64,000 nucleotides of DNA from Onishia taeanensis. Its GTDB lineage: Bacteria; Pseudomonadota; Gammaproteobacteria; Pseudomonadales; Halomonadaceae. Under the pieces are notes generated by a model, which worked only from the letters and a program-made list of their open reading frames with translations, had not been told where the DNA came from and did no database searches. Of this stretch, positions 1 to 64,000 are shown piece by piece (positions within the stretch are counted from its first letter, which is position 1; every line of letters starts with the position of its first letter). The stretch covers positions 372,001 to 436,000 of the forward strand of contig NZ_FNCI01000003.1 of NCBI RefSeq assembly GCF_900100755.1. The letters are read 5' to 3'. The translations under genes and the position numbers were made by a program.

Positions 1-28
1 AGAAGAAGAGCGACGTCCGACATGAAGA

Positions 29-607
29 TTAGCGGATCACTACGCGCGTGCCAATCGTCACCATGTCGGCAAGCTGATCAATTTGCGCATTGGTGACCGC
101 CACACAGCCCTGAGTCCAGTTGAAACGACGATGAATCTCGGGATCCGCCTCGCCAAGACCATGGATTCCGATATAACCGCCCAGCACCGTATCCTGCGGG
201 GGCTCACCCGTTCGGCGAAGATCGCTCATGAAGTCACCATATTCACGCGCCGACATCATACCGGCTTCCCATGCTTCACGGGCATGCGCTGCGGTGGGAA
301 AGTCAATGCCCAGGAAAATGTGGAAATCACTGTCAAGCTTGACGCGGTTGATGTGGAACACGCCTAACGGGGTCGAGCTGTCCCCCTGGTGGCGGAGTCG
401 CTTCACGCCGCCCCGCCCCACCGACACCGGAGCGAAGCTCTCGAGCATCTGCTCGCCGCGGTAGATGCGTAGACTCGACGTGGATTGGTCAATCAGAAGC
501 CAAAGTTCATGCGGCCCAGGGTTTATGAATACTTGGCTCTGCGCGGCCCCCAAGGCAGTGCTGAGCGGCATCAGCATCAGGGCAAGGAGGAAAATCAATC
601 GGGGCAT
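29..607 (-). CDS. L,D-transpeptidase (YkuD/ErfK family), exported
   Basis: A 192-residue protein with an N-terminal signal-like hydrophobic stretch (about residues 1-20, ending near ALGAA) followed by a YkuD-type L,D-transpeptidase domain. The catalytic signature is visible as IHGLG (His149) and TQGCVAVTN (Cys168), the usual His...Cys pair in which cysteine is the acylated nucleophile. Family members form 3-3 crosslinks in peptidoglycan or attach proteins to it in the periplasm. The reading frame is open further upstream to 790, but that extension overlaps the next gene and has no signal peptide, so the ATG at 607 is chosen. It lies just downstream of the EAL gene on the same strand with a 37-bp gap. 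Which of the two reactions it performs cannot be decided here. Confidence 0.85.
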   Translation of the reverse strand: MPRLIFLLALMLMPLSTALGAAQSQVFINPGPHELWLLIDQSTSSLRIYRGEQMLESFAPVSVGRGGVKRLRHQGDSSTPLGVFHINRVKLDSDFHIFLGIDFPTAAHAREAWEAGMMSAREYGDFMSDLRRTGEPPQDTVLGGYIGIHGLGEADPEIHRRFNWTQGCVAVTNAQIDQLADMVTIGTRVVIR

Positions 608-644
608 AGGGTAGCTCGTGATACGGATGGCTGAAGAACCGGAA

Positions 645-2360
645 TCAGAGCGTTCTACCGGATTCCACCGCCAATGACAATGCCGACCGCTGGGTGTGCA
701 TGAAATCGTCACACCAGCGCTCGTAATCGCCAATAGCCAGTGCCGGTGAATACAGAAATCCCTGAGCCTGATCGCACCCCAGCTGCACAAGAATATCGTG
801 CTGTCCGCGCGTTTCCACGCCTTCGGCCGTCACCATCAACCCCAGGGCATGGCCCATATCGATCATGCAGCCCAAGAGCTTGCGCGCATGGGCGTCGGTC
901 TCTAGGTCCATGACAAACACACGGTCGAGCTTGATACCGCTCAATGGCAGGTGGCGCAGATACTGGAAGGAAGAAAAGCCGGTGCCGAAGTCATCGATAC
1001 TAACGCCCAGGCCTAGGTCACGGATGGCACGGAGCGCCTTGCTGCCATCCTTGATATCGGCCATCAGGGCGCTCTCGGTGATCTCAACCTCCAGCCGCCA
1101 GGCAGGCACCGCTTCCTGCGCGATCAACGCCCTCAGCATTTCGATAAAGTCGTTATCGAGCAGGTTTCGCGCCGATACATTGATGCTGACGCCGCCAGGC
1201 ACCTGAGCCGCCATCTTCAGGGCCTGCTCGGCGACAAAGCGCGTGACCGGCGTGATCAAGGTGGTTTTCTCGACCTTGGGCATGAAGTGACCGGGATAGA
1301 TCAGCTGCCCATCCTGCTGCCGCCAGCGAATCAGCCCCTCGCAGCCGCAGACGCTATTGTCAGCCAGAGATATCTTGGGCTGAAAGTGAAGTTCGAACTG
1401 ATGGTTTTCCAGGCCGTGGCGTACCTGGGAGATCAGCCATATCGCCTGCTTGGTGCGCCTGCGATAGGCTGGCACATAGGCGCTGCAGCTACGCTGCTGG
1501 CTGGAGGCCTCGAACATGGCCACCCGTGCTTCATGGATCAGCTGCCGCGCATCCTGGGTGTCGGGCGTCGACAGCGTATAGCCGAGTATTAACTGCGCCC
1601 GCATTGGCATCTGCTGAATCACCAGGTTTTCTTCGCCCGCCACCAACACGTCGTGCGCTATCCGCTCGAGTATCTGGTGGTCGGCACTGTCGAGCAGCAC
1701 CATCAACTCAGGACCGTTGAACCGATAGATACAGCTGTGGCCATCGACCACACGATCCAGGCGCTGGCTGATGGCCGACACCAGCTCATCGGACGCATCG
1801 GCACCCAACGTCTCCAGCAGTTCGACGATGTCGGTGATCCTCACCACCATCAACCCTAGAGCCTGGCCCGAGCTTTTTTGCAGCCCTTTGCTCAAGTCCT
1901 CTTCAAGGGCTAGATAATTGGGCAACCCAGAGCGCAAGTCGATGTAAGACGCTTGTAGAGAATCCCTCTTGGCCGCGTGCAGGCGCTCAAACAAACCACC
2001 CGCCACTGCACCCAACAAGGAGTAGAGCCCCAGGCGAACCAGCCAGTTCGCGGGCGTCTGAAGTTCGCCAGTGGCGACATTCAATGGCATCAACGCCATC
2101 AGCAGGCCGACTAAACAGGCACTCAACAGGGCGCCTGCGAGCCGATACCAGGCAGCGGCCAGGATCACCGGGACCAGCATTAGATACGGATACGCGTAGG
2201 CCGTGCCCCCCGTGAAATAGACAACCAGCCACCCCAAGACCATCAATACCGCCAAGACAATCAGCCGCGAAGCATGCTGTGCCGTTGCCGACAACTTGAG
2301 CCATTGCTTATGGATATTGGCTGGACGAATCGCCTGATGGGGCAGTAATGATTGAGACAT
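645..2360 (-). CDS. Membrane-bound EAL-domain c-di-GMP phosphodiesterase with degenerate GGDEF
   Basis: 571 residues. About four hydrophobic segments lie in residues 35-130 and resemble the DUF4118/MASE-type membrane sensor module. A GGDEF-fold domain follows (about 135-290) whose signature is degraded to NGPEL, so cyclase activity is unlikely. An EAL domain occupies about 305-560. The EAL catalytic set looks complete: EGL, NVSARN, EITES, DDFGTG, KLDR, AEGVET and QGF. The likely function is therefore hydrolysis of cyclic di-GMP, with the GGDEF-like domain as a possible GTP-sensing regulator, as in other composite proteins. The membrane part suggests control by an envelope or small-molecule signal. 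It starts with ATG at 2360 and precedes the L,D-transpeptidase on the same strand. Confidence 0.88.
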   Translation of the reverse strand: MSQSLLPHQAIRPANIHKQWLKLSATAQHASRLIVLAVLMVLGWLVVYFTGGTAYAYPYLMLVPVILAAAWYRLAGALLSACLVGLLMALMPLNVATGELQTPANWLVRLGLYSLLGAVAGGLFERLHAAKRDSLQASYIDLRSGLPNYLALEEDLSKGLQKSSGQALGLMVVRITDIVELLETLGADASDELVSAISQRLDRVVDGHSCIYRFNGPELMVLLDSADHQILERIAHDVLVAGEENLVIQQMPMRAQLILGYTLSTPDTQDARQLIHEARVAMFEASSQQRSCSAYVPAYRRRTKQAIWLISQVRHGLENHQFELHFQPKISLADNSVCGCEGLIRWRQQDGQLIYPGHFMPKVEKTTLITPVTRFVAEQALKMAAQVPGGVSINVSARNLLDNDFIEMLRALIAQEAVPAWRLEVEITESALMADIKDGSKALRAIRDLGLGVSIDDFGTGFSSFQYLRHLPLSGIKLDRVFVMDLETDAHARKLLGCMIDMGHALGLMVTAEGVETRGQHDILVQLGCDQAQGFLYSPALAIGDYERWCDDFMHTQRSALSLAVESGRTL

Positions 2361-2530
2361 TCCTTGTCGCTCTTTTGGCCCGGAACAGCCCCCACCAGGC
2401 GACGACTGGCCACCGAAGATGAAAGGGTAATACTGGGTATCGACCGTTCCTTAGCTGAACTTGAATCGCGGGACGTCGCAACGCCAGCACGGTCGAACTG
2501 GTGGTCGTGCCGAAAGCACTCAGAGTATAG

Positions 2531-2570
2531 GCTATGGAGGGTTAGACTATGGAGGGGATAGACTATGGAA
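2531..2570. repeat. Three short direct repeats (CTATGGA)
   Basis: Three near copies of (A/G)G(A/C)CTATGGA follow each other at about 14-16 bp spacing just upstream of the potassium channel gene. Each contains an ATGGA that could be read as a start. They may be a small slipped-strand duplication or protein-binding sites; nothing in the sequence decides this. Confidence 0.4.
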
Positions 2571-2598
2571 TGTGCCGAGCACCTGGCTCGAAGATGAA

Positions 2599-3072
2599 AT
2601 GGAGCTCACCTTGCTGGATGCATTGCTTGATCCTGGACACCTAATGGTGGTGTTGGCGACCCTGCTGACCGTCGTGTTGTGCGTGCTGCTGCACTACGAA
2701 GTCTCGATGGCACTGAGTCGTCGGATGGAGCGCTCCACCCGCTCGCAGCGCCAGCGCTTCCTGACGCTGATCTTCGGCCTTCTATTGGCACACATTGCCG
2801 AGATCTGGGCGTTCGCCGCCACCATGAGCCTACTGCTGGAGATCTCCAGCACCGGTGACGTCATCGGCATCACCGCCCCGGGGTTTCTGGACTTCGTCTA
2901 TCTCTCAGCGACCAATTTCACCACCCTGGGCTATGGCGACATGGTCCCCACAGGCCCCATTCGTTTCGTCATGGGCACAGAGGCGCTGACCGGCTTCGTG
3001 CTGATTACCTGGTCGGCATCACTGACCTTTCTGGAAATGCAGAAGCACTGGCGCACCAACCACCCCGATTAG
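2599..3072 (+). CDS. Small potassium channel family protein (Ion_trans_2)
   Basis: 157 residues from the ATG at 2599. There are three hydrophobic segments (about residues 10-35, 52-78 and 125-145), and a pore helix precedes the last one. The selectivity filter is seen as TTLGYGD, with GYGD at residues 111-114, which marks a K+ channel pore. No cytoplasmic nucleotide- or NAD-binding (RCK) domain follows, so this is a bare-pore protein. The frame stays open upstream to a TTG at 2461, but the extra 46 residues are low-quality sequence over short repeats, so the internal ATG is preferred. The ribosome-binding site is weak (GAAG). The gene stands alone between two leftward units. Confidence 0.75.
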   Translation: MELTLLDALLDPGHLMVVLATLLTVVLCVLLHYEVSMALSRRMERSTRSQRQRFLTLIFGLLLAHIAEIWAFAATMSLLLEISSTGDVIGITAPGFLDFVYLSATNFTTLGYGDMVPTGPIRFVMGTEALTGFVLITWSASLTFLEMQKHWRTNHPD

Positions 3073-3114
3073 CGCCCGCCAGCCCATGCCCATGGCGGCA
3101 GCCTGCTAGCCCGC

Positions 3115-3627
3115 TCAGTTCGCTGCCGGGGAGCCCAACAGCAGATCGCTATCGATCGCCACGAAGCGCGAGGCGGCCTGAATCAGCGCATCCGCCGTCA
3201 GGGCAGGCACGCCGTAGACATCGACACGGACGCCGTGACGCGCCCGCATGCGACTGACCAGCAGATCGAAGTCGCCGTCACCGGATACCAGCACGACATG
3301 ATCGACGTCGGCGGCCGCCTCGATGGCGTCGAGCGCGATACCCACGTCCCAATCGCCCTTGGCGGAGCCATCCCGGCGCTGAATGAAGGGCTTGAGCTTC
3401 ACGTCGAAGCCGATGTTGCGCAGGATGCCCTGAAACTGACGCTGCCGGGCATCGCCACGGTCAACCGCATAGGCATTGGCGATCACCACTTCGCCAAGCG
3501 CGGTGAGACGCGCCCAGAAGGCGTGATAGTCGAAGTGGCGCCCGAAGGCCTGGCGAGTGGTGTAGTAGACGTTTTGCACGTCTACAAAAACGGCGACGCG
3601 AGGCGCGTCGCCTGACGATGCGGCCAT
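3115..3627 (-). CDS. NYN domain protein (LabA/DUF88 family)
   Basis: 170 residues forming a single NYN (PIN-like) domain. The acidic residues that bind metal in this fold are visible in FVDVQN (Asp16), GDWDVGIALD and SGDGDFDLL. Family members are predicted or proven Mg2+-dependent ribonucleases, and some (LabA/LabA-like) take part in regulation. The gene follows a 78-codon gene on the same strand by 16 bp, so the two are probably co-transcribed. The RNA target is unknown. Confidence 0.82.
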   Translation of the reverse strand: MAASSGDAPRVAVFVDVQNVYYTTRQAFGRHFDYHAFWARLTALGEVVIANAYAVDRGDARQRQFQGILRNIGFDVKLKPFIQRRDGSAKGDWDVGIALDAIEAAADVDHVVLVSGDGDFDLLVSRMRARHGVRVDVYGVPALTADALIQAASRFVAIDSDLLLGSPAAN

Positions 3628-3643
3628 TGGCGGCCCTCATTCT

Positions 3644-3880
3644 TCAGTGCATCGTGGCGGGGACTTCCAGCTCTTCGCTTTCTTCCTGCCATAGTTTGCT
3701 GCGAGTGATGGCATGGTCGATCATCTCGCGCGCGACTTCGAAACGGCTCTGACGCAGCAGCTCGCCGGCTTCCTCGGAAAAGTTGATGCGCAGCAGCGGC
3801 TCGCCTTCGCCCTCGGCGTGGCGCAGCACGATCTCACCGTCGTTGAGTTCGACGATTTCCAGAACAGCGGTATCGGACAT
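3644..3880 (-). CDS. Short conserved-type hypothetical protein
   Basis: A 78-residue acidic protein with no signal peptide, membrane segment or motif that I can name. The first half looks like a small beta domain (LEIVELNDGEIVLRHAEGE); the second half is helical with many Glu residues. A similar small gene lies near topA in Pseudomonas as I recall, so it is probably a real conserved gene. It lies downstream of a terminator that closes the topA unit and 16 bp before the NYN gene, which suggests it opens a two-gene unit with its own promoter. Confidence 0.65.
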   Translation of the reverse strand: MSDTAVLEIVELNDGEIVLRHAEGEGEPLLRINFSEEAGELLRQSRFEVAREMIDHAITRSKLWQEESEELEVPATMH

Positions 3881-3911
3881 TCTGGATGGACCCTCCAGCT
3901 AATGGGGCAAT

Positions 3912-3944
3912 AAAAAACGACCACGGCGATCATCCATGGTCGTT
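3912..3944 (-). terminator. Rho-independent terminator of the topA unit
   Basis: Inverted repeat AACGACCA (3916-3923) / TGGTCGTT (3937-3944). Read on the minus strand, the hairpin runs directly into a run of T (plus-strand A run at 3912-3917). It sits about 80 bp after the DUF6586 stop and before the next leftward gene. Confidence 0.75.
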
Positions 3945-4024
3945 GTCGATGGGCCTAGATTACCATCATAGGGGCCGAGACGTCATCTGAGATTCCGTCT
4001 CACCCGCTGATGCACTGAAAGCCG

Positions 4025-4486
4025 CTACCACTCGACGCTGGTTTCCCGCAGCCGGCCCAACTCGGCCTTGAACTCGACGACACACCCAGAGAGCTTATCG
4101 CCTAGGGGGCGATGCCCGGCCACCGCGATAGTCATCAGGTTTGCCTGCTCGCGCTGCGCGGCACCATCCACGCCGTGCAGCGCCTCGAGGCGGCCCAGCA
4201 GCCAGGCAAGCCAGCTATCCGGTTGGGCCGCAAGCTCGGCCAACTGGGTAAGCTCGGCCACGGGCCGGGCATCGCTCACCAGCAACTCCCGCCAGTCGTG
4301 GCGGGCAAGCCGGGCATGTTCGGTCAGCTCACGCAGCGCCGAATTCAAGGCCAGCTCCAGCAGGGCAAGCGCGCCCTCCTCACTGGCCATGCGGCGCGAC
4401 ACGGCGTGCTCGTCGTCTCCCGCCGGCACCGCCAATAGTAGCTCGGCCTGGTAAAGAAGCTGATTGGTGCGGCCACTCGGGGTCAT
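4025..4486 (-). CDS. DUF6586 family protein, coupled to topA
   Basis: 153 residues, mostly helical, with no signal peptide or clear catalytic motif. It matches in length and position the DUF6586-type protein found directly after topA in Pseudomonas and relatives. Its ATG overlaps the topA stop codon in an ATGA arrangement (4483-4486), so translation is very likely coupled to topA. A terminator follows about 80 bp downstream. Its function is not known; the conserved linkage to topoisomerase I is the only clue. Confidence 0.78.
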
Positions 4487-7125
4487 TTACGCTTGTCCTC
4501 GACCTGCCATTTGCCCGCATCGAAGGTGGCCTTCCAGCCGGTGGCCTTGCCGTCCTCGTCGGTCATCACGAACTGCGACTTGGTCTTGCGCGAGAAGCGA
4601 ATCTGGGTCGGGCGACCGTCCGGATCCTCGCTGGGCGCCTTGAGCAGGAAGTGGTACTTCTCGGGCAGCTCCTCGGCATGGGCCTTGAGTTCACGCACCA
4701 GCGGCGGACGCGTCTCGCGATTCTTGGGAAACTGGCTGGCGGCCAGGAAGAGCCCACTGGCGCCGTCGCGCAGCACATAATGGTCCTCGACCTTTTGACA
4801 GGCCAGCTCCGGCATGGGGATTGGGTCCATCTTGGGCGGCGCCACTTCACCGCTCTTGAGCAGCTTGCGGGTGTTCTTGCAGTCGTCGTTGGTGCAGCCG
4901 AAGTACTTGCCGAATCGGCCGCTCTTGAGCTGCATCTCGGCGCCGCACTTGTCGCACTCGATGACCGGGCCTTCGTAGCCCTTGATCTTGAAGTGGCCCT
5001 GCTCGACCTCATAGCCGCCACAATCTGGGCTGTTGCCGCAGATATGCAGCTTGCGTGTCTCGTCGATCAGGTAGCTATCCATGGCCGTGCCACAGATATC
5101 GCAGCGATGCTTGGCACGCAGCGCGTCGGTTTCGGCTTCCTCGCCGGCATCGGCGGCCACGGCCTCGTCGCCCGGAATCAGGTCGATGGTGGTCTTGCAG
5201 CGCTCCTTGGGCGGCAGGTTGTAGCCCGAGCAACCCAGGAACACACCGGTCGAGGCGGTGCGAATCTGCATCTTGCGCCCGCAGGTCGGGCAGTCGATAT
5301 CGGTGGGCACCGGCTGATTGGGCCGCATGCCCTCCTCGCTCTCGGCCACCTCGAGCTCCTTGCGGAACTCGGCGTAGAAGGCGTTGAGCAGCTCGCGCCA
5401 GTTGCGCTCGCCTTCGGCGACCTCATCCAGGTTGTCTTCCATGCGCGCCGTGAAGGAGAAATCCATCAGGTCCGGGAAGGACTCGCTGAGCCGCTCGGTG
5501 ACGATGTCGCCGAGCTTCTCGGCGTAGAAGCGCCGGCTCTCGAGCTTGACGTAGCCGCGATCCTGAATGGTCGAGATGATGGCGGCATAAGTCGACGGGC
5601 GGCCGATGCCCCGCTTCTCCAACTCCTTGACCAGGCTAGCCTCGGTGAAACGCGCGGGCGGCTTGGTGAAGTGCTGCTGCGGGTCGAGCTTCTCGAGGTG
5701 CATCGGCGCCCCCTCGGCTAGATCGGGAAGCGACTGATCCTCTTCCTTCTTGCCGGCGGGCTTCATGACGCGGGTATAACCGTCGAACTTGAGGACTCGC
5801 CCCTTGGCCCTGAGCTCATAGCCATCGGCTTCGACCGTCAAGGTGCTCGACAGGTATTCAGCAGGCGTCATCTGACAGGCCACGAACTGGCGCCAGATCA
5901 GCTCATAGAGGCGCTCGGCGTCACGCTCCATGCCCACCAGATCGGTCGCCTTGTAGGCCACGTTGGAGGGGCGAATGGCCTCGTGGGCTTCCTGAGCCCC
6001 TTCCTTGCTCGAATAGCGATTGGGCGACTCCGGCAGGTAACGGGCGCCAAACTCCTCTTCGATATGGCCACGCACTGCCTCGATCGCATCCTTCGACAGG
6101 TTGGTCGAGTCGGTACGCATGTAGGTGATGTAGCCCGCCTCATAGAGGCGCTGCGCCATGGTCATGGTCTTCTTCACCGAGAAGCCCAGCCGACCGCTGG
6201 CGGCCTGCTGCAGCGTCGAGGTGATGAAGGGCGCATTGGGCTTGGAGCGAGTCGGCTTGTCTTCGCGACCGGTGATGGCAAGCGAGGACTTTCTGAGCGC
6301 GGCGATGCGCTCCATGGTCTCGGCTTCGCTGGTAGGACGAAATGCCTTGCCATCCTGACGCACCAGCTCGAAGCGAATGGGCTCGCCAGCGTCTTTCGCG
6401 CCAGAGGCCATGAGGTCGGCATGCACGTCCCAGAACTCTTCGGGGACGAAGGCACGAATTTCGCGCTCGCGCTCGACGATCAGGCGAACCGCCACCGACT
6501 GGACACGACCAGCGGACAGGCCGCGAGCGACCTTGCTCCATAGAAGTGGCGAGAGCATGAAGCCCACCACCCGGTCGAGGAAACGCCGCGCCTGCTGCGC
6601 CTCGACCCGCGGGATGTTGAGCTGGCCCGGGTCCTGGAAGGCTTCCTGGATGGCGTTCTTGGTGATCTCGTTGAAGACCACCCGCTTGTAGCGCCCGGCA
6701 TCACCACCGATGGTTTCCTGCAGGTGCCAGGCGATGGCTTCCCCTTCGCGGTCCAAGTCGGTGGCGAGATAGACGGCATCGGCCTTTTCGGCATGCTTCT
6801 TGAGCTCGGCGACCACCTTTTCCTTGCCGGGAAGAATTTCGTAATTCGCCTCCCAGTCATGCTCGGGATCGATACCCATCCGCCGGATCAACTGATCCCA
6901 GGCCTTGCGCTTCTTGTAGACCGCCTTCTCGTCCGGAGACATCTTGCGAGTCGCCGCCGCCTGACGGGCGCGCTCCTTGGGATCGCTGGATGCCTTACCC
7001 GAGCCGCTGGTCGGCAGGTCGCGAATATGACCCACGCTCGACTTCACGATGAAATCGTTGCCGAGATACTTGTTGATCGTCTTCGCCTTGGCCGGCGACT
7101 CGACGATGACCAGTGACTTGCCCAT
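4483..7125 (-). CDS. topA: DNA topoisomerase I (type IA, omega protein)
   Basis: 880 residues from the ATG at 7125, close to the 865 of the E. coli enzyme. It relaxes negative supercoils by transient single-strand cleavage. The N-terminal Toprim domain begins [20 protein letters not shown], and the acidic Toprim motif [15 protein letters not shown] follows. The nucleophile is Tyr335 in [12 protein letters not shown]. The C-terminus carries three cysteine zinc-finger-like modules ([24 protein letters not shown] with paired distal cysteines). The frame is open 15 codons further upstream, but the ATG at 7125 has a good ribosome-binding site (TTTGGAGT) and starts the canonical sequence. The stop overlaps the next gene. 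Confidence 0.97.
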
Positions 7126-7532
7126 AGTACTCCAAAGTAGTGTCAGCCTGGGCCCTAAGCCCTGAGGCAATATCCGTATGCCGACATCTATTAGCGGCTT
7201 AAAATGCGCCTACCCTACCCCAGCGCTTGGTGCGGCGCCAGTCATCAAGCTGACACACTATCTGACCCTAGACCCCGCTCCAGGGCCTCGGCAAGGTTTC
7301 AACCGCCATTATCGAGGCCATTCGAGCTGTCATCTTTTAGAGATAGACTATACAAAACCGGTTTGGACAGCCTGGCGATGCCGACCTGCCCACCAGGCTT
7401 TTCAGCCAGCCGGGAGCGTGGTGTACTATGATGTAGTAAAATCACTACATGGCAGTTTGCCACTCGTATCCAGCCCCGCTTCACGGTCGCCACTGAGCAC
7501 TGTAAGCCAAGCTAACTCGTCAGGAGAGACGC
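7126..7532. other. Intergenic region between topA and pyk (divergent promoters)
   Basis: A 407-bp region between divergent genes. It holds the HexR-like palindrome at 7431-7450 and a possible -10 (TATGAT, 7427-7432) for pyk. AT-rich sequence near 7335-7360 may contain a leftward promoter for topA, but I cannot assign its boxes. The short open frames across the region look non-coding. Confidence 0.5.
7431..7450 (+). promoter_or_regulatory. HexR-type operator upstream of pyk
   Basis: Palindrome with 7-bp perfect arms, ATGTAGT and ACTACAT, around a 6-bp AT-rich centre. This fits the HexR operator pattern TGTAGT-N6-ACTACA known for central-carbon genes, including pykA, in several gammaproteobacteria. 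It overlaps a possible -10 box, as expected for a site where HexR represses and is relieved by 2-keto-3-deoxy-6-phosphogluconate. HexR itself is not in this window. Confidence 0.72.
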
Positions 7533-8990
7533 ATGTCGAATGCCCTTAACGGCCCCATCCGCCGCACCAAGATCGTCGCCACGCTGGGCCCTGCCAGCGA
7601 CCGCGAGGGCGTGCTCGAGGAGATGATCGCTGCCGGTGTCGACGTCGTACGACTGAACTTCTCCCACGGTTCGGCCGATGATCATCGCCAGCGCCTGGGC
7701 CGTGTCCGCGAGATCGCCAACCGACTCGGCAAGAGCGTTGCCGCCCTTGGCGACCTGCAAGGCCCGAAGATCCGCATCGCCCGCTTTGCCGACGGCGCCG
7801 TCAACCTGGAAGAAGGCCAGCCCTTCGTGCTGGACGTCTCCATGGACAGCAACGCAGGCAATGCCGAGCGCGTGGGCTGCGACTACAAGTCGCTTGCCGA
7901 GGACGTGGCCGCCGGCGACATGCTGCTGCTCGACGATGGCCGCCTGGTACTCGAAGTGGAAAAAGTCAGCGCCCCCGAGGTGCACACCAAGGTGGTCGTG
8001 GGCGGCAAGCTCTCGAACAACAAGGGCATCAACAAGCAAGGAGGCGGTCTTTCTGCCGCTGCCCTGACCGACAAGGACAAGGCCGACCTCAAGACCGCCA
8101 TCGATATCGGCGTAGATTATCTGGCAGTCTCCTTCCCGCGCTCTGCCGCCGATATGCTGGAGGCCCGCGAGCTGCTGGGCGAGGCCGGCAAGGAAATCGG
8201 CCTGGTCGCCAAGGTAGAGCGCGCCGAAGCCGTTGCCGATGACGAAACCCTGGACGGCATCATCCTGGCCTCCGAAGCCGTCATGGTGGCCCGTGGCGAC
8301 CTGGGCGTCGAGATCGGCGATGCGCAGCTGATCGGCGTACAGAAGCGCATGATCAAGCGCGCGCGCAGCCTCAACCGCGCCGTGATCACCGCCACCCAGA
8401 TGATGGAGTCGATGATCGCCGCCCCGCTGCCGACCCGCGCCGAAGTCTTCGACGTGGCCAACGCCGTGCTCGACGGCACCGATGCGGTGATGCTCTCGGC
8501 AGAAACCGCCGCCGGCGACTACCCGGTCGAGACCATCGAAGCGATGAACCGCCTGTGCCTCGGCGCAGAGCGCGAACGCAGCGCCCAGGAGTCCGGACAC
8601 CGCATCCACGAAGGCTTCAGCAAGACCGACGAGACCGTGGCCCTGTCGGCAATGTATGCCGCCAACCACCTCAAGGGCGTCGCCGCTATCGCCTGCATGA
8701 CCGCCACCGGCTATACCCCGCTGATCGCGTCGCGCATCCGTTCGGGGCTGCCGATCATCGGCTTTGCGCACAGCCCCATCGCCCAGCGCCGAATGGCCCT
8801 CTATCGCGGTGTGGTGTCGCTCTACTTCAATTCGGACGGTATGAGCCCCAGCGAGCTGAATACGGCGGCGATCAAGGAATTGACCGATCGCGGCATCGCC
8901 AAGAGCGGTGACTATGCCATCCTGACTCGCGGCGAACATATGAACGCTCACGGTGGCACCAACACCATGCAGATCCTGGAAGTCCAGTAA
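7533..8990 (+). CDS. pyk: Pyruvate kinase
   Basis: 485 residues, the size of the PykA (type II) enzyme. It transfers phosphate from phosphoenolpyruvate to ADP, giving pyruvate and ATP. Visible motifs are [13 protein letters not shown] and [10 protein letters not shown] at the N-terminus, [12 protein letters not shown], the catalytic-lysine region [24 protein letters not shown] and [14 protein letters not shown], followed by the C-terminal regulatory domain. The start ATG has a clear GGAGAG site. The gene follows a HexR-like operator, which suggests control by Entner-Doudoroff intermediates. Methylglyoxal synthase follows downstream on the same strand. Confidence 0.97.
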
Positions 8991-9106
8991 CCGCCGACAC
9001 TCGTCTATAGCCCCACAAGAGCGACCGGCCGGAACGGTAACTGAACGGTCAAGAGAGCGATCAAGAGAACGGCCAAGAAAGCATGGCCAACAGAGGAAAG
9101 GCACCC

Positions 9107-9586
9107 ATGAGCGAGCAACGCCCTGGACAGCAGACGACCCGCACACTGCCGCGACGCAAGCGTATCGCCCTGATCGCCCACGACGGCAAGAAGGATGAGC
9201 TGCTCGTCTGGGCGCGGCGCTGGCAGGACACCCTGGCTGACCACCAACTGGTGGGCACAGGCACCACCGCCAAGAGGGTGTCGAAAGAGCTGGGGCTCGA
9301 GGTCGAAGGCCTGATGAGCGGCCCGCTGGGGGGCGACCAACAGATCGGCGCCCGCATCACCGAACAGGGCCTGGATTTGCTGATCTTCTTCTGGGACCCC
9401 TTCGCGCCGATGCCCCATGACCCGGACGTCAAGGCCCTGCTTCGCTTGGCGGCACTCTGGAACATCCCGGTCGCCTGCAACGCTGCCAGTGCTGACTTTC
9501 TGATTAGCTCACCCTACGTGGGTGAAGCCTTCGACATCGGCATCCCGGATGCTGGAGGCTGGGTGTCGGCCCGAGTCGATAACTAG
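9107..9586 (+). CDS. mgsA: Methylglyoxal synthase
   Basis: 159 residues from the ATG at 9107. It converts dihydroxyacetone phosphate to methylglyoxal and phosphate, a bypass that releases phosphate when sugar phosphates pile up. Family motifs are visible: RIALIAHDGKKDEL, the phosphate-binding VGTGTT, SGPLGGDQQIGA with the catalytic aspartate, and FFWDPF. An upstream ATG at 9083 is possible, but the ATG at 9107 is preceded by AGGAAAGG at good spacing and matches the family start better. It lies 116 bp after pyk on the same strand and is followed by a strong terminator, so pyk-mgsA may form one unit. Confidence 0.93.
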   Translation: MSEQRPGQQTTRTLPRRKRIALIAHDGKKDELLVWARRWQDTLADHQLVGTGTTAKRVSKELGLEVEGLMSGPLGGDQQIGARITEQGLDLLIFFWDPFAPMPHDPDVKALLRLAALWNIPVACNAASADFLISSPYVGEAFDIGIPDAGGWVSARVDN

Positions 9587-9632
9587 CCGCTCGCGTATCG
9601 CAAACGCGACCGACCAGGATCGCCACCAACGT

Positions 9633-9662
9633 AAAGCGCCGCCCCATGGGGCGGCGCTTTTT
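9633..9662. terminator. Strong bidirectional terminator between mgsA and the DUF3141 gene
   Basis: A perfect 28-bp palindrome (9633-9660) with GCGCCGCCCC / GGGGCGGCGC arms and flanking A and T runs on either side. It lies between two convergent genes (mgsA ends at 9586; the leftward gene ends at 9685) and can serve both. Confidence 0.88.
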
Positions 9663-9684
9663 CTTGCCGATGCTCAAGTTGCAG

Positions 9685-12118
9685 CTAGGGCTTCTCTGCA
9701 TCCTTGGTGGTTTTCGTGCTGGCTTTCGTAGTAGTGGTTTTCGAGGTGGTTTTCGACGCTGGCTGGTCCTGAGACGTGGCGCTAGCCTGCTGTTCGGCTT
9801 TAGCAGGCGTCGCGGCCTTGGCCTGCGGATCAGCCTTTTCGTTCTCACTCTTCTGATCGAGCGCCGCGGGCTCGCTGACAGCCGGCTTGGCGGCGCCAGG
9901 GGTAGCCTTTGCCGGGGACGGTTGCGGCGGCCGCGCTCGGTCGAAGTAGGCACGTATCGTTTCAAGGCGCTGTGCCGCCCGCTCGCCGGGTGTGCCACTG
10001 GCCATCAGCACATGCTCGATATGCGCTAGATGAGCGTCGATTTGCTCATTCGTGGCGCCTTCCAACATCGTCGGCAACGCCTCCAACGCCTTACGACGAT
10101 CGAGCTTGAGAATGAAGAACTGCTCACGCACGAAGGCCTTGAAGTCAGCGATCTTGAGATGCGGATGAAGCTCTTCGCGGCTTGCCCGCAAGCGCTTGAA
10201 GTTACGCTCGTCGGTGACGGGAGCGCCGCCCAGAACATAGATCATCGAGCGCATCACCGCGGCATCGGCCCCCCCCATGATCGACGCGCTCCTTAAGCTC
10301 TGCCTTGCGGCTGGCGACGAAACGCTGATGCTCGGGCTCGATGCCCGGACGCCGCCGCACCGGCTCGCCGTCCACGCCCAGCCCGACCATGGTTTGCAAC
10401 CAGCGCTGACCGTAGACTTCCTGAAACACACGCTCAGTCGACTGGTCGCGCACCTGCTGATAGGCCTCCAGGGACGCCTCGACCTGATCGGACAGCGTAA
10501 ATTCCATCTGCCGAAAGGGATTATCGGCACCCACCTGGTGACGATCGGCCTTGATGCGCTCAGATAGTACCGGGATCGGCACCATCAAGGGGTTGCGGTC
10601 GGAGAACAGCTTGTAGCCCAGGCGTATCGGGTGCATACGCCGAATCCAGCGCGCCGCCGACGGCGTCATCACCGCCCGCAGCCAGGGCTGGACTAGCATC
10701 TGATAGATCCCCAGGTTGATCTCGGAAACCCGCGCCACGGTCGCGAAGCGGCGCTCGTCTTCGGCATGCGGCTTGACGATGGCGTTGATGTCTTCGATGC
10801 CGCGCTTGCTGAACTCGAGCAGATAATCCCCGTCGACATGCACTGCCTCGGCGGCACCGCTCGAGGCGGTTTCCGTGACCGTGGTCTCGTAGAGCCCCGG
10901 CGGCAGCACATCGATATAGTCCATGTTGGCGGTGAACTCGGCATGCTCCTTGCGCGACACGCTGCCCGAGACGAAGATCCCCAGATGACCGGTGGTGTCA
11001 TGCTGGCAATAGACGATGGTCTGGCCATTGGCAATGATATCGTCAGAATCTCCGTAAAGGTCGCTGATCCAGCCCAGCGCCTGAGGCGGAGGCGTGATGT
11101 CATCGCCCTTCGAGCAGAACACCACGATCGGCGAACGCACGTTACGAAGGTCAATACGCCGGCCATCGCGAGTGGTCAAACGTGCATTGCTCAGTCGGTT
11201 GCCGATGAAGAGGTTATCGACGATATACTGGATTTCCTCGGCCCCCAGCACCACGTGCCCACCCCACCAGCGCTCGAACTGCAGGTAGCGCTCGGCTTCG
11301 CTGTCGATGTTGGCGTACAGACGATACTGCTTGGTCCAGAGAGTGTTGGCCGGATTGAGCTTCTCGAAGTTCTGTACCAGCAGGGCGCCATCGAAGAGCC
11401 CGGCCCCCAGATCACCGGCTAGCGCCGTCGACCAACTGCCCCCGTTCATGCCGCCGGCATAGCGCATGGGCGCCTTGCCCCGCTCACCGGCCCAGTAGGA
11501 AAGCGGTGCACCGGCGATCAGGATTGGGCCAAAGCAATCGGGCTCCAGGGCGGCGGCCATCATGATCTGCCAGCCGGCCTGACAGTTGCCGACCACCATC
11601 GGCTTCTCGGTCACGTGATCATGGCGCGCGATCACTTCCCATAGAAAGGCGATCTCAGCATCCACCACGTCCTCGACCGTTTGCCCCGGCACCGGGAACG
11701 GCAAGAAACCGATGAAATAGCAGGGGTGCCCGGCGCGCAGGGCGACGCCCAGCTCGCTGTCCGGCTTGAAGCCACCGATGCCCGGGCCATGACCAGCGCG
11801 TGGGTCGACGACCACGAAGGGCCGCATATCCGGATCGATCTCGACCCCGGCCGGCGGCAGGATGCGCATCAGCTCGTAGTTCACCGGCCGCGGTAGATCG
11901 CGACCGTCCATGATCAATTCCGACTCGAACCCCAGCACATTGGGCTTGGTCTGCTCCATGTGCTCGAGATACTGGTTGCCCCGCTCACGCATGACATCCA
12001 GAAACAGCACCTGACGCTCGACGGTATCGCGCCAGTAATCCATGGCACTTCGCCCAAACCCCAGCGGATCGAAAATAGATAAAGCCGTGTTTGTCAGGGC
12101 GTTATAGGCAGCAAGCAT
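9685..12118 (-). pseudogene. DUF3141 alpha/beta-hydrolase (PHA-synthase-like), frameshifted at a G8 run
   Basis: One gene split over two reading frames. The first frame (from 12118, ending out of frame at 10202) carries an alpha/beta-hydrolase core with a nucleophile elbow VVGNCQAGW, where cysteine replaces the usual serine as in PHA synthases, plus SKGDDITPP (acid) and HDTTGHLGIF (His). Homology then continues from VMRSMIYVLGG in the second frame, which ends at 9685. The switch lies at a run of eight G on the minus strand (plus strand C run, 10269-10276); seven G would restore one frame. The tail (about the last 80 residues) is low-complexity, rich in Ala, Lys, Thr and Pro. The start at 12118 has GGGAGAA at good spacing; 12163 (ATG) and 12175 (TTG) are alternatives. 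It could be a true pseudogene, a slippage-controlled gene or a sequencing error. Confidence 0.8.
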
Positions 12119-12595
12119 ACGGTTCTCCCGATAGTCGTTGGGATGCAGGCCGTTCAAGGCCATGCTGCGATGCAAAATAGATTAGCGCGAAAACCTGCCA
12201 GCTGTCACTGACTGCTGGCAGTTAGGCGCCAGCAACCAAGCACGCATCAGGTGCCCAGCGGCGTTGCACGCTCGCCGCCAAGGGGGCTAATGCTGTGTAT
12301 GTAAAGCAATGGTGATAAGCCCTGCGCCACACGCCAATGAAATGCACCAAAAAGCCTCGCCACCTGGATCAATGCACACAAATAAAGCATCAGAAAACGG
12401 CGTAAGACTGAAAAATCATCCCAACCAATTGTTTTTATTCGCCTAAGCAAGCCGGCATAAATAGTGCATGGATCATGGCGATGCACCTAACGGGCTCACC
12501 AGCCCGTCGTGCTGGGCCATCGCCCGCCAATGCCGGCCGATTACCGCACCAAGGTGGTTCGGCCATCACCTTCCACACGCTAATTCGGGTACGCC
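12119..12595. other. Intergenic region upstream of the ammonium transporter gene
   Basis: About 480 bp between divergent genes. It contains an inverted repeat CTGCCAG (12195-12201) / CTGGCAG (12215-12221) without a T run, and an AT-rich stretch near 12360-12470. TGCAC half-sites occur near 12350, 12373 and 12482 and faintly recall NtrC sites, but none forms a full palindrome and I find no convincing sigma-54 promoter. A leftward 79-codon frame here (12247-12486) looks non-coding. Confidence 0.4.
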
Positions 12596-13780
12596 ATGAC
12601 ACCTTCCAGTGCCGACGTTCTCTTTCTGTTGCTGGGTGCCTGCATGGTTCTCGCCATGCACGCAGGCTTCGCCTTTCTCGAAGTGGGCACCGTTCGCAGC
12701 AAGAACCAGGTCAATGCCCTGGTCAAGATCATTACCGACTTCGCGGCCTCGACGCTCGCCTACTTCACCGTGGGCTACGCGGTGGCCTACGGGACCGGCT
12801 TCTTCGATGACGCCAGCGCGCTTGCCGTCGACAACGGCTACGAACTAGTCAAGTTCTTCTTCCTGTTGACCTTTGCCGCCGCCATTCCAGCCATCATCTC
12901 CGGCGGTATTGCCGAGCGGGCGCGTTTCTATCCGCAATTTACCGCCACGCTGCTATTGGTGGCGCTGGCCTATCCCTTTTTCGAGGGTATCGTTTGGAAC
13001 GGCAACCTGGGCCTGCAGGCCTGGCTGGCCACCACCTTCGGGCATGGCTTCCATGATTTCGCCGGTTCGATGGTCGTGCATGGCTTCGGCGGCTGGGTCG
13101 CCTTGATGGCGGTGCTGCTGCTTGGCGCGCGCCGCGGCCGCTATCCGCGCAAGGGCGCCGTGGCCGCCCATCCGCCCTCCAGCATTCCCTTCCTGGCCCT
13201 CGGGGCCTGGACGCTCACGGTCGGCTGGTTCGGCTTCAATGTGATGTCCGCCCAGACCCTGGACGGCATCAGCGGCCTGGTGGCGGTCAATTCGCTGATG
13301 GCCATGGTCGGCGGCATCCTGGCGGCCATGCTGCTGGGGAAAAACGACCCGGGCTTCATCCATAATGGCCCGCTGGCCGGCCTGGTCGCGGTGTGCGCCG
13401 GCTCCGACCTGATGCATCCGCTGGGGGCGCTGGCCACCGGCGCGATCGGCGGTGGTCTCTTCGTGGTGATGTTCACCCTGACCCAGAATCGCTGGAAGAT
13501 CGATGACGTGCTCGGCGTCTGGCCGCTGCATGGCGTCTGCGGGGCCTGGGGCGCCATTGCGGCGGGCATCTTCGGACAGGCCGCACTGGGCGGCATCGGC
13601 GGAGTGAGCCTGGCGGCTCAGGTGATTGGCACACTGCTGGGGGTAGGACTGGCCGTTGCCTCGGGCCTGATGATTTACGGCGGCATCAAGGCGGCGGTGG
13701 GTATACGCCTAAGCGAAGAGGATGAATTCATGGGTGCCGACCTGGCGATCCACAAGATCAGCGCCAGCCCGCGGGACTAG
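12596..13780 (+). CDS. amt: Ammonium transporter, Amt family
   Basis: 394 residues with about eleven membrane segments, the usual Amt topology and length. It conducts ammonium across the inner membrane. The family features are visible: the early SKNQVNALVKIITDF, the GGIAERARF segment, DFAGSMVVHGFGGW with the first pore histidine, and LHGVCGAWGAIAAGIFG with the second. No glnK (PII) gene follows, unlike the common glnK-amtB pair, so PII control would have to come from elsewhere. The gene stands alone, with a likely terminator just after the stop. Confidence 0.93.
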   Translation: MTPSSADVLFLLLGACMVLAMHAGFAFLEVGTVRSKNQVNALVKIITDFAASTLAYFTVGYAVAYGTGFFDDASALAVDNGYELVKFFFLLTFAAAIPAIISGGIAERARFYPQFTATLLLVALAYPFFEGIVWNGNLGLQAWLATTFGHGFHDFAGSMVVHGFGGWVALMAVLLLGARRGRYPRKGAVAAHPPSSIPFLALGAWTLTVGWFGFNVMSAQTLDGISGLVAVNSLMAMVGGILAAMLLGKNDPGFIHNGPLAGLVAVCAGSDLMHPLGALATGAIGGGLFVVMFTLTQNRWKIDDVLGVWPLHGVCGAWGAIAAGIFGQAALGGIGGVSLAAQVIGTLLGVGLAVASGLMIYGGIKAAVGIRLSEEDEFMGADLAIHKISASPRD

Positions 13781-13794
13781 GCAGCGCAAACAGG

Positions 13795-13826
13795 CGCTCG
13801 CGGGCATCTCGGCCGCGAGCGTCTTT
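13795..13826 (+). terminator. Putative terminator of amt
   Basis: Inverted repeat CGCTCGCGG (13795-13803) / CCGCGAGCG (13813-13821), loop of 9, followed by TCTTTCG. It lies 15 bp after the amt stop. The T run is short, so strength is uncertain. Confidence 0.6.
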
Positions 13827-13908
13827 CGTTGCCGGCTCTCCGACACCGATTTTCCGATACCGATTCTCCTGTATCCCCGGCGCCGCTGGGCTCGCCGGGG
13901 AGTCGGTA

Positions 13909-15741
13909 TCACTCGATCTCGATCAGCACTTCTCCCGGCGTCACGCGATCGCCCTTGGCGACGTGGATGGCCACCACGCTGCCGGCCTGGCGGGCGTGGA
14001 CCTCGGTCTCCATCTTCATGGCTTCGCTGATCAGCACTGGCTGGCCGGCTTCTACGCTGTCGCCAACGGCCACCAGCACCTCGACGATATTGCCCGGCAT
14101 GGCGGTGGTCACATGGCCCTTGCCGGTCGCACGAGCACGGCCGCCATTCCCCCCGGCGCCAGCGTCATAGCTGTCGCGGGCTTCGAAGACCACGGATTCC
14201 GGCATGCCATCCAGCGTCAGATAGACCTGGCGCTTGCCGCCGGCATCGCTACCTACACCGGTGATCTGCACCTCGTAGGACTCCCCGTGCACGTCGATGA
14301 CGAACTCCGTCGGCGTGGCCTCGGTGACAGGCCGCTGGGCATCGCCCGCCACCGCTGCCGGCATCGGCTCGGGCACCAGGGTGCCGTCGCGACGCCCCTG
14401 GAGAAAGTCGCGCCCCAGGTCCGGGAACATGGCATAGGTCAGGACGTCTTCCTGGCTCTCGGCGAGCTCACCGATATCGGCAGCAAGGCGCATCATCTCC
14501 GGGTCCAGTTGATCGGCCGGACGCCCTTCCTCGACCTGCTGGTTGCCGATCGCCCGCTTCCTGAGCCCCTCGTCCACCGCTGCCGGGGGCTGACCATAGC
14601 CGCCCAGCAGATAGCGTTTGACCTCGTTGGTGATCGACTTGTAGCGACTGCCGGTCAGTACGTTCATCACTGCCTGAGTGCCGACGATCTGTGAGGTCGG
14701 AGTCACCAGCGGCGGATAGCCCAGATCGGCGCGCACCCGGGGAATCTCGGCGAACACCTCGCGGATTTGCGACAGGGCGTTCTGCTCTTTCAGCTGATTA
14801 GCCAGGTTCGACATCATGCCTCCGGGCACCTGGTTGATCTGAACCCCCACGTCTTCGCGGGTGAACTCGCTCTCGAAGCCGGCGTACTTCTTGCGCACCT
14901 CGCGCAGCTGGTCGCCGACTGCCTTGATGGCTTCCAGGTCGAGGCCGGTATCGAAGGACGTGTCCTTGAAGGCGGCCACCATGGCCTCGGTGGACGGATG
15001 GCTGGTGCCACCGGCAAAGGCCGAATTACAGGTATCGATATGCCGACAGCCGGCCTCAACGGCCTTGAGGTGGCACTGGGACGACAGCCCAGAGGTGGCG
15101 TGGGCATGAAGATGCACCGGCACCTCGACCGCCGCCACCAGCGCCGCGACCAGCTCCTGGGTGGCGTAGGGGGTCAGCAGACCGGCCATGTCCTTGATGG
15201 CGATAGAGTCGGCTCCCATCTCGACCAGGCGACGAGCGTCCGCGACGTAACGCTCCAGGGTGTGGACCGGGCTGACCGTATAGCAGAGCGTGCCCTGAGC
15301 ATGCTTGCCACTGGCCTTGACCGCTCGCATGGCGGTTTCCAGGTTGCGCAGGTCATTGAGGGCATCGAAGACCCGAAAGATGTCGATGCCGTTATCCGCG
15401 GACTTGGCGACGAAGCTTTCCACCACGTCATCGGCATAGTGACGGTAGCCGAGCAGGTTCTGGCCCCTGAGCAGCATCTGCAAGGGGGTGTTGGGCAGCG
15501 CTTCCTTGAGCTGCACCAGCCGCTGCCAAGGGTCTTCCTTGAGAAAGCGCACGCAGGCATCGAAGGTCGCCCCACCCCAGACTTCCAGAGAGTGGAAACC
15601 GATGGCGTCAAGCGCAGGACATACCGGCAGCATGTCTTCGGTGCGCAGGCGAGTAGCGATCAAGGACTGATGGCCATCACGTAGCACCACATCGGTGATG
15701 TTGACGGCATCGGCGGCAGAGGAAGTCGTTGTCGTTGTCAT
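13909..15741 (-). CDS. pycB: Pyruvate carboxylase subunit B (OadA-like carboxyltransferase with biotin domain)
   Basis: 610 residues. The N-terminal carboxyltransferase barrel begins NITDVVLRDGHQSLIATR and contains FRVFDALND and the metal-binding histidines in HLHAHATSG. A conserved C-terminal part of the barrel region follows, then a Gly/Ala-rich linker and a biotinyl domain with AMKM at Lys576. It moves CO2 from biotin to pyruvate, giving oxaloacetate. The sequence also fits the alpha subunit of oxaloacetate decarboxylase (oadA), but no oadB or oadG membrane pump is present and a biotin carboxylase gene is 10 bp upstream, so the two-subunit pyruvate carboxylase reading is better. The start at 15741 has GGAGAA at good spacing; the frame is open 11 codons further. 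Confidence 0.9.
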   Translation of the reverse strand: MTTTTTSSAADAVNITDVVLRDGHQSLIATRLRTEDMLPVCPALDAIGFHSLEVWGGATFDACVRFLKEDPWQRLVQLKEALPNTPLQMLLRGQNLLGYRHYADDVVESFVAKSADNGIDIFRVFDALNDLRNLETAMRAVKASGKHAQGTLCYTVSPVHTLERYVADARRLVEMGADSIAIKDMAGLLTPYATQELVAALVAAVEVPVHLHAHATSGLSSQCHLKAVEAGCRHIDTCNSAFAGGTSHPSTEAMVAAFKDTSFDTGLDLEAIKAVGDQLREVRKKYAGFESEFTREDVGVQINQVPGGMMSNLANQLKEQNALSQIREVFAEIPRVRADLGYPPLVTPTSQIVGTQAVMNVLTGSRYKSITNEVKRYLLGGYGQPPAAVDEGLRKRAIGNQQVEEGRPADQLDPEMMRLAADIGELAESQEDVLTYAMFPDLGRDFLQGRRDGTLVPEPMPAAVAGDAQRPVTEATPTEFVIDVHGESYEVQITGVGSDAGGKRQVYLTLDGMPESVVFEARDSYDAGAGGNGGRARATGKGHVTTAMPGNIVEVLVAVGDSVEAGQPVLISEAMKMETEVHARQAGSVVAIHVAKGDRVTPGEVLIEIE

Positions 15742-15751
15742 GGGGTTCTCC

Positions 15752-17167
15752 TTAGAGGCCGGCGTGGGCGGCAATGGCGGCGGCGATCACCAGGGCCGCC
15801 TCCTCGGGGTTGCGCTTGACCGAATACTGCAAGAGCTCGGGATGGGCCGGCACGAAACCGGTATCGAAATGGCCGCGACGAAAATCCGCGTGACGCAGGA
15901 TTTCCTCGTAGTAAGGCGCCGTGGTCTTGACGCCCTGCAGACGCATATCGTTGAGCGCTCGAATGCCTCGGTCGAGGGTCTCTTCCCAGCTCAACCCCCA
16001 GACCACCAGCTTGAGGCACAGCGAGTCGAAATAAGGGGGGATCTGGTAGCCGGTATAGATGGCGGTATCGGTACGCACCCCGGGACCACCCGGCGCGTAG
16101 TAGCGGGTGATCCGCCCGAATGAGGGCAGAAAATCGTTCTTGGGGTCTTCGGCATTGATACGAAACTGGATCGCGAAGCCGTGGTAATGAATGTCTTCCT
16201 GGCGAAACGACAGCTTGTGGCCGCTGGCAATACGCAGCTGCTCACGGACGATATCGACCCCGGTGATGGCTTCGGTAATGGTGTGCTCGACCTGGACCCG
16301 AGTATTCATCTCCATGAAGTAGATCTCGTTGCCCTTGACCAGGAACTCCACGGTACCGGCGTTTTCATAGCCCACGGCCTTGGCCGCGCGCACGCCCAAC
16401 TCGCCGACATAGGCCCGCTGCTCAGGCGTCAACTGGGGGCTGGGGGCAATCTCGATCAGCTTCTGGTTACGCCGCTGAATGGAGCAGTCACGCTCGAAGA
16501 GATGAATCACGCTGCCGTGCTTGTCGGCGAGGATCTGCACTTCGATATGATGCGGGTCGACCACGCACTTCTCGAGGAACACATCGGCGGAGCCGAAGGC
16601 CTTGGTGGCCTCGGATACCACACGCTCCCAGGCCTGCTCGAGCTGGTCCGGGCTATCGCAGCGGCGAATGCCTCGCCCGCCGCCGCCGGAGGTCGCCTTG
16701 AGCATGACCGGATAGCCGATGCGACCGGCCTCCTCGAGGGCAGCGGCACAGTCGGCCAGGTTACCTTCTGAGCCAGGGGTCACCGGCACGCCGGCATCGC
16801 GCATGGCGCTGCGAGCGGCGGTCTTGTCGCCCATGCGGGCGATGACCTCGGCACTCGGTCCGACAAAGGCGATACCGGCTTGCTCGCAAATGTGAGCAAA
16901 GTCAGCGTTCTCGGAAAGAAATCCATAGCCGGGATGGATGGCATCGCAGCCGGTTTCGCGGGCAAGATCGACCAGGCGCCTGGGGTCAAGGTAGCCCTCG
17001 AGGGGATCATCGCCGACCTGGTAAGCCTCGTCGGCCCGCTTGACATGCAGGGCAAAGCGGTCGGGCTCGGTGTAAATCGCCACCGAGCGAATGCCCAGTT
17101 CGGCACAGGCCCGCTCGATGCGCACGGCGATCTCGCCGCGGTTAGCAATCAATAGTTTCTGGAACAC
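15752..17167 (-). CDS. pycA: Pyruvate carboxylase subunit A (biotin carboxylase)
   Basis: 471 residues, an AccC-like ATP-grasp biotin carboxylase: KLLIANRGEIAVRI at the N-terminus, HPGYGFLSENADFA, the glycine-rich ATP loop KATSGGGGRGIR, the biotin-carboxylase signature FMEMNTRVQVEHTITE and a C-terminal cap domain. It carboxylates biotin on the partner subunit with ATP and bicarbonate. It starts with GTG at 17167, supported by GGAGG eight bases upstream. It is the first gene of a two-gene unit with pycB and faces a LysR regulator, the same arrangement as PA5436-PA5435 with PA5437 in Pseudomonas aeruginosa. It could be mistaken for accC, but there is no accB beside it. Confidence 0.91.
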   Translation of the reverse strand: MFQKLLIANRGEIAVRIERACAELGIRSVAIYTEPDRFALHVKRADEAYQVGDDPLEGYLDPRRLVDLARETGCDAIHPGYGFLSENADFAHICEQAGIAFVGPSAEVIARMGDKTAARSAMRDAGVPVTPGSEGNLADCAAALEEAGRIGYPVMLKATSGGGGRGIRRCDSPDQLEQAWERVVSEATKAFGSADVFLEKCVVDPHHIEVQILADKHGSVIHLFERDCSIQRRNQKLIEIAPSPQLTPEQRAYVGELGVRAAKAVGYENAGTVEFLVKGNEIYFMEMNTRVQVEHTITEAITGVDIVREQLRIASGHKLSFRQEDIHYHGFAIQFRINAEDPKNDFLPSFGRITRYYAPGGPGVRTDTAIYTGYQIPPYFDSLCLKLVVWGLSWEETLDRGIRALNDMRLQGVKTTAPYYEEILRHADFRRGHFDTGFVPAHPELLQYSVKRNPEEAALVIAAAIAAHAGL

Positions 17168-17360
17168 GAGTCGAACCTCCAGGGTTACGGGTTGCGTCCT
17201 GAGCGAGCCTGCGAAACACTCGAGAGTCCCCGGAAGGTCGACATTTGCCCCTTGCCGTTGCTCTTCCAGCGGCTCACGGGTATCCCACTACCCTCGCGCA
17301 GCACGCTTTTCACGCTACCGGGTGTCGAACCAATAGAAAAATTGATATTTTTTTGCCAAC

Positions 17361-17380
17361 CTATAAGCTATACCTTATAG
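17361..17380. promoter_or_regulatory. LysR-type operator palindrome between pycA and the LysR gene
   Basis: CTATAAG-N6-CTTATAG, a 20-bp palindrome with 7-bp perfect arms that contains the T-N11-A pattern of LysR-family boxes. It lies 17 bp before the LysR start and about 190 bp upstream of pycA, where it could serve autoregulation and activation of pycA. Confidence 0.65.
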
Positions 17381-17396
17381 CTAGACCTTTGCGGGA

Positions 17397-18398
17397 ATGC
17401 CGATGACTCGACCCAGTCTGCTCAATCGCCTGACATTTCGTCAGTTGCAGGTCTTTCAGGCCGTGCATCGCCAGCAGTCTTACTCCCGGGCCGCCGAGCA
17501 GCTAGGCCTCACCCAACCCGCGGTGAGCGCCCAGATCCGACAGCTCGAGCAGGCGCTGGAGCAACCGCTGTTCAAGTATGCCGGCAAGACCCTGCACGTT
17601 CTGCCAGCCGCCGATGCGCTGGCCGCCTCCGTGACCTCGATCTTCGGCCAGGTGTCGAGCCTCCAGATGGAGCTCTCCGAGATCGCCGGCACCATTCGCG
17701 GCGAGCTCAACCTGGCGGCGGTATCCACCGCCCAGTACGTGGTCCCTCATATTCTGGCCCGGTTCCGCGCCCGCTATCCGGAAGTCACCATTCGCCTGCG
17801 GGTCTGCAACCGCAGCCAGGCTCTCGAGCGCCTGGCCGAACGGCGTGACGACCTGGTGATCATGGGCATGGTGCCCCAGGATGCTCAACTGGCCTTCATG
17901 CCGATACTGGACAACGAGATGATCCCGGTCGTCTGGCCGGGCCATCCGCTGCTGACGGCCGACAAGCCGAGCCTCGAGGATTTTGCGCGCCACTACGTGC
18001 TGATGCGCGAACCGGGCTCCGGGACCAGGACCGCCTTCGAAGAGTTTGCCGCCAGGGAGCGGGTGTCGCTGCCGCATACCATCGAGCTTGGCACCAACGA
18101 GGCGATCAAACAGGGCATCATGGCGCATCTGGGCGTTGCGGTATTGCCGCGACTGGCCGTGCAGTTGGAAATCGCCTCTGGCCTGCTGGCGTCGCCCAAG
18201 CTGCCCGGCTTCCCGCTCAAGCGCTCCTGGTGCACCGTCTACCCCAAGGACCGGCCGCCCTCACCGGTAACCGAACTCTTCCTGCGCTGCGTGCGGGAGC
18301 TGCTTCCCGAGCTCAACCGTCACTTCAGTGGACCGCTCGAACCCATGCCGGGCCACGGCGTGGTCTGCCTGCCGGCGGTGGATAGCCAGCAGCTCTAA
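17397..18398 (+). CDS. pycR: LysR-family regulator of pyruvate carboxylase (PycR-like)
   Basis: 333 residues. The winged helix-turn-helix is at about residues 10-70 (LTFRQLQVFQAVHRQQSYSR, then AAEQLGLTQPAVSAQIRQLE), followed by a periplasmic-binding-like effector domain. It is divergent from pycAB, as the PycR gene (PA5437) is in Pseudomonas aeruginosa, and the palindrome between them is the likely operator. Two starts are possible, 17397 and 17403; GCGGGA is better spaced for the second. The effector is unknown. A terminator follows the gene. The symbol rests on gene order, not on a sequence match that I could run. Confidence 0.82.
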   Translation: MPMTRPSLLNRLTFRQLQVFQAVHRQQSYSRAAEQLGLTQPAVSAQIRQLEQALEQPLFKYAGKTLHVLPAADALAASVTSIFGQVSSLQMELSEIAGTIRGELNLAAVSTAQYVVPHILARFRARYPEVTIRLRVCNRSQALERLAERRDDLVIMGMVPQDAQLAFMPILDNEMIPVVWPGHPLLTADKPSLEDFARHYVLMREPGSGTRTAFEEFAARERVSLPHTIELGTNEAIKQGIMAHLGVAVLPRLAVQLEIASGLLASPKLPGFPLKRSWCTVYPKDRPPSPVTELFLRCVRELLPELNRHFSGPLEPMPGHGVVCLPAVDSQQL

Positions 18399-18418
18399 CC
18401 TGCCGATGGCAGAGACCA

Positions 18419-18450
18419 AAAAGCCGGGCTGCAAGAGCCCGGCTTTGCTT
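18419..18450. terminator. Bidirectional terminator between the LysR gene and dcd
   Basis: Ten-bp perfect stem AAGCCGGGCT (18421-18430) / AGCCCGGCTT (18436-18445), loop of five. An A run on the left gives the T tract for dcd on the minus strand, and CTTTGCTTT follows on the plus side. Confidence 0.82.
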
Positions 18451-18499
18451 TGCCACCATCCCACCCGTGGCCTTGTCTTAAGTACGCATCAAATACGCA

Positions 18500-19066
18500 T
18501 CAGGTACGCGGCAGGGTAACGCCACGCTGCCCCATGTACTTGCCGCCACGGTCCTTGTAAGAGGTCTCGCAGACCTCATCGGACTCCAGGAACAGCATCT
18601 GCGCCACACCCTCGTTGGCATAGATCTTGGCGGGCAAATTGGTGGTGTTGGAGAACTCGAGCGTCACGTGCCCTTCCCATTCCGGCTCCAGGGGGGTGAC
18701 GTTGACGATAATGCCGCAGCGGGCATAGGTCGACTTGCCAAGGCAAATGGTCAGCACATTGCGCGGAATGCGGAAGTACTCGACGGTGCGGGCCAGGGCA
18801 AAGGAGTTGGGCGGGATCACACAGACATCGCCTTTGACGTCAACGAAGCTCTTCTCATCGAAGGCTTTGGGGTCGACGACCGCCGAATGAATGTTGGTGA
18901 AGACCTTGAACTCGTCGGAGCAGCGAACGTCATAGCCGTAGCTTGACGTGCCGTAGGAGATCACCCGCTGCTCGTTGACGTAACGCACCTGATCCTCCAT
19001 GAACGGTTCGATCATGGCGTCACTGGCGGCCATGCGACGGATCCAGTTATCGGACTTGATGCTCAT
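18500..19066 (-). CDS. dcd: dCTP deaminase
   Basis: 188 residues, a trimeric enzyme of the dUTPase fold that deaminates dCTP to dUTP, feeding dTMP synthesis. Matching features are the N-terminal [20 protein letters not shown], the catalytic region [28 protein letters not shown] cut here by its key elements SxxAR and the glutamate of PLEPEWEG, and the C-terminal [13 protein letters not shown]. Length and start agree with the Gammaproteobacterial family. A terminator separates it from mrp upstream, so it is its own unit, though the dcd-mrp order is conserved with Pseudomonas. Confidence 0.95.
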
Positions 19067-19100
19067 CGGGGATTCCTTGAGGTACGTCTAAGATAAAGGC

Positions 19101-19131
19101 AAAAAACAGGGCCGCTATCATAACGGCCCTG
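19101..19131 (-). terminator. Rho-independent terminator of mrp
   Basis: Stem CAGGGCCG (19107-19114) / CGGCCCTG (19124-19131) with the plus-strand A run 19101-19106, which is a T6 tract in the leftward transcript. It lies about 75 bp after the mrp stop and before dcd. Confidence 0.85.
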
Positions 19132-19207
19132 ACGGCGTTCCAAAAGACTTGGCTGCAGCAAGCCCTGATGGCCAGGTTGCTCGATGGCATTCCTGGCCTG
19201 CGGGAGC

Positions 19208-20008
19208 CTAGTCGCCGAAGGAAATGTTCGGCCCTTCGGCTTGCTGGGCGGTAACGCCCTCGACCACGGCCCGCGCCACCTTGCGGAAGGTTTGCGCCAC
19301 CTCACCCCCGGGCTCGGCCACCACGGTAGGCTTGCCGCCATCCGCCTGCTCGCGAATGCCGAGGCTCAACGGCAGTTGGCCCAGCAGGGTCGTCTCGTAC
19401 TGCGAGGCAATGCGCTCGCCGCCGCCGGTGCCGAAAATCGGCTCCTGATGGCCACACTGCGAGCAGACATGCAGGCTCATGTTTTCGACGATGCCCAGCA
19501 CCGGCACATTGACCTTGCGGAACATCTCGATGCCCTTGCGCGCGTCCAGCAGCGCGATGTCCTGCGGCGTAGTAACGATCACCGCTCCATCGACCTCGAC
19601 CTTCTGGGCCAGCGTCAGCTGGATGTCACCGGTACCCGGCGGCATGTCGATGAACAGATAGTCGAGATCGTCCCAGGCAGTCTGGTTGAGCATCTGCTGG
19701 AAGGCACCGGCCACCATCGGGCCGCGCCATACCATCGGCTCGGTGATATCGACCAGAAAGGCCATCGACATCGCCTGGATGCCGTGCGCTTGAAGCGGGG
19801 CGAACTGATTGTCGCCCACCTGATGCGGGCGCACGCCCTCACCGATGCCGAGCATCTGCGCCTGGCTGGGACCATAGATATCGGCATCCAACAGGCCGAC
19901 GCGATAGCCCTCGGCCGCCATGGCCAAGGCCAGGTTGGCGGTCACAGTGGACTTGCCAACGCCACCCTTGCCCGACGCCACGGCGACGATATGCTTTACA
20001 CCCTCCAT
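19208..20008 (-). CDS. apbC: Iron-sulfur cluster carrier ATPase, Mrp/ApbC family
   Basis: 266 residues from the ATG at 20008. A deviant Walker A GKGGVGKST sits at residues 13-21, DADIYGPSQ and FIDMPPGTGD follow, and the cluster-binding CxxC is in VCSQCGHQ. The family binds and hands over Fe-S clusters in the cytoplasm. This copy lacks the N-terminal MIP18-like domain found in E. coli Mrp. The frame is open upstream to 20092, but AGGAGAAGG precedes the ATG at 20008, while the ATG at 20029 has no site. In Pseudomonas the order is dcd-mrp-metG; here metG lies about 25 kb away. Confidence 0.9.
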   Translation of the reverse strand: MEGVKHIVAVASGKGGVGKSTVTANLALAMAAEGYRVGLLDADIYGPSQAQMLGIGEGVRPHQVGDNQFAPLQAHGIQAMSMAFLVDITEPMVWRGPMVAGAFQQMLNQTAWDDLDYLFIDMPPGTGDIQLTLAQKVEVDGAVIVTTPQDIALLDARKGIEMFRKVNVPVLGIVENMSLHVCSQCGHQEPIFGTGGGERIASQYETTLLGQLPLSLGIREQADGGKPTVVAEPGGEVAQTFRKVARAVVEGVTAQQAEGPNISFGD

Positions 20009-20202
20009 TACGACCTTCTCCTGTGTCATTGACCGTCGGCATCGCATGCCGCCATGAGTCGAGTATAACCCGCGTGCCCCGGCCAATCCCAAGCGGACTA
20101 GTCAACTTTTCGCGCCGATGGGCATCGCGTTGCGTGGCCGGGGCGCTGGTCGTGCCAAGTTTCTAGCCTACGCTGATAGAGACCCTTCAGGAGGGTGCCG
20201 CC

Positions 20203-20862
20203 ATGTACTTTCGAGACCGCCAGGATGCCGGGCGCCAGCTTGCCGCCGCGCTGAAAGATGACCTCAGGCCCCCAGCACCTCTGGTGCTGGGACTGCCCCG
20301 CGGCGGCGTGCCGGTAGCGTTCGAGATCGCCCAGACGCTGGGCGGCGAGCTAGATGTACTGGTAGTACGCAAGCTGGGCGTACCCTGGCATCCGGAGCTC
20401 GCCATGGGCGCCATTGCCAGCAACGGCATCTGCATCCTCAATCACGATCTAATAGCGCGCCTCGGCATCCGCCAGGAGCGGCTCAACGCCATCATTGCCG
20501 ACGAGACCCGCGAGCTGAAACGACGCGAGCTGGCCTACCGGGGTCACCGGCCGCCACTTCGCATCACCGGACGCAGCGTGATCGTCGTCGATGACGGCTT
20601 GGCCACCGGGGCGACCATGCAGGCTGCCGTAGAGGCCCTGAGGAAAGAGGTACCTGCTGAGCTGGTGGTGGCGGTGCCGGTGGCGGCCGCCGACAGCCTA
20701 GCCGAGATCGCCAGACTCGCCGACCGGGTCGTCTGCCTGCACACGCCGCGCGACTTTATGGCCGTGGGCCAGTGGTACCAGACCTTCGGGCAGACCAGTG
20801 ATGAAGAGGTGATTGCACTACTGGCAAGGCAGACATCGCCCCCTGCCGCCAGAGACGGCTAG
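20203..20862 (+). CDS. Phosphoribosyltransferase-domain protein
   Basis: 219 residues with a type I phosphoribosyltransferase fold. The PRPP-binding loop is VIVVDDGLATGATM at residues 126-139, and LVLGLPRGGVPVAFEIA lies near the N-terminus. Proteins of this subfamily occur in many proteobacteria, sometimes fused to dienelactone-hydrolase domains; their substrate is not established and they are not the standard purine or pyrimidine salvage enzymes. An AGGAGG site precedes the ATG. The gene is divergent from mrp and stands alone. Confidence 0.85.
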   Translation: MYFRDRQDAGRQLAAALKDDLRPPAPLVLGLPRGGVPVAFEIAQTLGGELDVLVVRKLGVPWHPELAMGAIASNGICILNHDLIARLGIRQERLNAIIADETRELKRRELAYRGHRPPLRITGRSVIVVDDGLATGATMQAAVEALRKEVPAELVVAVPVAAADSLAEIARLADRVVCLHTPRDFMAVGQWYQTFGQTSDEEVIALLARQTSPPAARDG

Positions 20863-21156
20863 CCACCTCCCCTATTCCGCATACCCTGCGAGCTAGAGCG
20901 CGACAAGCCTCCACCGTCAGCCGCTACGACTCGAGCCGGGTACCACGGCATCTGGCAACACTGCGCAAGCCCATAGAGCCGTTCCATGGCAGGGAATCAC
21001 CCTAGCTTAAATACGCCCCCTAGATACGATCCCTGGATACGACACGGCCCCCTCGAGCAGGGGGCCGTGTGCCTTGCGGTGATCGCTTGACGCAAATGGC
21101 GTGATCCACACTGGGTGCTTAAGACAGCGGGGCGTCAACTGCACTGGTGCCCAGGC
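20863..21156. other. Intergenic region with convergent 3' ends
   Basis: About 290 bp between convergent genes. Apart from the hairpin at 21042-21070 it has a short repeated TAGATACGATCCC / TGGATACGAC motif near 21021-21043. I see no gene or RNA. Confidence 0.4.
21042..21070. terminator. Long GC-rich hairpin, likely terminator
   Basis: Twelve-bp perfect stem ACACGGCCCCCT (21042-21053) / AGGGGGCCGTGT (21059-21070), loop of five. It lies between convergent genes. The following T run is poor, so the call rests on stem strength and place. Confidence 0.6.
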
Positions 21157-22242
21157 TTATTTCTCTGCTTCAGGCTGCTGCTGAATTTCCGTCTGGTTGC
21201 TCTTCGCATCCGCTTCGTTTGACTGACCCTCATCCTGCTTCGCAGCGCTGTCTTCACCCTCAGCGGAGGATGTGGTTTCCTGCGCCGCAGCCGCGTTTGA
21301 GGCAGCGTCGGTTTCGGCGCTAGTGTTGCTGCTCCCAGCATCGCTGCTCTCAGCGCCACCCTCAGAGGCTCCCTTTGGCTCAGAGGAGTCCGCTGACGCA
21401 GAGGGATCAGAAGAGGCAGAGGAATCCACGGAAATCTGGCTTAGCTCATCGCGCCACTCGGCGAGCTGCGCCTCGAGACGATTCAACTGATTGCGACGCG
21501 CATCGGCCTGATCGCTCAGATTCGCGATCTCCGTTTGCAGGCTATCACGCTGCTGCTGAGTCGCCTCGAGCTCATTGAGCGCCTGGGTCAGGTTTTCATC
21601 GACATGGGAATAGGACTGCTCGGCGGCCGCGATCTTGCCTTCGAGCGCAGCGGATTGCTCTTCGCGATTGGTAATTTCTTGCTCGAGTGCATCGCGACGC
21701 TCTTGCAGTGACGCGATATTGCTTTCGAGCTCGGCCTGCCGCCCTTCGGCATCGGCAATGGCACTGCGGTTCTCTTCCAGCGTCGCCTGTGCCTCGTCAC
21801 GGTCCTTGACGGCCTGTTCCACCTGATCGGAAAGGGTCTCGACCTCGGCCTGACGCGAGGCAATGGTGGCGTCCAGCTCATCGAGCTTCGACTGGCGTTC
21901 TTCGAGGGTCGATGCCATGGCATCATGACGGGACTGCGCTTCCTTGACGCTTTCTTCGAGGTTCGCCAAACGCGTCTTGGCGGCCTCTACCTGGCTGTTC
22001 AGATCAGAAAGCTCGGCCTGTGCTGCTTCGATGGAATCGTAGGTTTCGCCGAAGGAGGCGACACGGTCGCTGAGTGCCTGCCGCTCGTTCTCGAGTTCCG
22101 CCACCTGAGCCTCGAGCTGCTCACGCTCGCTGCTGGCGCTGGAGCTAGCGTAGAAGGCATAGAGCACCACCAGTACCAGCACCACGACCAGCGCCTTGAC
22201 CCGGTTGTCTTTCAGTAGTTCGCCTACCGACTGATCCGCCAT
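21157..22242 (-). CDS. Membrane-anchored coiled-coil protein with acidic Ser/Ala-rich tail
   Basis: 361 residues from the ATG at 22242, preceded by AGGAGA. One membrane segment (about residues 17-33, LVVVLVLVVLYAFYA) is followed by a long heptad-rich coiled coil (about 40-270, rich in Glu, Gln, Ala and Leu) and a low-complexity tail of Ser, Ala, Glu, Asp and Asn (about 273-361). No enzyme motif is visible. The layout fits an envelope scaffold or a protein spanning part of the periplasm, but I do not recognise the family. The acidic tail fits a salt-adapted cell. Confidence 0.8.
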   Translation of the reverse strand: MADQSVGELLKDNRVKALVVVLVLVVLYAFYASSSASSEREQLEAQVAELENERQALSDRVASFGETYDSIEAAQAELSDLNSQVEAAKTRLANLEESVKEAQSRHDAMASTLEERQSKLDELDATIASRQAEVETLSDQVEQAVKDRDEAQATLEENRSAIADAEGRQAELESNIASLQERRDALEQEITNREEQSAALEGKIAAAEQSYSHVDENLTQALNELEATQQQRDSLQTEIANLSDQADARRNQLNRLEAQLAEWRDELSQISVDSSASSDPSASADSSEPKGASEGGAESSDAGSSNTSAETDAASNAAAAQETTSSAEGEDSAAKQDEGQSNEADAKSNQTEIQQQPEAEK

Positions 22243-22393
22243 CTTATCGTCTCCTGTCAGCCCCACTGATTATCGATCAGCGTGGCAATTGAAAGATCGC
22301 CGTCCCGAACGCTTAGGTGTACACAAGAACTACCTGCGCCCGGGCCGAGCCTACAAGATAGGGGATACCAGCGTTGACTGCCATGCGGCAGGG

Positions 22394-22819
22394 TCAGTCG
22401 ATGGCCTGGCGACTCACCTTGCCACGCAAGGCCTTGTGCTTACCGCGCTGCTTTTTTTGTTCGAGACGGCGCTTCTTGGCACCCTTGCTGGGGCGCGTGG
22501 GCACACGTTTCTTGGGAGCGTAAAGCGCGCTTTTGATCAGTGACTTGAGTCGCGCCAGCGCTTCCTGGCGATTGCGTTCCTGGGTGCGGTGCTCCTGGGC
22601 CTTGATGATCACCACGCCGTCGCGGCTGATACGCTTGTCCCGCAGCGCCAGGAGCTGCTCCTTGACGCCTTCCGGCAAGCGAGAGGCACGGATATCGAAA
22701 CGCAGATGAATCGCCGAGGCGACCTTGTTGACGTTCTGCCCGCCGGCGCCCTGGGCGCGAACCGCCTGAAGCTCCAGTTCATCGTCGGTGATCACGATCT
22801 GTCGCGATACTTCCAGCAT
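22394..22819 (-). CDS. arfB: Alternative ribosome-rescue factor, peptidyl-tRNA hydrolase ArfB (YaeJ)
   Basis: 141 residues. The release-factor GGQ motif is at residues 26-28 (RAQGAGGQNVNKV), and the C-terminal tail is strongly basic (KKRRLEQKKQRGKHK), as needed to enter the mRNA channel of a stalled ribosome. It hydrolyses the peptidyl-tRNA on non-stop ribosomes. Length and domain order match E. coli YaeJ. It lies 61 bp after corA on the same strand. Confidence 0.93.
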   Translation of the reverse strand: MLEVSRQIVITDDELELQAVRAQGAGGQNVNKVASAIHLRFDIRASRLPEGVKEQLLALRDKRISRDGVVIIKAQEHRTQERNRQEALARLKSLIKSALYAPKKRVPTRPSKGAKKRRLEQKKQRGKHKALRGKVSRQAID

Positions 22820-22880
22820 TAACCTGAATCCTTATAGCCGGCGTGATTGGCCGGCGTTGATATAGTCCTGTTCTTGCATT

Positions 22881-23846
22881 CTATAGCCAACCTGCCCGAC
22901 GAAACCGCCAATGCAGCAACCCGCAGGCAAGCCCCATGATCGACAGGGCGATCGGATAGCCGAATCGCCAATCCAGCTCTGGCATATGCACGAAGTTCAT
23001 GCCCCAGATACCGGCCAGAATGGTCGCCACAGCGAATATCGCCGCCCAGGCGGCAAGCCGCTTGTGCACCTCGCTTTCATCGATGGCCACCATCGACAGG
23101 TTGACCTGAATCGCCGTGATGATGGTCTCGCGAATGGTGTCGACCCCGACCTCGATGCGGTGCAGATGATCATACACGTCGCGGAAGTATTCGCGGGTGT
23201 TGAGGCACAGTGCCGGCACGCGACCGCCGATGAGATGAGCCGTGGCCTCGGCTAGGGGGGTTACGGCATGCTTCAACAGCATGGTGCGACGCTTGAGCTG
23301 GTAGAGACGCTCGAGGCTCATGCGCGCCGTTCCCCGCGTGAATATCTGATCCTCGATATTTTCGAGTTCATTTTCCAGCGACTCGACCACCGGGAAGTAG
23401 CGATCCACCACCGCATCGAGCAGCGCGTAGAGCACGAAGGCAGGCCCCTGCTGCAGCAGATGGGGCTCCCGTTCACAGCGCTCTCGCACACCAAGAAAGC
23501 CCTGGGTGGCATGCTGTCGAACCGACAGCACGAAACGCTCGCCGAGAAACACTGCCACCTCCCCCTCATCGAATTCACCATCGACCAGGGTAATCGGGCG
23601 CATGATGCAAAACAGTGCCTTGCCATACTCCTCAATCTTGGGGCGCTGCTGGCCGTGCAGGGCGTCTTCGACGGCCAACTCATGCAGGTCGAATATCTCT
23701 TCAAAGCGCCGAAACTCCTCCGGTTCCGGATCATGCAAGGCGACCCATACGAAGCAGTCCGGGTGCTGCATGGCCTCGGCGATATCATCGGTATGGATAT
23801 CCCGCTGGCGATGCCCGTTTTCATAGACGACGCAATTGACGATCAT
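22881..23846 (-). CDS. corA: CorA-family divalent metal transporter
   Basis: 321 residues. A long cytoplasmic alpha/beta domain is followed by a helical stalk and two C-terminal membrane segments joined by the family signature IWGMNFVHMPEL. The protein is a pentameric channel for Mg2+ (or Co2+/Ni2+). The GMN motif supports Mg2+ transport; ZntB-type zinc transport is possible because the two families share this fold. No metal-responsive element is visible upstream. Confidence 0.9.
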   Translation of the reverse strand: MIVNCVVYENGHRQRDIHTDDIAEAMQHPDCFVWVALHDPEPEEFRRFEEIFDLHELAVEDALHGQQRPKIEEYGKALFCIMRPITLVDGEFDEGEVAVFLGERFVLSVRQHATQGFLGVRERCEREPHLLQQGPAFVLYALLDAVVDRYFPVVESLENELENIEDQIFTRGTARMSLERLYQLKRRTMLLKHAVTPLAEATAHLIGGRVPALCLNTREYFRDVYDHLHRIEVGVDTIRETIITAIQVNLSMVAIDESEVHKRLAAWAAIFAVATILAGIWGMNFVHMPELDWRFGYPIALSIMGLACGLLHWRFRRAGWL

Positions 23847-23914
23847 CGGCTAGCTCCTGGCTGGATAGTAGGTATATCGATCCCTAGATACTCATCAAGG
23901 CGATGATCGCACGC

Positions 23915-24343
23915 TTAGCCATCATCTTCCCCGCCCTGACAGGGGCTCGAGACGCGTGACGGGCGACGCAGTGGCGGCCTCCGCAGCAGCCACAGCGCGA
24001 GACGCCGCAAGCCACGCAGCAGCGGATACCAGCTTCGGGCACGCCAGCGGCCGCTAAATAGATGATGGTTCAGGCGATTGAAGATACCCACCGGGCTGCT
24101 CAGCATGGCCAGCACGCGCAGCGCCTCGGCGCCGTGATACCACTGACGCTCCAGGCGCAGCACCATGCCCTGATCGAGATCGAAGCCCAGGGCCCGCACT
24201 TCGTTGACCACTGGGTCATCGCCACGGGCATCGACCAGACGCAGCTCGCCCACGGTGTCTTGCAGCCGCATCCAACGCACATAGCGGGTGCAAAAGGGGC
24301 ATTGGCCATCGTAGACCAGCAGGTTCTGGGGTTCGGCTGCCAT
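23915..24343 (-). CDS. DCC-family thiol-disulfide oxidoreductase-like protein (DUF393)
   Basis: 142 residues from the ATG at 24343, preceded by AGGAGG. The family signature DGQCPFC is at the N-terminus (YDGQCPFCTRYVRWM), which gives the CxxC pair of a thioredoxin-like fold. The C-terminus is basic and partly hydrophobic. No exact substrate is known for the family. The frame is open six codons upstream, but the strong site favours 24343. It diverges from the YihY gene. Confidence 0.85.
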   Translation of the reverse strand: MAAEPQNLLVYDGQCPFCTRYVRWMRLQDTVGELRLVDARGDDPVVNEVRALGFDLDQGMVLRLERQWYHGAEALRVLAMLSSPVGIFNRLNHHLFSGRWRARSWYPLLRGLRRLALWLLRRPPLRRPSRVSSPCQGGEDDG

Positions 24344-24454
24344 GTTTTGTCCTCCTGACATGGCTGGCAGGGCCTCTTGGATGGCCGCCAGCGTGTCGCT
24401 GCGCTTATGATGGCATTGATCGCTCTACTCGCCGACCTCACAAGGACGTTGTGC

Positions 24455-25387
24455 ATGCCGAGTCACCTTGCCGCCCTGCCCCGCCTGATTGCTCGCTTGG
24501 CGCATTTCGCCTGGCGTGTGCTGGCGGCTTTCTTTCGTAACCGGGGCATCTTGCTGGCCGGCAGCGTTGGCTACAATGTCCTGCTGTCGATCGTGCCACT
24601 CTTTGCGCTGCTCTGCGTGCTGCTGACCCACGTCGCCGACGAGCAGCACCTGCTCGAGGTGCTGTCGATCCAGGCGCGACACCTGACACCGGCCCATGCC
24701 AGCGTCCTGCTCGATGCGGTGCAGGCACTGCTGGAATCGCGGGATGCCATTGGGCTGTTCGGTATCCCGGTGCTGCTGATTTTCAGCTCCTTCGCCTTTC
24801 GCATGCTGGAAGACTGCATGGCGATCATCTTCCATCATCCCGACTACCAGGAGAAACGCAGCGTTTGGGTCTCCGTGTTGCTGCCCTATGCCTTTATCCT
24901 GGTGCTGGGCACCGGGCTTCTGGCCCTCACCCTGCTGGTCTCGATGATCGGCGCCCTCAACAACGCCATGCTGGCCATCTTTGGCGTCAACTTGCCGCTG
25001 GCGAGCCTCTCTGAGCCGGCCCTCAACCTGATCAGCTTCTTGGGCCTGTTTGCGATGTTCAGCGCCATCTACAAGGTGCTGCCGGTGGTGCATATTGCAC
25101 TGCGCAGGGCGCTGGTCGGTGGCTTCGTGGCGGCGCTGCTCTGGGAGGGAGTCCGGCAGCTGCTGGTGGTTTATTTCGCCAACCTTTCGCTGGTCAATGC
25201 GGTGTATGGCTCCTTTGCCACCATTATCGTCGTGCTGCTAAGCCTCGAGGTCGGCGCCATTATCCTGCTGCTCGGTGGGCAAGTGATCGCCGAGCTCGAG
25301 CGCAACGACCGTGCCGACCTGCCGTGGTATCAGGACCCGCCCAATGACGCCATCATGCGGAACCGTCGAGGGTCTCCTGCACGCTGA
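24455..25387 (+). CDS. YihY/virulence factor BrkB family membrane protein
   Basis: 310 residues from the ATG at 24455, with six membrane segments in the YihY pattern. The family motif RNRGILLAGSVGYNVLLSIVPLFALL lies in the first segment region (given here by its start RNRGILLAG). It was once called ribonuclease BN by mistake; its role is unknown and a transport or lipid function is proposed. The frame is open to a TTG at 24377, but AAGGA stands before 24455. The 3' end overlaps the convergent TerB gene by 35 bp. Confidence 0.88.
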   Translation: MPSHLAALPRLIARLAHFAWRVLAAFFRNRGILLAGSVGYNVLLSIVPLFALLCVLLTHVADEQHLLEVLSIQARHLTPAHASVLLDAVQALLESRDAIGLFGIPVLLIFSSFAFRMLEDCMAIIFHHPDYQEKRSVWVSVLLPYAFILVLGTGLLALTLLVSMIGALNNAMLAIFGVNLPLASLSEPALNLISFLGLFAMFSAIYKVLPVVHIALRRALVGGFVAALLWEGVRQLLVVYFANLSLVNAVYGSFATIIVVLLSLEVGAIILLLGGQVIAELERNDRADLPWYQDPPNDAIMRNRRGSPAR

Positions 25388-25811
25388 GCTTGGCGCGAAT
25401 GAAATCGCTGTGTCTGACGTACAACAGATCGGCCAGGCGCCGAATGCGATGCTCCTCCAGCGGGCTCAGCTCTCCATCGGCATAGGCCAGCTGCCACATC
25501 AGACGGATCAACTCCGCCCGCTGTGCATAGCTATAGCTATCCTTGATCAGGCTTACGAACTGATAGTGGTCGACGGCATGCTCGACTTCCTGACGCGCTA
25601 TCGTCATCAACTCGTCCACCGCCGCCTCGTCGATAGAGAATTGACGCAGCAGCATGCTGCGCAAGGCATCGAGTTCGCGTTGATCATTGTGGTAATCAGC
25701 ACGTATCACTTCGCACAGCAGTGCGGCAGTCGCAAGCTCCAGGGTTGGCCCTTCCTCTTCATCTGAGGTAACCAGGGTGCGTTGAAAGAATTGCTGAATG
25801 GCCTCGAGCAT
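25353..25811 (-). CDS. TerB-like tellurite-resistance domain protein
   Basis: 152 residues, all helical. The TerB-fold features are visible as LCEVIRADYHNDQRELDAL and LAYADGELSPLEEHRIRRLADLL, the two acidic loops of the fold. Proteins of this type are often named for tellurite resistance, but most act in other metal or membrane-stress processes. It has no other ter gene beside it. Its end overlaps the convergent YihY gene by 35 bp. Confidence 0.86.
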   Translation of the reverse strand: MLEAIQQFFQRTLVTSDEEEGPTLELATAALLCEVIRADYHNDQRELDALRSMLLRQFSIDEAAVDELMTIARQEVEHAVDHYQFVSLIKDSYSYAQRAELIRLMWQLAYADGELSPLEEHRIRRLADLLYVRHSDFIRAKLSVQETLDGSA

Positions 25812-25924
25812 GGGCTAGTGTCTCCTGGGATTGATACGAGGGCTTCATCGCGCCCTCAACGACTGCGACCGACAGCAAGGAGGAGAAGTTCAGCAGCCGC
25901 GTTCAGCTGCCGGCCTGGAGCCCT

Positions 25925-26686
25925 CTAGGGCTTGAGCCGGTAACCACTGCGAAATATCCAGCTGACTACCGCAAGGCTAACGGCCAGAAAGGCCACCACC
26001 ACCGCGAGGCTCGCCGCCAGGCTGACATCGCCAACGCCATAGAAGCTCCAGCGAAAGCCGCTGACCAGATAAACGACCGGATTGAGCAGCGTTACGCCTT
26101 GCCAGAATGGCGGCAGCATGTCGATGGAATAAAAGGTTCCGCCGAGAAACGTCAGCGGTGTAATCACCAAAAGCGGCACCAGTTGCAACCGGTCGAATCC
26201 TTCGGCCCAAATGCCGATGATGAAACCGAGCAGGCTGAAGGTAAACGCCGTCAGCACCAGAAACAGCAGCATCCAGAACGGATGGGCGATCTGGAGAGGG
26301 ACGAAGAGCCCCGCCGTGCCCAGAATGATCAGCCCCAGAAGAATCGACTTGCTGGCGGCGGCCCCCACATAGCCCATCACGATCTCCATATAGGACACCG
26401 GCGCCGACAGCAGCTCGTAAATGCTGCCTGAGAAGCGCGGAAAGAAAATCCCGAAGGAGGCATTCGACACGCTCTGGGTAAGCAGCATCAGCATGATCAG
26501 CCCCGGCACGATGAAGGCGCCGTAGCTGATGCCCGCCACTTCGGTGATCCTGGAGCCGATCGCCGAGCCAAACACCACGAAGTAAAGGGAGGTCGAGAGC
26601 ACCGGCGAGACGATGCTCTGCAGCAGCGTGCGCCGGGTGCGGGCCATTTCGGAGCGGTAAATGGCCGCCATGCCGCGAAGATTCAT
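25925..26686 (-). CDS. ABC-2 type transporter permease (YadH-like)
   Basis: 253 residues with six membrane segments typical of ABC-2 permeases. The family core is visible in [19 protein letters not shown]. It forms the membrane part of an exporter with the ATPase upstream; the two genes overlap in an ATGA (26683-26686), so their translation is coupled. The pair resembles YadG-YadH of E. coli, whose substrate is unknown. Confidence 0.9.
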
Positions 26687-27609
26687 GGGTTCTCCCTTAC
26701 CAGATTGACGAAGATATCCTCCAGCGAGCTTTGCTCGGTATGCAGGTCCTTGAACTGAATGCCGGCCTTTCTGAGCTCCTCGAGCATGCCGGTGATGCCG
26801 GTATGCTCCTGCTGAGTGTCATAGCGATAGACCAGCGCTTGGCCGTCGTCGGAGAGCGTCAGCGGATAATCAGACAGCGCATTGGGCAGCGATACCAGCG
26901 GCTCGAGCAGCTCCAGGGTCAACTGCTTGCGTCCAAGGCTCTGCATCAGCGTCTGCTTGTTTTCGACCAGGATGATCTCACCGCGCTGGATCACGCCGAT
27001 GCGATCCGCCATTTCCTCGGCTTCCTCGATGTAGTGGGTGGTGAGGATGATGGTCACCCCGCTCTCGCGCAGGCCCCGTACCACCTCCCACATCTCGCGC
27101 CGCAGCTCGACATCGACGCCGGCGGTGGGCTCGTCGAGGAACAGGATCGTCGGCTCATGGGACAGTGCCTTAGCGATCAGCACGCGCCGCTTCATGCCAC
27201 CAGACAGGGTGATCAAGCGATTGTTGCGCTTCTCCCACAGCGCCAGCGAGCGCAGCACACGCTCGATATGAGCGGGATCGGGCGCCTTGCCAAAGAGCCC
27301 ACGACTGAAACTCACCGAGTTCCACACCGTCTCGAAGGCCTCGTTGGTCAGTTCCTGTGGGACCAGGCCGATCCTCGCGCGGGCCGCCCGATAGTCGCGG
27401 ATATTGTCATGGCCATCGACCAGCACTACCCCCGAGGTGGGGTTGACCAGGCCGCAGATAACGCTGATCAGCGTGGTCTTGCCGGCACCATTGGGCCCCA
27501 GCAGGGCAAATATCTCTCCGGCCTTTACTTCAAGATTGATACCGGTCAGCGCCTGAAACCCTGAGGCATAGGTCTTGGAAAGGTCCGTGACGCTGATCGC
27601 CGGCGGCAT
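26683..27609 (-). CDS. ABC transporter ATP-binding protein (YadG-like)
   Basis: 308 residues from the ATG at 27609, supported by AGGAT. Walker A is GPNGAGKTT, the Q-loop is VPQE, the signature is LSGGMKRRV, and Walker B is ILFLDEP followed by TAGVD. It powers the permease encoded directly downstream. An upstream in-frame TTG at 27663 adds 18 residues without homology and is rejected. The unusual C-terminal half (after residue 230) is the regulatory extension of the CcmA/DrrA-like group. Confidence 0.92.
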
Positions 27610-27719
27610 GGCGGCATCCTGCTCTGAAGGTACGAAAGACGAAGTGGGTCGAAGTGAAGTCAATGGATGCTAGTCTCCGTGGCGACTGGTTGTTTCCATG
27701 ATCAGGGCCCTGCCTATCC

Positions 27720-29663
27720 TCAGTCACGCCCCGTCGAGAGCTCTGCGGCCGTGGCATCATCAGTCCTCGCGGGCGCGTCATCCGCGGGACTATCGAACCC
27801 CAGAAAGCCGCCCGACTGGCGCCGCCAGAGACCGGCATAGGTGCCGCCACGGGCGAGCAGTTCCTGATGAGTGCCCGACTCGACAATGCGCCCCTGCTCC
27901 ATGACCACCAGCCGATCGAGCATGGCGATGGTCGAGAGTCGGTGGGCGATGGCGATCACCGTCTTGCCCTCCATCAGCGCATAGAGCTGCTCTTGGATCG
28001 CCGCTTCGACCTCCGAGTCGAGCGCCGAGGTGGCCTCGTCGAGCACCAGAATCGGCGCATCCTTGAGCAGCACCCGGGCAATGGCGATGCGCTGACGCTG
28101 GCCGCCGGACAGCTTGACGCCACGCTCGCCGACATGGGCATCGTAGCCGGTGCGGCCCTGAGGATCTGAGGCTTGCCGAATGAAAGTATCCGCATGGGCG
28201 CGCCTGGCCGCATCGATGACCTCCTCCTCGCTGGCATCCGGACGGCCGTAGCGAATGTTGTCGCGAATCGAGCGATGCAATAGCGACGTATCCTGGGTCA
28301 CCATGCCAATCTGGCGACGCAGCGAAGCCTGGGTCACCTCGGCGATATTCTGGCCATCTATCAGGATGCGCCCTGCCTCGATATCGAAGAAGCGCAGTAG
28401 CAGATTGACCAGGGTCGACTTGCCCGCACCGGAGGCGCCCACCAGCCCCACTCGCTCGCCCGGACGCAGCGTCAGCGACAGCTCATCGAAGACGGCGGCT
28501 TGCCGGGCATCGCTCTGCGTCGCATCGCCACCGGCGGCCTGAGCGCCAGCGTCATAGCTGAAGGTCACCTTGTCGAAGCGAACCTCGCCCTGCTCGACGC
28601 TGAGTTCCCGCGCATCGGGAGCGTCGCTGACGGCCTGAGCCTGGGCAATGGTGTTGATGCCGTCCTGAACGGTGCCCAGGTTCTCGAACAACCCCGCGAC
28701 TTCCCACAGAATCCAGTCGGACATCATGCGCAGGCGCATCACCAGGCCGATGGCAACGGCGATGGCCCCTAGCGAGATCAGTGACTGGTGCCAGGCCAAC
28801 ACGGCGATCCCCGCCATGGACACCAGCAGCAGCGAGTTCAGGGTCTGTAGGGTAACCGTCAGTTGAGTGACCAGGCGCATCTGGCGGTGGACCGTGGCCA
28901 TGAAGCCGTCCATGGCACCGCGCGCATAGGCCTGCTCAGCCTGGGTGTGGGCAAACAGCTTGAGGGTCTGGATATTGGTGTAGCTGTCAACGATGCGGCC
29001 GGTCATATGGGCCCGCGCATCGGCCTGAGCCATCGAGATGTGCTTGAGCCGTGGCACGAAAACGCGCATCAGCACCAGATAGCCGCACAGCCACAGCACC
29101 AGCGGAGCCATCAACCAGGCCTCGCTGCGCCCTACCAGTATCAGAGCGCCGGTGAAATAGACCACCACATAGACGAAGACGTCCATCAGCTTGACCACCG
29201 TCTCGCGGATGGCGAGTGCGGTCTGCATGACCTTTTGCGAGACTCGTCCGGCGAATTCGTCCTGAAAGAACGGCAGGCTCTGCTCGAGCAGGTAGCGATG
29301 GGCCAGCCAGCGCACCCGCATCGGGTAATTGCCAAACAGGCTCTGGTGGGTGACCAGCGACTTGCCGAGCACCAATAGGGGAAAGGCCACCAGCGCCAGC
29401 GCCACCATGCCCAGCAGGCGCCCACCATGGTCGGCGAAGAAAGTGGCTCGGTCCGCCTGAGCCAGCCAGTCGACGAGCTCGCCCATGAAGGCGAAGAACA
29501 CCACTTCGACGACGGACACCAGCGCGGCAAGCACCGTCATCGCCGCCAGCAGGGGCATCAGCGGCCGCGAATAGTGCAACAGAAAGGGCAACAGTCGCCG
29601 AGGCGGTGTCTCAGGCACGGCCCCAGGGAAGGGGTCGATCAGCGACTCAAAAAAACGAAACAT
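27720..29663 (-). CDS. ABC exporter with fused membrane and ATPase domains
   Basis: 647 residues, a half-transporter that would work as a dimer. Six membrane segments (about residues 30-320) are followed by an ATP-binding domain with Walker A VGASGAGKST, signature LSGGQRQR, Walker B ILVLDEATSALD and the switch histidine in AIAHRLST. A short Ala/Asp-rich tail follows. The family moves lipids, peptides or drugs; the substrate cannot be read. It begins 42 bp after the DUF6494-type gene and ends 110 bp before the YadG-like gene on the same strand. Confidence 0.92.
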   Translation of the reverse strand: MFRFFESLIDPFPGAVPETPPRRLLPFLLHYSRPLMPLLAAMTVLAALVSVVEVVFFAFMGELVDWLAQADRATFFADHGGRLLGMVALALVAFPLLVLGKSLVTHQSLFGNYPMRVRWLAHRYLLEQSLPFFQDEFAGRVSQKVMQTALAIRETVVKLMDVFVYVVVYFTGALILVGRSEAWLMAPLVLWLCGYLVLMRVFVPRLKHISMAQADARAHMTGRIVDSYTNIQTLKLFAHTQAEQAYARGAMDGFMATVHRQMRLVTQLTVTLQTLNSLLLVSMAGIAVLAWHQSLISLGAIAVAIGLVMRLRMMSDWILWEVAGLFENLGTVQDGINTIAQAQAVSDAPDARELSVEQGEVRFDKVTFSYDAGAQAAGGDATQSDARQAAVFDELSLTLRPGERVGLVGASGAGKSTLVNLLLRFFDIEAGRILIDGQNIAEVTQASLRRQIGMVTQDTSLLHRSIRDNIRYGRPDASEEEVIDAARRAHADTFIRQASDPQGRTGYDAHVGERGVKLSGGQRQRIAIARVLLKDAPILVLDEATSALDSEVEAAIQEQLYALMEGKTVIAIAHRLSTIAMLDRLVVMEQGRIVESGTHQELLARGGTYAGLWRRQSGGFLGFDSPADDAPARTDDATAAELSTGRD

Positions 29664-29705
29664 GGCACCCCTCGACGGTTGGCCGTGGTCGACATGGTCG
29701 CCACA

Positions 29706-29912
29706 TCACTCCAGCGTGATCTTGCCGTCCACCTCGACCTTGAGCTTGAGCCCCTCGATCTCGAGCGTCGCCTTGGCCGCGAAGGACTCATTGCCCTGAA
29801 TGCGCCCCTCGGCAATGGCCTGATCCACGGCCTGCTCGATCTCGCGCTGGGAGTTGATGCCGACCTGCTTGAGAAACTTGCGAACACTGAGGTTGAAGCT
29901 TTCTTCGTTCAT
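29706..29912 (-). CDS. DUF6494-type short conserved protein
   Basis: 68 residues from the ATG at 29912, which has AGGAAG at good spacing. The protein begins NEESFNLSVRKFLKQVGI and has a predicted helix-strand-strand layout ending in LKLKVEVDGKITLE. It matches the small DUF6494 family as far as I can judge. No function is known. It lies 42 bp before the fused ABC exporter gene on the same strand and may be co-transcribed with it. Confidence 0.78.
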   Translation of the reverse strand: MNEESFNLSVRKFLKQVGINSQREIEQAVDQAIAEGRIQGNESFAAKATLEIEGLKLKVEVDGKITLE

Positions 29913-30089
29913 GATGCGCTTCCTGAGTGATGGACCACAAGACGAGACGAGGCCGCCATCGGCGAAGCGCTTAGAGCAGCGGGACTGTCGCTGCCGCATG
30001 CCACCCGCCTTTGAGCCTCATCCTGGCTAGATAAGCCACTGCCGTTATAGCACGCTCCATGGCTTCTTGCCTCGCCAACGGTATCTGGC

Positions 30090-31598
30090 TCAAAAGGTCG
30101 ACAGCCCTGTTGCCTCCATCAGCCGGTACTGCCAGTAGCGTCGCCAGGAAGGGTCCGCGAAGTGCGCATAGGGCAGGCTTGAGCGACGCCCCCTGGGGTT
30201 GCTCCACTCGCGCTCGAAGAAGGCACCCGCAGCGGTAATCGCAGGCCGATCGCTGGAAGCCAGCAAGCGCACGCTGGTTTCCAGATTCAGGTCATCGAGG
30301 TTGCGGCGAGTGAAGTTGGCCGAGCCGACAATCAGCTCGGCCGGCCCTTCCTGCGGCCTGCGCAACAGCATCTTGGCATGGCACTGCTCGCCATGGGTAT
30401 TGCACCAGCGCACCGGCACACCGGCCGCGTGCAGCTCCCGGCCCGCCGGACGGTTGGGAATGCCGTTTTTCTCGATGCCGAAAGCGTCCCGGTTGGGGTC
30501 GAGCAACACGCGAACCTTTACCCCTCGGGCGCTGGCCGCCTTCACGGCCTCGATCAGCTCACGATGCGCGAGGTAGAAGACGGCGATATCCAGTCGATCG
30601 CCGGGGGCACTGCCGGCAACCGCCGCGAGCAAGGCATCACGAATCCCGGACTCGGTCAGCACTTGCACCCGTACTTGTGCCCGTACTTGTGCTCGTACAG
30701 GCCCCCGTTCCCGGTTGGAAGGCGGCTCCTGAGCACGCTCGCGCTGGGCACCATTGAAGATGGCGTCTGTCGTCGCGGGAATCGCCTCGCCGGCGCCGGA
30801 AAAATCCGCGACCGCCCGCTCGCTGTCGAGCAAGTCGAGAGCCGCCGGGCCGGAAAAGCGCAGCGCCACATTATCGTGAAGGCTGCTGGCATCATGTGGG
30901 TTGGCCGAGGTTACCAACCCCGTCCACTGCTCGCCCTCGTCGACCACCAGAATCTTGCGATGATTCGCGCTAAAATTGAGCAGCTGAAGATAGCTTCTCA
31001 GGGTCACCCGGCCGTCACCAAGGGCATTGGGCAGCCAGCCTGCGTCGTTGGTGTTGCCAAATACGCGACAGCACAGGTGCCAGAAGCCACTCCAGGCCGG
31101 GTTGGAGGCTCGCAGCCGGGGCAGGTCCGTCATCACCACCTCGATGCCGGCCTCGCGCAGTGCCTTTAGATGTGACGACGAAACCCCACCATAGACGGTA
31201 TTGATCGGATCCGTGATGAGCACCGCGGTGAGGCCGGGCACGGCGGCCTGGCGCTGAATCAGTGCCTGGGTGATCTGACGGGAGAGCGGGCGGAAGGCGT
31301 CATCGGCTGTGGCGCCGAAGTCATTGAACAAGAACATGTCCAACACCACCAGTCGGTCCGCCTGAGCAATCAGCCTCAATACCTCATCGAAGATGGCCTG
31401 ATCGCGGTGACGACGGCCGTCTGCCCCTGTCCATGTTTCATCGGCCAAGAAGGCCACATCCATTGCCGGCTGCAACGCATCTCGCTGGCTGAGCCCCTTG
31501 GGCAACGGCTTGTAGCTCTGCCATATCGCCATCAGCATATAGCTCACGACGGCAAGGGCGATTATCCACTTAGCCGTTTTTACGACCACCTTCTTCAT
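30090..31598 (-). CDS. Phospholipase D-family protein (cardiolipin synthase-like), membrane anchored
   Basis: 502 residues. An N-terminal membrane segment (about 10-28) is followed by two phospholipase D modules: NHRKILVVD in the first (HxK) and CHAKMLLRR with GSANFTRRNLDDLN in the second. The family cleaves or transfers phosphatidyl groups; cardiolipin synthase is the best-known role, but divergent members have other substrates. The linker between the modules holds a short tandem repeat (RAQVRAQVRVQV). A terminator lies upstream, so it is its own unit. Confidence 0.85.
   Translation of the reverse strand: MKKVVVKTAKWIIALAVVSYMLMAIWQSYKPLPKGLSQRDALQPAMDVAFLADETWTGADGRRHRDQAIFDEVLRLIAQADRLVVLDMFLFNDFGATADDAFRPLSRQITQALIQRQAAVPGLTAVLITDPINTVYGGVSSSHLKALREAGIEVVMTDLPRLRASNPAWSGFWHLCCRVFGNTNDAGWLPNALGDGRVTLRSYLQLLNFSANHRKILVVDEGEQWTGLVTSANPHDASSLHDNVALRFSGPAALDLLDSERAVADFSGAGEAIPATTDAIFNGAQRERAQEPPSNRERGPVRAQVRAQVRVQVLTESGIRDALLAAVAGSAPGDRLDIAVFYLAHRELIEAVKAASARGVKVRVLLDPNRDAFGIEKNGIPNRPAGRELHAAGVPVRWCNTHGEQCHAKMLLRRPQEGPAELIVGSANFTRRNLDDLNLETSVRLLASSDRPAITAAGAFFEREWSNPRGRRSSLPYAHFADPSWRRYWQYRLMEATGLSTF
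30661..30700. repeat. 12-bp tandem repeat inside the phospholipase D gene
   Basis: Three near-identical copies of a 12-bp unit (CGTACTTGTGCC-like) that translate on the minus strand to RAQV/RVQV units. Being a multiple of three, gain or loss of a unit keeps the frame, so copy number may vary between strains. Confidence 0.7.
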
Positions 31599-31688
31599 TG
31601 CGCCTCCCTGGCTGAATCATGGTCAGTACCACTCTCTCTGGTGGATCGCCCTATCTCATTCACTCATGGCGGACGAAGTGCCAGACAC

Positions 31689-31730
31689 AAAGAAGCCGTG
31701 CGCGGATAGGCTCGCGCACGGCTTCTTTTC
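31689..31730 (-). terminator. Strong terminator after the parvulin gene
   Basis: Sixteen-bp perfect stem AAAGAAGCCGTGCGCG (31689-31704) / CGCGCACGGCTTCTTT (31713-31728), loop of eight. It lies 18 bp after the ppiC-like stop and before the phospholipase D gene, so it separates the two leftward units. Confidence 0.85.
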
Positions 31731-31745
31731 ACTCATGCCATGCCA

Positions 31746-32024
31746 TCAGCTGCGGCTAGTGATTTCCAGCAGGTGATACCCGAACTGGGTCTTGACCGGG
31801 CCATGCACCTTGTTCAACTCACCGCTGAATACCACCTTGTCGAACTCAGGCACCATCTGGCCGGGGCCAAAGGAGCCCAGGTCGCCGCCTTGACGGCTGG
31901 ACGGGCAGCTGGAGTTTTCCTTGGCGACTTCGGCGAAGTCGCGACCGCCTTCGATCTCGGCCTTCAGTGCCTGACACTTCTCTTCACTGTCGACCAGAAT
32001 ATGCCGCGCGGTAGCTTTTGCCAT
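31746..32024 (-). CDS. ppiC: Peptidyl-prolyl cis-trans isomerase, parvulin type
   Basis: 92 residues, a single parvulin domain without signal peptide, so cytoplasmic. The family core is visible: ARHILVDSEEKC, FAEVAKENSSCPSSRQGGDLGSF (shown by its ends) and FGYHLLEI. It speeds cis-trans isomerisation of prolyl bonds and resembles E. coli PpiC in length. AGGAGAAACG precedes its ATG. It diverges from the large penicillin-binding protein gene. Confidence 0.93.
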   Translation of the reverse strand: MAKATARHILVDSEEKCQALKAEIEGGRDFAEVAKENSSCPSSRQGGDLGSFGPGQMVPEFDKVVFSGELNKVHGPVKTQFGYHLLEITSRS

Positions 32025-32303
32025 CTTCGTTTCTCCTGTCTTTGCCGATGGGCAAGGGTTGGTATCGCGGCAAGGATACCATCATGAAACCACTTAGGCG
32101 CCTCCCGAATCGGCACACGGCATCAGCCCCCTATGACGTTGGCGATGCCCTCCCCTGTTGGCAGTCGCTCAATGCCTCTTGGCGAGGCACATTCTTTTGG
32201 TATTTCAATCTAGTTACCTCTCCCCACGCCAACTACGCTTGTAGTAACAACGGTTCAGGAATGCGATGCAAGACAAGGACGTCGCCTCGCCAGGAGTTGG
32301 CCC

Positions 32304-35300
32304 ATGGAAGACCGTCATTCATCATCCCAGACGCGTCGTGATATTTTCCTTCACGAGGGATCACTGACTCCCTTACCGACCTCTGCTGGGCCCAGAGTCC
32401 ACTGGCTCCGCTGGCTGTGGCTGTTGGCGACCCTCGCCGCCCTGACGATCATGACCTTGATGCTGGTCAACGAGGCGCGTTCATCGCGCTGGCAGGCCCG
32501 GGAGATTTCCGAATACGCCCAGCGCCTGGGCTTCGCTCTTGCGGATGGCCCTAGCGACCGGCTTGTATTCCCGCGCCATGGCCCCTTCGACGAGCGCCTG
32601 GGATATACCCGTTTACCCGACTGGCAGCAGCGCCTGGTCGAGCGCGGCTTCGAAATAAATCAGCAGGTCCGCATGTCGCCCGCCATGCTCGACTATGCCA
32701 ACCGCGGCTTCTTCGTCCCCTACAGCGAGAAAACGCAGGCAGGGCTTGATCTCACCGAATGCCGTGGCGAAACGATGCACCGCTTTGCCAACCCACAGCG
32801 CCACTTCGCCCATTTCGACGACATACCCGAACTGGTGCTCAAGAGCCTCTTGTTCATCGAGAACCGGGATCTACTCGATACCGAACATCGCTATGCCAAT
32901 CCGGCCGTGGACTGGCCGCGCTTCGTCCGTGCAGCCGTTTCTCAGGTCGGTGAAGCGATCAATTTGCCAGGTCAATCATCCGGTGGTAGCACGCTTGCCA
33001 CTCAACTCGAGAAGTATCGCCACTCCCCAGGAGGCCTAACCCTATCTGCCCAGGAAAAACTGAGGCAGATGGTATCTGCCAGCGTGCGCGCCTACCGTCA
33101 GGGCCCAGAGACCCTGACCGCGCGTCAGGACGTGGCGCTGGACTACCTCAACTCGGTGCCGCTTTCCGCCGCGCCCAGCTATGGCGAAGTGCTTGGCCTG
33201 GGCGATGGCCTCTGGGTATGGTTCGGCGTCGAGCTCGATGACGTCATCCTGGCACTGGCCTCGCAAGAGACCGACGACGTGGCGCTGGCCGCCCGTGGTC
33301 GGGCCCTTCAGCAAGTGGTAGCACTGATGATCGCTCAGCGGCGCCCGTCGCACTATCTGCGCCGGGGGCACGACGATCTGGCCGAGCTCAGCGCCTCCTA
33401 CCTGCGCCTAATGGCCGAACAAGGGCTCATCGCCCCTGAGCTTCGCGATGCGGCCCTGGCCCAGTCGCTCGACTTCCGCGATTTCACGTCAGACCCCGTC
33501 TCGCTGCGGGTCGATACCGACAAGGGGCTGCGTCTGGCTCGCGGACGGCTGGCATCCTTACTCGGTGTCTCACTTTACGAACTCGATCGGCTCGATCTGA
33601 GCGCCTCCACTACCTTGAACGCCGACCTCCAGCACCGGGTCAGTGACTACCTCAAGGCGCTCGAGGATCCATCGGCTGCGGCCATGGCGGGTCTCTTCGG
33701 CCATCACCTTCTCGGTCGCCCCGAAACCGCCGCCGGCGTGCGCTACAGCTTCACGCTTTTCGAGCGTGATGGCGCGGGCTTTCAGGTGCGAGTTCAGACC
33801 GATACCAACGGCAGCGCCTTCGACATCAACCAGGATAGCAAGCTGGAACTGGGGTCAACGGCGAAGCTGCGCGTCTTGGCGAGCTACCTGGAGATCATCG
33901 CCGAGCTACATGAACGCTATAGCGGAGCGCCTCGGGAAGCGCTGCGCGAAATCGATGTCGATCGCCGTGACGCGCTACTGCGCTGGGTGGTGGATCAACT
34001 GATCCGTGATCCGGACCTGCCGCTGACCGCTCTGCTCGAGGCGGCCATGCAGCGGCGTTACTCGGCGAGCCCTCACGAGCGCTTCATTACGGGAGGCGGC
34101 ATTCACACCTTCACCAACTTCCGTCGCGAGGATAATGGCCAAAGGCCCACCCTGACGCAGGCGTTGCGCCAGTCCATCAACCTGCCTTTCGTGCGGCTGC
34201 TGCGGGACCTGGTCAATCATCATGTCTATGCCAATCAGGACAATCGCCGCCTGCTAGAAGATGATAGCGACCCGCGGCGCGACCTCTATATTTCCCGCTT
34301 CGCCGACCAGGAAGGGCGAATCTTCCTCGATCGCTTCTGGCAGCGGTATCACTCGCTTGATGCCCAAGACCGCCTGGCGCGCCTGTTCCGTGATATCCCT
34401 GCCACCCCGGTGCGGCTGGCCGCGGCGTATCGCTACCTGATGCCCGAGCAAACCGTCGAGGAATTCCGCCGCCTACTGCGCGACACGCTATCGGCCAACG
34501 GGTCGAATGTTCAGGCTTCGGATAGCGAACTCGACGCGCTCTACTGGCAGTACGCCCCCGAACGCTTCTCCCTGAACGACCGCGCCTACTTGAGCCGCGT
34601 CCATCCGCTTGAGCTGTGGCTACTGGCCTATTTAGGCACGAACCCAGATGCCAGCCGTGAGGCGATGATGCTGGCCAGCATCGAGGAACGCCAGCAGAGC
34701 TATGACTGGCTGTTCCGCACCCGCCACCGCCAGGCCCGGGACAGCCGTATCCGGCGCATGCTGGAAGTCGAGGCCTTCGATGACCTGCACCGGCGCTGGG
34801 CCCTGCTTGGCTACCCCTTCGAACAGCTGGTGCCCTCGCTTGCGACCGCCATCGGCAGCTCGGGAGACCGGCCGGCGGCGCTTGCCGAGCTGATGGGCAT
34901 CATCCTCAATGATGGCGTGCGCGAGCCTACGATACGCATCGATGCGCTGCACTTTGCCGCCGACACCCCGTTCGAGACGCGTTTCTCCCGCTCGGCGCGC
35001 GGTGTCAGGGTGATGGCGCCGGAAGTGGCTGCGGTGCTGCGTGACGGCCTGACCGGCGTAGTGGAAGCGGGTACCGCCCGGCGGCTGGCAGGCACCTTCC
35101 TGCTTCCCGATGGCAGCCCCATGACGGTAGGCGGCAAGACAGGGACTGGCGACAACCGCATCGAGACCGTGACCCGAACCGGTGAGGTGATCGACTCGCG
35201 GGCGCGCAACCGTACCGCGACTTTCGTGTTCTTTCTGGGTGACCGCCACTTCGGCACCCTCACCGCCTATGTATTGGGCGGCAAGGCCGAGGACTACCGT

Positions 35301-35444
35301 TTCACCTCTTCACTGCCGGTTCAGGTGCTCAAGAGCATGCAGCCCATGCTCGCCCCTTATCTGCTGCCCGAGGGAGGCAAGGGCTGTCATCCCTCGCCCG
35401 TACCGCTGATGATGGCGGGTGAGCTTCCCGCCCAAGATGCCTGA
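32304..35444 (+). CDS. Large class A penicillin-binding protein (GT51 plus transpeptidase)
   Basis: 1046 residues, longer than the usual 750-850. One membrane anchor (about 33-55) precedes a glycosyltransferase-51 domain in which the catalytic Glu segment reads LFIENRDLLDTEH in place of EDRxFxxHxG, with GGSTLATQ nearby. The transpeptidase domain has STAK (Ser518-Lys521), SIN (624-626) and KTG (945-947), so acylation chemistry looks intact. A long helical insertion lies between SIN and KTG. It builds peptidoglycan glycan strands and crosslinks in the periplasm. The ATG at 32304 has AGGAG. It stands alone upstream of the amphi-Trp end. Confidence 0.85.
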   Translation: MEDRHSSSQTRRDIFLHEGSLTPLPTSAGPRVHWLRWLWLLATLAALTIMTLMLVNEARSSRWQAREISEYAQRLGFALADGPSDRLVFPRHGPFDERLGYTRLPDWQQRLVERGFEINQQVRMSPAMLDYANRGFFVPYSEKTQAGLDLTECRGETMHRFANPQRHFAHFDDIPELVLKSLLFIENRDLLDTEHRYANPAVDWPRFVRAAVSQVGEAINLPGQSSGGSTLATQLEKYRHSPGGLTLSAQEKLRQMVSASVRAYRQGPETLTARQDVALDYLNSVPLSAAPSYGEVLGLGDGLWVWFGVELDDVILALASQETDDVALAARGRALQQVVALMIAQRRPSHYLRRGHDDLAELSASYLRLMAEQGLIAPELRDAALAQSLDFRDFTSDPVSLRVDTDKGLRLARGRLASLLGVSLYELDRLDLSASTTLNADLQHRVSDYLKALEDPSAAAMAGLFGHHLLGRPETAAGVRYSFTLFERDGAGFQVRVQTDTNGSAFDINQDSKLELGSTAKLRVLASYLEIIAELHERYSGAPREALREIDVDRRDALLRWVVDQLIRDPDLPLTALLEAAMQRRYSASPHERFITGGGIHTFTNFRREDNGQRPTLTQALRQSINLPFVRLLRDLVNHHVYANQDNRRLLEDDSDPRRDLYISRFADQEGRIFLDRFWQRYHSLDAQDRLARLFRDIPATPVRLAAAYRYLMPEQTVEEFRRLLRDTLSANGSNVQASDSELDALYWQYAPERFSLNDRAYLSRVHPLELWLLAYLGTNPDASREAMMLASIEERQQSYDWLFRTRHRQARDSRIRRMLEVEAFDDLHRRWALLGYPFEQLVPSLATAIGSSGDRPAALAELMGIILNDGVREPTIRIDALHFAADTPFETRFSRSARGVRVMAPEVAAVLRDGLTGVVEAGTARRLAGTFLLPDGSPMTVGGKTGTGDNRIETVTRTGEVIDSRARNRTATFVFFLGDRHFGTLTAYVLGGKAEDYRFTSSLPVQVLKSMQPMLAPYLLPEGGKGCHPSPVPLMMAGELPAQDA

Positions 35445-35468
35445 ACGCCGAGGCCGGCTGAGGCCGCG

Positions 35469-35744
35469 CTACTTTCGGTCGTGGCCGACCTGGAGCTGCT
35501 TCTTGCCCTGGGGCCTTGCGTCCTGCCAGGAGATGCGGATATCCAGGCGGTGATGGCTGTCTTCCTTGCGTACCGTCACCTTGAGATTGAGCAGGCCCTT
35601 GGGAGTGAGGTGAATCTCGCCATCTTCGTCGGAAAAGGACAGCACGCCCTTGGCCAGCCCCTTGGTGATCGATTTCAGGATCTCCTGAAGCCCTTTGATG
35701 CTCTGCAGGGATTCATGCCGGAAGGTGGTCTTCTCAGTGTCCAT
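35469..35744 (-). CDS. Amphi-Trp domain protein (GAK cluster)
   Basis: 91 residues matching the small amphi-Trp domain (TIGR04354 as I recall): FRHESLQSIKGLQEILKSITKGLAKGVLSF shown by its start FRHESLQ, then LTPKGLLNLKVTV and a tryptophan in IRISWQD. The domain alternates hydrophobic and charged residues and has no known enzymatic role. It is the last gene of a leftward cluster with an HprK-related kinase and an ATP-grasp protein. It could be the carrier or target that those enzymes modify, but that is inference. Confidence 0.82.
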   Translation of the reverse strand: MDTEKTTFRHESLQSIKGLQEILKSITKGLAKGVLSFSDEDGEIHLTPKGLLNLKVTVRKEDSHHRLDIRISWQDARPQGKKQLQVGHDRK

Positions 35745-35809
35745 GGAGTGAATAGATTCCTTGCGATAAATGAGGCTGAGTTCGGGACGCCGAGGGAAAG
35801 GCCGGCTCT

Positions 35810-37168
35810 TCAGGCGCCCGGCGCCTCCGCCGGTGAGAGGTGGCGCGCCGGCTCGAATACCTTGGCGTGGGGGTGATCATTGCTGATACCGATGACCTTG
35901 CCGTCAGGATGAATGATGGTGACGCCCACGCCGTGCCCTTCTAGCCCCTCCTTGCGCCGCGAATTCCGGTCCAGGGTAATGTCCCCCTCGATATGCATCA
36001 TGCCCTGCCTGAGCATGATGTGCTGTCCGGTGGTGCGATTGATATGGCCATGCACGACGGCATGCACCCCCTGGCGGAAAGCGCGATCGACGCCCTGGCG
36101 AGTCAGCGGCAAGTCGACCTTGCGGTACTTGGTGCGCATGGTGTTCGCCAAGGTGCCGTAATAGAACTCGAAAAGGTCATGCTTGATCTGGTCATCGAAC
36201 ATTCGGTTAAGGGACTTGACGCTTTCGAGCTCGATCACTTCAGTAATGCCATCGTCGAGGCCGGCGTGAATGAACAGAAAGGAGCCTTCGCGGTGGGCCA
36301 GCTGCATGGCCCGGAAGAACCAGGCAAAGTCCCCCTTGCGGTGCATGAACTGTGCTTTTGCCTCCAAGGCCGTGGCATAGACCTCGCGCATGGACAGCCC
36401 CGCCTTTTGACAGGCGTCTTCGAAGGTGTCGACCTTCTTGCGCATTCGCGAGAGCTCACGTTCGATGTTGCGCTGAGACATCAAACGGCCGGCCTGAGGC
36501 GGGAACGTCTCGAACCAGTTATCCGAAGGAAACAGCCGCCGCCGGCATTCCTCGGCGCTCGGGATACCCTTCAGCGGCTTCGTGCGCGCCTTGAGGTAGG
36601 TATCGTGAATCTCGCGCAATAATGGCACGACCTTACTGCCCATTCGCACGAAGAGGTGTTCGGTCTCGGGTGAGCGAGGTTCCTCTAGGGCACGCAAGCC
36701 CATCAGCAGGCGCACGTCGTGATTGCCGGCCAGCAGCTTGACCCGCGCCCCGGTGTCGAAGAGCGCCTTGACGCTACGCAGCAGGTCGAGATTGCTCGGC
36801 CCCTTGTCGAGACAGTCGCCGCCAATCACGAACAGGCCCTGGCGGCCAGGCTTGGTCAAGGCGAAAGCATCATGCTCGGGGCCGGTCTTCTTCACGCCAC
36901 CGGAAGCCACCAGCGAGGCGCTGAAAGCAGCGGCATCCGCATGGGGGTCCGAGACGAAATAGACGGGGCGTTTCGGCCACTTCAAGGGGCTCAGTGAGGC
37001 AGCACGGTTCATCACCGCGGAAAAGTCGCTCCGCTGGCGATGCGCCTTGTCCGCGGCACGTTCGCCGCCAAGCCGCCAAGGTTCGGCTGTGCTGGGCAGC
37101 CCCTCGGGCATCCAGCACTTCTTGCCCTTGTAGTGTGGAAGCACTGCGTCAGCATCTTGGTTCGCCAT
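35810..37168 (-). CDS. Calcineurin-like metallophosphoesterase (GAK cluster)
   Basis: 452 residues from the ATG at 37168 (the upstream TTG at 37189 is rejected). The metal-binding motifs of the family are in order: SDPHAD, GGDCLDKGP, AGNHDVR and VHGHINR, with a helical insertion of about 150 residues between the third and fourth. Such enzymes hydrolyse phosphomono- or diesters; this one would act in the cytoplasm, since it has no signal peptide. It lies 91 bp after the histidine phosphatase gene, with a strong hairpin in the gap. Confidence 0.85.
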   Translation of the reverse strand: MANQDADAVLPHYKGKKCWMPEGLPSTAEPWRLGGERAADKAHRQRSDFSAVMNRAASLSPLKWPKRPVYFVSDPHADAAAFSASLVASGGVKKTGPEHDAFALTKPGRQGLFVIGGDCLDKGPSNLDLLRSVKALFDTGARVKLLAGNHDVRLLMGLRALEEPRSPETEHLFVRMGSKVVPLLREIHDTYLKARTKPLKGIPSAEECRRRLFPSDNWFETFPPQAGRLMSQRNIERELSRMRKKVDTFEDACQKAGLSMREVYATALEAKAQFMHRKGDFAWFFRAMQLAHREGSFLFIHAGLDDGITEVIELESVKSLNRMFDDQIKHDLFEFYYGTLANTMRTKYRKVDLPLTRQGVDRAFRQGVHAVVHGHINRTTGQHIMLRQGMMHIEGDITLDRNSRRKEGLEGHGVGVTIIHPDGKVIGISNDHPHAKVFEPARHLSPAEAPGA

Positions 37169-37220
37169 GATCCGGCTCCCGTTTATCAATGCCCCCGAGG
37201 GTATGACGCCCTTGTGACAT

Positions 37221-37245
37221 GGCGATGACGCCGGCCGTCATCGCC
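37221..37245. other. Intercistronic hairpin in the GAK cluster
   Basis: Ten-bp perfect stem GGCGATGACG (37221-37230) / CGTCATCGCC (37236-37245) with a five-base loop. It lies between the histidine phosphatase stop (37260) and the metallophosphoesterase start. No T run follows on the minus strand, so it is more likely an mRNA-processing or attenuation element than a plain terminator. Confidence 0.55.
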
Positions 37246-37259
37246 ACTAAACAGCCTTC

Positions 37260-37988
37260 TCAATCCCGAAACTGGGCGTGCGGTCGACGCACCTTCCACG
37301 CGCCAGCGATATGCCGCCACCCCTCTACCTGATGGTATTCCAGCACAACCGGCCGGGCATGGTGCATGCTCAATTGGGCAATCTCGTCGAAGGCCAGAAC
37401 CCCCAAACGATATGCCGCATGGCGAAATGCCGCGCCGTGGCCCACGAAGACCTTCAGCACATCGGCTTCGCTGTGCCGAGCCAAGGCCTGCATCTGTGCC
37501 GTCAGGTGGCTCGCGACCCGCTCCCCGGCCTCCATCAGCGATTCCGCCCCCTGCAGTGGCAGGCGAAAATGACTGTCCGACTTCCAGTTGGCCGGCAAGC
37601 AGGGAAAGCGCGGGTCCTCGGCGATGATCGCTTCGATCTGGGCGGCGCTCAGGTTGGCGGCACTGCCAAGGCCACGCTCGGCCAGATCGTCGAAGCCCTC
37701 GACCGCCACGCCGTGCCGGCCCTCTTCAAGCACCGATTGCATCAGACTGGCCGTCTGCCAGGCGCGCAGCAGGTTCGAGCTATCGATCTGTGTCGCCAGT
37801 TCACAGCCCAAGGTGCCGATCATGTCACGCAGCTCGCACCCCGCTCGCGTGGCCTGCTCACGCCCAACTGACCTCAGCGGAAAGGGCTGGTGGGCGCTGG
37901 GCGTATCCGCAAGCTGATGATAGTCGCCGTGCCGCACTAACGCGGCCAACAGCCTGGGTTGCCGATGGCTCGATTGTGGGTGCGTCAT
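37260..37988 (-). CDS. Histidine phosphatase family protein (GAK cluster)
   Basis: 242 residues with the phosphoglycerate-mutase-like fold. The phosphorylated histidine motif RHG is at residues 19-21 (ALVRHGDY), the second histidine is in VGHGAAFRHAA, and an intact acidic loop is present. It removes phosphate from an unknown substrate. Its ATG overlaps the stop of the SixA-Nudix gene (37985-37988, ATGA), so the two are coupled. Confidence 0.86.
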   Translation of the reverse strand: MTHPQSSHRQPRLLAALVRHGDYHQLADTPSAHQPFPLRSVGREQATRAGCELRDMIGTLGCELATQIDSSNLLRAWQTASLMQSVLEEGRHGVAVEGFDDLAERGLGSAANLSAAQIEAIIAEDPRFPCLPANWKSDSHFRLPLQGAESLMEAGERVASHLTAQMQALARHSEADVLKVFVGHGAAFRHAAYRLGVLAFDEIAQLSMHHARPVVLEYHQVEGWRHIAGAWKVRRPHAQFRD

Positions 37989-39004
37989 GATGATGGCCTC
38001 TTGGCCGGGGGAGCCTCAGCGGAGGCTGCCTCAAGGCGGTACGACAGCTCATGCACCATGGCGCCAAGACGCGGCTGCCGAAGGCATTCCGCCGCCTGCT
38101 CGGCCGACATCCATTGCCGAGCCCTGTGCGGCTCTTCGCGTGCCTCGTCTGCCAACTCCCGAGTGACGCGCATGGAGAAGACGGTGACCTCGCAAGGGGC
38201 TCCCCATTTGCGGTAATGATAGTGACCAAGCGCCGGGGCATCGGTATCTCCCTCGATGCCGGCCTCTTCTAGGGCCTCCTTGTGGGCAGAGGCCTGAAGA
38301 CTCAGCCCCGGCTCGGCAATGCCCTTGGGCAGGCTCCAGTGGCGGTTGCTGCTCGAACCGATCACCAGCACCTCGAGCCTCCCCTGGCGCATCCGATAAG
38401 GCACGACCGCCGACTGAACATAGTAATAGGCTGGACGCTCACGGCGCTCAGGGCCATCGGGGAAGGGAAAGGGAAAGTGCTTGGGAAGCTCCCTCGCCCG
38501 GCGGATCTCCAGCAACCGGGCATTGCCCGGGCCGAGCTGCGACCAGGCGCCATCGATGGCCAGGCGAACGAGACTGGCGGTCGGCAACAGCTTGCCGTCA
38601 CCTGCCAACGCCGGCGGCTCGGGCAACAAGTAGTCCAGCAGCTCTTCGAGGTCCGGATTATGGCCAACCAGCATGAGGCGCCGAATGCTATCCGGCGCAC
38701 CGGCGATGCAGGCTACCAGCGTCTCTGGCGTCCCGTGGTAGAGGGCCGGGGCGACTTCGAGCTCATCGGTCGTCGCGCCCATGGCTTTCAGGCATTTCTC
38801 GGCAGTGGCCCTGGCCCGCAGCGCCGGCGACGCCAGTACCATCTGGGGCACCAGCGCCTGCTGCGCCAGCCAGGCGCCCATCCGCTGGGCGCCGAGCTTG
38901 CCACGCTTCTTCAAGGGCCGCTGCTGATCCGCTACCGGCTGCGACCAGTCGGACTTGCCGTGGCGCAGCAGCAGAAGCTCGCGGGATGTCGATTGCCGGC
39001 TCAT
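37985..39004 (-). CDS. SixA-like histidine phosphatase fused to a Nudix hydrolase (GAK cluster)
   Basis: 339 residues. Residues 1-170 are a SixA-type histidine phosphatase (LLLLRHGKSDW, RHG at 14-16; second His in VGHNPDLEELL). Residues 200-310 are a Nudix domain with HWSLPKGIAEPGLS and KEALEEAGI. The Nudix box departs from GX5EX7REUXEE: Leu in the first Glu place and Lys for Arg, a variant seen in similar fusions. Mycobacterial MutT1 carries the same two domains in the opposite order. Substrates may be nucleoside or inositol-type polyphosphates. It overlaps its neighbours by ATGA at both ends. Confidence 0.86.
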   Translation of the reverse strand: MSRQSTSRELLLLRHGKSDWSQPVADQQRPLKKRGKLGAQRMGAWLAQQALVPQMVLASPALRARATAEKCLKAMGATTDELEVAPALYHGTPETLVACIAGAPDSIRRLMLVGHNPDLEELLDYLLPEPPALAGDGKLLPTASLVRLAIDGAWSQLGPGNARLLEIRRARELPKHFPFPFPDGPERRERPAYYYVQSAVVPYRMRQGRLEVLVIGSSSNRHWSLPKGIAEPGLSLQASAHKEALEEAGIEGDTDAPALGHYHYRKWGAPCEVTVFSMRVTRELADEAREEPHRARQWMSAEQAAECLRQPRLGAMVHELSYRLEAASAEAPPAKRPSS

Positions 39005-40179
39005 GGCGCCCCGCTCTCTTCTCCCGCTGGCCCCTCCGGCGACGCTTCGCCATTCAGGCCCAGCAACGCCGGCAGGTGGTGGCCGGCCAACAGCTCGAAG
39101 TCGACCGTGCCGCTAACCTCATAGACAGGCACGCCACTCAGTGCCGCCAGGTAGGCTTCAGGGTCGAGCGGCGTCTGGTCATCCAGGAATCGTCCTTGGG
39201 CATCCTGATACAAGGGCCCTGGCGATTTCATCACAGCGTCCAGCAATTCTGGGCGCTGGTTGATATCTACTCGCTCACAGCGCACCGGCTGCCTTCCGTC
39301 GCGCCGCCAATTGAGAATCACCACCGCCGCCAATCGGGCCTCGCGACACAGGCGCCCGGGCCCATACAGCTCGTCGATCATCACATCGTACTTTTCCTCG
39401 AGATCCCACAGCGCCTGCCTGGGCATGGAAAGCCAATGCTTGCGCTGCTCAGCAGACACCAGCGAGGACAGGCGCTTGCTATGCACGATGGTGCCAGGAT
39501 TGATACGCGGCAGTTTGGCAATACCCGCGGCCTGCACGCCTTTCTCGTCTTGGCGGATAAACAGCCGGTCATTGGTCAAATAGTCGAGCGCCGGGTGTTC
39601 CATGGCGGTGAGCATGGCCGTCGACTTGCCGCCGCCGGAAAAGCCGGCAATGGCCACCGCCTGATCGCCCCTCGCCAATCCAGCAGCATGGCAGATCAAC
39701 CAGTCCTGCTGCTGAAGGTCATTCATGTACTGGGCATTGATGAAGTTGATGACCTGGTTGTCGTTGGCCTCGCAAGGGCCGGCGGCAATGCGCCAGGTGT
39801 CACTCTGCAGGAACACCATGCCGGTGCGCACCTTGCGCAACAGCCGCCCGCCCCGCAGGTCGACATAGCTGTCCTTGCGGCCCGTCTTGCCGGGCTCGCG
39901 CGCCCAGTCGCTGAAGTTCAGCGACATGGCCGGCGGCGGGCACTCGATCGCCAGCACCTCGATATCAGGCAGGCGATCCGGCGCGAGGTAGGCGTGAAAG
40001 TAGCGGTTCAGGGCGTCAAGCAAGGGGCGCGAATTGGAGCGAATGGCCAAGGTGCGGCGCCCAACGTCGATCACCAGAGACGTCTCCAGCATGCTGGCAT
40101 CGCCGCACAGCGCCTGGGCGGCCTCCTCCACGCTAATCAGTCGGTCATCGTTCATCGTATCGATCAGGATATCGCTCAT
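39001..40179 (-). CDS. HprK-related kinase B (GAK cluster)
   Basis: 392 residues. A P-loop GFSGGGKST at residues 179-187 resembles the HPr kinase/phosphorylase loop, and the region after it (VVILNWRR and the helical tail) follows the HprK fold. There is no PTS HPr gene nearby. The protein fits TIGR04355 (HprK-related kinase B), the hallmark of the GAK system. It probably phosphorylates a protein or small carrier; the target is unknown. It overlaps the ATP-grasp gene (40176-40179) and the SixA-Nudix gene by four bases each. Confidence 0.86.
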   Translation of the reverse strand: MSDILIDTMNDDRLISVEEAAQALCGDASMLETSLVIDVGRRTLAIRSNSRPLLDALNRYFHAYLAPDRLPDIEVLAIECPPPAMSLNFSDWAREPGKTGRKDSYVDLRGGRLLRKVRTGMVFLQSDTWRIAAGPCEANDNQVINFINAQYMNDLQQQDWLICHAAGLARGDQAVAIAGFSGGGKSTAMLTAMEHPALDYLTNDRLFIRQDEKGVQAAGIAKLPRINPGTIVHSKRLSSLVSAEQRKHWLSMPRQALWDLEEKYDVMIDELYGPGRLCREARLAAVVILNWRRDGRQPVRCERVDINQRPELLDAVMKSPGPLYQDAQGRFLDDQTPLDPEAYLAALSGVPVYEVSGTVDFELLAGHHLPALLGLNGEASPEGPAGEESGAP

Positions 40180-41060
40180 AGTAAGGCCAACACATGGTCA
40201 GTGTAGGCTGCCGCCGCATCGATGCCCGGTCCCTCTAGGGCACCACGAAAACCACCGAATGCCGACACTTCGAAAATGACCGGGCCCTGTGCCGTCTCGG
40301 CCACATCGACGGTGGTGAAATCCATGCCAAACGGCGCCTGAGCACGCCTGGCCAGCTCGATCATCGACTCGGGCGGTTCATAGGCCGCATAGCGGCCACC
40401 ACTGTGGATGGTGGTGTTCCAGGTATCGTTCTGGGAGACCCGCGCATAGGTTCCCAGGTAGCGCCCGGCGAGAAACACCATGCCCAGGTCACGGCCCGGA
40501 AGGACGATCTTGCGCTGCAGATACATCATCGGATTGTGGCGACGAAATGCCTCGATGTCTCGGCGCAGCTCCCGCTTGGGCTGATCGGCCTTGATCACAC
40601 ACATGCCGCGCGCCTTGGTGGAATAAAGCGGCTTGAACACCGCCTCCCCATACTCGCGAACCGCTTCGAGGGCCTGGTCGACATCTTCGGTCACCAGGGT
40701 CTCCGGCATCGGAATGCCGGCCTTGCGCAAGCTGATGGTGCAGCTCAATCGATTGATCAAGCGCAGGATATTGTCGGCACCGCTGAAGACCTTGACCCCT
40801 CTGGCCTCGGCCATGCGCAGTAACTCCAGCCGGTCGAGCGTGTTGGGGCTGTACTCACCGCCAATCTTCTTGACGATCAGGGCGTCCAGCTCGCCGAGGT
40901 CCTGTCCCTTGAAGCGAATGGCGCCGCTGCCCAGGTCGAGGGCGACCTTGGCCATGTCGATCACCAGGCGGTAGCCGGTTCGCGCTTCGACGGCATCGGC
41001 CAGCACCTCGGTGGACCACTTGCCCGGAATACCAATCACGCCGATTTTTGGGTTAGTCAA
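40176..41060 (-). CDS. RimK-like ATP-grasp ligase (GAK cluster)
   Basis: 294 residues with an ATP-grasp fold of the RimK type: the N-terminal KIGVIGIPGKWS, NRLSCTISLRKAGIPMPET, then the ATP-binding VFKPLYSTKARGM and the metal-binding end VIFEVSAFGGFRG. ATP-grasp ligases join an acyl-phosphate to an amine or thiol. It fits TIGR04356 (GAK-system ATP-grasp) as I recall. It overlaps the PhoU-APH gene by eight bases and the HprK-related gene by four. Confidence 0.86.
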   Translation of the reverse strand: MTNPKIGVIGIPGKWSTEVLADAVEARTGYRLVIDMAKVALDLGSGAIRFKGQDLGELDALIVKKIGGEYSPNTLDRLELLRMAEARGVKVFSGADNILRLINRLSCTISLRKAGIPMPETLVTEDVDQALEAVREYGEAVFKPLYSTKARGMCVIKADQPKRELRRDIEAFRRHNPMMYLQRKIVLPGRDLGMVFLAGRYLGTYARVSQNDTWNTTIHSGGRYAAYEPPESMIELARRAQAPFGMDFTTVDVAETAQGPVIFEVSAFGGFRGALEGPGIDAAAAYTDHVLALL

Positions 41061-42711
41061 CGAAGATCTCCTTCAGAGGAATTCTAAATTTGTCGGCCTT
41101 GTCGATATCCGCGGCCAGCACTAACTCGATCAAAAAGCGTGCACGCAGAAACATGCTGCGGGCCAGTGACTTATCGAGAATGAAGCGAGTGGAGGTGGCG
41201 AATGAACGTGCCAGTCCCAGCGCCAGGCGCAGTTCGAAGGTCGTGTCCTGCTGTTGGTTGGCGTGGCGCCGCGCCACCCGGTAGATCTCCATGGCCACCC
41301 GCATGATGCGCTCACGCAGCGGGGCATCCCTGATCTGTAGCCGGTAGTTGGAGACCATGAACACCGAGACATCCTGCACATAATCCATGTAGCTGGAGCG
41401 GTGTAGATCGATAAAGTTGATTCGCTTTTCCAGCGGATCATAGATGATATTGTCGACGTTGAAGTCGCCATGGATATAAACCGCGAAAGGCGCCACCAGA
41501 GAGGCTTCTCGCTCTTTGGCCTGCTCGACCAGGGTGTCGAAAGCGGGCAGGTCGACCCCGCACAGGCGCAGGTCGCCGCGATGAAACTCGGGATGAATCT
41601 TGTAAACGTCGTCCAGGCGCTTTTGAAGCTGTTGCATATGGCGTGCGGCCACGCCCTCTGGGGTAAACGTCTCCTGCCAGACCGAGCGCAGCGTGCGAGT
41701 CAGATATTTCACTGCTTCATCGACCAGCTCGGTCGACTCATTGAGCAGCAAGTGCTCGAACGTAAAGCCGGGTAGATGCTCGATCAGCAGGGCCGCGGAT
41801 TGGCCGCGCTTCTGATAAGACAGAATCTTCGGCGCCAGGCCCGGATAGATCTCGTGCCAGCTTTCAACGCCCTGCCGCTCCTCCTTCACCTTGCGCTTGA
41901 CGCCGTCCTTGAAGATGGCGACATAGCCGTTTTCCCGCGCATTCGGCGAGCGGATACCGGAGATCGCGCTGCCAGAGCGCGTCTCTGCCAACGGCTCGAT
42001 ACTCAAGGCTTCCTCGCGGTTATCAATGTCATCCACCAGCGACTGCAGGGAGTGATAGCGCTCGAAGTTGACCGGCTGACCGAGATTGGCGGAGATAATC
42101 ACTTCGCTGATATGCAGAAGCGTCGCCGCCATCTGGCGAATGGCATGGGCGACAAAGAGGCCTCGCGTCAGCGCCTCGGTGTTGTCCTTCTTCTTCAGGG
42201 CCGCCACATAGCTCGCGAGACGCAGGCGATAGGCTTTTTCGAGACCGTTCTGCAACTGCCCCAAGCGCAGCGCCAAGGGCGTATCGTTCTCAGCAACCGC
42301 CGGCTCGACGAGCTGAATGCCGCTGCGAATGCTCTCCACCATGGCGCGCAGTGCCTGGGGCTCGAGCCCTGCCAAGTCGTCGACTTCCTGCAGATGCCTG
42401 ACGCAGTCCCGCGTAAGTTCGGTGAGGCGCTCGAGATCGGTGGCGATGAGCTCGATGCTACGCAGCATCTGCGGCAGACTGCTGCGGCGGTGTTTCTTGG
42501 CCGACAGCCGCCTCATGCAGTCGTTATGAATGCGCATCTTGAGGTTATAGGCATAGCCACGGCGATCGAGAAGCCGATGGGCAATGGCCGTGGTGGGCGT
42601 CTCTAGAAACTGCTCGAAACTGGCCAACTGCGAGTCCACTTCAACGCACAGGAAACGCAGGTTGTCCTCGATACTCTTAGGCGGTCGAGTCGTCATGAAA
42701 AGCGCCGGCAT
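41053..42711 (-). CDS. PhoU-like domain fused to an aminoglycoside-phosphotransferase-type kinase (GAK cluster)
   Basis: 552 residues. The N-terminal half (about 1-225) is all helical and resembles PhoU. The C-terminal half is an APH/choline-kinase-type domain with HGDFNVDN (His414, Asp416, Asn421; the Brenner motif HGDxxxxN) and FIDLHRSSYMDYVQDVS, the metal-binding segment. It is likely an ATP-dependent small-molecule kinase, with PhoU as a sensor or interaction part. Starts at 42711 and 42696 are both possible; neither has a good ribosome-binding site, which is expected as it overlaps the Nudix gene by 35 bp and may be coupled to it. Confidence 0.78.
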   Translation of the reverse strand: MPALFMTTRPPKSIEDNLRFLCVEVDSQLASFEQFLETPTTAIAHRLLDRRGYAYNLKMRIHNDCMRRLSAKKHRRSSLPQMLRSIELIATDLERLTELTRDCVRHLQEVDDLAGLEPQALRAMVESIRSGIQLVEPAVAENDTPLALRLGQLQNGLEKAYRLRLASYVAALKKKDNTEALTRGLFVAHAIRQMAATLLHISEVIISANLGQPVNFERYHSLQSLVDDIDNREEALSIEPLAETRSGSAISGIRSPNARENGYVAIFKDGVKRKVKEERQGVESWHEIYPGLAPKILSYQKRGQSAALLIEHLPGFTFEHLLLNESTELVDEAVKYLTRTLRSVWQETFTPEGVAARHMQQLQKRLDDVYKIHPEFHRGDLRLCGVDLPAFDTLVEQAKEREASLVAPFAVYIHGDFNVDNIIYDPLEKRINFIDLHRSSYMDYVQDVSVFMVSNYRLQIRDAPLRERIMRVAMEIYRVARRHANQQQDTTFELRLALGLARSFATSTRFILDKSLARSMFLRARFLIELVLAADIDKADKFRIPLKEIFVD

Positions 42712-43177
42712 AAGCCAAGGAGGTTGAACCCTGCTCGGCGGCGCGAATCAGCGACGGCAAGCAGGAGGAAAGGTATTCGGGGGTGAAGGTCAGTTCAGGG
42801 AGTGTGTCGATATCGACCCAGCAAACGTCCAACTGGCGCTTGTCCGGCAGAGGCCCGTTACCGGCGACATAGTCGGCGGGCAGCATGCAAAGGAAGATGA
42901 AGTCCACCAGGTGGCGCCGGCTGGGCGGCTGGGTGTCCTTACGCTTGAAGACATCGCATACCGTCACCAGCCGCGGCGCGTCGACCCGGGCACCGATCTC
43001 TTCCAGGCATTCGCGCTGCAGGGCATCTTCAAGGGTTTCGCCTGTGCCCTGTGCGCCGCCGGGCAGGGCATAGCGCCCGCCCTGCTTGCGCAGCAGCAAC
43101 ACCTGATGGTCGCGCAAGATCAGAGCACGCGCCGTATTACGCACACCGGAAAGTAGGTCGGGCAGTCGATCGGGCAT
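42677..43177 (-). CDS. Nudix hydrolase (GAK cluster)
   Basis: 166 residues from the ATG at 43177 (preceded by AAGGA; a GTG at 43195 is possible). The Nudix box is complete, GGAQGTGETLEDALQRECLEE with the required Gly, Glu and REUXEE spacing (shown by its start GGAQGTGE). It hydrolyses a nucleoside diphosphate linked to another group; the exact substrate is unknown. It is the first gene of the leftward GAK unit, opposite the CofD-related gene, and overlaps the PhoU-APH gene. Confidence 0.86.
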   Translation of the reverse strand: MPDRLPDLLSGVRNTARALILRDHQVLLLRKQGGRYALPGGAQGTGETLEDALQRECLEEIGARVDAPRLVTVCDVFKRKDTQPPSRRHLVDFIFLCMLPADYVAGNGPLPDKRQLDVCWVDIDTLPELTFTPEYLSSCLPSLIRAAEQGSTSLAYAGAFHDDSTA

Positions 43178-43219
43178 GGGATCCTTGCTGATCACGGCTC
43201 ACATATCGCCGACAAGCTT

Positions 43220-43280
43220 ATCATCCACTCAATGAACCTCTGGTTACAGTCATTGACTTGATAGATCTGGCGTGGATGAT
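43220..43280. promoter_or_regulatory. Inverted repeat in the divergent GAK promoter region
   Basis: ATCATCCAC (43220-43228) and GTGGATGAT (43272-43280) are exact inverted copies about 43 bp apart between the divergent Nudix and CofD-related genes. A candidate rightward promoter, TTGACT (43253-43258) with GATGAT (43275-43280), overlaps the right arm. The placement relative to both genes suggests one regulator acting on both units. Confidence 0.5.
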
Positions 43281-43321
43281 CGTTGCCATTCACGGATAGC
43301 GCCACGCTTCAGGACGCCAAG

Positions 43322-44527
43322 ATGATCAATGTCAGGGTCACACGCAATGCCCAAGTCCCGGACCCGTTGCGGATCCGGCGCTGCCAGAAAACCCCCGAAC
43401 TCGGCCCACGGCTGCTCTTCTTCAGCGGCGGGTCAGCACTCAACGGCCTGTCCAAGAACCTGCAGCACTACACGCATAACTCGATTCACCTGGTCACGCC
43501 GTTCGACTCCGGCGGCAGTTCCGCCAAGCTGCGCGATGCGTTTCGCATGCCGGCCATCGGTGACCTGCGCAGCCGCCTGATGGCCTTGGCCGACGACTCG
43601 ATACTTGGCCACCCGGAGGTCTACCGCCTATTCCAGTATCGCCTGCCCAAGGACCGGCCAGCCCTGGAGCTGGAGCGGATGCTGGCGGCCTTGGCCGATG
43701 GCAGCGACCCCCTGATGCGCGACATAGCCAATCCGATGCGCAAGCTGATTCGCCACCAGCTCGGGTATTTCTGCGCCGCCAAGCCGGACGACTTCGACCT
43801 GCGCGGGGCCAGTATCGGCAACCTGATCCTGGCCGGCGGCTACCTCAACAACCATCAGCACCTGGACCCGATCATCTTCCTGTTTTCCAAGCTGGTGCAC
43901 GTGCGCGGCACCGTTCGGGCGATCGTCAACCGGGATTATCATCTGGCGGCCCAGCTGCAAAACGGCGATACCCTGCTCGGCCAACACCGGCTCACCGGCA
44001 AGGAAGTGGCACCGCTCGACTCGCCGATCGTCCATCTCGGCCTATCCCGACAGCCGGATGCCAATGAGCCCGTCACCGCCAAACTGCGTGAGAAGAACCG
44101 CCGACTGATCGCGTCGGCAGAGCTGATCTGCTTTCCCCCCGGCAGTTTCTACTCGAGCTTGATCGCCAACCTGCTGCCGGCAGGCGTGGGTCAGGCAATC
44201 CGCGACAATGCCAGCCCCAAGGTGTTCATTCCCAATACCGGAACTGACCCCGAGCAGCTTGGCATGAGCCTCGAGCGCCAGGTCGATACGCTACTGGGTC
44301 AGTTACGCCTGGATGCCGGTGACGCCACCCCGACCGGTGAGCTTCTGAACTTCGTGCTCCTCGACAGTCGAGGCGGCGACTACGCCTTGGATATCTCGAT
44401 AGAGGAACTGGCCGGACGCTGGGCCGAACGGGGCATTGCCATGATCGATACCCGACTGATCAGCGAAGACAGCGCGCCCTACTACGACAATGATCTACTG
44501 ACCTGCGCGCTGCTGTCTCTGGTTTGA
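43322..44527 (+). CDS. CofD-related protein (GAK cluster)
   Basis: 401 residues from the ATG at 43322, which has AGGA. The N-terminal RLLFFSGGSALNGLSKNLQ and TPFDSGGSSAKLRDAF match the phosphate-binding start of the CofD/YvcK fold. It fits TIGR04357 (CofD-related, GAK system). CofD makes the lactyl-phosphate link of coenzyme F420, but no other F420 gene is here and YvcK-like relatives bind UDP-sugars instead, so the reaction is open. It diverges from the leftward GAK genes and shares their control region. Confidence 0.86.
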   Translation: MINVRVTRNAQVPDPLRIRRCQKTPELGPRLLFFSGGSALNGLSKNLQHYTHNSIHLVTPFDSGGSSAKLRDAFRMPAIGDLRSRLMALADDSILGHPEVYRLFQYRLPKDRPALELERMLAALADGSDPLMRDIANPMRKLIRHQLGYFCAAKPDDFDLRGASIGNLILAGGYLNNHQHLDPIIFLFSKLVHVRGTVRAIVNRDYHLAAQLQNGDTLLGQHRLTGKEVAPLDSPIVHLGLSRQPDANEPVTAKLREKNRRLIASAELICFPPGSFYSSLIANLLPAGVGQAIRDNASPKVFIPNTGTDPEQLGMSLERQVDTLLGQLRLDAGDATPTGELLNFVLLDSRGGDYALDISIEELAGRWAERGIAMIDTRLISEDSAPYYDNDLLTCALLSLV

Positions 44528-44560
44528 CTATCTCACCAAGCGCACAGGCAAGACACCAGT

Positions 44561-44594
44561 AAAAAGGCCCGCGGCACAAGTTGCCGCGGGCCTT
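44561..44594. terminator. Bidirectional terminator between the CofD-related and lipoprotein genes
   Basis: Thirteen-bp perfect stem AAGGCCCGCGGCA (44564-44576) / TGCCGCGGGCCTT (44582-44594), loop of five. The A run on the left supplies a T tract for the leftward lipoprotein gene. Confidence 0.83.
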
Positions 44595-44628
44595 CGATTA
44601 TATTGGCGGATTAGCCGGTAGGCGGGCC

Positions 44629-44898
44629 TCAGTTACAGGGCACCACGCTACGCTGAGTGTCTAACGCCCACAGCGTCTTACCGTCAGGCGTCTTGCCCTG
44701 CTCATTCCAGGTCTCGGTGACCTTGATGCAGTAGGAGCCGAGGTCTTCCGTCTTGACCTGTGGATCTGCCGGGCGCTCATTGCCAATGCGCATGATATCG
44801 GGGTTCTGGCTGGTGTAGTTGGGCGCGATAGCACCGCCAGCGCAGCCGGCGATCAGGGTCGTCAGTGCCAGCAGGGGCAGGATAGGAGTGAAACGCAT
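44629..44898 (-). CDS. Small lipoprotein, unknown function
   Basis: 89 residues. The signal peptide ends in the lipobox LIAGC, so Cys19 would be acylated and the mature protein tethered to the outer or inner membrane. The mature part is short and has two further cysteines (SYCIK and the penultimate VPCN), possibly a disulfide. I recognise no family. A terminator follows. Confidence 0.72.
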   Translation of the reverse strand: MRFTPILPLLALTTLIAGCAGGAIAPNYTSQNPDIMRIGNERPADPQVKTEDLGSYCIKVTETWNEQGKTPDGKTLWALDTQRSVVPCN

Positions 44899-45213
44899 AG
44901 ATATTTACCTCATGTGAAGAATCACTGAGCCATGCGTGATGTCAGAACGATGAGTCTGCCGGGCACGACCTGAATCCGTAGATCCTGCCTCAGGCAACGT
45001 AGAGGCACTCTACCCCTTGGCATGAAGCAGGCCAAACGTCGCTCGTCACCGACACCCAGATACCGACGGCGGATGCAGGCAGCGGCGAAAATGCTACAAT
45101 CTTCGGCTGATTTCATGGTCATCACGTCAGGGACACTGCCCGGCAGCAGAGGCCGCTTCCGACACGAGGCCTCCAGTCCCTCACGCACTACGTTACGGGA
45201 ACCCCGCGCCACT
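44899..45213. promoter_or_regulatory. metG upstream region with an extended -10 promoter candidate
   Basis: A 315-bp gap between the lipoprotein gene and metG. TGCTACAAT (45092-45100) is an extended -10 (TGn-TACAAT) about 115 bp before the metG ATG. No strong -35 is seen, which fits the extended type. The frame is open through the region from 45022 but has no coding character. I see no T-box or other riboswitch. Confidence 0.5.
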
Positions 45214-47268
45214 ATGTCGAATTCCGCGTCGAACACCGCCAACCCTTCGCGCAAGATCCTGGTCACCAGCGCCCTGCCCTACGCCAACGGTGCCATCCAC
45301 CTTGGCCACCTACTGGAGTACATTCAGACCGATATCTGGGTGCGCTTCCAGAAAAGTCGCGGGCACCAGTGCCACTACGTCTGCGCCGACGACGCCCATG
45401 GTACGGCCATCATGCTGCGCGCAGAACAGGAAGGCATCACATCCGAGGCCCTGATCGAGCGGGTTTCCCGCGACCACCAGGACGACTTCGCCCGCTTCGG
45501 CGTCGGGTTCGACAACTATCATTCGACTCACTCGCCGGAAAACCGCCATTTCAGCGAGCTGATCTATACCCGGCTTCGCGAGAAGGGCCATATCGCGACC
45601 CGTGACATCGAGCAGATGTATGACCCGATCAAGGGCCTTTTCCTGGCCGACCGTTTCATCAAAGGCACCTGCCCCAAATGCAAGACCGATGATCAGTACG
45701 GCGACAACTGTGAGGCCTGCGGCGCGACCTATACCCCGGCAGAGCTGATCGACCCCGTCTCGGCGATCTCGGGCGCTACTCCTGAGGTGAGAAGCTCGAC
45801 TCACTATTTCTTCAAGCTGCCTGATTTTGCCGACTTCATGCAGGGGTGGATCAATGACGGCCATGTGCAGCCGCAGATCCGCAACAAGTTGCTGGAATGG
45901 TTCGAATCCGGCTTCAACGAGTGGGATATCTCGCGCGATGCGCCCTACTTTGGCTTCGAGATCCCCGATGCACCGGGCAAGTACTTCTACGTATGGCTCG
46001 ACGCACCGATCGGCTACCTGGCCAGCTTCCAGAATCTCTGCGAGCGCGAAGGCCTGGATTTCGACAGCTACTGGCAACCCGGCTCGGATGCCGAGGTCTA
46101 TCACTTCATCGGCAAGGACATCGTCTACTTCCATGCCCTGTTCTGGCCGGCGATGCTACACGGTGCCGACTTCCGCACCCCTACCGCGGTCAACTGCCAC
46201 GGCTTCGTGACCGTCAACGGCGCCAAGATGTCCAAGTCCCGTGGCACCTTCATCAAGGCCGCCACCTACGCGGAGTACCTGAACCCCGAGTATCTGCGCT
46301 ACTACTTTGCCGCCAAGCTGACCGCCGGCGTCGATGACCTGGACTTGAACCTCGAGGACTTCGCCGCTCGGGTCAACGCGGACCTGGTGGGCAAGGTGGT
46401 CAATATCGCCAGCCGCTGTGCCGGCTTCGTCAAGAAACTCGGCGGCGGTCAGCTAAGCGCGCATTGCGCGCAACCCCAGCTAGTGGCCCGCTTCATCGCC
46501 GCCGGCGACGCCATCGCCGAGGAGTTCGAAGCCCGTGAATTCGGCCGCGCCATGCGCCGGATCATGGAACTGGCCGACGAGGCCAATACCTATATCGCCG
46601 AGGCCGAGCCCTGGGTGCTTGCCAAGCAGGAAGGCCGTGAGCAGGAGGTGCTCGACATCTGTTCGGTCGGTATCAACCTGTTCCGTCAGCTGATGGTCTA
46701 CCTCGCCCCGGTCGTGCCCCAGATGGCTGACGATGCCATGGCCTTCCTGCAGCTCGAGTCGCTTGACTGGGAAAGCCGCCGCGATGTGCTGCTGGGTCAC
46801 GCCATTGCCAAGTTCAAGCCGCTGATGACGCGCATCGAGCGCGACAAGATCGACGGCATGATCGAGGCCTCCAAGGAAGACCTCGCCGAGGAGAAGAAAA
46901 TGAAAGAAACCGCCAAGGGGCCATTGGCCGATGATCCCATTGCCGAGGAAATCGGCTTCGATGACTTCAGCAAGGTCGACCTGCGCATCGCCCGCATCGC
47001 CAAGGCGGAATACGTCGAAGGGGCCGACAAGCTGCTCAAGCTGACGCTCGATCTCGGCGGCGAGACGCGCACGGTCTTCTCCGGCATCCGCAAGGCCTAT
47101 GCCCCCGAGGCCCTCGAGGGGCACCTGACGGTGATGGTCGCCAACCTGGCACCGCGCAAGATGCGCTTCGGTATCTCCGAGGGCATGGTGCTGGCCGCCG
47201 GCAACGACGACGGCATCTATTTGCTGGAGCCGCACAGCGGCGCCGAGCCGGGACAGCGTGTGACCTGA
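45214..47268 (+). CDS. metG: Methionyl-tRNA synthetase
   Basis: 684 residues, near the 677 of E. coli. It charges tRNA-Met in the cytoplasm. The class I HIGH-type motif is seen in [18 protein letters not shown] (shown by HLGH), the zinc-binding cysteines in [18 protein letters not shown], and KMSKS at residues 338-342. The C-terminal tRNA-binding OB domain begins [13 protein letters not shown] and is fused, as in the E. coli type. The ATG at 45214 starts the family sequence; the ribosome-binding site is weak. A terminator follows. In Pseudomonas it sits next to mrp; here it does not. Confidence 0.96.
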
Positions 47269-47363
47269 AGCAAGGCCTGTGCGCCATGTCCGGTATTCCA
47301 TGGCGCCTACTGCATGGACGGTACGCATGACCGAAGTGAAGGACGGCCCTATCCATCAACCAG

Positions 47364-47393
47364 CGCGCAGCCAAGGCTGCGCGTTTTCCTTTC
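47364..47393 (+). terminator. Rho-independent terminator of metG
   Basis: Nine-bp stem CGCGCAGCC (47364-47372) / GGCTGCGCG (47375-47383) followed by TTTTCCTTTC. The loop is short. It lies about 95 bp after the metG stop. Confidence 0.72.
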
Positions 47394-47518
47394 TTCAGGG
47401 TCAGGCATTCAAGCAAATGCCGCACCAGCCGATAAGCGATTATCATCCCAAGCATCCATTGATCACTCAGGCGACATGACAGGCTCTCAGTGCCTAGACG
47501 CCAACCTGGTGGAAACTC

Positions 47519-49084
47519 ATGCTCTCAGCACTGCATTCTCTGCGTTATCGTTTTGTCTTCGCCTTGCTGGGGTTGTTGATCATTGCGCTGGTGACCCTGG
47601 TCGCTTTTACGCGCTTCACCCTCATGCCGGAGATGCTCAAGGATGAGTCCAACCAGGCTCATGAGGCGCTCGACCGAGCACAGCGAGCCATCGATAACGA
47701 AATGCTCCACCTGGAAATGCTCAGCCAAGACTGGGCCTCCTGGGATGACAGCTATCAGTTCATGCGCGACGGGAATCAACACTTTTTAGCCTCCAATCTT
47801 GGCGATGTTTCCATCTTCCAGGACGCCGACCTGAGCATGATTGCCTTCATGAAGCCCCAAGGTCAGCTTTACTGGTTAAGCGGCATAAGTCCGGTCGACA
47901 GCAAGCCAGAGGGGTGCGCCGCACTCGATACGCAGTGTCAGTGGGCTCGCCCCTTTCTCGAAACCTTGAAGCAACGCATTGCCGACGATCCCGCCAAGGA
48001 GGGCCTTACTTGGTTTCAGGCCTACCCTCAGAAGGCCCTGGTCAGCGTTCAGCCCATTCTTCGCAGCGATGGCAGCGGGCCACTCAGAGGATGGCTCGCC
48101 ATGATACGTCCGATGAGCGCTGAATGGCTGAGAAAGCTGCACAACAGCACGGGCCTGCCGATCGAGGTGCAGCACGCGACCGACCAACAGCAGCCGCTCA
48201 AGCTGGAACGCCTCAATGACCAGACCATGCGTGCCAGCCGGCTCATCCCAGCGGCCCCAAGAGGCGAGCAGCTCTCCATTGAGATCGATTTGCCCCGCCA
48301 ACGCCTGAACAGTCGCATCGAGGCCATGAATCTCGGGCTTTCCTGGACCCTGAGCCTGATGGGGCTGTTGCTCCTTCTGGTGCTATGGATGCTCGAGCGC
48401 ATGGTGCTGAACCCGCTACGGCTGTTCGCGATCTTCACCCGCCAGGTGCGGCGCCCGGAGCGCACCGATGTTCCCGCGACGCTCCTGAAGCGGCGCGACG
48501 AAATAGGCATTCTGGCTCGTCAATTCCAGCAGCTGCTCGAATTTCAGCGCCAGCAGAAGGCGGAACTGGTCGAACTCTCGGAACGGGACCCGCTTACCGG
48601 GTTGGCCAACCGACGGCGCTTCGATGAACATCTGGCAACGTCGATGAAGATGGATAAGCGACGCGAGCAGTCAACGGCCCTGGTGGTCATCGACATTGAC
48701 CACTACAAGGCCTTCAACGATCAGTATGGCCACCCGGCTGGCGATGCCTGCCTGCAGGCGCTGGCCAAGGTGATGAGCGCTCATTTCAATCATCCCGAAC
48801 AGCTGATCGCCCGCACTGGCGGCGAGGAATTCATGGCGGTGCTGCCCAACACCTCGCAGCAATCGGCAGTCGACTCGGCCGACCGCCTACGCGCCGAGAT
48901 CGAGGCACTGGGGATTCCGCATTCGGGCAAGGTCGTAACCATCAGCGCCGGCGTCGCCTGCAGCACGCCTGACACCCCCTTGAGTGCCTTGCAGTTGATC
49001 GAGTCCGGCGACCAGGCGCTCTACGCAGCAAAGGATTCAGGACGCAACCAGGTCATACCCTTCGAATATCTCGACATGGCATGA
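47519..49084 (+). CDS. Membrane diguanylate cyclase with CHASE4-type sensor
   Basis: 521 residues. A membrane segment (about 10-32), a periplasmic domain with DWASWDDSYQF (the CHASE4 signature) and a second membrane segment (about 275-298) precede a GGDEF domain. The active motif is GGEEF (residues 434-438), so it should make cyclic di-GMP from two GTP. The RxxD inhibitory site before the motif is absent, so product feedback is probably weak. The start ATG has GGTGGAA. No phosphodiesterase is beside it; the EAL gene at the window start could be an opposite partner. Confidence 0.88.
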   Translation: MLSALHSLRYRFVFALLGLLIIALVTLVAFTRFTLMPEMLKDESNQAHEALDRAQRAIDNEMLHLEMLSQDWASWDDSYQFMRDGNQHFLASNLGDVSIFQDADLSMIAFMKPQGQLYWLSGISPVDSKPEGCAALDTQCQWARPFLETLKQRIADDPAKEGLTWFQAYPQKALVSVQPILRSDGSGPLRGWLAMIRPMSAEWLRKLHNSTGLPIEVQHATDQQQPLKLERLNDQTMRASRLIPAAPRGEQLSIEIDLPRQRLNSRIEAMNLGLSWTLSLMGLLLLLVLWMLERMVLNPLRLFAIFTRQVRRPERTDVPATLLKRRDEIGILARQFQQLLEFQRQQKAELVELSERDPLTGLANRRRFDEHLATSMKMDKRREQSTALVVIDIDHYKAFNDQYGHPAGDACLQALAKVMSAHFNHPEQLIARTGGEEFMAVLPNTSQQSAVDSADRLRAEIEALGIPHSGKVVTISAGVACSTPDTPLSALQLIESGDQALYAAKDSGRNQVIPFEYLDMA

Positions 49085-49104
49085 CGGCTGATGGCCAGCC
49101 CGGT

Positions 49105-49132
49105 ATGACGCGCACTCCCCCCGCGCTATAAT
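49105..49132 (+). promoter_or_regulatory. Predicted promoter of the rnf operon
   Basis: ATGACG (49105-49110) and a perfect TATAAT (49127-49132) with 16-bp spacing, about 70 bp before rnfA. Only the -10 is a full match. Confidence 0.55.
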
Positions 49133-49203
49133 CCTCCGCTCGACGTCGTCGGCGCTCGGCGGCGCCCATCTTGGTTATCCACTTCTCGCTGCATGGGCGG
49201 GCT

Positions 49204-49794
49204 ATGACCCACTATTTCCTGATTCTGGTCAGCACGGCGCTGGTCAACAACTTCGTGCTGGTGCAGTTTCTCGGTCTCTGCCCGTTCATGGGGGTCTCCA
49301 ACAAGCTGGAGTCTGCGATGGGCATGTCGCTGGCCACCACCTTCGTACTGACGCTGTCCTCGGTGGCAAGTTACCTGACCTTTCACTACCTGCTGGCCCC
49401 ACTGGGGCTCGAGTATCTGCGCACCATTGCCTTCATCATGGTGATCGCGGTGATCGTGCAGTTCACGGAACTGATGGTGAAAAAGGTCAGCCCGCTGCTT
49501 TATCAGGTGCTGGGCATTTTCCTGCCGCTGATCACCACCAACTGTGCGGTACTCGGCGTGGCACTGCTATCGCTCAACCGTCAATCGAGCTTCATGGAAG
49601 CTGCTCTCTATGGCTTCGGCGCGGCACTGGGCTTCTCGCTGGTACTGGTGCTCTTCGCCGCCATGCGCGAGCGCCTGGCGGTAGCCGATGTGCCCCGCCC
49701 CTTCCGAGGTGCCGCCATTGCCATGATCACGGCGAGCCTGATGTCGCTGGCCTTCATGGGCTTCTCGGGGCTCGTGCAAGTAGGGCAGAGCTGA
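49204..49794 (+). CDS. rnfA: Rnf electron transport complex subunit A
   Basis: 196 residues (E. coli RsxA has 193), six membrane segments. The frame begins [18 protein letters not shown] (shown by its start) at the ATG at 49204; an upstream GTG-type extension is rejected. RnfA and RnfE form the inverted pair of membrane subunits that bind an intramembrane Fe-S cluster; the conserved cysteines are in LGLCPFMG and ITTNCAVLG. It opens a six-gene operon. Confidence 0.95.
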
Positions 49795-50427
49795 ATGATG
49801 CTGGAATGGATCAACGACCACGGCATTCTGGCCGCCATTTTTGCCCTTGCCGGCCTGTCGGTCGCTTTGGGCGCCCTGCTGGGCTATGCAGGAGAGCGCT
49901 TTCGCGTCGATGACGACCCAGTGGTCGAACGCATCGACGCCCTGCTGCCCCAGACCCAGTGCGGCCAGTGCGGCTATCCCGGCTGCAAGCCCTACGCCGA
50001 GGCCATCAGCCAGGGCGATGTAATCAACAAGTGTCCGCCCGGCGGCGATGCCACCATCGCCGCCCTGGCCGATTTACTGGGTCGGGAGGCCACGCCGCTG
50101 GATGGTGAGGCCCAGGACGCGCCACGGGTCGCCTATATCCGCGAAGACGAGTGCATCGGCTGCACCAAGTGCATTCAAGCCTGCCCGGTCGACGCCATTC
50201 TCGGCGCCGCCAAGCACATGCACACCGTGATCGCCGACGAATGCACCGGCTGCGATCTATGCCTGGAGCCCTGCCCGGTGGACTGCATCGACATGATTCC
50301 CCGCGACGACGACGCCTGGCAGCCGCCGCTGCCGGCAGGCCCCGGCCACCGCCCGACGGCACTGCTAATTACCAGTGACCGGGCGCAACCACCCCATACG
50401 CCACGCCAGGAGGCCACCCATGGCTAG
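49795..50427 (+). CDS. rnfB: Rnf complex subunit B (ferredoxin-like)
   Basis: 210 residues. An N-terminal membrane anchor is followed by the cluster motif CGQCGYPGC with a later cysteine, then two ferredoxin-type [4Fe-4S] motifs [12 protein letters not shown] and [12 protein letters not shown]. RnfB accepts electrons from ferredoxin or hands them on within the complex. Start codons at 49795 and 49798 are both possible. It overlaps rnfC by eight bases. Confidence 0.95.
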
Positions 50428-52234
50428 GGCCTTCGACTTCCCCGGCGGCATTCATCCTCCTGCGCGCAAGGCAGCCTCCACTCAGCACCGCATCGCCACG
50501 GCCGCCCTGCCGCGTCGGGTGATACTGCCGCTAGGACAGCACGCCGGCCAGCCCGCCGAGCCCTGCGTGGAAGTGGGGCAGCGGGTCGACACCGGCACCC
50601 GCGTGGCCAAAGCACAGGGCCTGATCAGCGCCGATGTGCATGCCAGCATCACCGGCGAGGTCGTTGCCATCGGCTCCTATCCGGTCCCACACCCTGCAGG
50701 CCGCGAGGAGACCTGCATCGTGATCGAGGGCGATGGTATCCGCGACGACTGGGCACTGCTGCCGTCACTCGATTGGCGCCGCGCCGATCACGCTACCCTG
50801 CACGCCCGTCTCGATGCCTCCGGCGTGGTGGGCCTGGGTGGCGCGGGATTTCCTACCCAGGTGAAAGCCAGAGTCCGCGAGCGAAACGCCATCGACACCC
50901 TGATCGTCAATGCCGCCGAGTGTGAGCCCTATATCAGCGCCGATGACATGGCCCTGCGTGAGCATGCCGCCGACGTGCTGGAAGGCGCCCGGCTGATAGC
51001 GAAGCTGAGCGGCGCCCAGCGCATCATCATCGGCATCGAAGATGACAAGCCCGAGGCGATAAGGGCCCTAGAGCGGGGCATCGCAGCCGGCCAGGCGCAC
51101 CCCCTTCCCATCAGCCTCAAGCCCTTTCCCGCCCGCTACCCTAGCGGCGGCGAAAAACAGCTGATCAAGCGACTGCTCGATCGCGAGGTGCCAAGTAGGG
51201 GCCTGCCGGCCGATATCGGCGTGCTTTGCCACAATCCCGGCACCCTGCTTGCCGCTCTGCAGGCCGTGCGCGACGGGCGCCCGCTGGTATCGCGCGTTAT
51301 CACCCTGACCGGTGAAGCCCTGGCACGCCCCGGCAACGTCGAGGCCCGCCTGGGTACGCCGATGAATGAACTGCTTGCCACTGCAGGCCTCGATGATGAC
51401 CGGCTCGCCCGGTTGATAATGGGCGGGCCCATGATGGGCATGGAGCTCTCGCGCCTCGACCTGCCGGTGGTCAAATCTAGCAACTGCCTGATCGCCGCCA
51501 CGCTTGATGAGCTGCCGCCACCGCCCGCCGAGCAGCCCTGCATCCGCTGCGGCGCCTGTGAAGATGCCTGCCCGGCCGGTCTGCTACCTCAGCAGCTCTA
51601 CTGGTTCGCCAGGTCCCGAGAGCACGAAAAGGCAGAACTGTTCAACCTCTTCGACTGCATCGAGTGCGGCGCCTGTAGCTACGTCTGCCCAAGCCACATC
51701 CCGCTGGTGGATTACTACCGCGCCGCCAAGAGCGAGATCCGCGCCAACGCCTTCGAGGCCCGCAAGGCCGAGCATGCCAAGCATCGCTTCGAGTTTCGCC
51801 AAGCCCGCATCGAGCGTGAGGCGGCCGAGAAGGAAGCGAGGCGCCAAGCGCGGGCCCAGGCCGCGAAACGCCCCACCAGCATGGCCGCCAATTCCACCAC
51901 GTCTGCTGCCGAATCGACGGCGCAGCCACAGCCGGCAACGGCAGATGCCGACCTCAAATCGTTGCGCATCGCCCAGGCTGCGGCCAAGGCCGCCGTGCGC
52001 AAGGCAGAAAAAGTCCTCGCCCGGGTCAGCCAGTCGACGAGCCACAAGGGGCAGCCTCAGGGACAGAGTGATGGCGAAATCGAGGATCTCGAGGTGCAGC
52101 TTGCCACCGCCCGGGAGAATCTCGCCGCCATTGAGGCGCGCCTGGCTGCGGCCAAGGACGCTGCAGCAGGCACCACTCAAGCGCCTACCCCACCAAGCCG
52201 ATCAGCGGACACCGATCAGGAGCGCACCCCATGA
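50420..52234 (+). CDS. rnfC: Rnf complex subunit C (NADH-binding side)
   Basis: 604 residues from the ATG at 50420, preceded by AGGAGG. The NADH/FMN-binding part has [15 protein letters not shown], and two [4Fe-4S] motifs follow ([24 protein letters not shown]). The C-terminal tail is Ala/Lys/Arg-rich coiled coil. RnfC exchanges electrons with NAD(H). It overlaps rnfB and rnfD, so the operon is translationally coupled. Confidence 0.95.
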
Positions 52235-53313
52235 GCCTGATGCATCAAAGCCAGGTGAGCCGACAGCCCACCGACACTGGCCGAGTCATGGCCTGGCTGC
52301 TGCTGTCGACCCTGCCCGGCATCGCGACCCTAACCTGGCACTTTGGCCTGGGGGTGCTTTCCAACGTGCTGCTGGCCGGTGCCTTCGGTATCGGCCTGGA
52401 GGCACTGGTACTGCGCCTGCGCCGCCGCACGGTTCGCCCGGTGCTCGCCGACAATAGCGCCCTGGTGACCGGCGTCTTGCTCGGCGCTTCACTGCCACCG
52501 GGCACCAGCCTATGGCTGATCCTGGTCGGCATGGTGGCGGCTATCGTGGTCGCCAAGCAGCTCTATGGCGGCCTTGGCCAGAACCCCTTCAATCCGGCGA
52601 TGGTGGGCTACGCGCTACTGCTGATCAGCTTCCCGGCCGCCATGACGCAGTGGGCGGCTCCCCACGGGCTGCTGAGCGCGGACGGCCTGTCTCTGGGCGA
52701 GCTGCTGGCCCGCGTCACTGGCATGAGCTCCGGTATGAACACCGGCCCCGGCGTTGACGCCTGGAGCGGCGCCACCCCGCTGGACGCCTTCAAGCACAAG
52801 CCCGATGCCCTGCTCGCCAGCGAGTTCTGGGCCTCGAATCCCTTGCCCGACGGCACCCAGGCGGCCTGGCGAAACGTGGCCCTGGCCTGGCTTGCCGGCG
52901 GTGCGCTGCTGCTCTACAAGCGCTTGATCGGTTGGCAGATCCCGCTGTCGATGCTGACGGCCATGGGCGTGCTGGCCGGCTTTTCGTATGCCGTCGACCC
53001 CAGCCACCATGGCTCGCCGGCCTTTCACTGGCTGAGCGGGGCCGCCGTGTTCGGCGCCTTCTTCATTGCCACCGATCCGGTCAGTGCGGCGACCAGCCGC
53101 AAGGGCAAGCTCTACTACGGCGCCGGCATTGGCGTGCTGGTCATGCTGATCCGTGAGGCCGGTGCCTACCCGGATGCGGTGGCCTTCGCCGTGCTGCTGA
53201 TGAACTTCACAGTGCCCTTCATCGACTACTACACCCAGCCCCGCACTCAGGGCCATGCCCGGCCCAATCGCGGCATCAAGGTCACCAGGCTCGACGACGA
53301 GGAGGCTTCATGA
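52231..53313 (+). CDS. rnfD: Rnf complex subunit D
   Basis: 360 residues, about nine membrane segments. The covalent flavin site is SGAT in DAWSGATPLDAF, with Thr182 as the likely FMN-bearing residue. RnfD is a membrane subunit that links electron flow to ion pumping. It overlaps rnfC and rnfG by four bases each (ATGA). Confidence 0.95.
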   Translation: MSLMHQSQVSRQPTDTGRVMAWLLLSTLPGIATLTWHFGLGVLSNVLLAGAFGIGLEALVLRLRRRTVRPVLADNSALVTGVLLGASLPPGTSLWLILVGMVAAIVVAKQLYGGLGQNPFNPAMVGYALLLISFPAAMTQWAAPHGLLSADGLSLGELLARVTGMSSGMNTGPGVDAWSGATPLDAFKHKPDALLASEFWASNPLPDGTQAAWRNVALAWLAGGALLLYKRLIGWQIPLSMLTAMGVLAGFSYAVDPSHHGSPAFHWLSGAAVFGAFFIATDPVSAATSRKGKLYYGAGIGVLVMLIREAGAYPDAVAFAVLLMNFTVPFIDYYTQPRTQGHARPNRGIKVTRLDDEEAS

Positions 53314-54074
53314 GCACGCCCTCTCACCGCCAGGATGCGCCGCAAGACGATGCCTCCCATCACCAAGCTCGCCGTAGTGCGCCAATGCGCCGCGCCATTC
53401 TCAGAGCCGCCGTAGGCCTGGGGCTCTTTGCCATGCTCACCGCAGGCATCGTCGCCGGCACACGCGCCTTGACCGCCGAGCGCATCGCCGATAATCGCCA
53501 GGCAAGCCAACATAGCCAGCTTGTGGAGGTGTTGCCTGAGGAGCTGGCCGATGTCGATATCCAGCGCCTTGTCGACGCCGCCTTCACGCTGCCGGCGAGC
53601 CCTGCGCTGGGGCAGATGGCCTCCTTCACGGCATGGCGAGCATCCAAGCAAGTCAACCAAGGGGAAGGCCGCCAGGACGCCGCCGCCGTGGTACTGCCGG
53701 TGATCGCCCCCAACGGCTACAGCGGTGACATCGAGCTGCTGGTAGGCATCACCGCGTCGGGCACCATCAGTGGGGTGCGGGTGACTCGCCACCAGGAAAC
53801 GCCTGGACTGGGCGATGCCATCGAGTCACGCAAGAGCGACTGGATCGAGGACTTCACCGGCCACAGCCTCGGCGACCCCGGGCCAAGCGGTTGGGCGGTG
53901 ACCAAGGACGGCGGCGACTTCGACGCCTTTACCGGCGCCACCATCACTCCTCGTGCCGTGGTGGACGCCGTGCATCGCAGCCTTGGCTATGTGCGCGATC
54001 ACCATGAGCGCCTGTTTGGCGACATGCCCGACACACCAACCCCCGACGCCGAACAGCAGGAAGCAATGCCATGA
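53310..54074 (+). CDS. rnfG: Rnf complex subunit G
   Basis: 254 residues. One N-terminal membrane anchor (about 27-50) and a periplasmic FMN-binding domain with TGAT in [12 protein letters not shown]; Thr211 is the likely covalent FMN site. The N-terminus is extended relative to E. coli by a Gln/His-rich stretch of about 25 residues. It overlaps rnfE by four bases. Confidence 0.94.
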
Positions 54075-54775
54075 GCCAGTTCAATGAACTCGCCCGCAAC
54101 GGCCTGTGGTCCAACAACCCGGCGCTGGTGCAGTTACTGGGCCTGTGCCCGCTGCTCGCGGTCAGCGGCAGCGTCGTCAATGCCCTGGGCCTGGGGCTCG
54201 CCACTCTGCTGGTGCTGGTCGGCTCCAACGTCTCGGTGTCGCTGATTCGCCACCATGTGCCCGAGACGGTGCGCCTGCCGGCATTCGTGATGATCATCGC
54301 CGCCTTCGTCACCTGCGCCGACCTGCTGATGCAGGCCTACACCTATCAGCTGCACCAGATACTCGGCATCTTCATTCCGCTGATCGTCACCAACTGCGCG
54401 ATCCTTGGCCGTGCCGACGGCTTCGCGGCCAAGAATCCGCTGCTGCCGGCGGCCACAGATGGCCTGATGATGGGGCTCGGCTTTGCCGCCGTACTGGTGG
54501 TACTGGGCGCAGTGCGCGAGCTTTTTGGCCAGGGCACCCTCTTCACCCAGATGGACCTGCTATTCGGGCCGATCGCCGCCAATTGGGGCATCACCGTCTT
54601 TCCCCATTACGACTTCCTGTTCCTGGTGCTGCCTCCCGGCGCCTTTTTCGCCACCGGACTGCTGATCGCCCTGAAGAACCTGATCGATGATCGCAAGGCG
54701 CGTCTTCGCGCCACACAGCAACCGAATAGCCCCACCGAGAATCGGCGGGTCAGGGTCACCGGCACCATCCGCTGA
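54071..54775 (+). CDS. rnfE: Rnf complex subunit E
   Basis: 234 residues, six membrane segments, the partner of RnfA in the inverted pair. The conserved cysteines are visible in [11 protein letters not shown] and [12 protein letters not shown]. It completes the rnfABCDGE order seen in Gammaproteobacteria. The complex couples electron transfer between ferredoxin and NAD to ion movement; which ion cannot be told from this sequence. nth follows at 86 bp, as in Pseudomonas. Confidence 0.94.
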
Positions 54776-54860
54776 GCCTTACCCGGCATCACAACGACAG
54801 ACGCTGCGACAACAGCCACCGCCCTCGGGACGCCCTCGAGAATAGAAAAACGGAACCCTC

Positions 54861-55499
54861 ATGAACGCCCATAAACGCCACGAGATATTCACCCGCCTGC
54901 GCGAGCACATGCCCGAACCGACCACCGAGCTAAACTGGAGTACGCCCTTCGAGCTGCTCGCCGCGGTGCTGCTGTCGGCGCAGGCCACGGATGTCGGCGT
55001 CAACAAGGCCACTGCGCGGCTTTTCCCGGAGGCTAACACCCCCGAGGCCATCCTCGCGCTGGGACTTGATGGCCTCAAGGAACACATCAAGACCATCGGG
55101 CTATATAACACCAAGGCCGAGAATCTGATGAAGACCTGCCGGCTGCTGGTCGACCGTCACGGTGGCGAGGTACCGACCACCCGCAAGGCCCTGGAAGCCC
55201 TGCCGGGGGTCGGACGCAAGACCGCTAACGTCATCCTCAATACCGCCTTCGGCCAGCCCACCATCGCCGTCGACACCCATATCTTCCGGGTCTCGAACCG
55301 GACCGGCATCGCGCCCGGCAAAGACGTGCTGGAAGTCGAGAAGAAGCTGATGCGCCATGTACCCCGGGAGTTTCGCCAGGATGCCCACCATTGGCTGATC
55401 CTGCACGGCCGCTATACCTGCGTGGCACGCAAGCCGCGCTGTGGCAGCTGCGTGATTGAGGATTTATGCGAGTTTGCCGATAAAGTAGATATCGGCTGA
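54861..55499 (+). CDS. nth: Endonuclease III (DNA glycosylase/AP lyase)
   Basis: 212 residues, near the 211 of E. coli. It removes oxidised pyrimidines and cuts the abasic site. The helix-hairpin-helix LPGVGRKTANV carries Lys120 and the catalytic aspartate is Asp138 in VDTHIFRVSNR, both at the E. coli numbers. The C-terminal [4Fe-4S] set is C-x6-C-x2-C-x5-C. It follows rnfE, a conserved link. Confidence 0.97.
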   Translation: MNAHKRHEIFTRLREHMPEPTTELNWSTPFELLAAVLLSAQATDVGVNKATARLFPEANTPEAILALGLDGLKEHIKTIGLYNTKAENLMKTCRLLVDRHGGEVPTTRKALEALPGVGRKTANVILNTAFGQPTIAVDTHIFRVSNRTGIAPGKDVLEVEKKLMRHVPREFRQDAHHWLILHGRYTCVARKPRCGSCVIEDLCEFADKVDIG

Positions 55500-55555
55500 G
55501 TCGCCGCACTTCATGGCGGCGCGTCACTCCACCACCATGACCTCTAGGGACACCC

Positions 55556-56368
55556 ATGACCTGGCTCAAGTACCTAGTGTTGCCCCCCGTCATCAACGTC
55601 CTGCTGGGTGTATTGGGGCTGCTTTTCTGGCGCCGCCTGCCCTGGCTGGGAGCGTTCATGCTACTTCTTGGCGTGGGCGGCCTGCTGTGGCTTGCCACCC
55701 CCACCGCCAGCCATTGGCTGCGAGCCGGCCTGGAGCCCTACCCGCCAGTGACCCAGGACGAGCTGGCGTCGACCCAGGCCATCCTGGTGTTGGGCGGCGG
55801 CCGCGACTACCAGAGCCCCGAATTCGGCTGGGGTGATACGCCCAACAACGCCACCTGGCGCCGCCTCGCCTATGCCGCGCACCTGCACCGGCTCAGTGGT
55901 TTGCCCCTCATGGTCAGTGGTGGGCGAATGCACGGCGAGAAGCGTGCCGAGGCTACGCTGATGAAACTGGCATTGAGGGACAGTTTTGGGCTGGAACCCA
56001 CCTGGGTGGAAAGCCAAAGCCGTAATACAGCGGAAAATGCTCGCTTCAGCGCGGCCATGCTGCAACAGGCAGGGATTCATCGGGTGGCGCTGGTATCCCA
56101 GGCCTGGCACTTACCGCGGGCCGTGCGCGAATTCGAGGCGGCGGGGATCAGCGTTCTGCCCGCCCCCACCGACTTTGCCAGCCCGCCGCCAGACAGCCTC
56201 TGGGCCTGGCTGCCCCGCGCCTACCATCTGCGCCAGAGCAGCCAGGCGCTTCATGAGTGGCTTGGGCGTGGCGTGTTAGAAATTCGCGAATGGCTGAACA
56301 ACGATGTCGCGGCACTGCGCGACAAGAGCGTTAGCTTCTGGACTTCGACATTGTCAGACGCCCTCTAA
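55556..56368 (+). CDS. YdcF-family protein (DUF218, ElyC-like)
   Basis: 270 residues. Two N-terminal membrane segments (about 5-50) precede a DUF218 domain with ILVLGGGRDY, LPLMVSGGRMHGE and the nucleotide-like SQSRNTAENARFS. ElyC (YcbC) of E. coli belongs here and affects envelope precursor use; the family's reaction is not established. The 3' end overlaps the convergent GntR gene by four bases. Confidence 0.86.
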   Translation: MTWLKYLVLPPVINVLLGVLGLLFWRRLPWLGAFMLLLGVGGLLWLATPTASHWLRAGLEPYPPVTQDELASTQAILVLGGGRDYQSPEFGWGDTPNNATWRRLAYAAHLHRLSGLPLMVSGGRMHGEKRAEATLMKLALRDSFGLEPTWVESQSRNTAENARFSAAMLQQAGIHRVALVSQAWHLPRAVREFEAAGISVLPAPTDFASPPPDSLWAWLPRAYHLRQSSQALHEWLGRGVLEIREWLNNDVAALRDKSVSFWTSTLSDAL

Positions 56369-57111
56369 GCGTCCGCTTGGCTCAGAGATTGGCCGCGCCC
56401 GAAAAGCGCACCGAGGTCGATGGCCCCAGTCGGCGTCCGCAGATCCAGCAGCGCTTCGAGGGAGTTCAGGTGCGTCTGCACTCTTGCACGGGCGGCATCG
56501 GGCTGACCGGCCACCAGTTGAGCCAGCAGGTCGTCATGGTCGCCTTCCAGATAACAAGACGCCAGGTCCGCGGGCTTGTAAAGGGCGATCACGATGGAGG
56601 TTCGCAGAATCAGATCCCCCAGCATGGCCCCCAGGGTTCGGTTAGGGGAATGTTCGGCCAGGCAGTGGTGAAAGGCCAGCGACGCCTCGATGCGCCGTTC
56701 TTCGTCGCCTTCCGCAAAGGCCGCCTTCTCGGCTTCAGCCAGCGCCGCGAGGCGCTGGCGCAGCGCTTGGGTCAAAGATCCGGTCATCAGGGCCACCACT
56801 TCGCCCTCGATCAGGCGACGCGCCGAGAAAATCTCGCGGGTCTCGTCAACATCGGGAGACGCAATCCGCGCGACCTGATTGGGCCGCTGGACCGCTACAT
56901 GGTTGGCGACCAGCCGAGTCAGCGCCTTGCGCACCACCGAGCGACTGACCCCAAAGGCCTCGCCCAACGCCACCTCGGGTAGCCGCGTGCCCGGCGGCAA
57001 GCGCTGCGTCAGCACCGCCCGACGAACCTGTTCGACGATCTGTTCATCGCTTGCGCGACTGCCCGACGAGATGTCGTTGCCATGCCGTTCCTGTTGCCAA
57101 CTGCCGCTCAT
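56365..57111 (-). CDS. GntR-family regulator with FCD effector domain
   Basis: 248 residues. The winged helix-turn-helix is at about 25-90 (LPEVALGEAFGVSRSVVRKAL), followed by a helical FCD domain with the metal/effector histidines in ASLAFHHCLAEHS, GDHDDLL and TQTHLNSLE-like positions (here VQTHLNSLE). FCD regulators often control catabolic genes and bind TNGT-N3-ACNA operators. The 13-bp repeat array with TTGTAC/TTGTAT units lies just upstream and is a likely set of its binding sites. The close purine-degradation genes make purine metabolites a possible effector. Confidence 0.84.
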   Translation of the reverse strand: MSGSWQQERHGNDISSGSRASDEQIVEQVRRAVLTQRLPPGTRLPEVALGEAFGVSRSVVRKALTRLVANHVAVQRPNQVARIASPDVDETREIFSARRLIEGEVVALMTGSLTQALRQRLAALAEAEKAAFAEGDEERRIEASLAFHHCLAEHSPNRTLGAMLGDLILRTSIVIALYKPADLASCYLEGDHDDLLAQLVAGQPDAARARVQTHLNSLEALLDLRTPTGAIDLGALFGRGQSLSQADA

Positions 57112-57232
57112 ACTCGCCGTCCGTCTGGGCCACGCCTCGAAAGAAGCCTGCCACTGCCTGAATGGATAACTTGAACCTCATCTGGCCCGAATAAACCGGC
57201 GTGGTCATCCTGGCCACCTGACTGGAGCACCA

Positions 57233-57310
57233 TTGTATACCGGGATTGTATGATTGGTTTGTACGATTGGTTTGTATGATTGGGTTGTACGATTGGTTTG
57301 TATAACAGGT
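57233..57310. repeat. Six-unit 13-bp tandem repeat array upstream of the GntR gene
   Basis: Six head-to-tail units of exactly 13 bp, each starting TTGTAT or TTGTAC. The four central units (57246-57297) are nearly the same (TTGTAYGATTGGK); the outer two share the TTGTA start. The array fills the gap between the TetR stop and the GntR start. A 13-bp phase is unusual for simple slippage and fits stacked protein sites. TTGTA is the half-site type of many FCD regulators. Confidence 0.85.
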
Positions 57311-57314
57311 CAGC

Positions 57315-58043
57315 CTAGCCGCGAATTCCACACCCCTTGAGAATCAGCCGACACAGAAAATCGGTGATGTGCTGATAGTCCTGCTCGCCCAGTGCGTCGC
57401 GCCCGGTAATGCCCAGCACCTGGGGTTCGAAGTCGGCATAGTGCTGAGTCGCCGACCAGATCAGGAAAATCAGCCATACCGGGTCTACCGGGTCCATCAG
57501 GCCCCGCTCGGCCCATTGCTCGAAGACCCGGGCCCTGGCCTGCACCCAATCACGTAGCTCGCCCCGCAGGTAGTCCTGCAGGAAAGGCGCACCTCCGAGC
57601 ACTTCGGCGGCAAACAGCCGCGAGCCCTGGGGGTGCGCTCGGGTCAGCGCCATCTTGCTACGAATGAAAGCTTCCAGTATCTCGGCCGGATCATCATCGA
57701 CGCTGATGTCGTCAAGCATGGCATTCCAGCGCGCCATCATGCGCTCGAGCAGCGCCACATAGAGCCGCCGCTTGCTTCCCACGTAGTAGAGCACATTGGA
57801 CTTGGGCAGCCCCGCCGCTTCGGCGATCGCCTGCACGCTACCGCCCCGATAGCCGTGTTGCGCAAAGACCGCCTCGGCAGCCTCGAGAATTCTTTCCTCG
57901 TTGCGCTGGCGAATCGCCGAGGCCTCGCTTTCTCCGGCGCTGGATCTTGAGCTGGCACTAGAGCTGATCGGCGAACTGCCGACCTCGGAAATCACCGTCA
58001 TCGCAGGTCTCGAGGTGGGATGAAAAACTTTCGGCCCAGGCAT
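57315..58043 (-). CDS. TetR-family regulator, RutR-like
   Basis: 242 residues with a low-complexity N-terminal stretch of about 45 residues and the helix-turn-helix at about 50-100 (ILEAAEAVFAQHGYRGGSVQ shown by its start, then LPKSNVLYYVGSKRRLY). The C-terminal part, with SKMALTRAHPQGSRLFAAEV shown by GSRLFAAEV, follows RutR (YcdC). RutR binds uracil or thymine and regulates pyrimidine and purine catabolism. The operator between it and xdhA fits the RutR box. The ATG at 58043 is used, but 58001 is possible. Confidence 0.83.
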   Translation of the reverse strand: MPGPKVFHPTSRPAMTVISEVGSSPISSSASSRSSAGESEASAIRQRNEERILEAAEAVFAQHGYRGGSVQAIAEAAGLPKSNVLYYVGSKRRLYVALLERMMARWNAMLDDISVDDDPAEILEAFIRSKMALTRAHPQGSRLFAAEVLGGAPFLQDYLRGELRDWVQARARVFEQWAERGLMDPVDPVWLIFLIWSATQHYADFEPQVLGITGRDALGEQDYQHITDFLCRLILKGCGIRG

Positions 58044-58142
58044 GCCTCATGCCGGGACCGAGCGCTCAACTTGACGCCGCCGGCCGAAGCCGTCATATCC
58101 GGCGCTTGCACTGGCGGGCACTTTGCGCCAACCTTTGATCAT

Positions 58143-58160
58143 CTTGACCATTTGGTCAAG
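58143..58160. promoter_or_regulatory. RutR-type operator upstream of xdhA
   Basis: CTTGACCA-TT-TGGTCAAG: eight-bp perfect arms around two bases. It matches the RutR box TTGACCANNTGGTCAA. It lies about 40 bp before the xdhA start and about 100 bp before the divergent regulator, where it can control both. Confidence 0.78.
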
Positions 58161-58199
58161 AACTAACGCCTGCCAACAATAACAACCTGGAATCGCGCG

Positions 58200-59688
<1,489 letters not shown>

Positions 59689-59705
<17 letters not shown>

Positions 59706-62148
59706 GCTATCTGCCGCTTCTGCTGCGCCCGACAGGGCCGGTGAGGAATACGCTGGCGATACCAAGGGCGTCGATGCCAAGCGCCTCGATAAGAAGGCGG
59801 CGCAGCGACATGAGAGCGCCATCAAGCATGTCACCGGCCAGGCGGCCTATATCGACGACCTGCCGGCACCAGCCAACGCGCTGCATATTGCCATCGGCCT
59901 GTCGCCGCTGGCCCATGGCCGTCTCGAGCGGCTCGATCTCGATCCTGTGCGGGCCATGCCGGGCGTGGTCGATGTCATCAGCTTCCACGACGTGCCGGGC
60001 CACACCGACATCGGCCCGGTCTTTCACGGTGACCCGATCTTCGTCGAAAACGAGATCAGCTACGCCGGCCAGTGTCTGTTTGCCGTAGCCGCCGACAGCC
60101 ACGACGCCGCACGCCGCGCCGCCAAGGCCGCGATCATCGAGATCGACGAGCAGCCGGCGAGCCTGGACCCGGTCGCCGCCACCGAAAAGAATGACCTGGT
60201 GCGCCCCACTCACGTTCAGCAGTCCGGCGACTGGCAGCAGTCGCTGAGTAACGCCAGGCATGTGGTCTCGGGAGAGCAGTTCATCGGCGGCCAGGAGCAT
60301 TTCTATCTAGAAGGCCAGGCCTGTCTGGTCACTCCCAGCGAGGACGAAGGCGTGGTGGTGCATACCTCTAACCAGCACCCCAGCGAGACCCAGAAGCTGG
60401 TCGCCGAGGTACTGGGCATTCCCTTCCATGCGGTGACCGTGGAGGTACGCCGGATGGGTGGCGGCTTCGGTGGCAAGGAGACCCAGGCCTCGCCCTGGGC
60501 CTGCATCGCCGCGCTGATCGCCCGTCGCACCCAGCGTCCGGCTCGTCTGCGGCTATCCCGGGGCGACGACATGCGCCTCACCGGCAAGCGCCACCCCTTC
60601 CATAGCCGCTATCGGCTGGGAGTCGATGACGACGGCGTCATTCAGGGCGGCGATATGACCCTGATCGGCGACTGCGGCTACTCGCCGGATCTTTCCGAGG
60701 CGATCGTCGACCGGGCCATGTTCCACGCCGACAACGCCTACTCCCTGGGTGCAGCACGCGTTACCGGGCACCGGGCGCGCACCCACACCGCCTCGAACAC
60801 TGCCTTTCGCGGCTTTGGTGGCCCCCAGGGCATGATGCTGATCGAGCAGGCAATGGACGATATCGCCCACCGCCTGGGCGAAGACCCGCTGACCATTCGC
60901 AAGCGCAACCTCTACCGCCATGGGCGTGAAACGACCCACTACGGCCAAGAGGTGGAACAGCTCGATCTGCTGCATAGCCTGATCGGCCAACTCGAATCGA
61001 GCAGCGACTACTGGGCGCGCCGCGCCGAGATCAGCGCCTACAATGCCCGCAGCCCGATCATCCGTCGCGGCCTGGCGCTGACGCCGGTGAAGTTCGGCAT
61101 CTCCTTCACCGCCAAGCACCTCAACCAGGCCGGCGCCCTGCTGCACGTCTATACCGACGGTAGCGTGATGATCAATCACGGCGGTACCGAGATGGGCCAG
61201 GGCCTGCACACCAAGGTCTGCCAGGTAGTGGCCCGCGAACTGGGGCTCGAGCTTTCCTGCGTAAGCATCAGCGCCACCCGCACCGACAAGGTGCCCAACA
61301 CCTCGCCCACGGCCGCCTCCAGCGGCGCCGACCTCAACGGCCAGGCGGCCCGGGATGCGGCACTCAAGCTGCGCGAGCGGCTCTTCGCCTTTGCCCTGGA
61401 AACTCTATGGCCGCAGGCCGGGTTGAAGCTCGGCGATCTGCAGCTGAAAGGCGGCATGCTGATGGCGGGCAGCGGCGAAGGAAAGTACCGCATCGCCTGG
61501 GGCGAGCTGGTCCAGGCGGCCTACATCGGCCGTGTCTCGCTCTCGGCCCAGGGCTTCTATTCGACGCCGCTCATCCACTACGACCGGGAAGCCGCCAAGG
61601 GCCGGCCCTTCTACTACTTCGCCTATGGCGCGGCGGTCAGTGAGGTCGCCGTGGACACCCTGTCCGGCGAGTACCAGGTAACGCGGGTGGATATCCTGCA
61701 CGACGTCGGCGACTCCCTGAACCCGGCGATCGACATCGGCCAGATCGAGGGCGGTTTCATTCAAGGCATGGGCTGGCTGACCAGCGAGGAGCTCAAGTGG
61801 AATGACGCCGGGCGCCTGCTCAGCGACGGTCCCGCCACCTACAAGATTCCCGCCTTCGGTGATCTGCCGGCGACCTTCAACGTCGAGTTGCTCGAGGGAC
61901 ACCCCAATTCCCAGGCGAGCATCTATCGCTCCAAGGCTGTGGGCGAGCCGCCCTTCATGCTGGCGATCTCGGTCTGGTCGGCATTGCGCAATGCGCTTGC
62001 AAGCCTAGCCCCCGACGGGCAATGTCCGCGGTTGGATACGCCCGCCACCCCGGAACGCGTACTAATGGCCATTGCGGCGATGCAAGACCATGGCGACAAA
62101 GGTCCCGCAGGCCACCCCCGGGAGGACGATGCCCATGTCCAGGCCTGA
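59689..62148 (+). CDS. xdhB: Xanthine dehydrogenase large subunit (molybdenum subunit)
   Basis: 819 residues. Molybdopterin-binding motifs are visible: RMGGGFGGKE, FRGFGGPQGM, GGTEMGQGLHTK, and the catalytic glutamate Glu753 in VGEPPFML. It holds the molybdenum cofactor where purines are hydroxylated. The start overlaps xdhA by 17 bases and the end overlaps xdhC by 20, so the three genes are coupled. Confidence 0.95.
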
Positions 62149-63034
62149 CGCTGACGCCGGTCGCTTCCAGATGGCCGGCCACTGGCATGCTGCCCTGCAC
62201 CGGCTTCAGGAAGATGCCGAACCCCATGTGCTGGCGACCCTGGTCGGGGCTGCGGGCTCAACGCCCCGAGAACCCGGCACCAAGATGGTCATCACGCCAG
62301 AGGAAAGTTTCGATACCCTGGGGGGCGGCACCTTCGAATACCAGCTGATCGCCGCCGCCCGGCAGGCCCTGGCCAGGGGCGATACTGCACCTAGCCTCGA
62401 GGCCTTCCCGCTAGGCGGCCGCTCCGGCCAGTGCTGCGGTGGCTATGTGCATGTGCTGATCGAACCCTTCGCCGGCGCCGAGCGACGTATCACCCTGTTC
62501 GGCGCCGGCCATGTTGGCCAGGCCCTGGCAGGCCTGATCGCCCCCCTGCCCTGGCGCCTGGACTGGTTCGACAGCCGTGCCGACGCCTTCCCGGCGTGGG
62601 CCAGCGCCGAGCCGGGGCCAGCGCGCCTGCGACTTCATGCAAGCGGGGCGGAACCAGCGGCGATCTCAACTGCCGTGCAATCGCTGCCGCCGGGTAGCGA
62701 TGCGCTGGTGATGACCCACGACCACGGCCAGGATCTGGCGCTGATCGACGCCTTGCTTGAGCGTCACGACCTGACCTCGATCGGCCTGATCGGCTCTGCT
62801 AGCAAGTGGGCAAGCTTCAAGCGCCGGCTAACCGAGGCCGGCCATGACGCTGACGCCATCGCCCGCGTGCGCTGCCCCATCGGCATCGCCGGCGCCGATG
62901 GCAAACGACCCTACGAGATCGCCCTTGCCGTGGTAGCCGAACTGATGACGCTGGCTCCCGCCCGGCCTGACGCGCCGGACAAACGCGGCATTACCCCCGA
63001 GACGCTGCGCCAGGCCTTCGGCCCGGACCGCTAA
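62129..63034 (+). CDS. xdhC: Xanthine dehydrogenase accessory protein XdhC
   Basis: 301 residues from the ATG at 62129 (62135 is possible; both have GGGAGGA). The XdhC/CoxI pattern is visible as LVGAAGSTPREPGTKM, GGRSGQCCGG and a Rossmann-like ITLFGAGHVGQALA, then GLIGSASKWASFKRRL. XdhC binds and sulfurates the molybdenum cofactor and inserts it into XdhB. It completes the xdhABC unit and is followed by guaD. Confidence 0.92.
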   Translation: MPMSRPDADAGRFQMAGHWHAALHRLQEDAEPHVLATLVGAAGSTPREPGTKMVITPEESFDTLGGGTFEYQLIAAARQALARGDTAPSLEAFPLGGRSGQCCGGYVHVLIEPFAGAERRITLFGAGHVGQALAGLIAPLPWRLDWFDSRADAFPAWASAEPGPARLRLHASGAEPAAISTAVQSLPPGSDALVMTHDHGQDLALIDALLERHDLTSIGLIGSASKWASFKRRLTEAGHDADAIARVRCPIGIAGADGKRPYEIALAVVAELMTLAPARPDAPDKRGITPETLRQAFGPDR

Positions 63035-63113
63035 GTTCTCAGATCGCCAGGCACTCACGTTAGCCGCGATACCCCCTCGCTACGTCTTTGACTATCGCTG
63101 GAGATGATTTCCC

Positions 63114-64000
63114 ATGACCGACCCCCGCCCCACCATGCGCGTGCTGCGAGGCCCACTGGTGCGCTTTCTCGATGACCCAGGCGAAGACGACCAGCCGGCG
63201 CCGGGCAGCCTGTCCTACCTTCAAGACGGCGCCCTCTGGCTCGAGGATGGCCGGGTGCGGGCCGTGGGGAGCTATCAGGATATCTCACCGCAACTGCCGG
63301 CCGGCATCGAGGTGGTGGACTATACCGGCAAGCTGATGATGCCGGGCTTCATCGACAGTCATGTCCACTATGTACAGCTCGATATCCTGGCCTCCTACGG
63401 CCGCCAGCTGCTCGACTGGCTCAACGATTACACCTTCCCCGAGGAGTGTCGTTTCGCACAGCGCGCCCACGCTGACGCCGTGGCCGAGGCCTTTCTCGAC
63501 GAACAGTTACGAGCCGGCACCACCACCGCCCAGGTATTCTGCAGCTCGCATCCCCAGTCGGTAGATGCCTTCTTCACTGCCGCTCAGCGCCGGGGGCTGC
63601 GCATGCTGGCCGGCAAGGTGCTGATGGATCGCAACGCCCCGGCGGCACTCACCGACACCGTTACCAGCGGTGTCGCCGACAGCGAACGGCTGATCGCTGA
63701 CTGGCACGGCAAGGACCGGCTCGGCTATTCGCTGACCCCGCGCTTCGCGCCCACCTCAACGGCCGCCCAACTGGAAGCGACCGGCGCCATCCTCAGGGCC
63801 GCTCCGGACCTGCACCTGCAGACGCACCTGGCCGAGAATGCCGGCGAGATCGCCTGGGTGGCCGAGCTGTTCCCGGAAGAAAGAGACTATCTCGGAGTCT
63901 ATGAACGCTATGGCCTGGTCGGCCCCACCAGCACCTTCGCCCATGGCATTCACCTGGACCAGGCGATGCGGGAACGGCTGGCCGGGGCCGGCGCCAATAT
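63114..64000 (+). CDS. guaD: Guanine deaminase, 5' part
   Basis: The frame starts with ATG at 63114 and runs off the window at 64000 without a stop, so only about 295 residues are seen of an expected 430-450. Zinc-site histidines of the amidohydrolase family are in MPGFIDSHVHY (HxH), LQTHLAENAGEIAW and FAHGIHLD. The family hydrolyses guanine to xanthine and ammonia, which feeds XdhAB encoded upstream. The site GGAGA lies ten bases before the ATG. The gene follows xdhC by 79 bp and is likely in the same operon. Confidence 0.91.
   Translation, partial: MTDPRPTMRVLRGPLVRFLDDPGEDDQPAPGSLSYLQDGALWLEDGRVRAVGSYQDISPQLPAGIEVVDYTGKLMMPGFIDSHVHYVQLDILASYGRQLLDWLNDYTFPEECRFAQRAHADAVAEAFLDEQLRAGTTTAQVFCSSHPQSVDAFFTAAQRRGLRMLAGKVLMDRNAPAALTDTVTSGVADSERLIADWHGKDRLGYSLTPRFAPTSTAAQLEATGAILRAAPDLHLQTHLAENAGEIAWVAELFPEERDYLGVYERYGLVGPTSTFAHGIHLDQAMRERLAGAGAN

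Follow-up and report, generated by a model that had tools for sequence, protein, structure and literature searches.

The GAK gene cluster of Onishia taeanensis: a conserved gene set, an invariant C-terminal aspartate on its histidine phosphatase, and a link to phosphate genes in some lineages

Introduction

The ligases RimK, LysX and MptN act on terminal carboxylates. S6 is modified by RimK and LysW by LysX, in each case at a C-terminal glutamate; LysW is a small zinc protein whose acidic C-terminus is invariant. The product of MptN is a small-molecule amide. In some histidine phosphatases the active site is covered by a C-terminal tail, CHAD proteins bind polyphosphate, and the product of crh is a target of HprK. 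A Pho-regulated operon in Streptomyces comprises ppk, a CHAD protein gene (pptA) and a Nudix hydrolase gene (PMC8003754). Eukaryotic inositol-pyrophosphate control uses the PPIP5K ATP-grasp kinase with a histidine phosphatase and Nudix pyrophosphatases (PMC11836120, PMC11323792).

Proteins with a comparable mix of folds around phosphate are encoded by the GAK system, which has been curated as NCBIfam models TIGR04354-TIGR04357; the two parallels are by analogy, and GAK shares no sequence membership with either system. The GAK model descriptions name no reaction. A paper describing the system was not found in the literature searched, in agreement with a preliminary description of the present locus, which knew of no demonstrated GAK reaction.

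Results

Gene content and conservation of the cluster

We analyzed a 64,000-nucleotide stretch of Onishia taeanensis DNA (the window) in which nine open reading frames at positions 35469-44527 were confirmed with the places and strands previously given. Eight lie on the minus strand, in the order Nudix hydrolase (42677-43195; Pfam NUDIX, 58.7 bits), PhoU domain-APH-type small-molecule kinase fusion (41053-42711; APH, 41.2 bits), RimK-type ATP-grasp enzyme (40176-41060), HprK-related kinase B (39001-40179), SixA-like phosphatase-Nudix hydrolase fusion (37985-39004; His_Phos_1 plus NUDIX), histidine phosphatase (HP; 37260-37988; His_Phos_1, 56.5 bits), ApaH-like metallophosphoesterase (MPE; 35810-37189; Metallophos, 31.1 bits) and amphi-Trp domain protein (35469-35744; 91 residues), and a CofD/YvcK-like protein is encoded divergently on the plus strand (43283-44527). 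The ATP-grasp and MPE genes have TTG starts in the listed reading frames. The Pfam scan also matched RimK in the ATP-grasp enzyme and CofD in the divergent protein. Several ATGA overlaps had been reported, and 4-base overlaps were indeed present, by ORF coordinates, at the ATP-grasp/HprK (40176-40179), HprK/SixA-Nudix (39001-39004) and SixA-Nudix/HP (37985-37988) junctions; elsewhere we found overlaps of more than 4 bases (Nudix/APH and APH/ATP-grasp) or gaps of about 70 bp ahead of MPE and 65 bp ahead of amphi-Trp.

All four hallmark proteins exceeded their NCBIfam cut-offs, as expected for the complete GAK cluster that had been proposed: amphi-Trp (TIGR04354) scored 59.3 bits against a cut-off of 31, HprK_rel_B (TIGR04355) 344.7 against 200, grasp_GAK (TIGR04356) 453.1 against 300, and CofD_rel_GAK (TIGR04357) 537.6 against 340. 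The locus is thus a member of the curated system, agreeing with it in hallmarks and gene order and differing in no respect. The prediction that the genes would stay together in relatives also held: the same arrangement is found, far beyond chance, in Gamma- and Alphaproteobacteria as well as in one Stieleria (Planctomycetota) genome (L103), and a second Planctomycetota genome (L166) carries the genes in a changed order.

Over the 65 loci with enough flanking sequence, the core consists of the PhoU-APH kinase, ATP-grasp enzyme and MPE (65 loci each), HprK-B (64), HP (63) and amphi-Trp (61). The optional parts are SixA-Nudix (42/65), Nudix (35/65) and CofD, which is dispensable, whereas PhoU-APH and MPE occur in every such locus. 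The APH and ATP-grasp genes adjoin 64 times and the ATP-grasp and HprK genes 59 times, both counts being lower bounds because overlapping reading frames were removed, and HP is followed directly by MPE in all 63 loci having HP. Among 398 Pseudomonadota genomes, each of the 14 with the ATP-grasp enzyme also carries HprK-B.

The histidine phosphatase C-terminus and the ATP-grasp enzyme

The catalytic residues of HP (R19, H20, R75, E104 and H184) are kept in 90/90 members, and the last residue of the GAK HP is aspartate in every one of them (77/77 at <80% identity). In the 242-residue protein of the window this is Asp242, encoded at 37263-37265 on the minus strand. Positions -2 to -8 ahead of the constant residue are variable (2.7-3.7 bits). 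A further 18 HPs from outside this sample, each adjoining GAK genes, were all Asp-terminal. Only one HP copy had no GAK gene around it within the sequence read, which makes the control outside the cluster n = 1, and this copy was Ser-terminal. The HP of L166 likewise ends in Asp, as do none of six neighboring HPs of another family. No constant C-terminus was seen in any of the eight other GAK families, the most constant being Thr in 20 of 30 CofD proteins, and 31 of 658 other reading frames of >150 residues end in Asp. Since both Asp codons are used (GAT 47, GAC 42), all three stop codons occur and the spacing to the next gene varies, the constraint acts on the protein.

PDB relatives of the GAK ATP-grasp enzyme are of the RimK and LysX types, and its Pfam matches were RimK, GSH-S_ATP and weaker ATP-grasp models, with no inositol kinase match in that scan. 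It is distinct from its sequence relatives RimK, LysX and MptN in several ways: it scored 91.8 bits against the RimK family TIGR00768, under the cut-off of 143.4; its candidate substrate is an Asp-terminal HP; and serine replaces asparagine in the ExN metal motif (ExS) in 101/101 members, so its chemistry may differ from that of RimK. As in the LysW/ArgW carrier pathways, a RimK-type ligase is encoded beside a protein that invariably ends in an acidic residue, but the candidate carrier in GAK is a phosphatase that retains its catalytic residues rather than a small zinc protein. Judged by sequence, HP is the protein whose end resembles a ligase substrate, and its C-terminal Asp is a likely candidate target of the ATP-grasp enzyme. 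Gene order fits this pairing in L075, L078, L085 and L114, where HP and not HprK follows the ATP-grasp gene. An invariant, modifiable-looking C-terminus is in keeping with the make-and-erase modification suggested earlier.

The strongest alternative, unlikely in our estimate although a real contender, is that Asp serves unmodified as a docking or active-site residue, in a tail folded over the pocket of HP itself or into a partner protein, and that the ATP-grasp enzyme makes a free amide-linked phosphorylated metabolite, which HP, MPE and Nudix degrade. Tails covering the active site of histidine phosphatases offer a precedent, and the HP tail past the WKxR motif has 8 residues in 66/77 members, so a fixed-length docking tail is also possible. 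Apart from GAK itself, the named relative scoring best with the ATP-grasp enzyme is MptN (149.2 bits), which forms a small-molecule amide. Furthermore, it is MPE and the kinase rather than HP that occur in all 65 loci, and genomes G008 and G209 keep the ATP-grasp enzyme with no HP match at E<=0.001; the enzyme there thus needs another substrate or is a relict (in G209, locus L127, just two near-invariant positions of the enzyme are altered). Against this alternative, 11 of the 77 tails are 7, 9, 10 or 11 residues long, free in sequence and still Asp-terminal, as would be expected of an accessible end more than of a residue held in a fixed pocket.

The PhoU-APH kinase and the phosphohydrolases

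PhoU scored 17.5 bits in the N-terminal helices of the window's kinase, under the cut-off of 23.5, yet 54 of 61 family members matched PhoU at E<=0.01 (best 1.6e-16), so the PhoU-APH fusion named in the preliminary description is real. The predicted structure has a pLDDT of 91.1, and its kinase half resembles APH(3') and choline kinase. ApaH models match MPE far below their cut-off, and residues resembling metal ligands are conserved in this protein. The SixA half of the fusion phosphatase scored 65.7 bits, below a cut-off of 74.5, and retains the catalytic His in 52/63 members.

HprK-related kinase B and the amphi-Trp protein

Kinase B carries P-loop residues K185/S186 and N203-D204-R205 in 91/91 members. 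It had no Pfam match at E<=0.01, and HprK (1jb1) appeared at only E 0.5 in a PDB profile search; we therefore rejected its assignment as an HPr kinase/phosphorylase on Pfam and PDB grounds, the likeness being confined to the P-loop and the NDR motif. The amphi-Trp protein scored 25.2 with Pfam, just below the cut-off of 27. Its AlphaFold model (pLDDT 87.7) consists of one helix and four strands, with a best PDB fold match of only E 0.67.

We regard as improbable a carrier role for amphi-Trp in which HprK-B phosphorylates it, as HprK does HPr and Crh, and the ATP-grasp enzyme ligates it. In favor of this role, it is a small protein encoded beside an HprK-like kinase, and 75/77 members have Ser at position 12, the best candidate phosphosite. 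HprK lies 1 to 3 kb past MPE in L075, L085 and L114, accompanied in L075 by SixA-Nudix and in L085 by both SixA-Nudix and amphi-Trp; in L096 and L117 HprK, SixA-Nudix and amphi-Trp remain grouped in a changed order. The glmR operon of B. subtilis contains crh as well (PMC6171935). The carrier role put forward earlier for amphi-Trp is nevertheless opposed by the lack of conservation at its C-terminus, by Ala at position 12 in the other two members (L127 and L128) despite the presence of HprK-B in both, and by the absence of amphi-Trp from 4/65 loci, three of which have HprK-B.

Phosphate and polyphosphate genes near GAK

CHAD genes lay <=10 kb from GAK in 10/69 genomes (0.35 expected; 8/65 versus 0.32 without four short-contig genomes) and PPK1 in 5/69 (0.39 expected), the phosphate families for this test having been chosen after the neighbors were seen. 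On the ATP-grasp tree these two links involve at least five and at least three label changes, and 47 of the 64 loci placed on it lack a phosphate neighbor. Period-11 Pho-box-like sites, defined by a consensus, were present in 17/92 upstream regions (4.3 expected). In some lineages GAK is tied statistically to genes for polyphosphate and phosphate. The window yielded no convincing Pho box, the top score being 15, and we noticed no phosphate gene beside the cluster; CHAD and PPK1 of this genome are on other contigs. This link was not anticipated in the preliminary description.

Such neighbors, together with the Na/Pi symporter near some loci, the ApaH-like MPE and the Nudix hydrolase, recall the Streptomyces operon (PMC8003754) and raise the option that GAK turns over polyphosphate or dinucleoside polyphosphates, with its hydrolases acting on polyphosphate or Ap4A-like compounds and its kinases feeding them. 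We consider this a poor prospect: the ATP-grasp enzyme and the C-terminal Asp are left unexplained, CHAD is unmatched at E<=1e-5 in 11/69 GAK genomes, and in 59/69 no CHAD gene was found within 10 kb.

The CofD-related protein

CofD was matched at E<=1e-50 in 50/69 GAK genomes (49 above the cut-off) and is at times far from the cluster; with no such match in the other 19 genomes, the CofD fold is not a defining part. The window has CofD, so this optional status leaves its GAK membership intact. At E<=0.01 the NCBIfam search returned only CofD_rel_GAK and the YvcK-type model TIGR01826, the latter at 109.9 under a cut-off of 196. Membership in YvcK/GlmR was rejected on that score, as was identity with F420 2-phospho-L-lactate transferase, whose model was not matched. 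The nearest solved relatives are YvcK/GlmR, and by these comparisons the protein is YvcK/GlmR-like rather than an F420 transferase. GAK and the glmR (yvcK) operon have the YvcK-type CofD fold in common, and ATP-grasp, APH kinase and HprK genes are not named in the operon listing (PMC6171935). Detached CofD genes adjoin a ugp-type operon in L144 and L145 and a Na/Pi symporter gene in L143.

An F420-like cofactor pathway, suggested by a CofD Pfam domain beside a RimK/MptN-like ligase, is very improbable given the YvcK-like character of the CofD protein and its absence at that threshold from 19/69 genomes. Equally far-fetched is an anti-phage defense role, which the patchy distribution, plasmid-borne copies and clean presence/absence at one site might suggest, as PADLOC matched only one of the nine proteins (a weak Nudix profile) and no nuclease or effector is among the nine genes.

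Discussion

We tentatively favor GAK as a phosphate-status control module whose HP tail is modified by the ATP-grasp enzyme, a scheme in which we infer every reaction. It draws together an observed gene set, conserved active-site residues, the Asp end of GAK HP, the PhoU fusion and, in a subset, the link to phosphate genes. The PhoU domain would sense phosphate state and gate the fused APH-type kinase, which would phosphorylate a small hydroxylated molecule. The ATP-grasp enzyme would activate the C-terminal Asp of HP and, in the manner of RimK and LysX, couple it to an amino acid or amine, and the extended tail could switch the phosphatase or carry a substrate. HprK-B and amphi-Trp may provide a second phosphorylation step. 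MPE, Nudix and the SixA parts would remove phosphates, so the state would be reversible. A fuller version is rather doubtful, if conceivable: a ligase would extend or charge the Asp of an active HP, the switched or substrate-carrying HP would work under the PhoU-gated kinase, and the eukaryotic inositol-pyrophosphate system would be a counterpart in both parts and logic.

New here are the division into core and optional parts, the invariant Asp of HP and the phosphate link. The Asp marks a likely modification site and makes GAK testable, and the phosphate link indicates a growth condition relevant to the system. If the proposal is true, the C-terminal modification of proteins would gain a new class, and marine and halophilic bacteria, deep-sea tubeworm endosymbionts among them, would control phosphate at a new level. 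The distribution of GAK is patchy, with some copies on plasmids and clean presence or absence at one site, and the tubeworm endosymbionts among its carriers are represented by loci L066, L067, L069 and L073.

The GAK gene set and its distribution

The preliminary description reported a nine-gene GAK cluster in the window, and open reading frames were indeed found at 35469-44527, with all four hallmark proteins, amphi-Trp (TIGR04354), HprK-B (TIGR04355), ATP-grasp (TIGR04356), and the CofD-like protein (TIGR04357), above their NCBIfam cut-offs; Pfam assignments matched most of the non-hallmark proteins. The minus strand carries the genes for amphi-Trp, a metallophosphoesterase (MPE), a histidine phosphatase (HP), SixA-Nudix, HprK-B, ATP-grasp, a PhoU-APH kinase, and Nudix, and the CofD-like gene is divergent. 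The ATGA overlaps noted at the outset are borne out by the ORF coordinates and are common to three junctions (ATP-grasp/HprK, HprK/SixA-Nudix, and SixA-Nudix/HP). Among named loci, those of Onishia taeanensis come closest (93% in ATP-grasp), which suits a halophilic gammaproteobacterium. The window cluster is an ordinary example of the GAK system, which has a name but no explanation and for which the present study supplies a specific, surprising, and cheaply testable feature along with a physiological setting. No paper on the GAK system names was found among 5.39 million open papers exclusive of preprints, where the one hit was an unrelated Enterococcus study, and no paper in the same literature brought HprK, ATP-grasp, CofD, and Nudix together. 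Elsewhere in the window, a PhaC-like ORF (10202-12175) and an Rnf-like operon (49171-54775) were recognized by eye.

ATP-grasp exceeded its cut-off in 8 of 58 genomes (a count that includes the window's genome), in 13 of 398 Pseudomonadota, and in 4 of 199 Planctomycetota genomes (a Stieleria genome counted); at E ≤ 1e-60, 14 of the 398 had a match. GAK is thus both patchy and wide in its distribution. ATP-grasp also turned up on plasmids, in five of 72,556 records that belong to three genera of Rhodobacterales, and three of these five regions were read. HprK-B was present in 14/14 of the ATP-grasp genomes among the 398 Pseudomonadota; it matched alone in two further, less complete genomes, once as a fragment. 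CofD matched at E ≤ 1e-50 in seven of the 398, five of them among the 14.

We counted the parts in 65 loci whose flanks extended 4.2 kb or more upstream of ATP-grasp and 6 kb or more downstream of it. APH, ATP-grasp, and MPE were each found in all 65, HprK-B in 64, HP in 63, and amphi-Trp in 61, and the optional parts were SixA-Nudix (42), Nudix (35), and CofD (32); an earlier count from which overlapping ORFs had been removed ran low (HP 62, HprK 63, amphi-Trp 58, and Nudix 29). A CofD match, at whatever distance from the cluster, was present in 50 of 69 GAK genomes. A minimal set of APH, ATP-grasp, and MPE was observed at locus L035, in whose genome (G008) no HprK-B, CofD, or HP was found at the thresholds used. 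HprK-B lies 1 to 3 kb past MPE in L075, L085, and L114, accompanied by SixA-Nudix in the first two and by amphi-Trp in L085, and the gene order is altered in L096 and L117. Two species of one genus (genomes G071 and G063, loci L130 and L143) form a natural presence/absence pair: the species of G071 has an eight-gene GAK block between CofD and a Na/Pi symporter gene, whereas in that of G063 the flanking blocks, as aligned, are 0.4 kb apart versus 7.8 kb, the flanks being colinear with 70-91% identity. This pair shows that the GAK block behaves as a unit to which CofD does not belong.

Several smaller features were seen at individual loci. An extra ApaH-like ORF, identified by eye, adjoins the cluster in L133, L136, and L137, and a second amphi-Trp-like ORF, partly masked in the record, sits beside the first in L166. 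A separate Nudix-like family accompanies HprK-B or CofD in split loci (L075:14467-15036, L085:14254-14826, and L159:1815-2399); one member had no Pfam match at E ≤ 1e-5 or NCBIfam match at E ≤ 1e-10.

The histidine phosphatase ends in an invariant aspartate

The C-termini of all nine families were read, and the last residue of HP was Asp in 90 of 90 members, or in 77 of 77 after reduction to members below 80% identity; none of the other GAK families came near this constancy. In the 77-member set, positions −2 to −8 are free to vary (2.7 to 3.7 bits), and the tail past the WKxR motif has 8 residues in 66 members and 7, 9, 10, or 11 in the remaining 11. By comparison, 31 of 658 other ORFs longer than 150 residues in these loci end in Asp, as do none of six adjacent histidine phosphatases of another family. 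The terminal Asp codons are mixed (GAT 47, GAC 42), all three stop codons occur, and the gap to the next gene is variable, so neither a gene overlap nor a DNA signal accounts for the constancy. An out-of-sample search of 322 genomes of the order yielded 19 new HPs. Each of the 18 that neighbor GAK genes ends in Asp, as does the HP of a further cluster, L166; the nineteenth (L192, a second copy in G916) ends in Ser, and no GAK gene was found within the few kb read around it.

A fixed end that follows a free tail looks like a C-terminal modification site. RimK and LysX act on the acidic C-termini of S6 and LysW, respectively, and the GAK ATP-grasp is, by its relatives, of the RimK/LysX type. On the strength of the HP end and of such an enzyme encoded in the same operon, we propose that HP, rather than amphi-Trp, is the protein substrate of the ligase. 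The preliminary description had raised amphi-Trp as a possible carrier; amphi-Trp as ligase substrate was abandoned because its C-terminal end varies. Several points count against HP as the substrate: genomes G008 and G209 have ATP-grasp with no HP at E ≤ 0.001, the metal motif of ATP-grasp is altered, most HP tails have the same length, and the control for the terminal Asp outside clusters consists of a single copy, L192. Among the matches listed in the open literature, no paper dealt with a ligase acting on a phosphatase, and searches of the main text of two ATP-grasp surveys returned neither HprK nor a (histidine) phosphatase (PMC4431377, PMC8939145).

Conserved enzyme sites and a proposed scheme

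The GAK parts and their conserved sites are evident in sets that exclude ORFs truncated by a contig end or shorter than 75% of the window protein and that retain near-copies (numbering of the window proteins). HP retains R19, H20, R75, E104, and H184 in 90/90 members. ATP-grasp retains K143, K149, R207, D252, and E264 in 101/101, with Ser266 replacing the Asn of RimK relatives. In HprK-B, the P-loop residues K185/S186 and N203-D204-R205 are kept in 91/91, and a basic stretch (R94, K98, R101, K102, R112, K116, and R118) is at or near invariance (83 to 91 of 91). In PhoU-APH, every one of the 61 aligned members has H414, D416, N421, and D435 in the kinase half, whose model (pLDDT 91) matches APH(3')-Ia and choline kinases, and a PhoU match covers the N-terminal helices in 54 of the 61. 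Loss of the catalytic His is seen in the SixA half of 11 of 63 SixA-Nudix members. The amphi-Trp model (pLDDT 88) consists of one helix and four strands; its fold search gave no convincing PDB match, and a profile search of the PDB gave no relative better than E 0.018. HprK-B and HP had no close solved relative by sequence. Of related systems, crh is described as part of the glmR operon (PMC6171935), and PPIP5K is treated in PMC11836120.

In the scheme that we propose, the PhoU domain would gate the kinase fused to it, ATP-grasp would act on Asp242 of HP, the hydrolases would reverse the resulting state, and HprK-B may work on amphi-Trp. For this last step, Ser12 of amphi-Trp is a weak candidate, being Ala in L127 and L128 despite the presence of HprK-B. 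An F420-like cofactor pathway was dropped on the grounds that CofD is an optional part and resembles YvcK, and anti-phage defense was rejected on the basis of a PADLOC search.

Phosphate-related genes beside GAK loci

The ORFs of 85 loci were clustered without preconception, and the neighbor families comprised CHAD, a Na/Pi symporter, ParA, another histidine phosphatase, PhoU, PPK1, and another Nudix-like family, along with generic ABC ATPases, CNNM/CorC proteins, and regulators. The identities of CHAD, PPK1, the symporter, ParA, and CNNM were checked by profile and that of PhoU by eye; counts of NptA, ParA, PhoU, and PstS are raw numbers without a genome-wide expectation. CHAD, a polyP-binding domain (PMC6537752), was found within 10 kb of ATP-grasp in 10 of 69 GAK genomes, where 0.35 would be expected (Poisson 5e-12); for PPK1 the count was 5 of 69, with an expectation of 0.39 (5e-5). 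This set excludes G047 and the named loci whose contigs are shorter than about 18.5 kb but includes four genomes on such short contigs (G089, G168, G175, and G207); these provide two of the ten CHAD cases, and the count without them is 8 of 65 versus 0.32 expected. L082, which was excluded, also has a CHAD neighbor. A ppk-CHAD-Nudix operon of Streptomyces is described as controlled by PhoR/PhoP (PMC8003754).

On an ATP-grasp tree of 64 loci (4.2 kb on both sides, plasmid copies and duplicates excluded), the labels require at least five changes for CHAD and at least three for PPK1, giving 3e-5 and 0.007 when changes are taken as events; some changes may be losses, and the well-supported branches alone force only two for CHAD. 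The position of CHAD varies, from before APH on the same strand (L103 and L132) to after amphi-Trp (L107). Pfam finds CHAD alone in these neighbors, and a CYTH-CHAD label was discarded. Beside GAK, CHAD is repeatedly succeeded by a ParA-type ATPase that overlaps it (L107:15428-17802 and L132:1094-3324), possibly as a granule-positioning pair.

The minimal set of L035 follows genes for an ABC ATPase, PhoU, ArsJ-associated GAPDH, and ArsJ (L035:3626-7552; GAPDH and ArsJ checked), with chemotaxis- and sensor-like ORFs on its other side. The flanks of the window cluster, a 1046-residue ORF on one side and short and MetG-like ORFs on the other, showed no phosphate genes by eye, and the CHAD and PPK1 genes of that genome are on contigs other than that of GAK.

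Pho-box-like repeats and detached CofD genes

Period-11 direct repeats resembling the Pho-box consensus were found upstream of the operon in 17 of 92 regions (near-copies and three plasmid copies included), against an expectation of 4.3 set by 760 other upstream regions in these loci. At a stricter score of ≥20 the figures were 7 of 92 versus 1.1 expected, and period 15 was also raised (3 of 92 versus 0.0). The first scoring gave p = 0.019, and a rank test of the second gave p = 0.007. The upstream region of the operon in the window, with a best score of only 15, does not share this signal. TGTNACA at a gap of 4 occurred in 8 of 92 regions versus 0.1 expected, by a spacing test devised after the hits were seen.

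CofD genes detached from GAK blocks were also located. In L144 such a gene is downstream of a ugp-type operon, and the same gene families are present in L145; UgpB was above its cut-off, the glycerophosphodiesterase was under it (218.7/264), and the remaining subunits were identified by eye. The detached CofD adjoins the Na/Pi symporter gene in L143, and in the Cobetia-like L147 it lies by a phosphodiesterase and an ABC ATPase nearest PhnT2 (under cut-off, 349.9/457.7), with an ArsJ-like ORF also nearby. Among the matches listed for the other cases, L148-L161, no phosphate neighbor was noticed. In the Roseibium-type loci L148-L154, the detached CofD stands by a glycerate-kinase-like ORF, a sugar ABC transporter, and a glycosidase-like ORF, as identified by eye.
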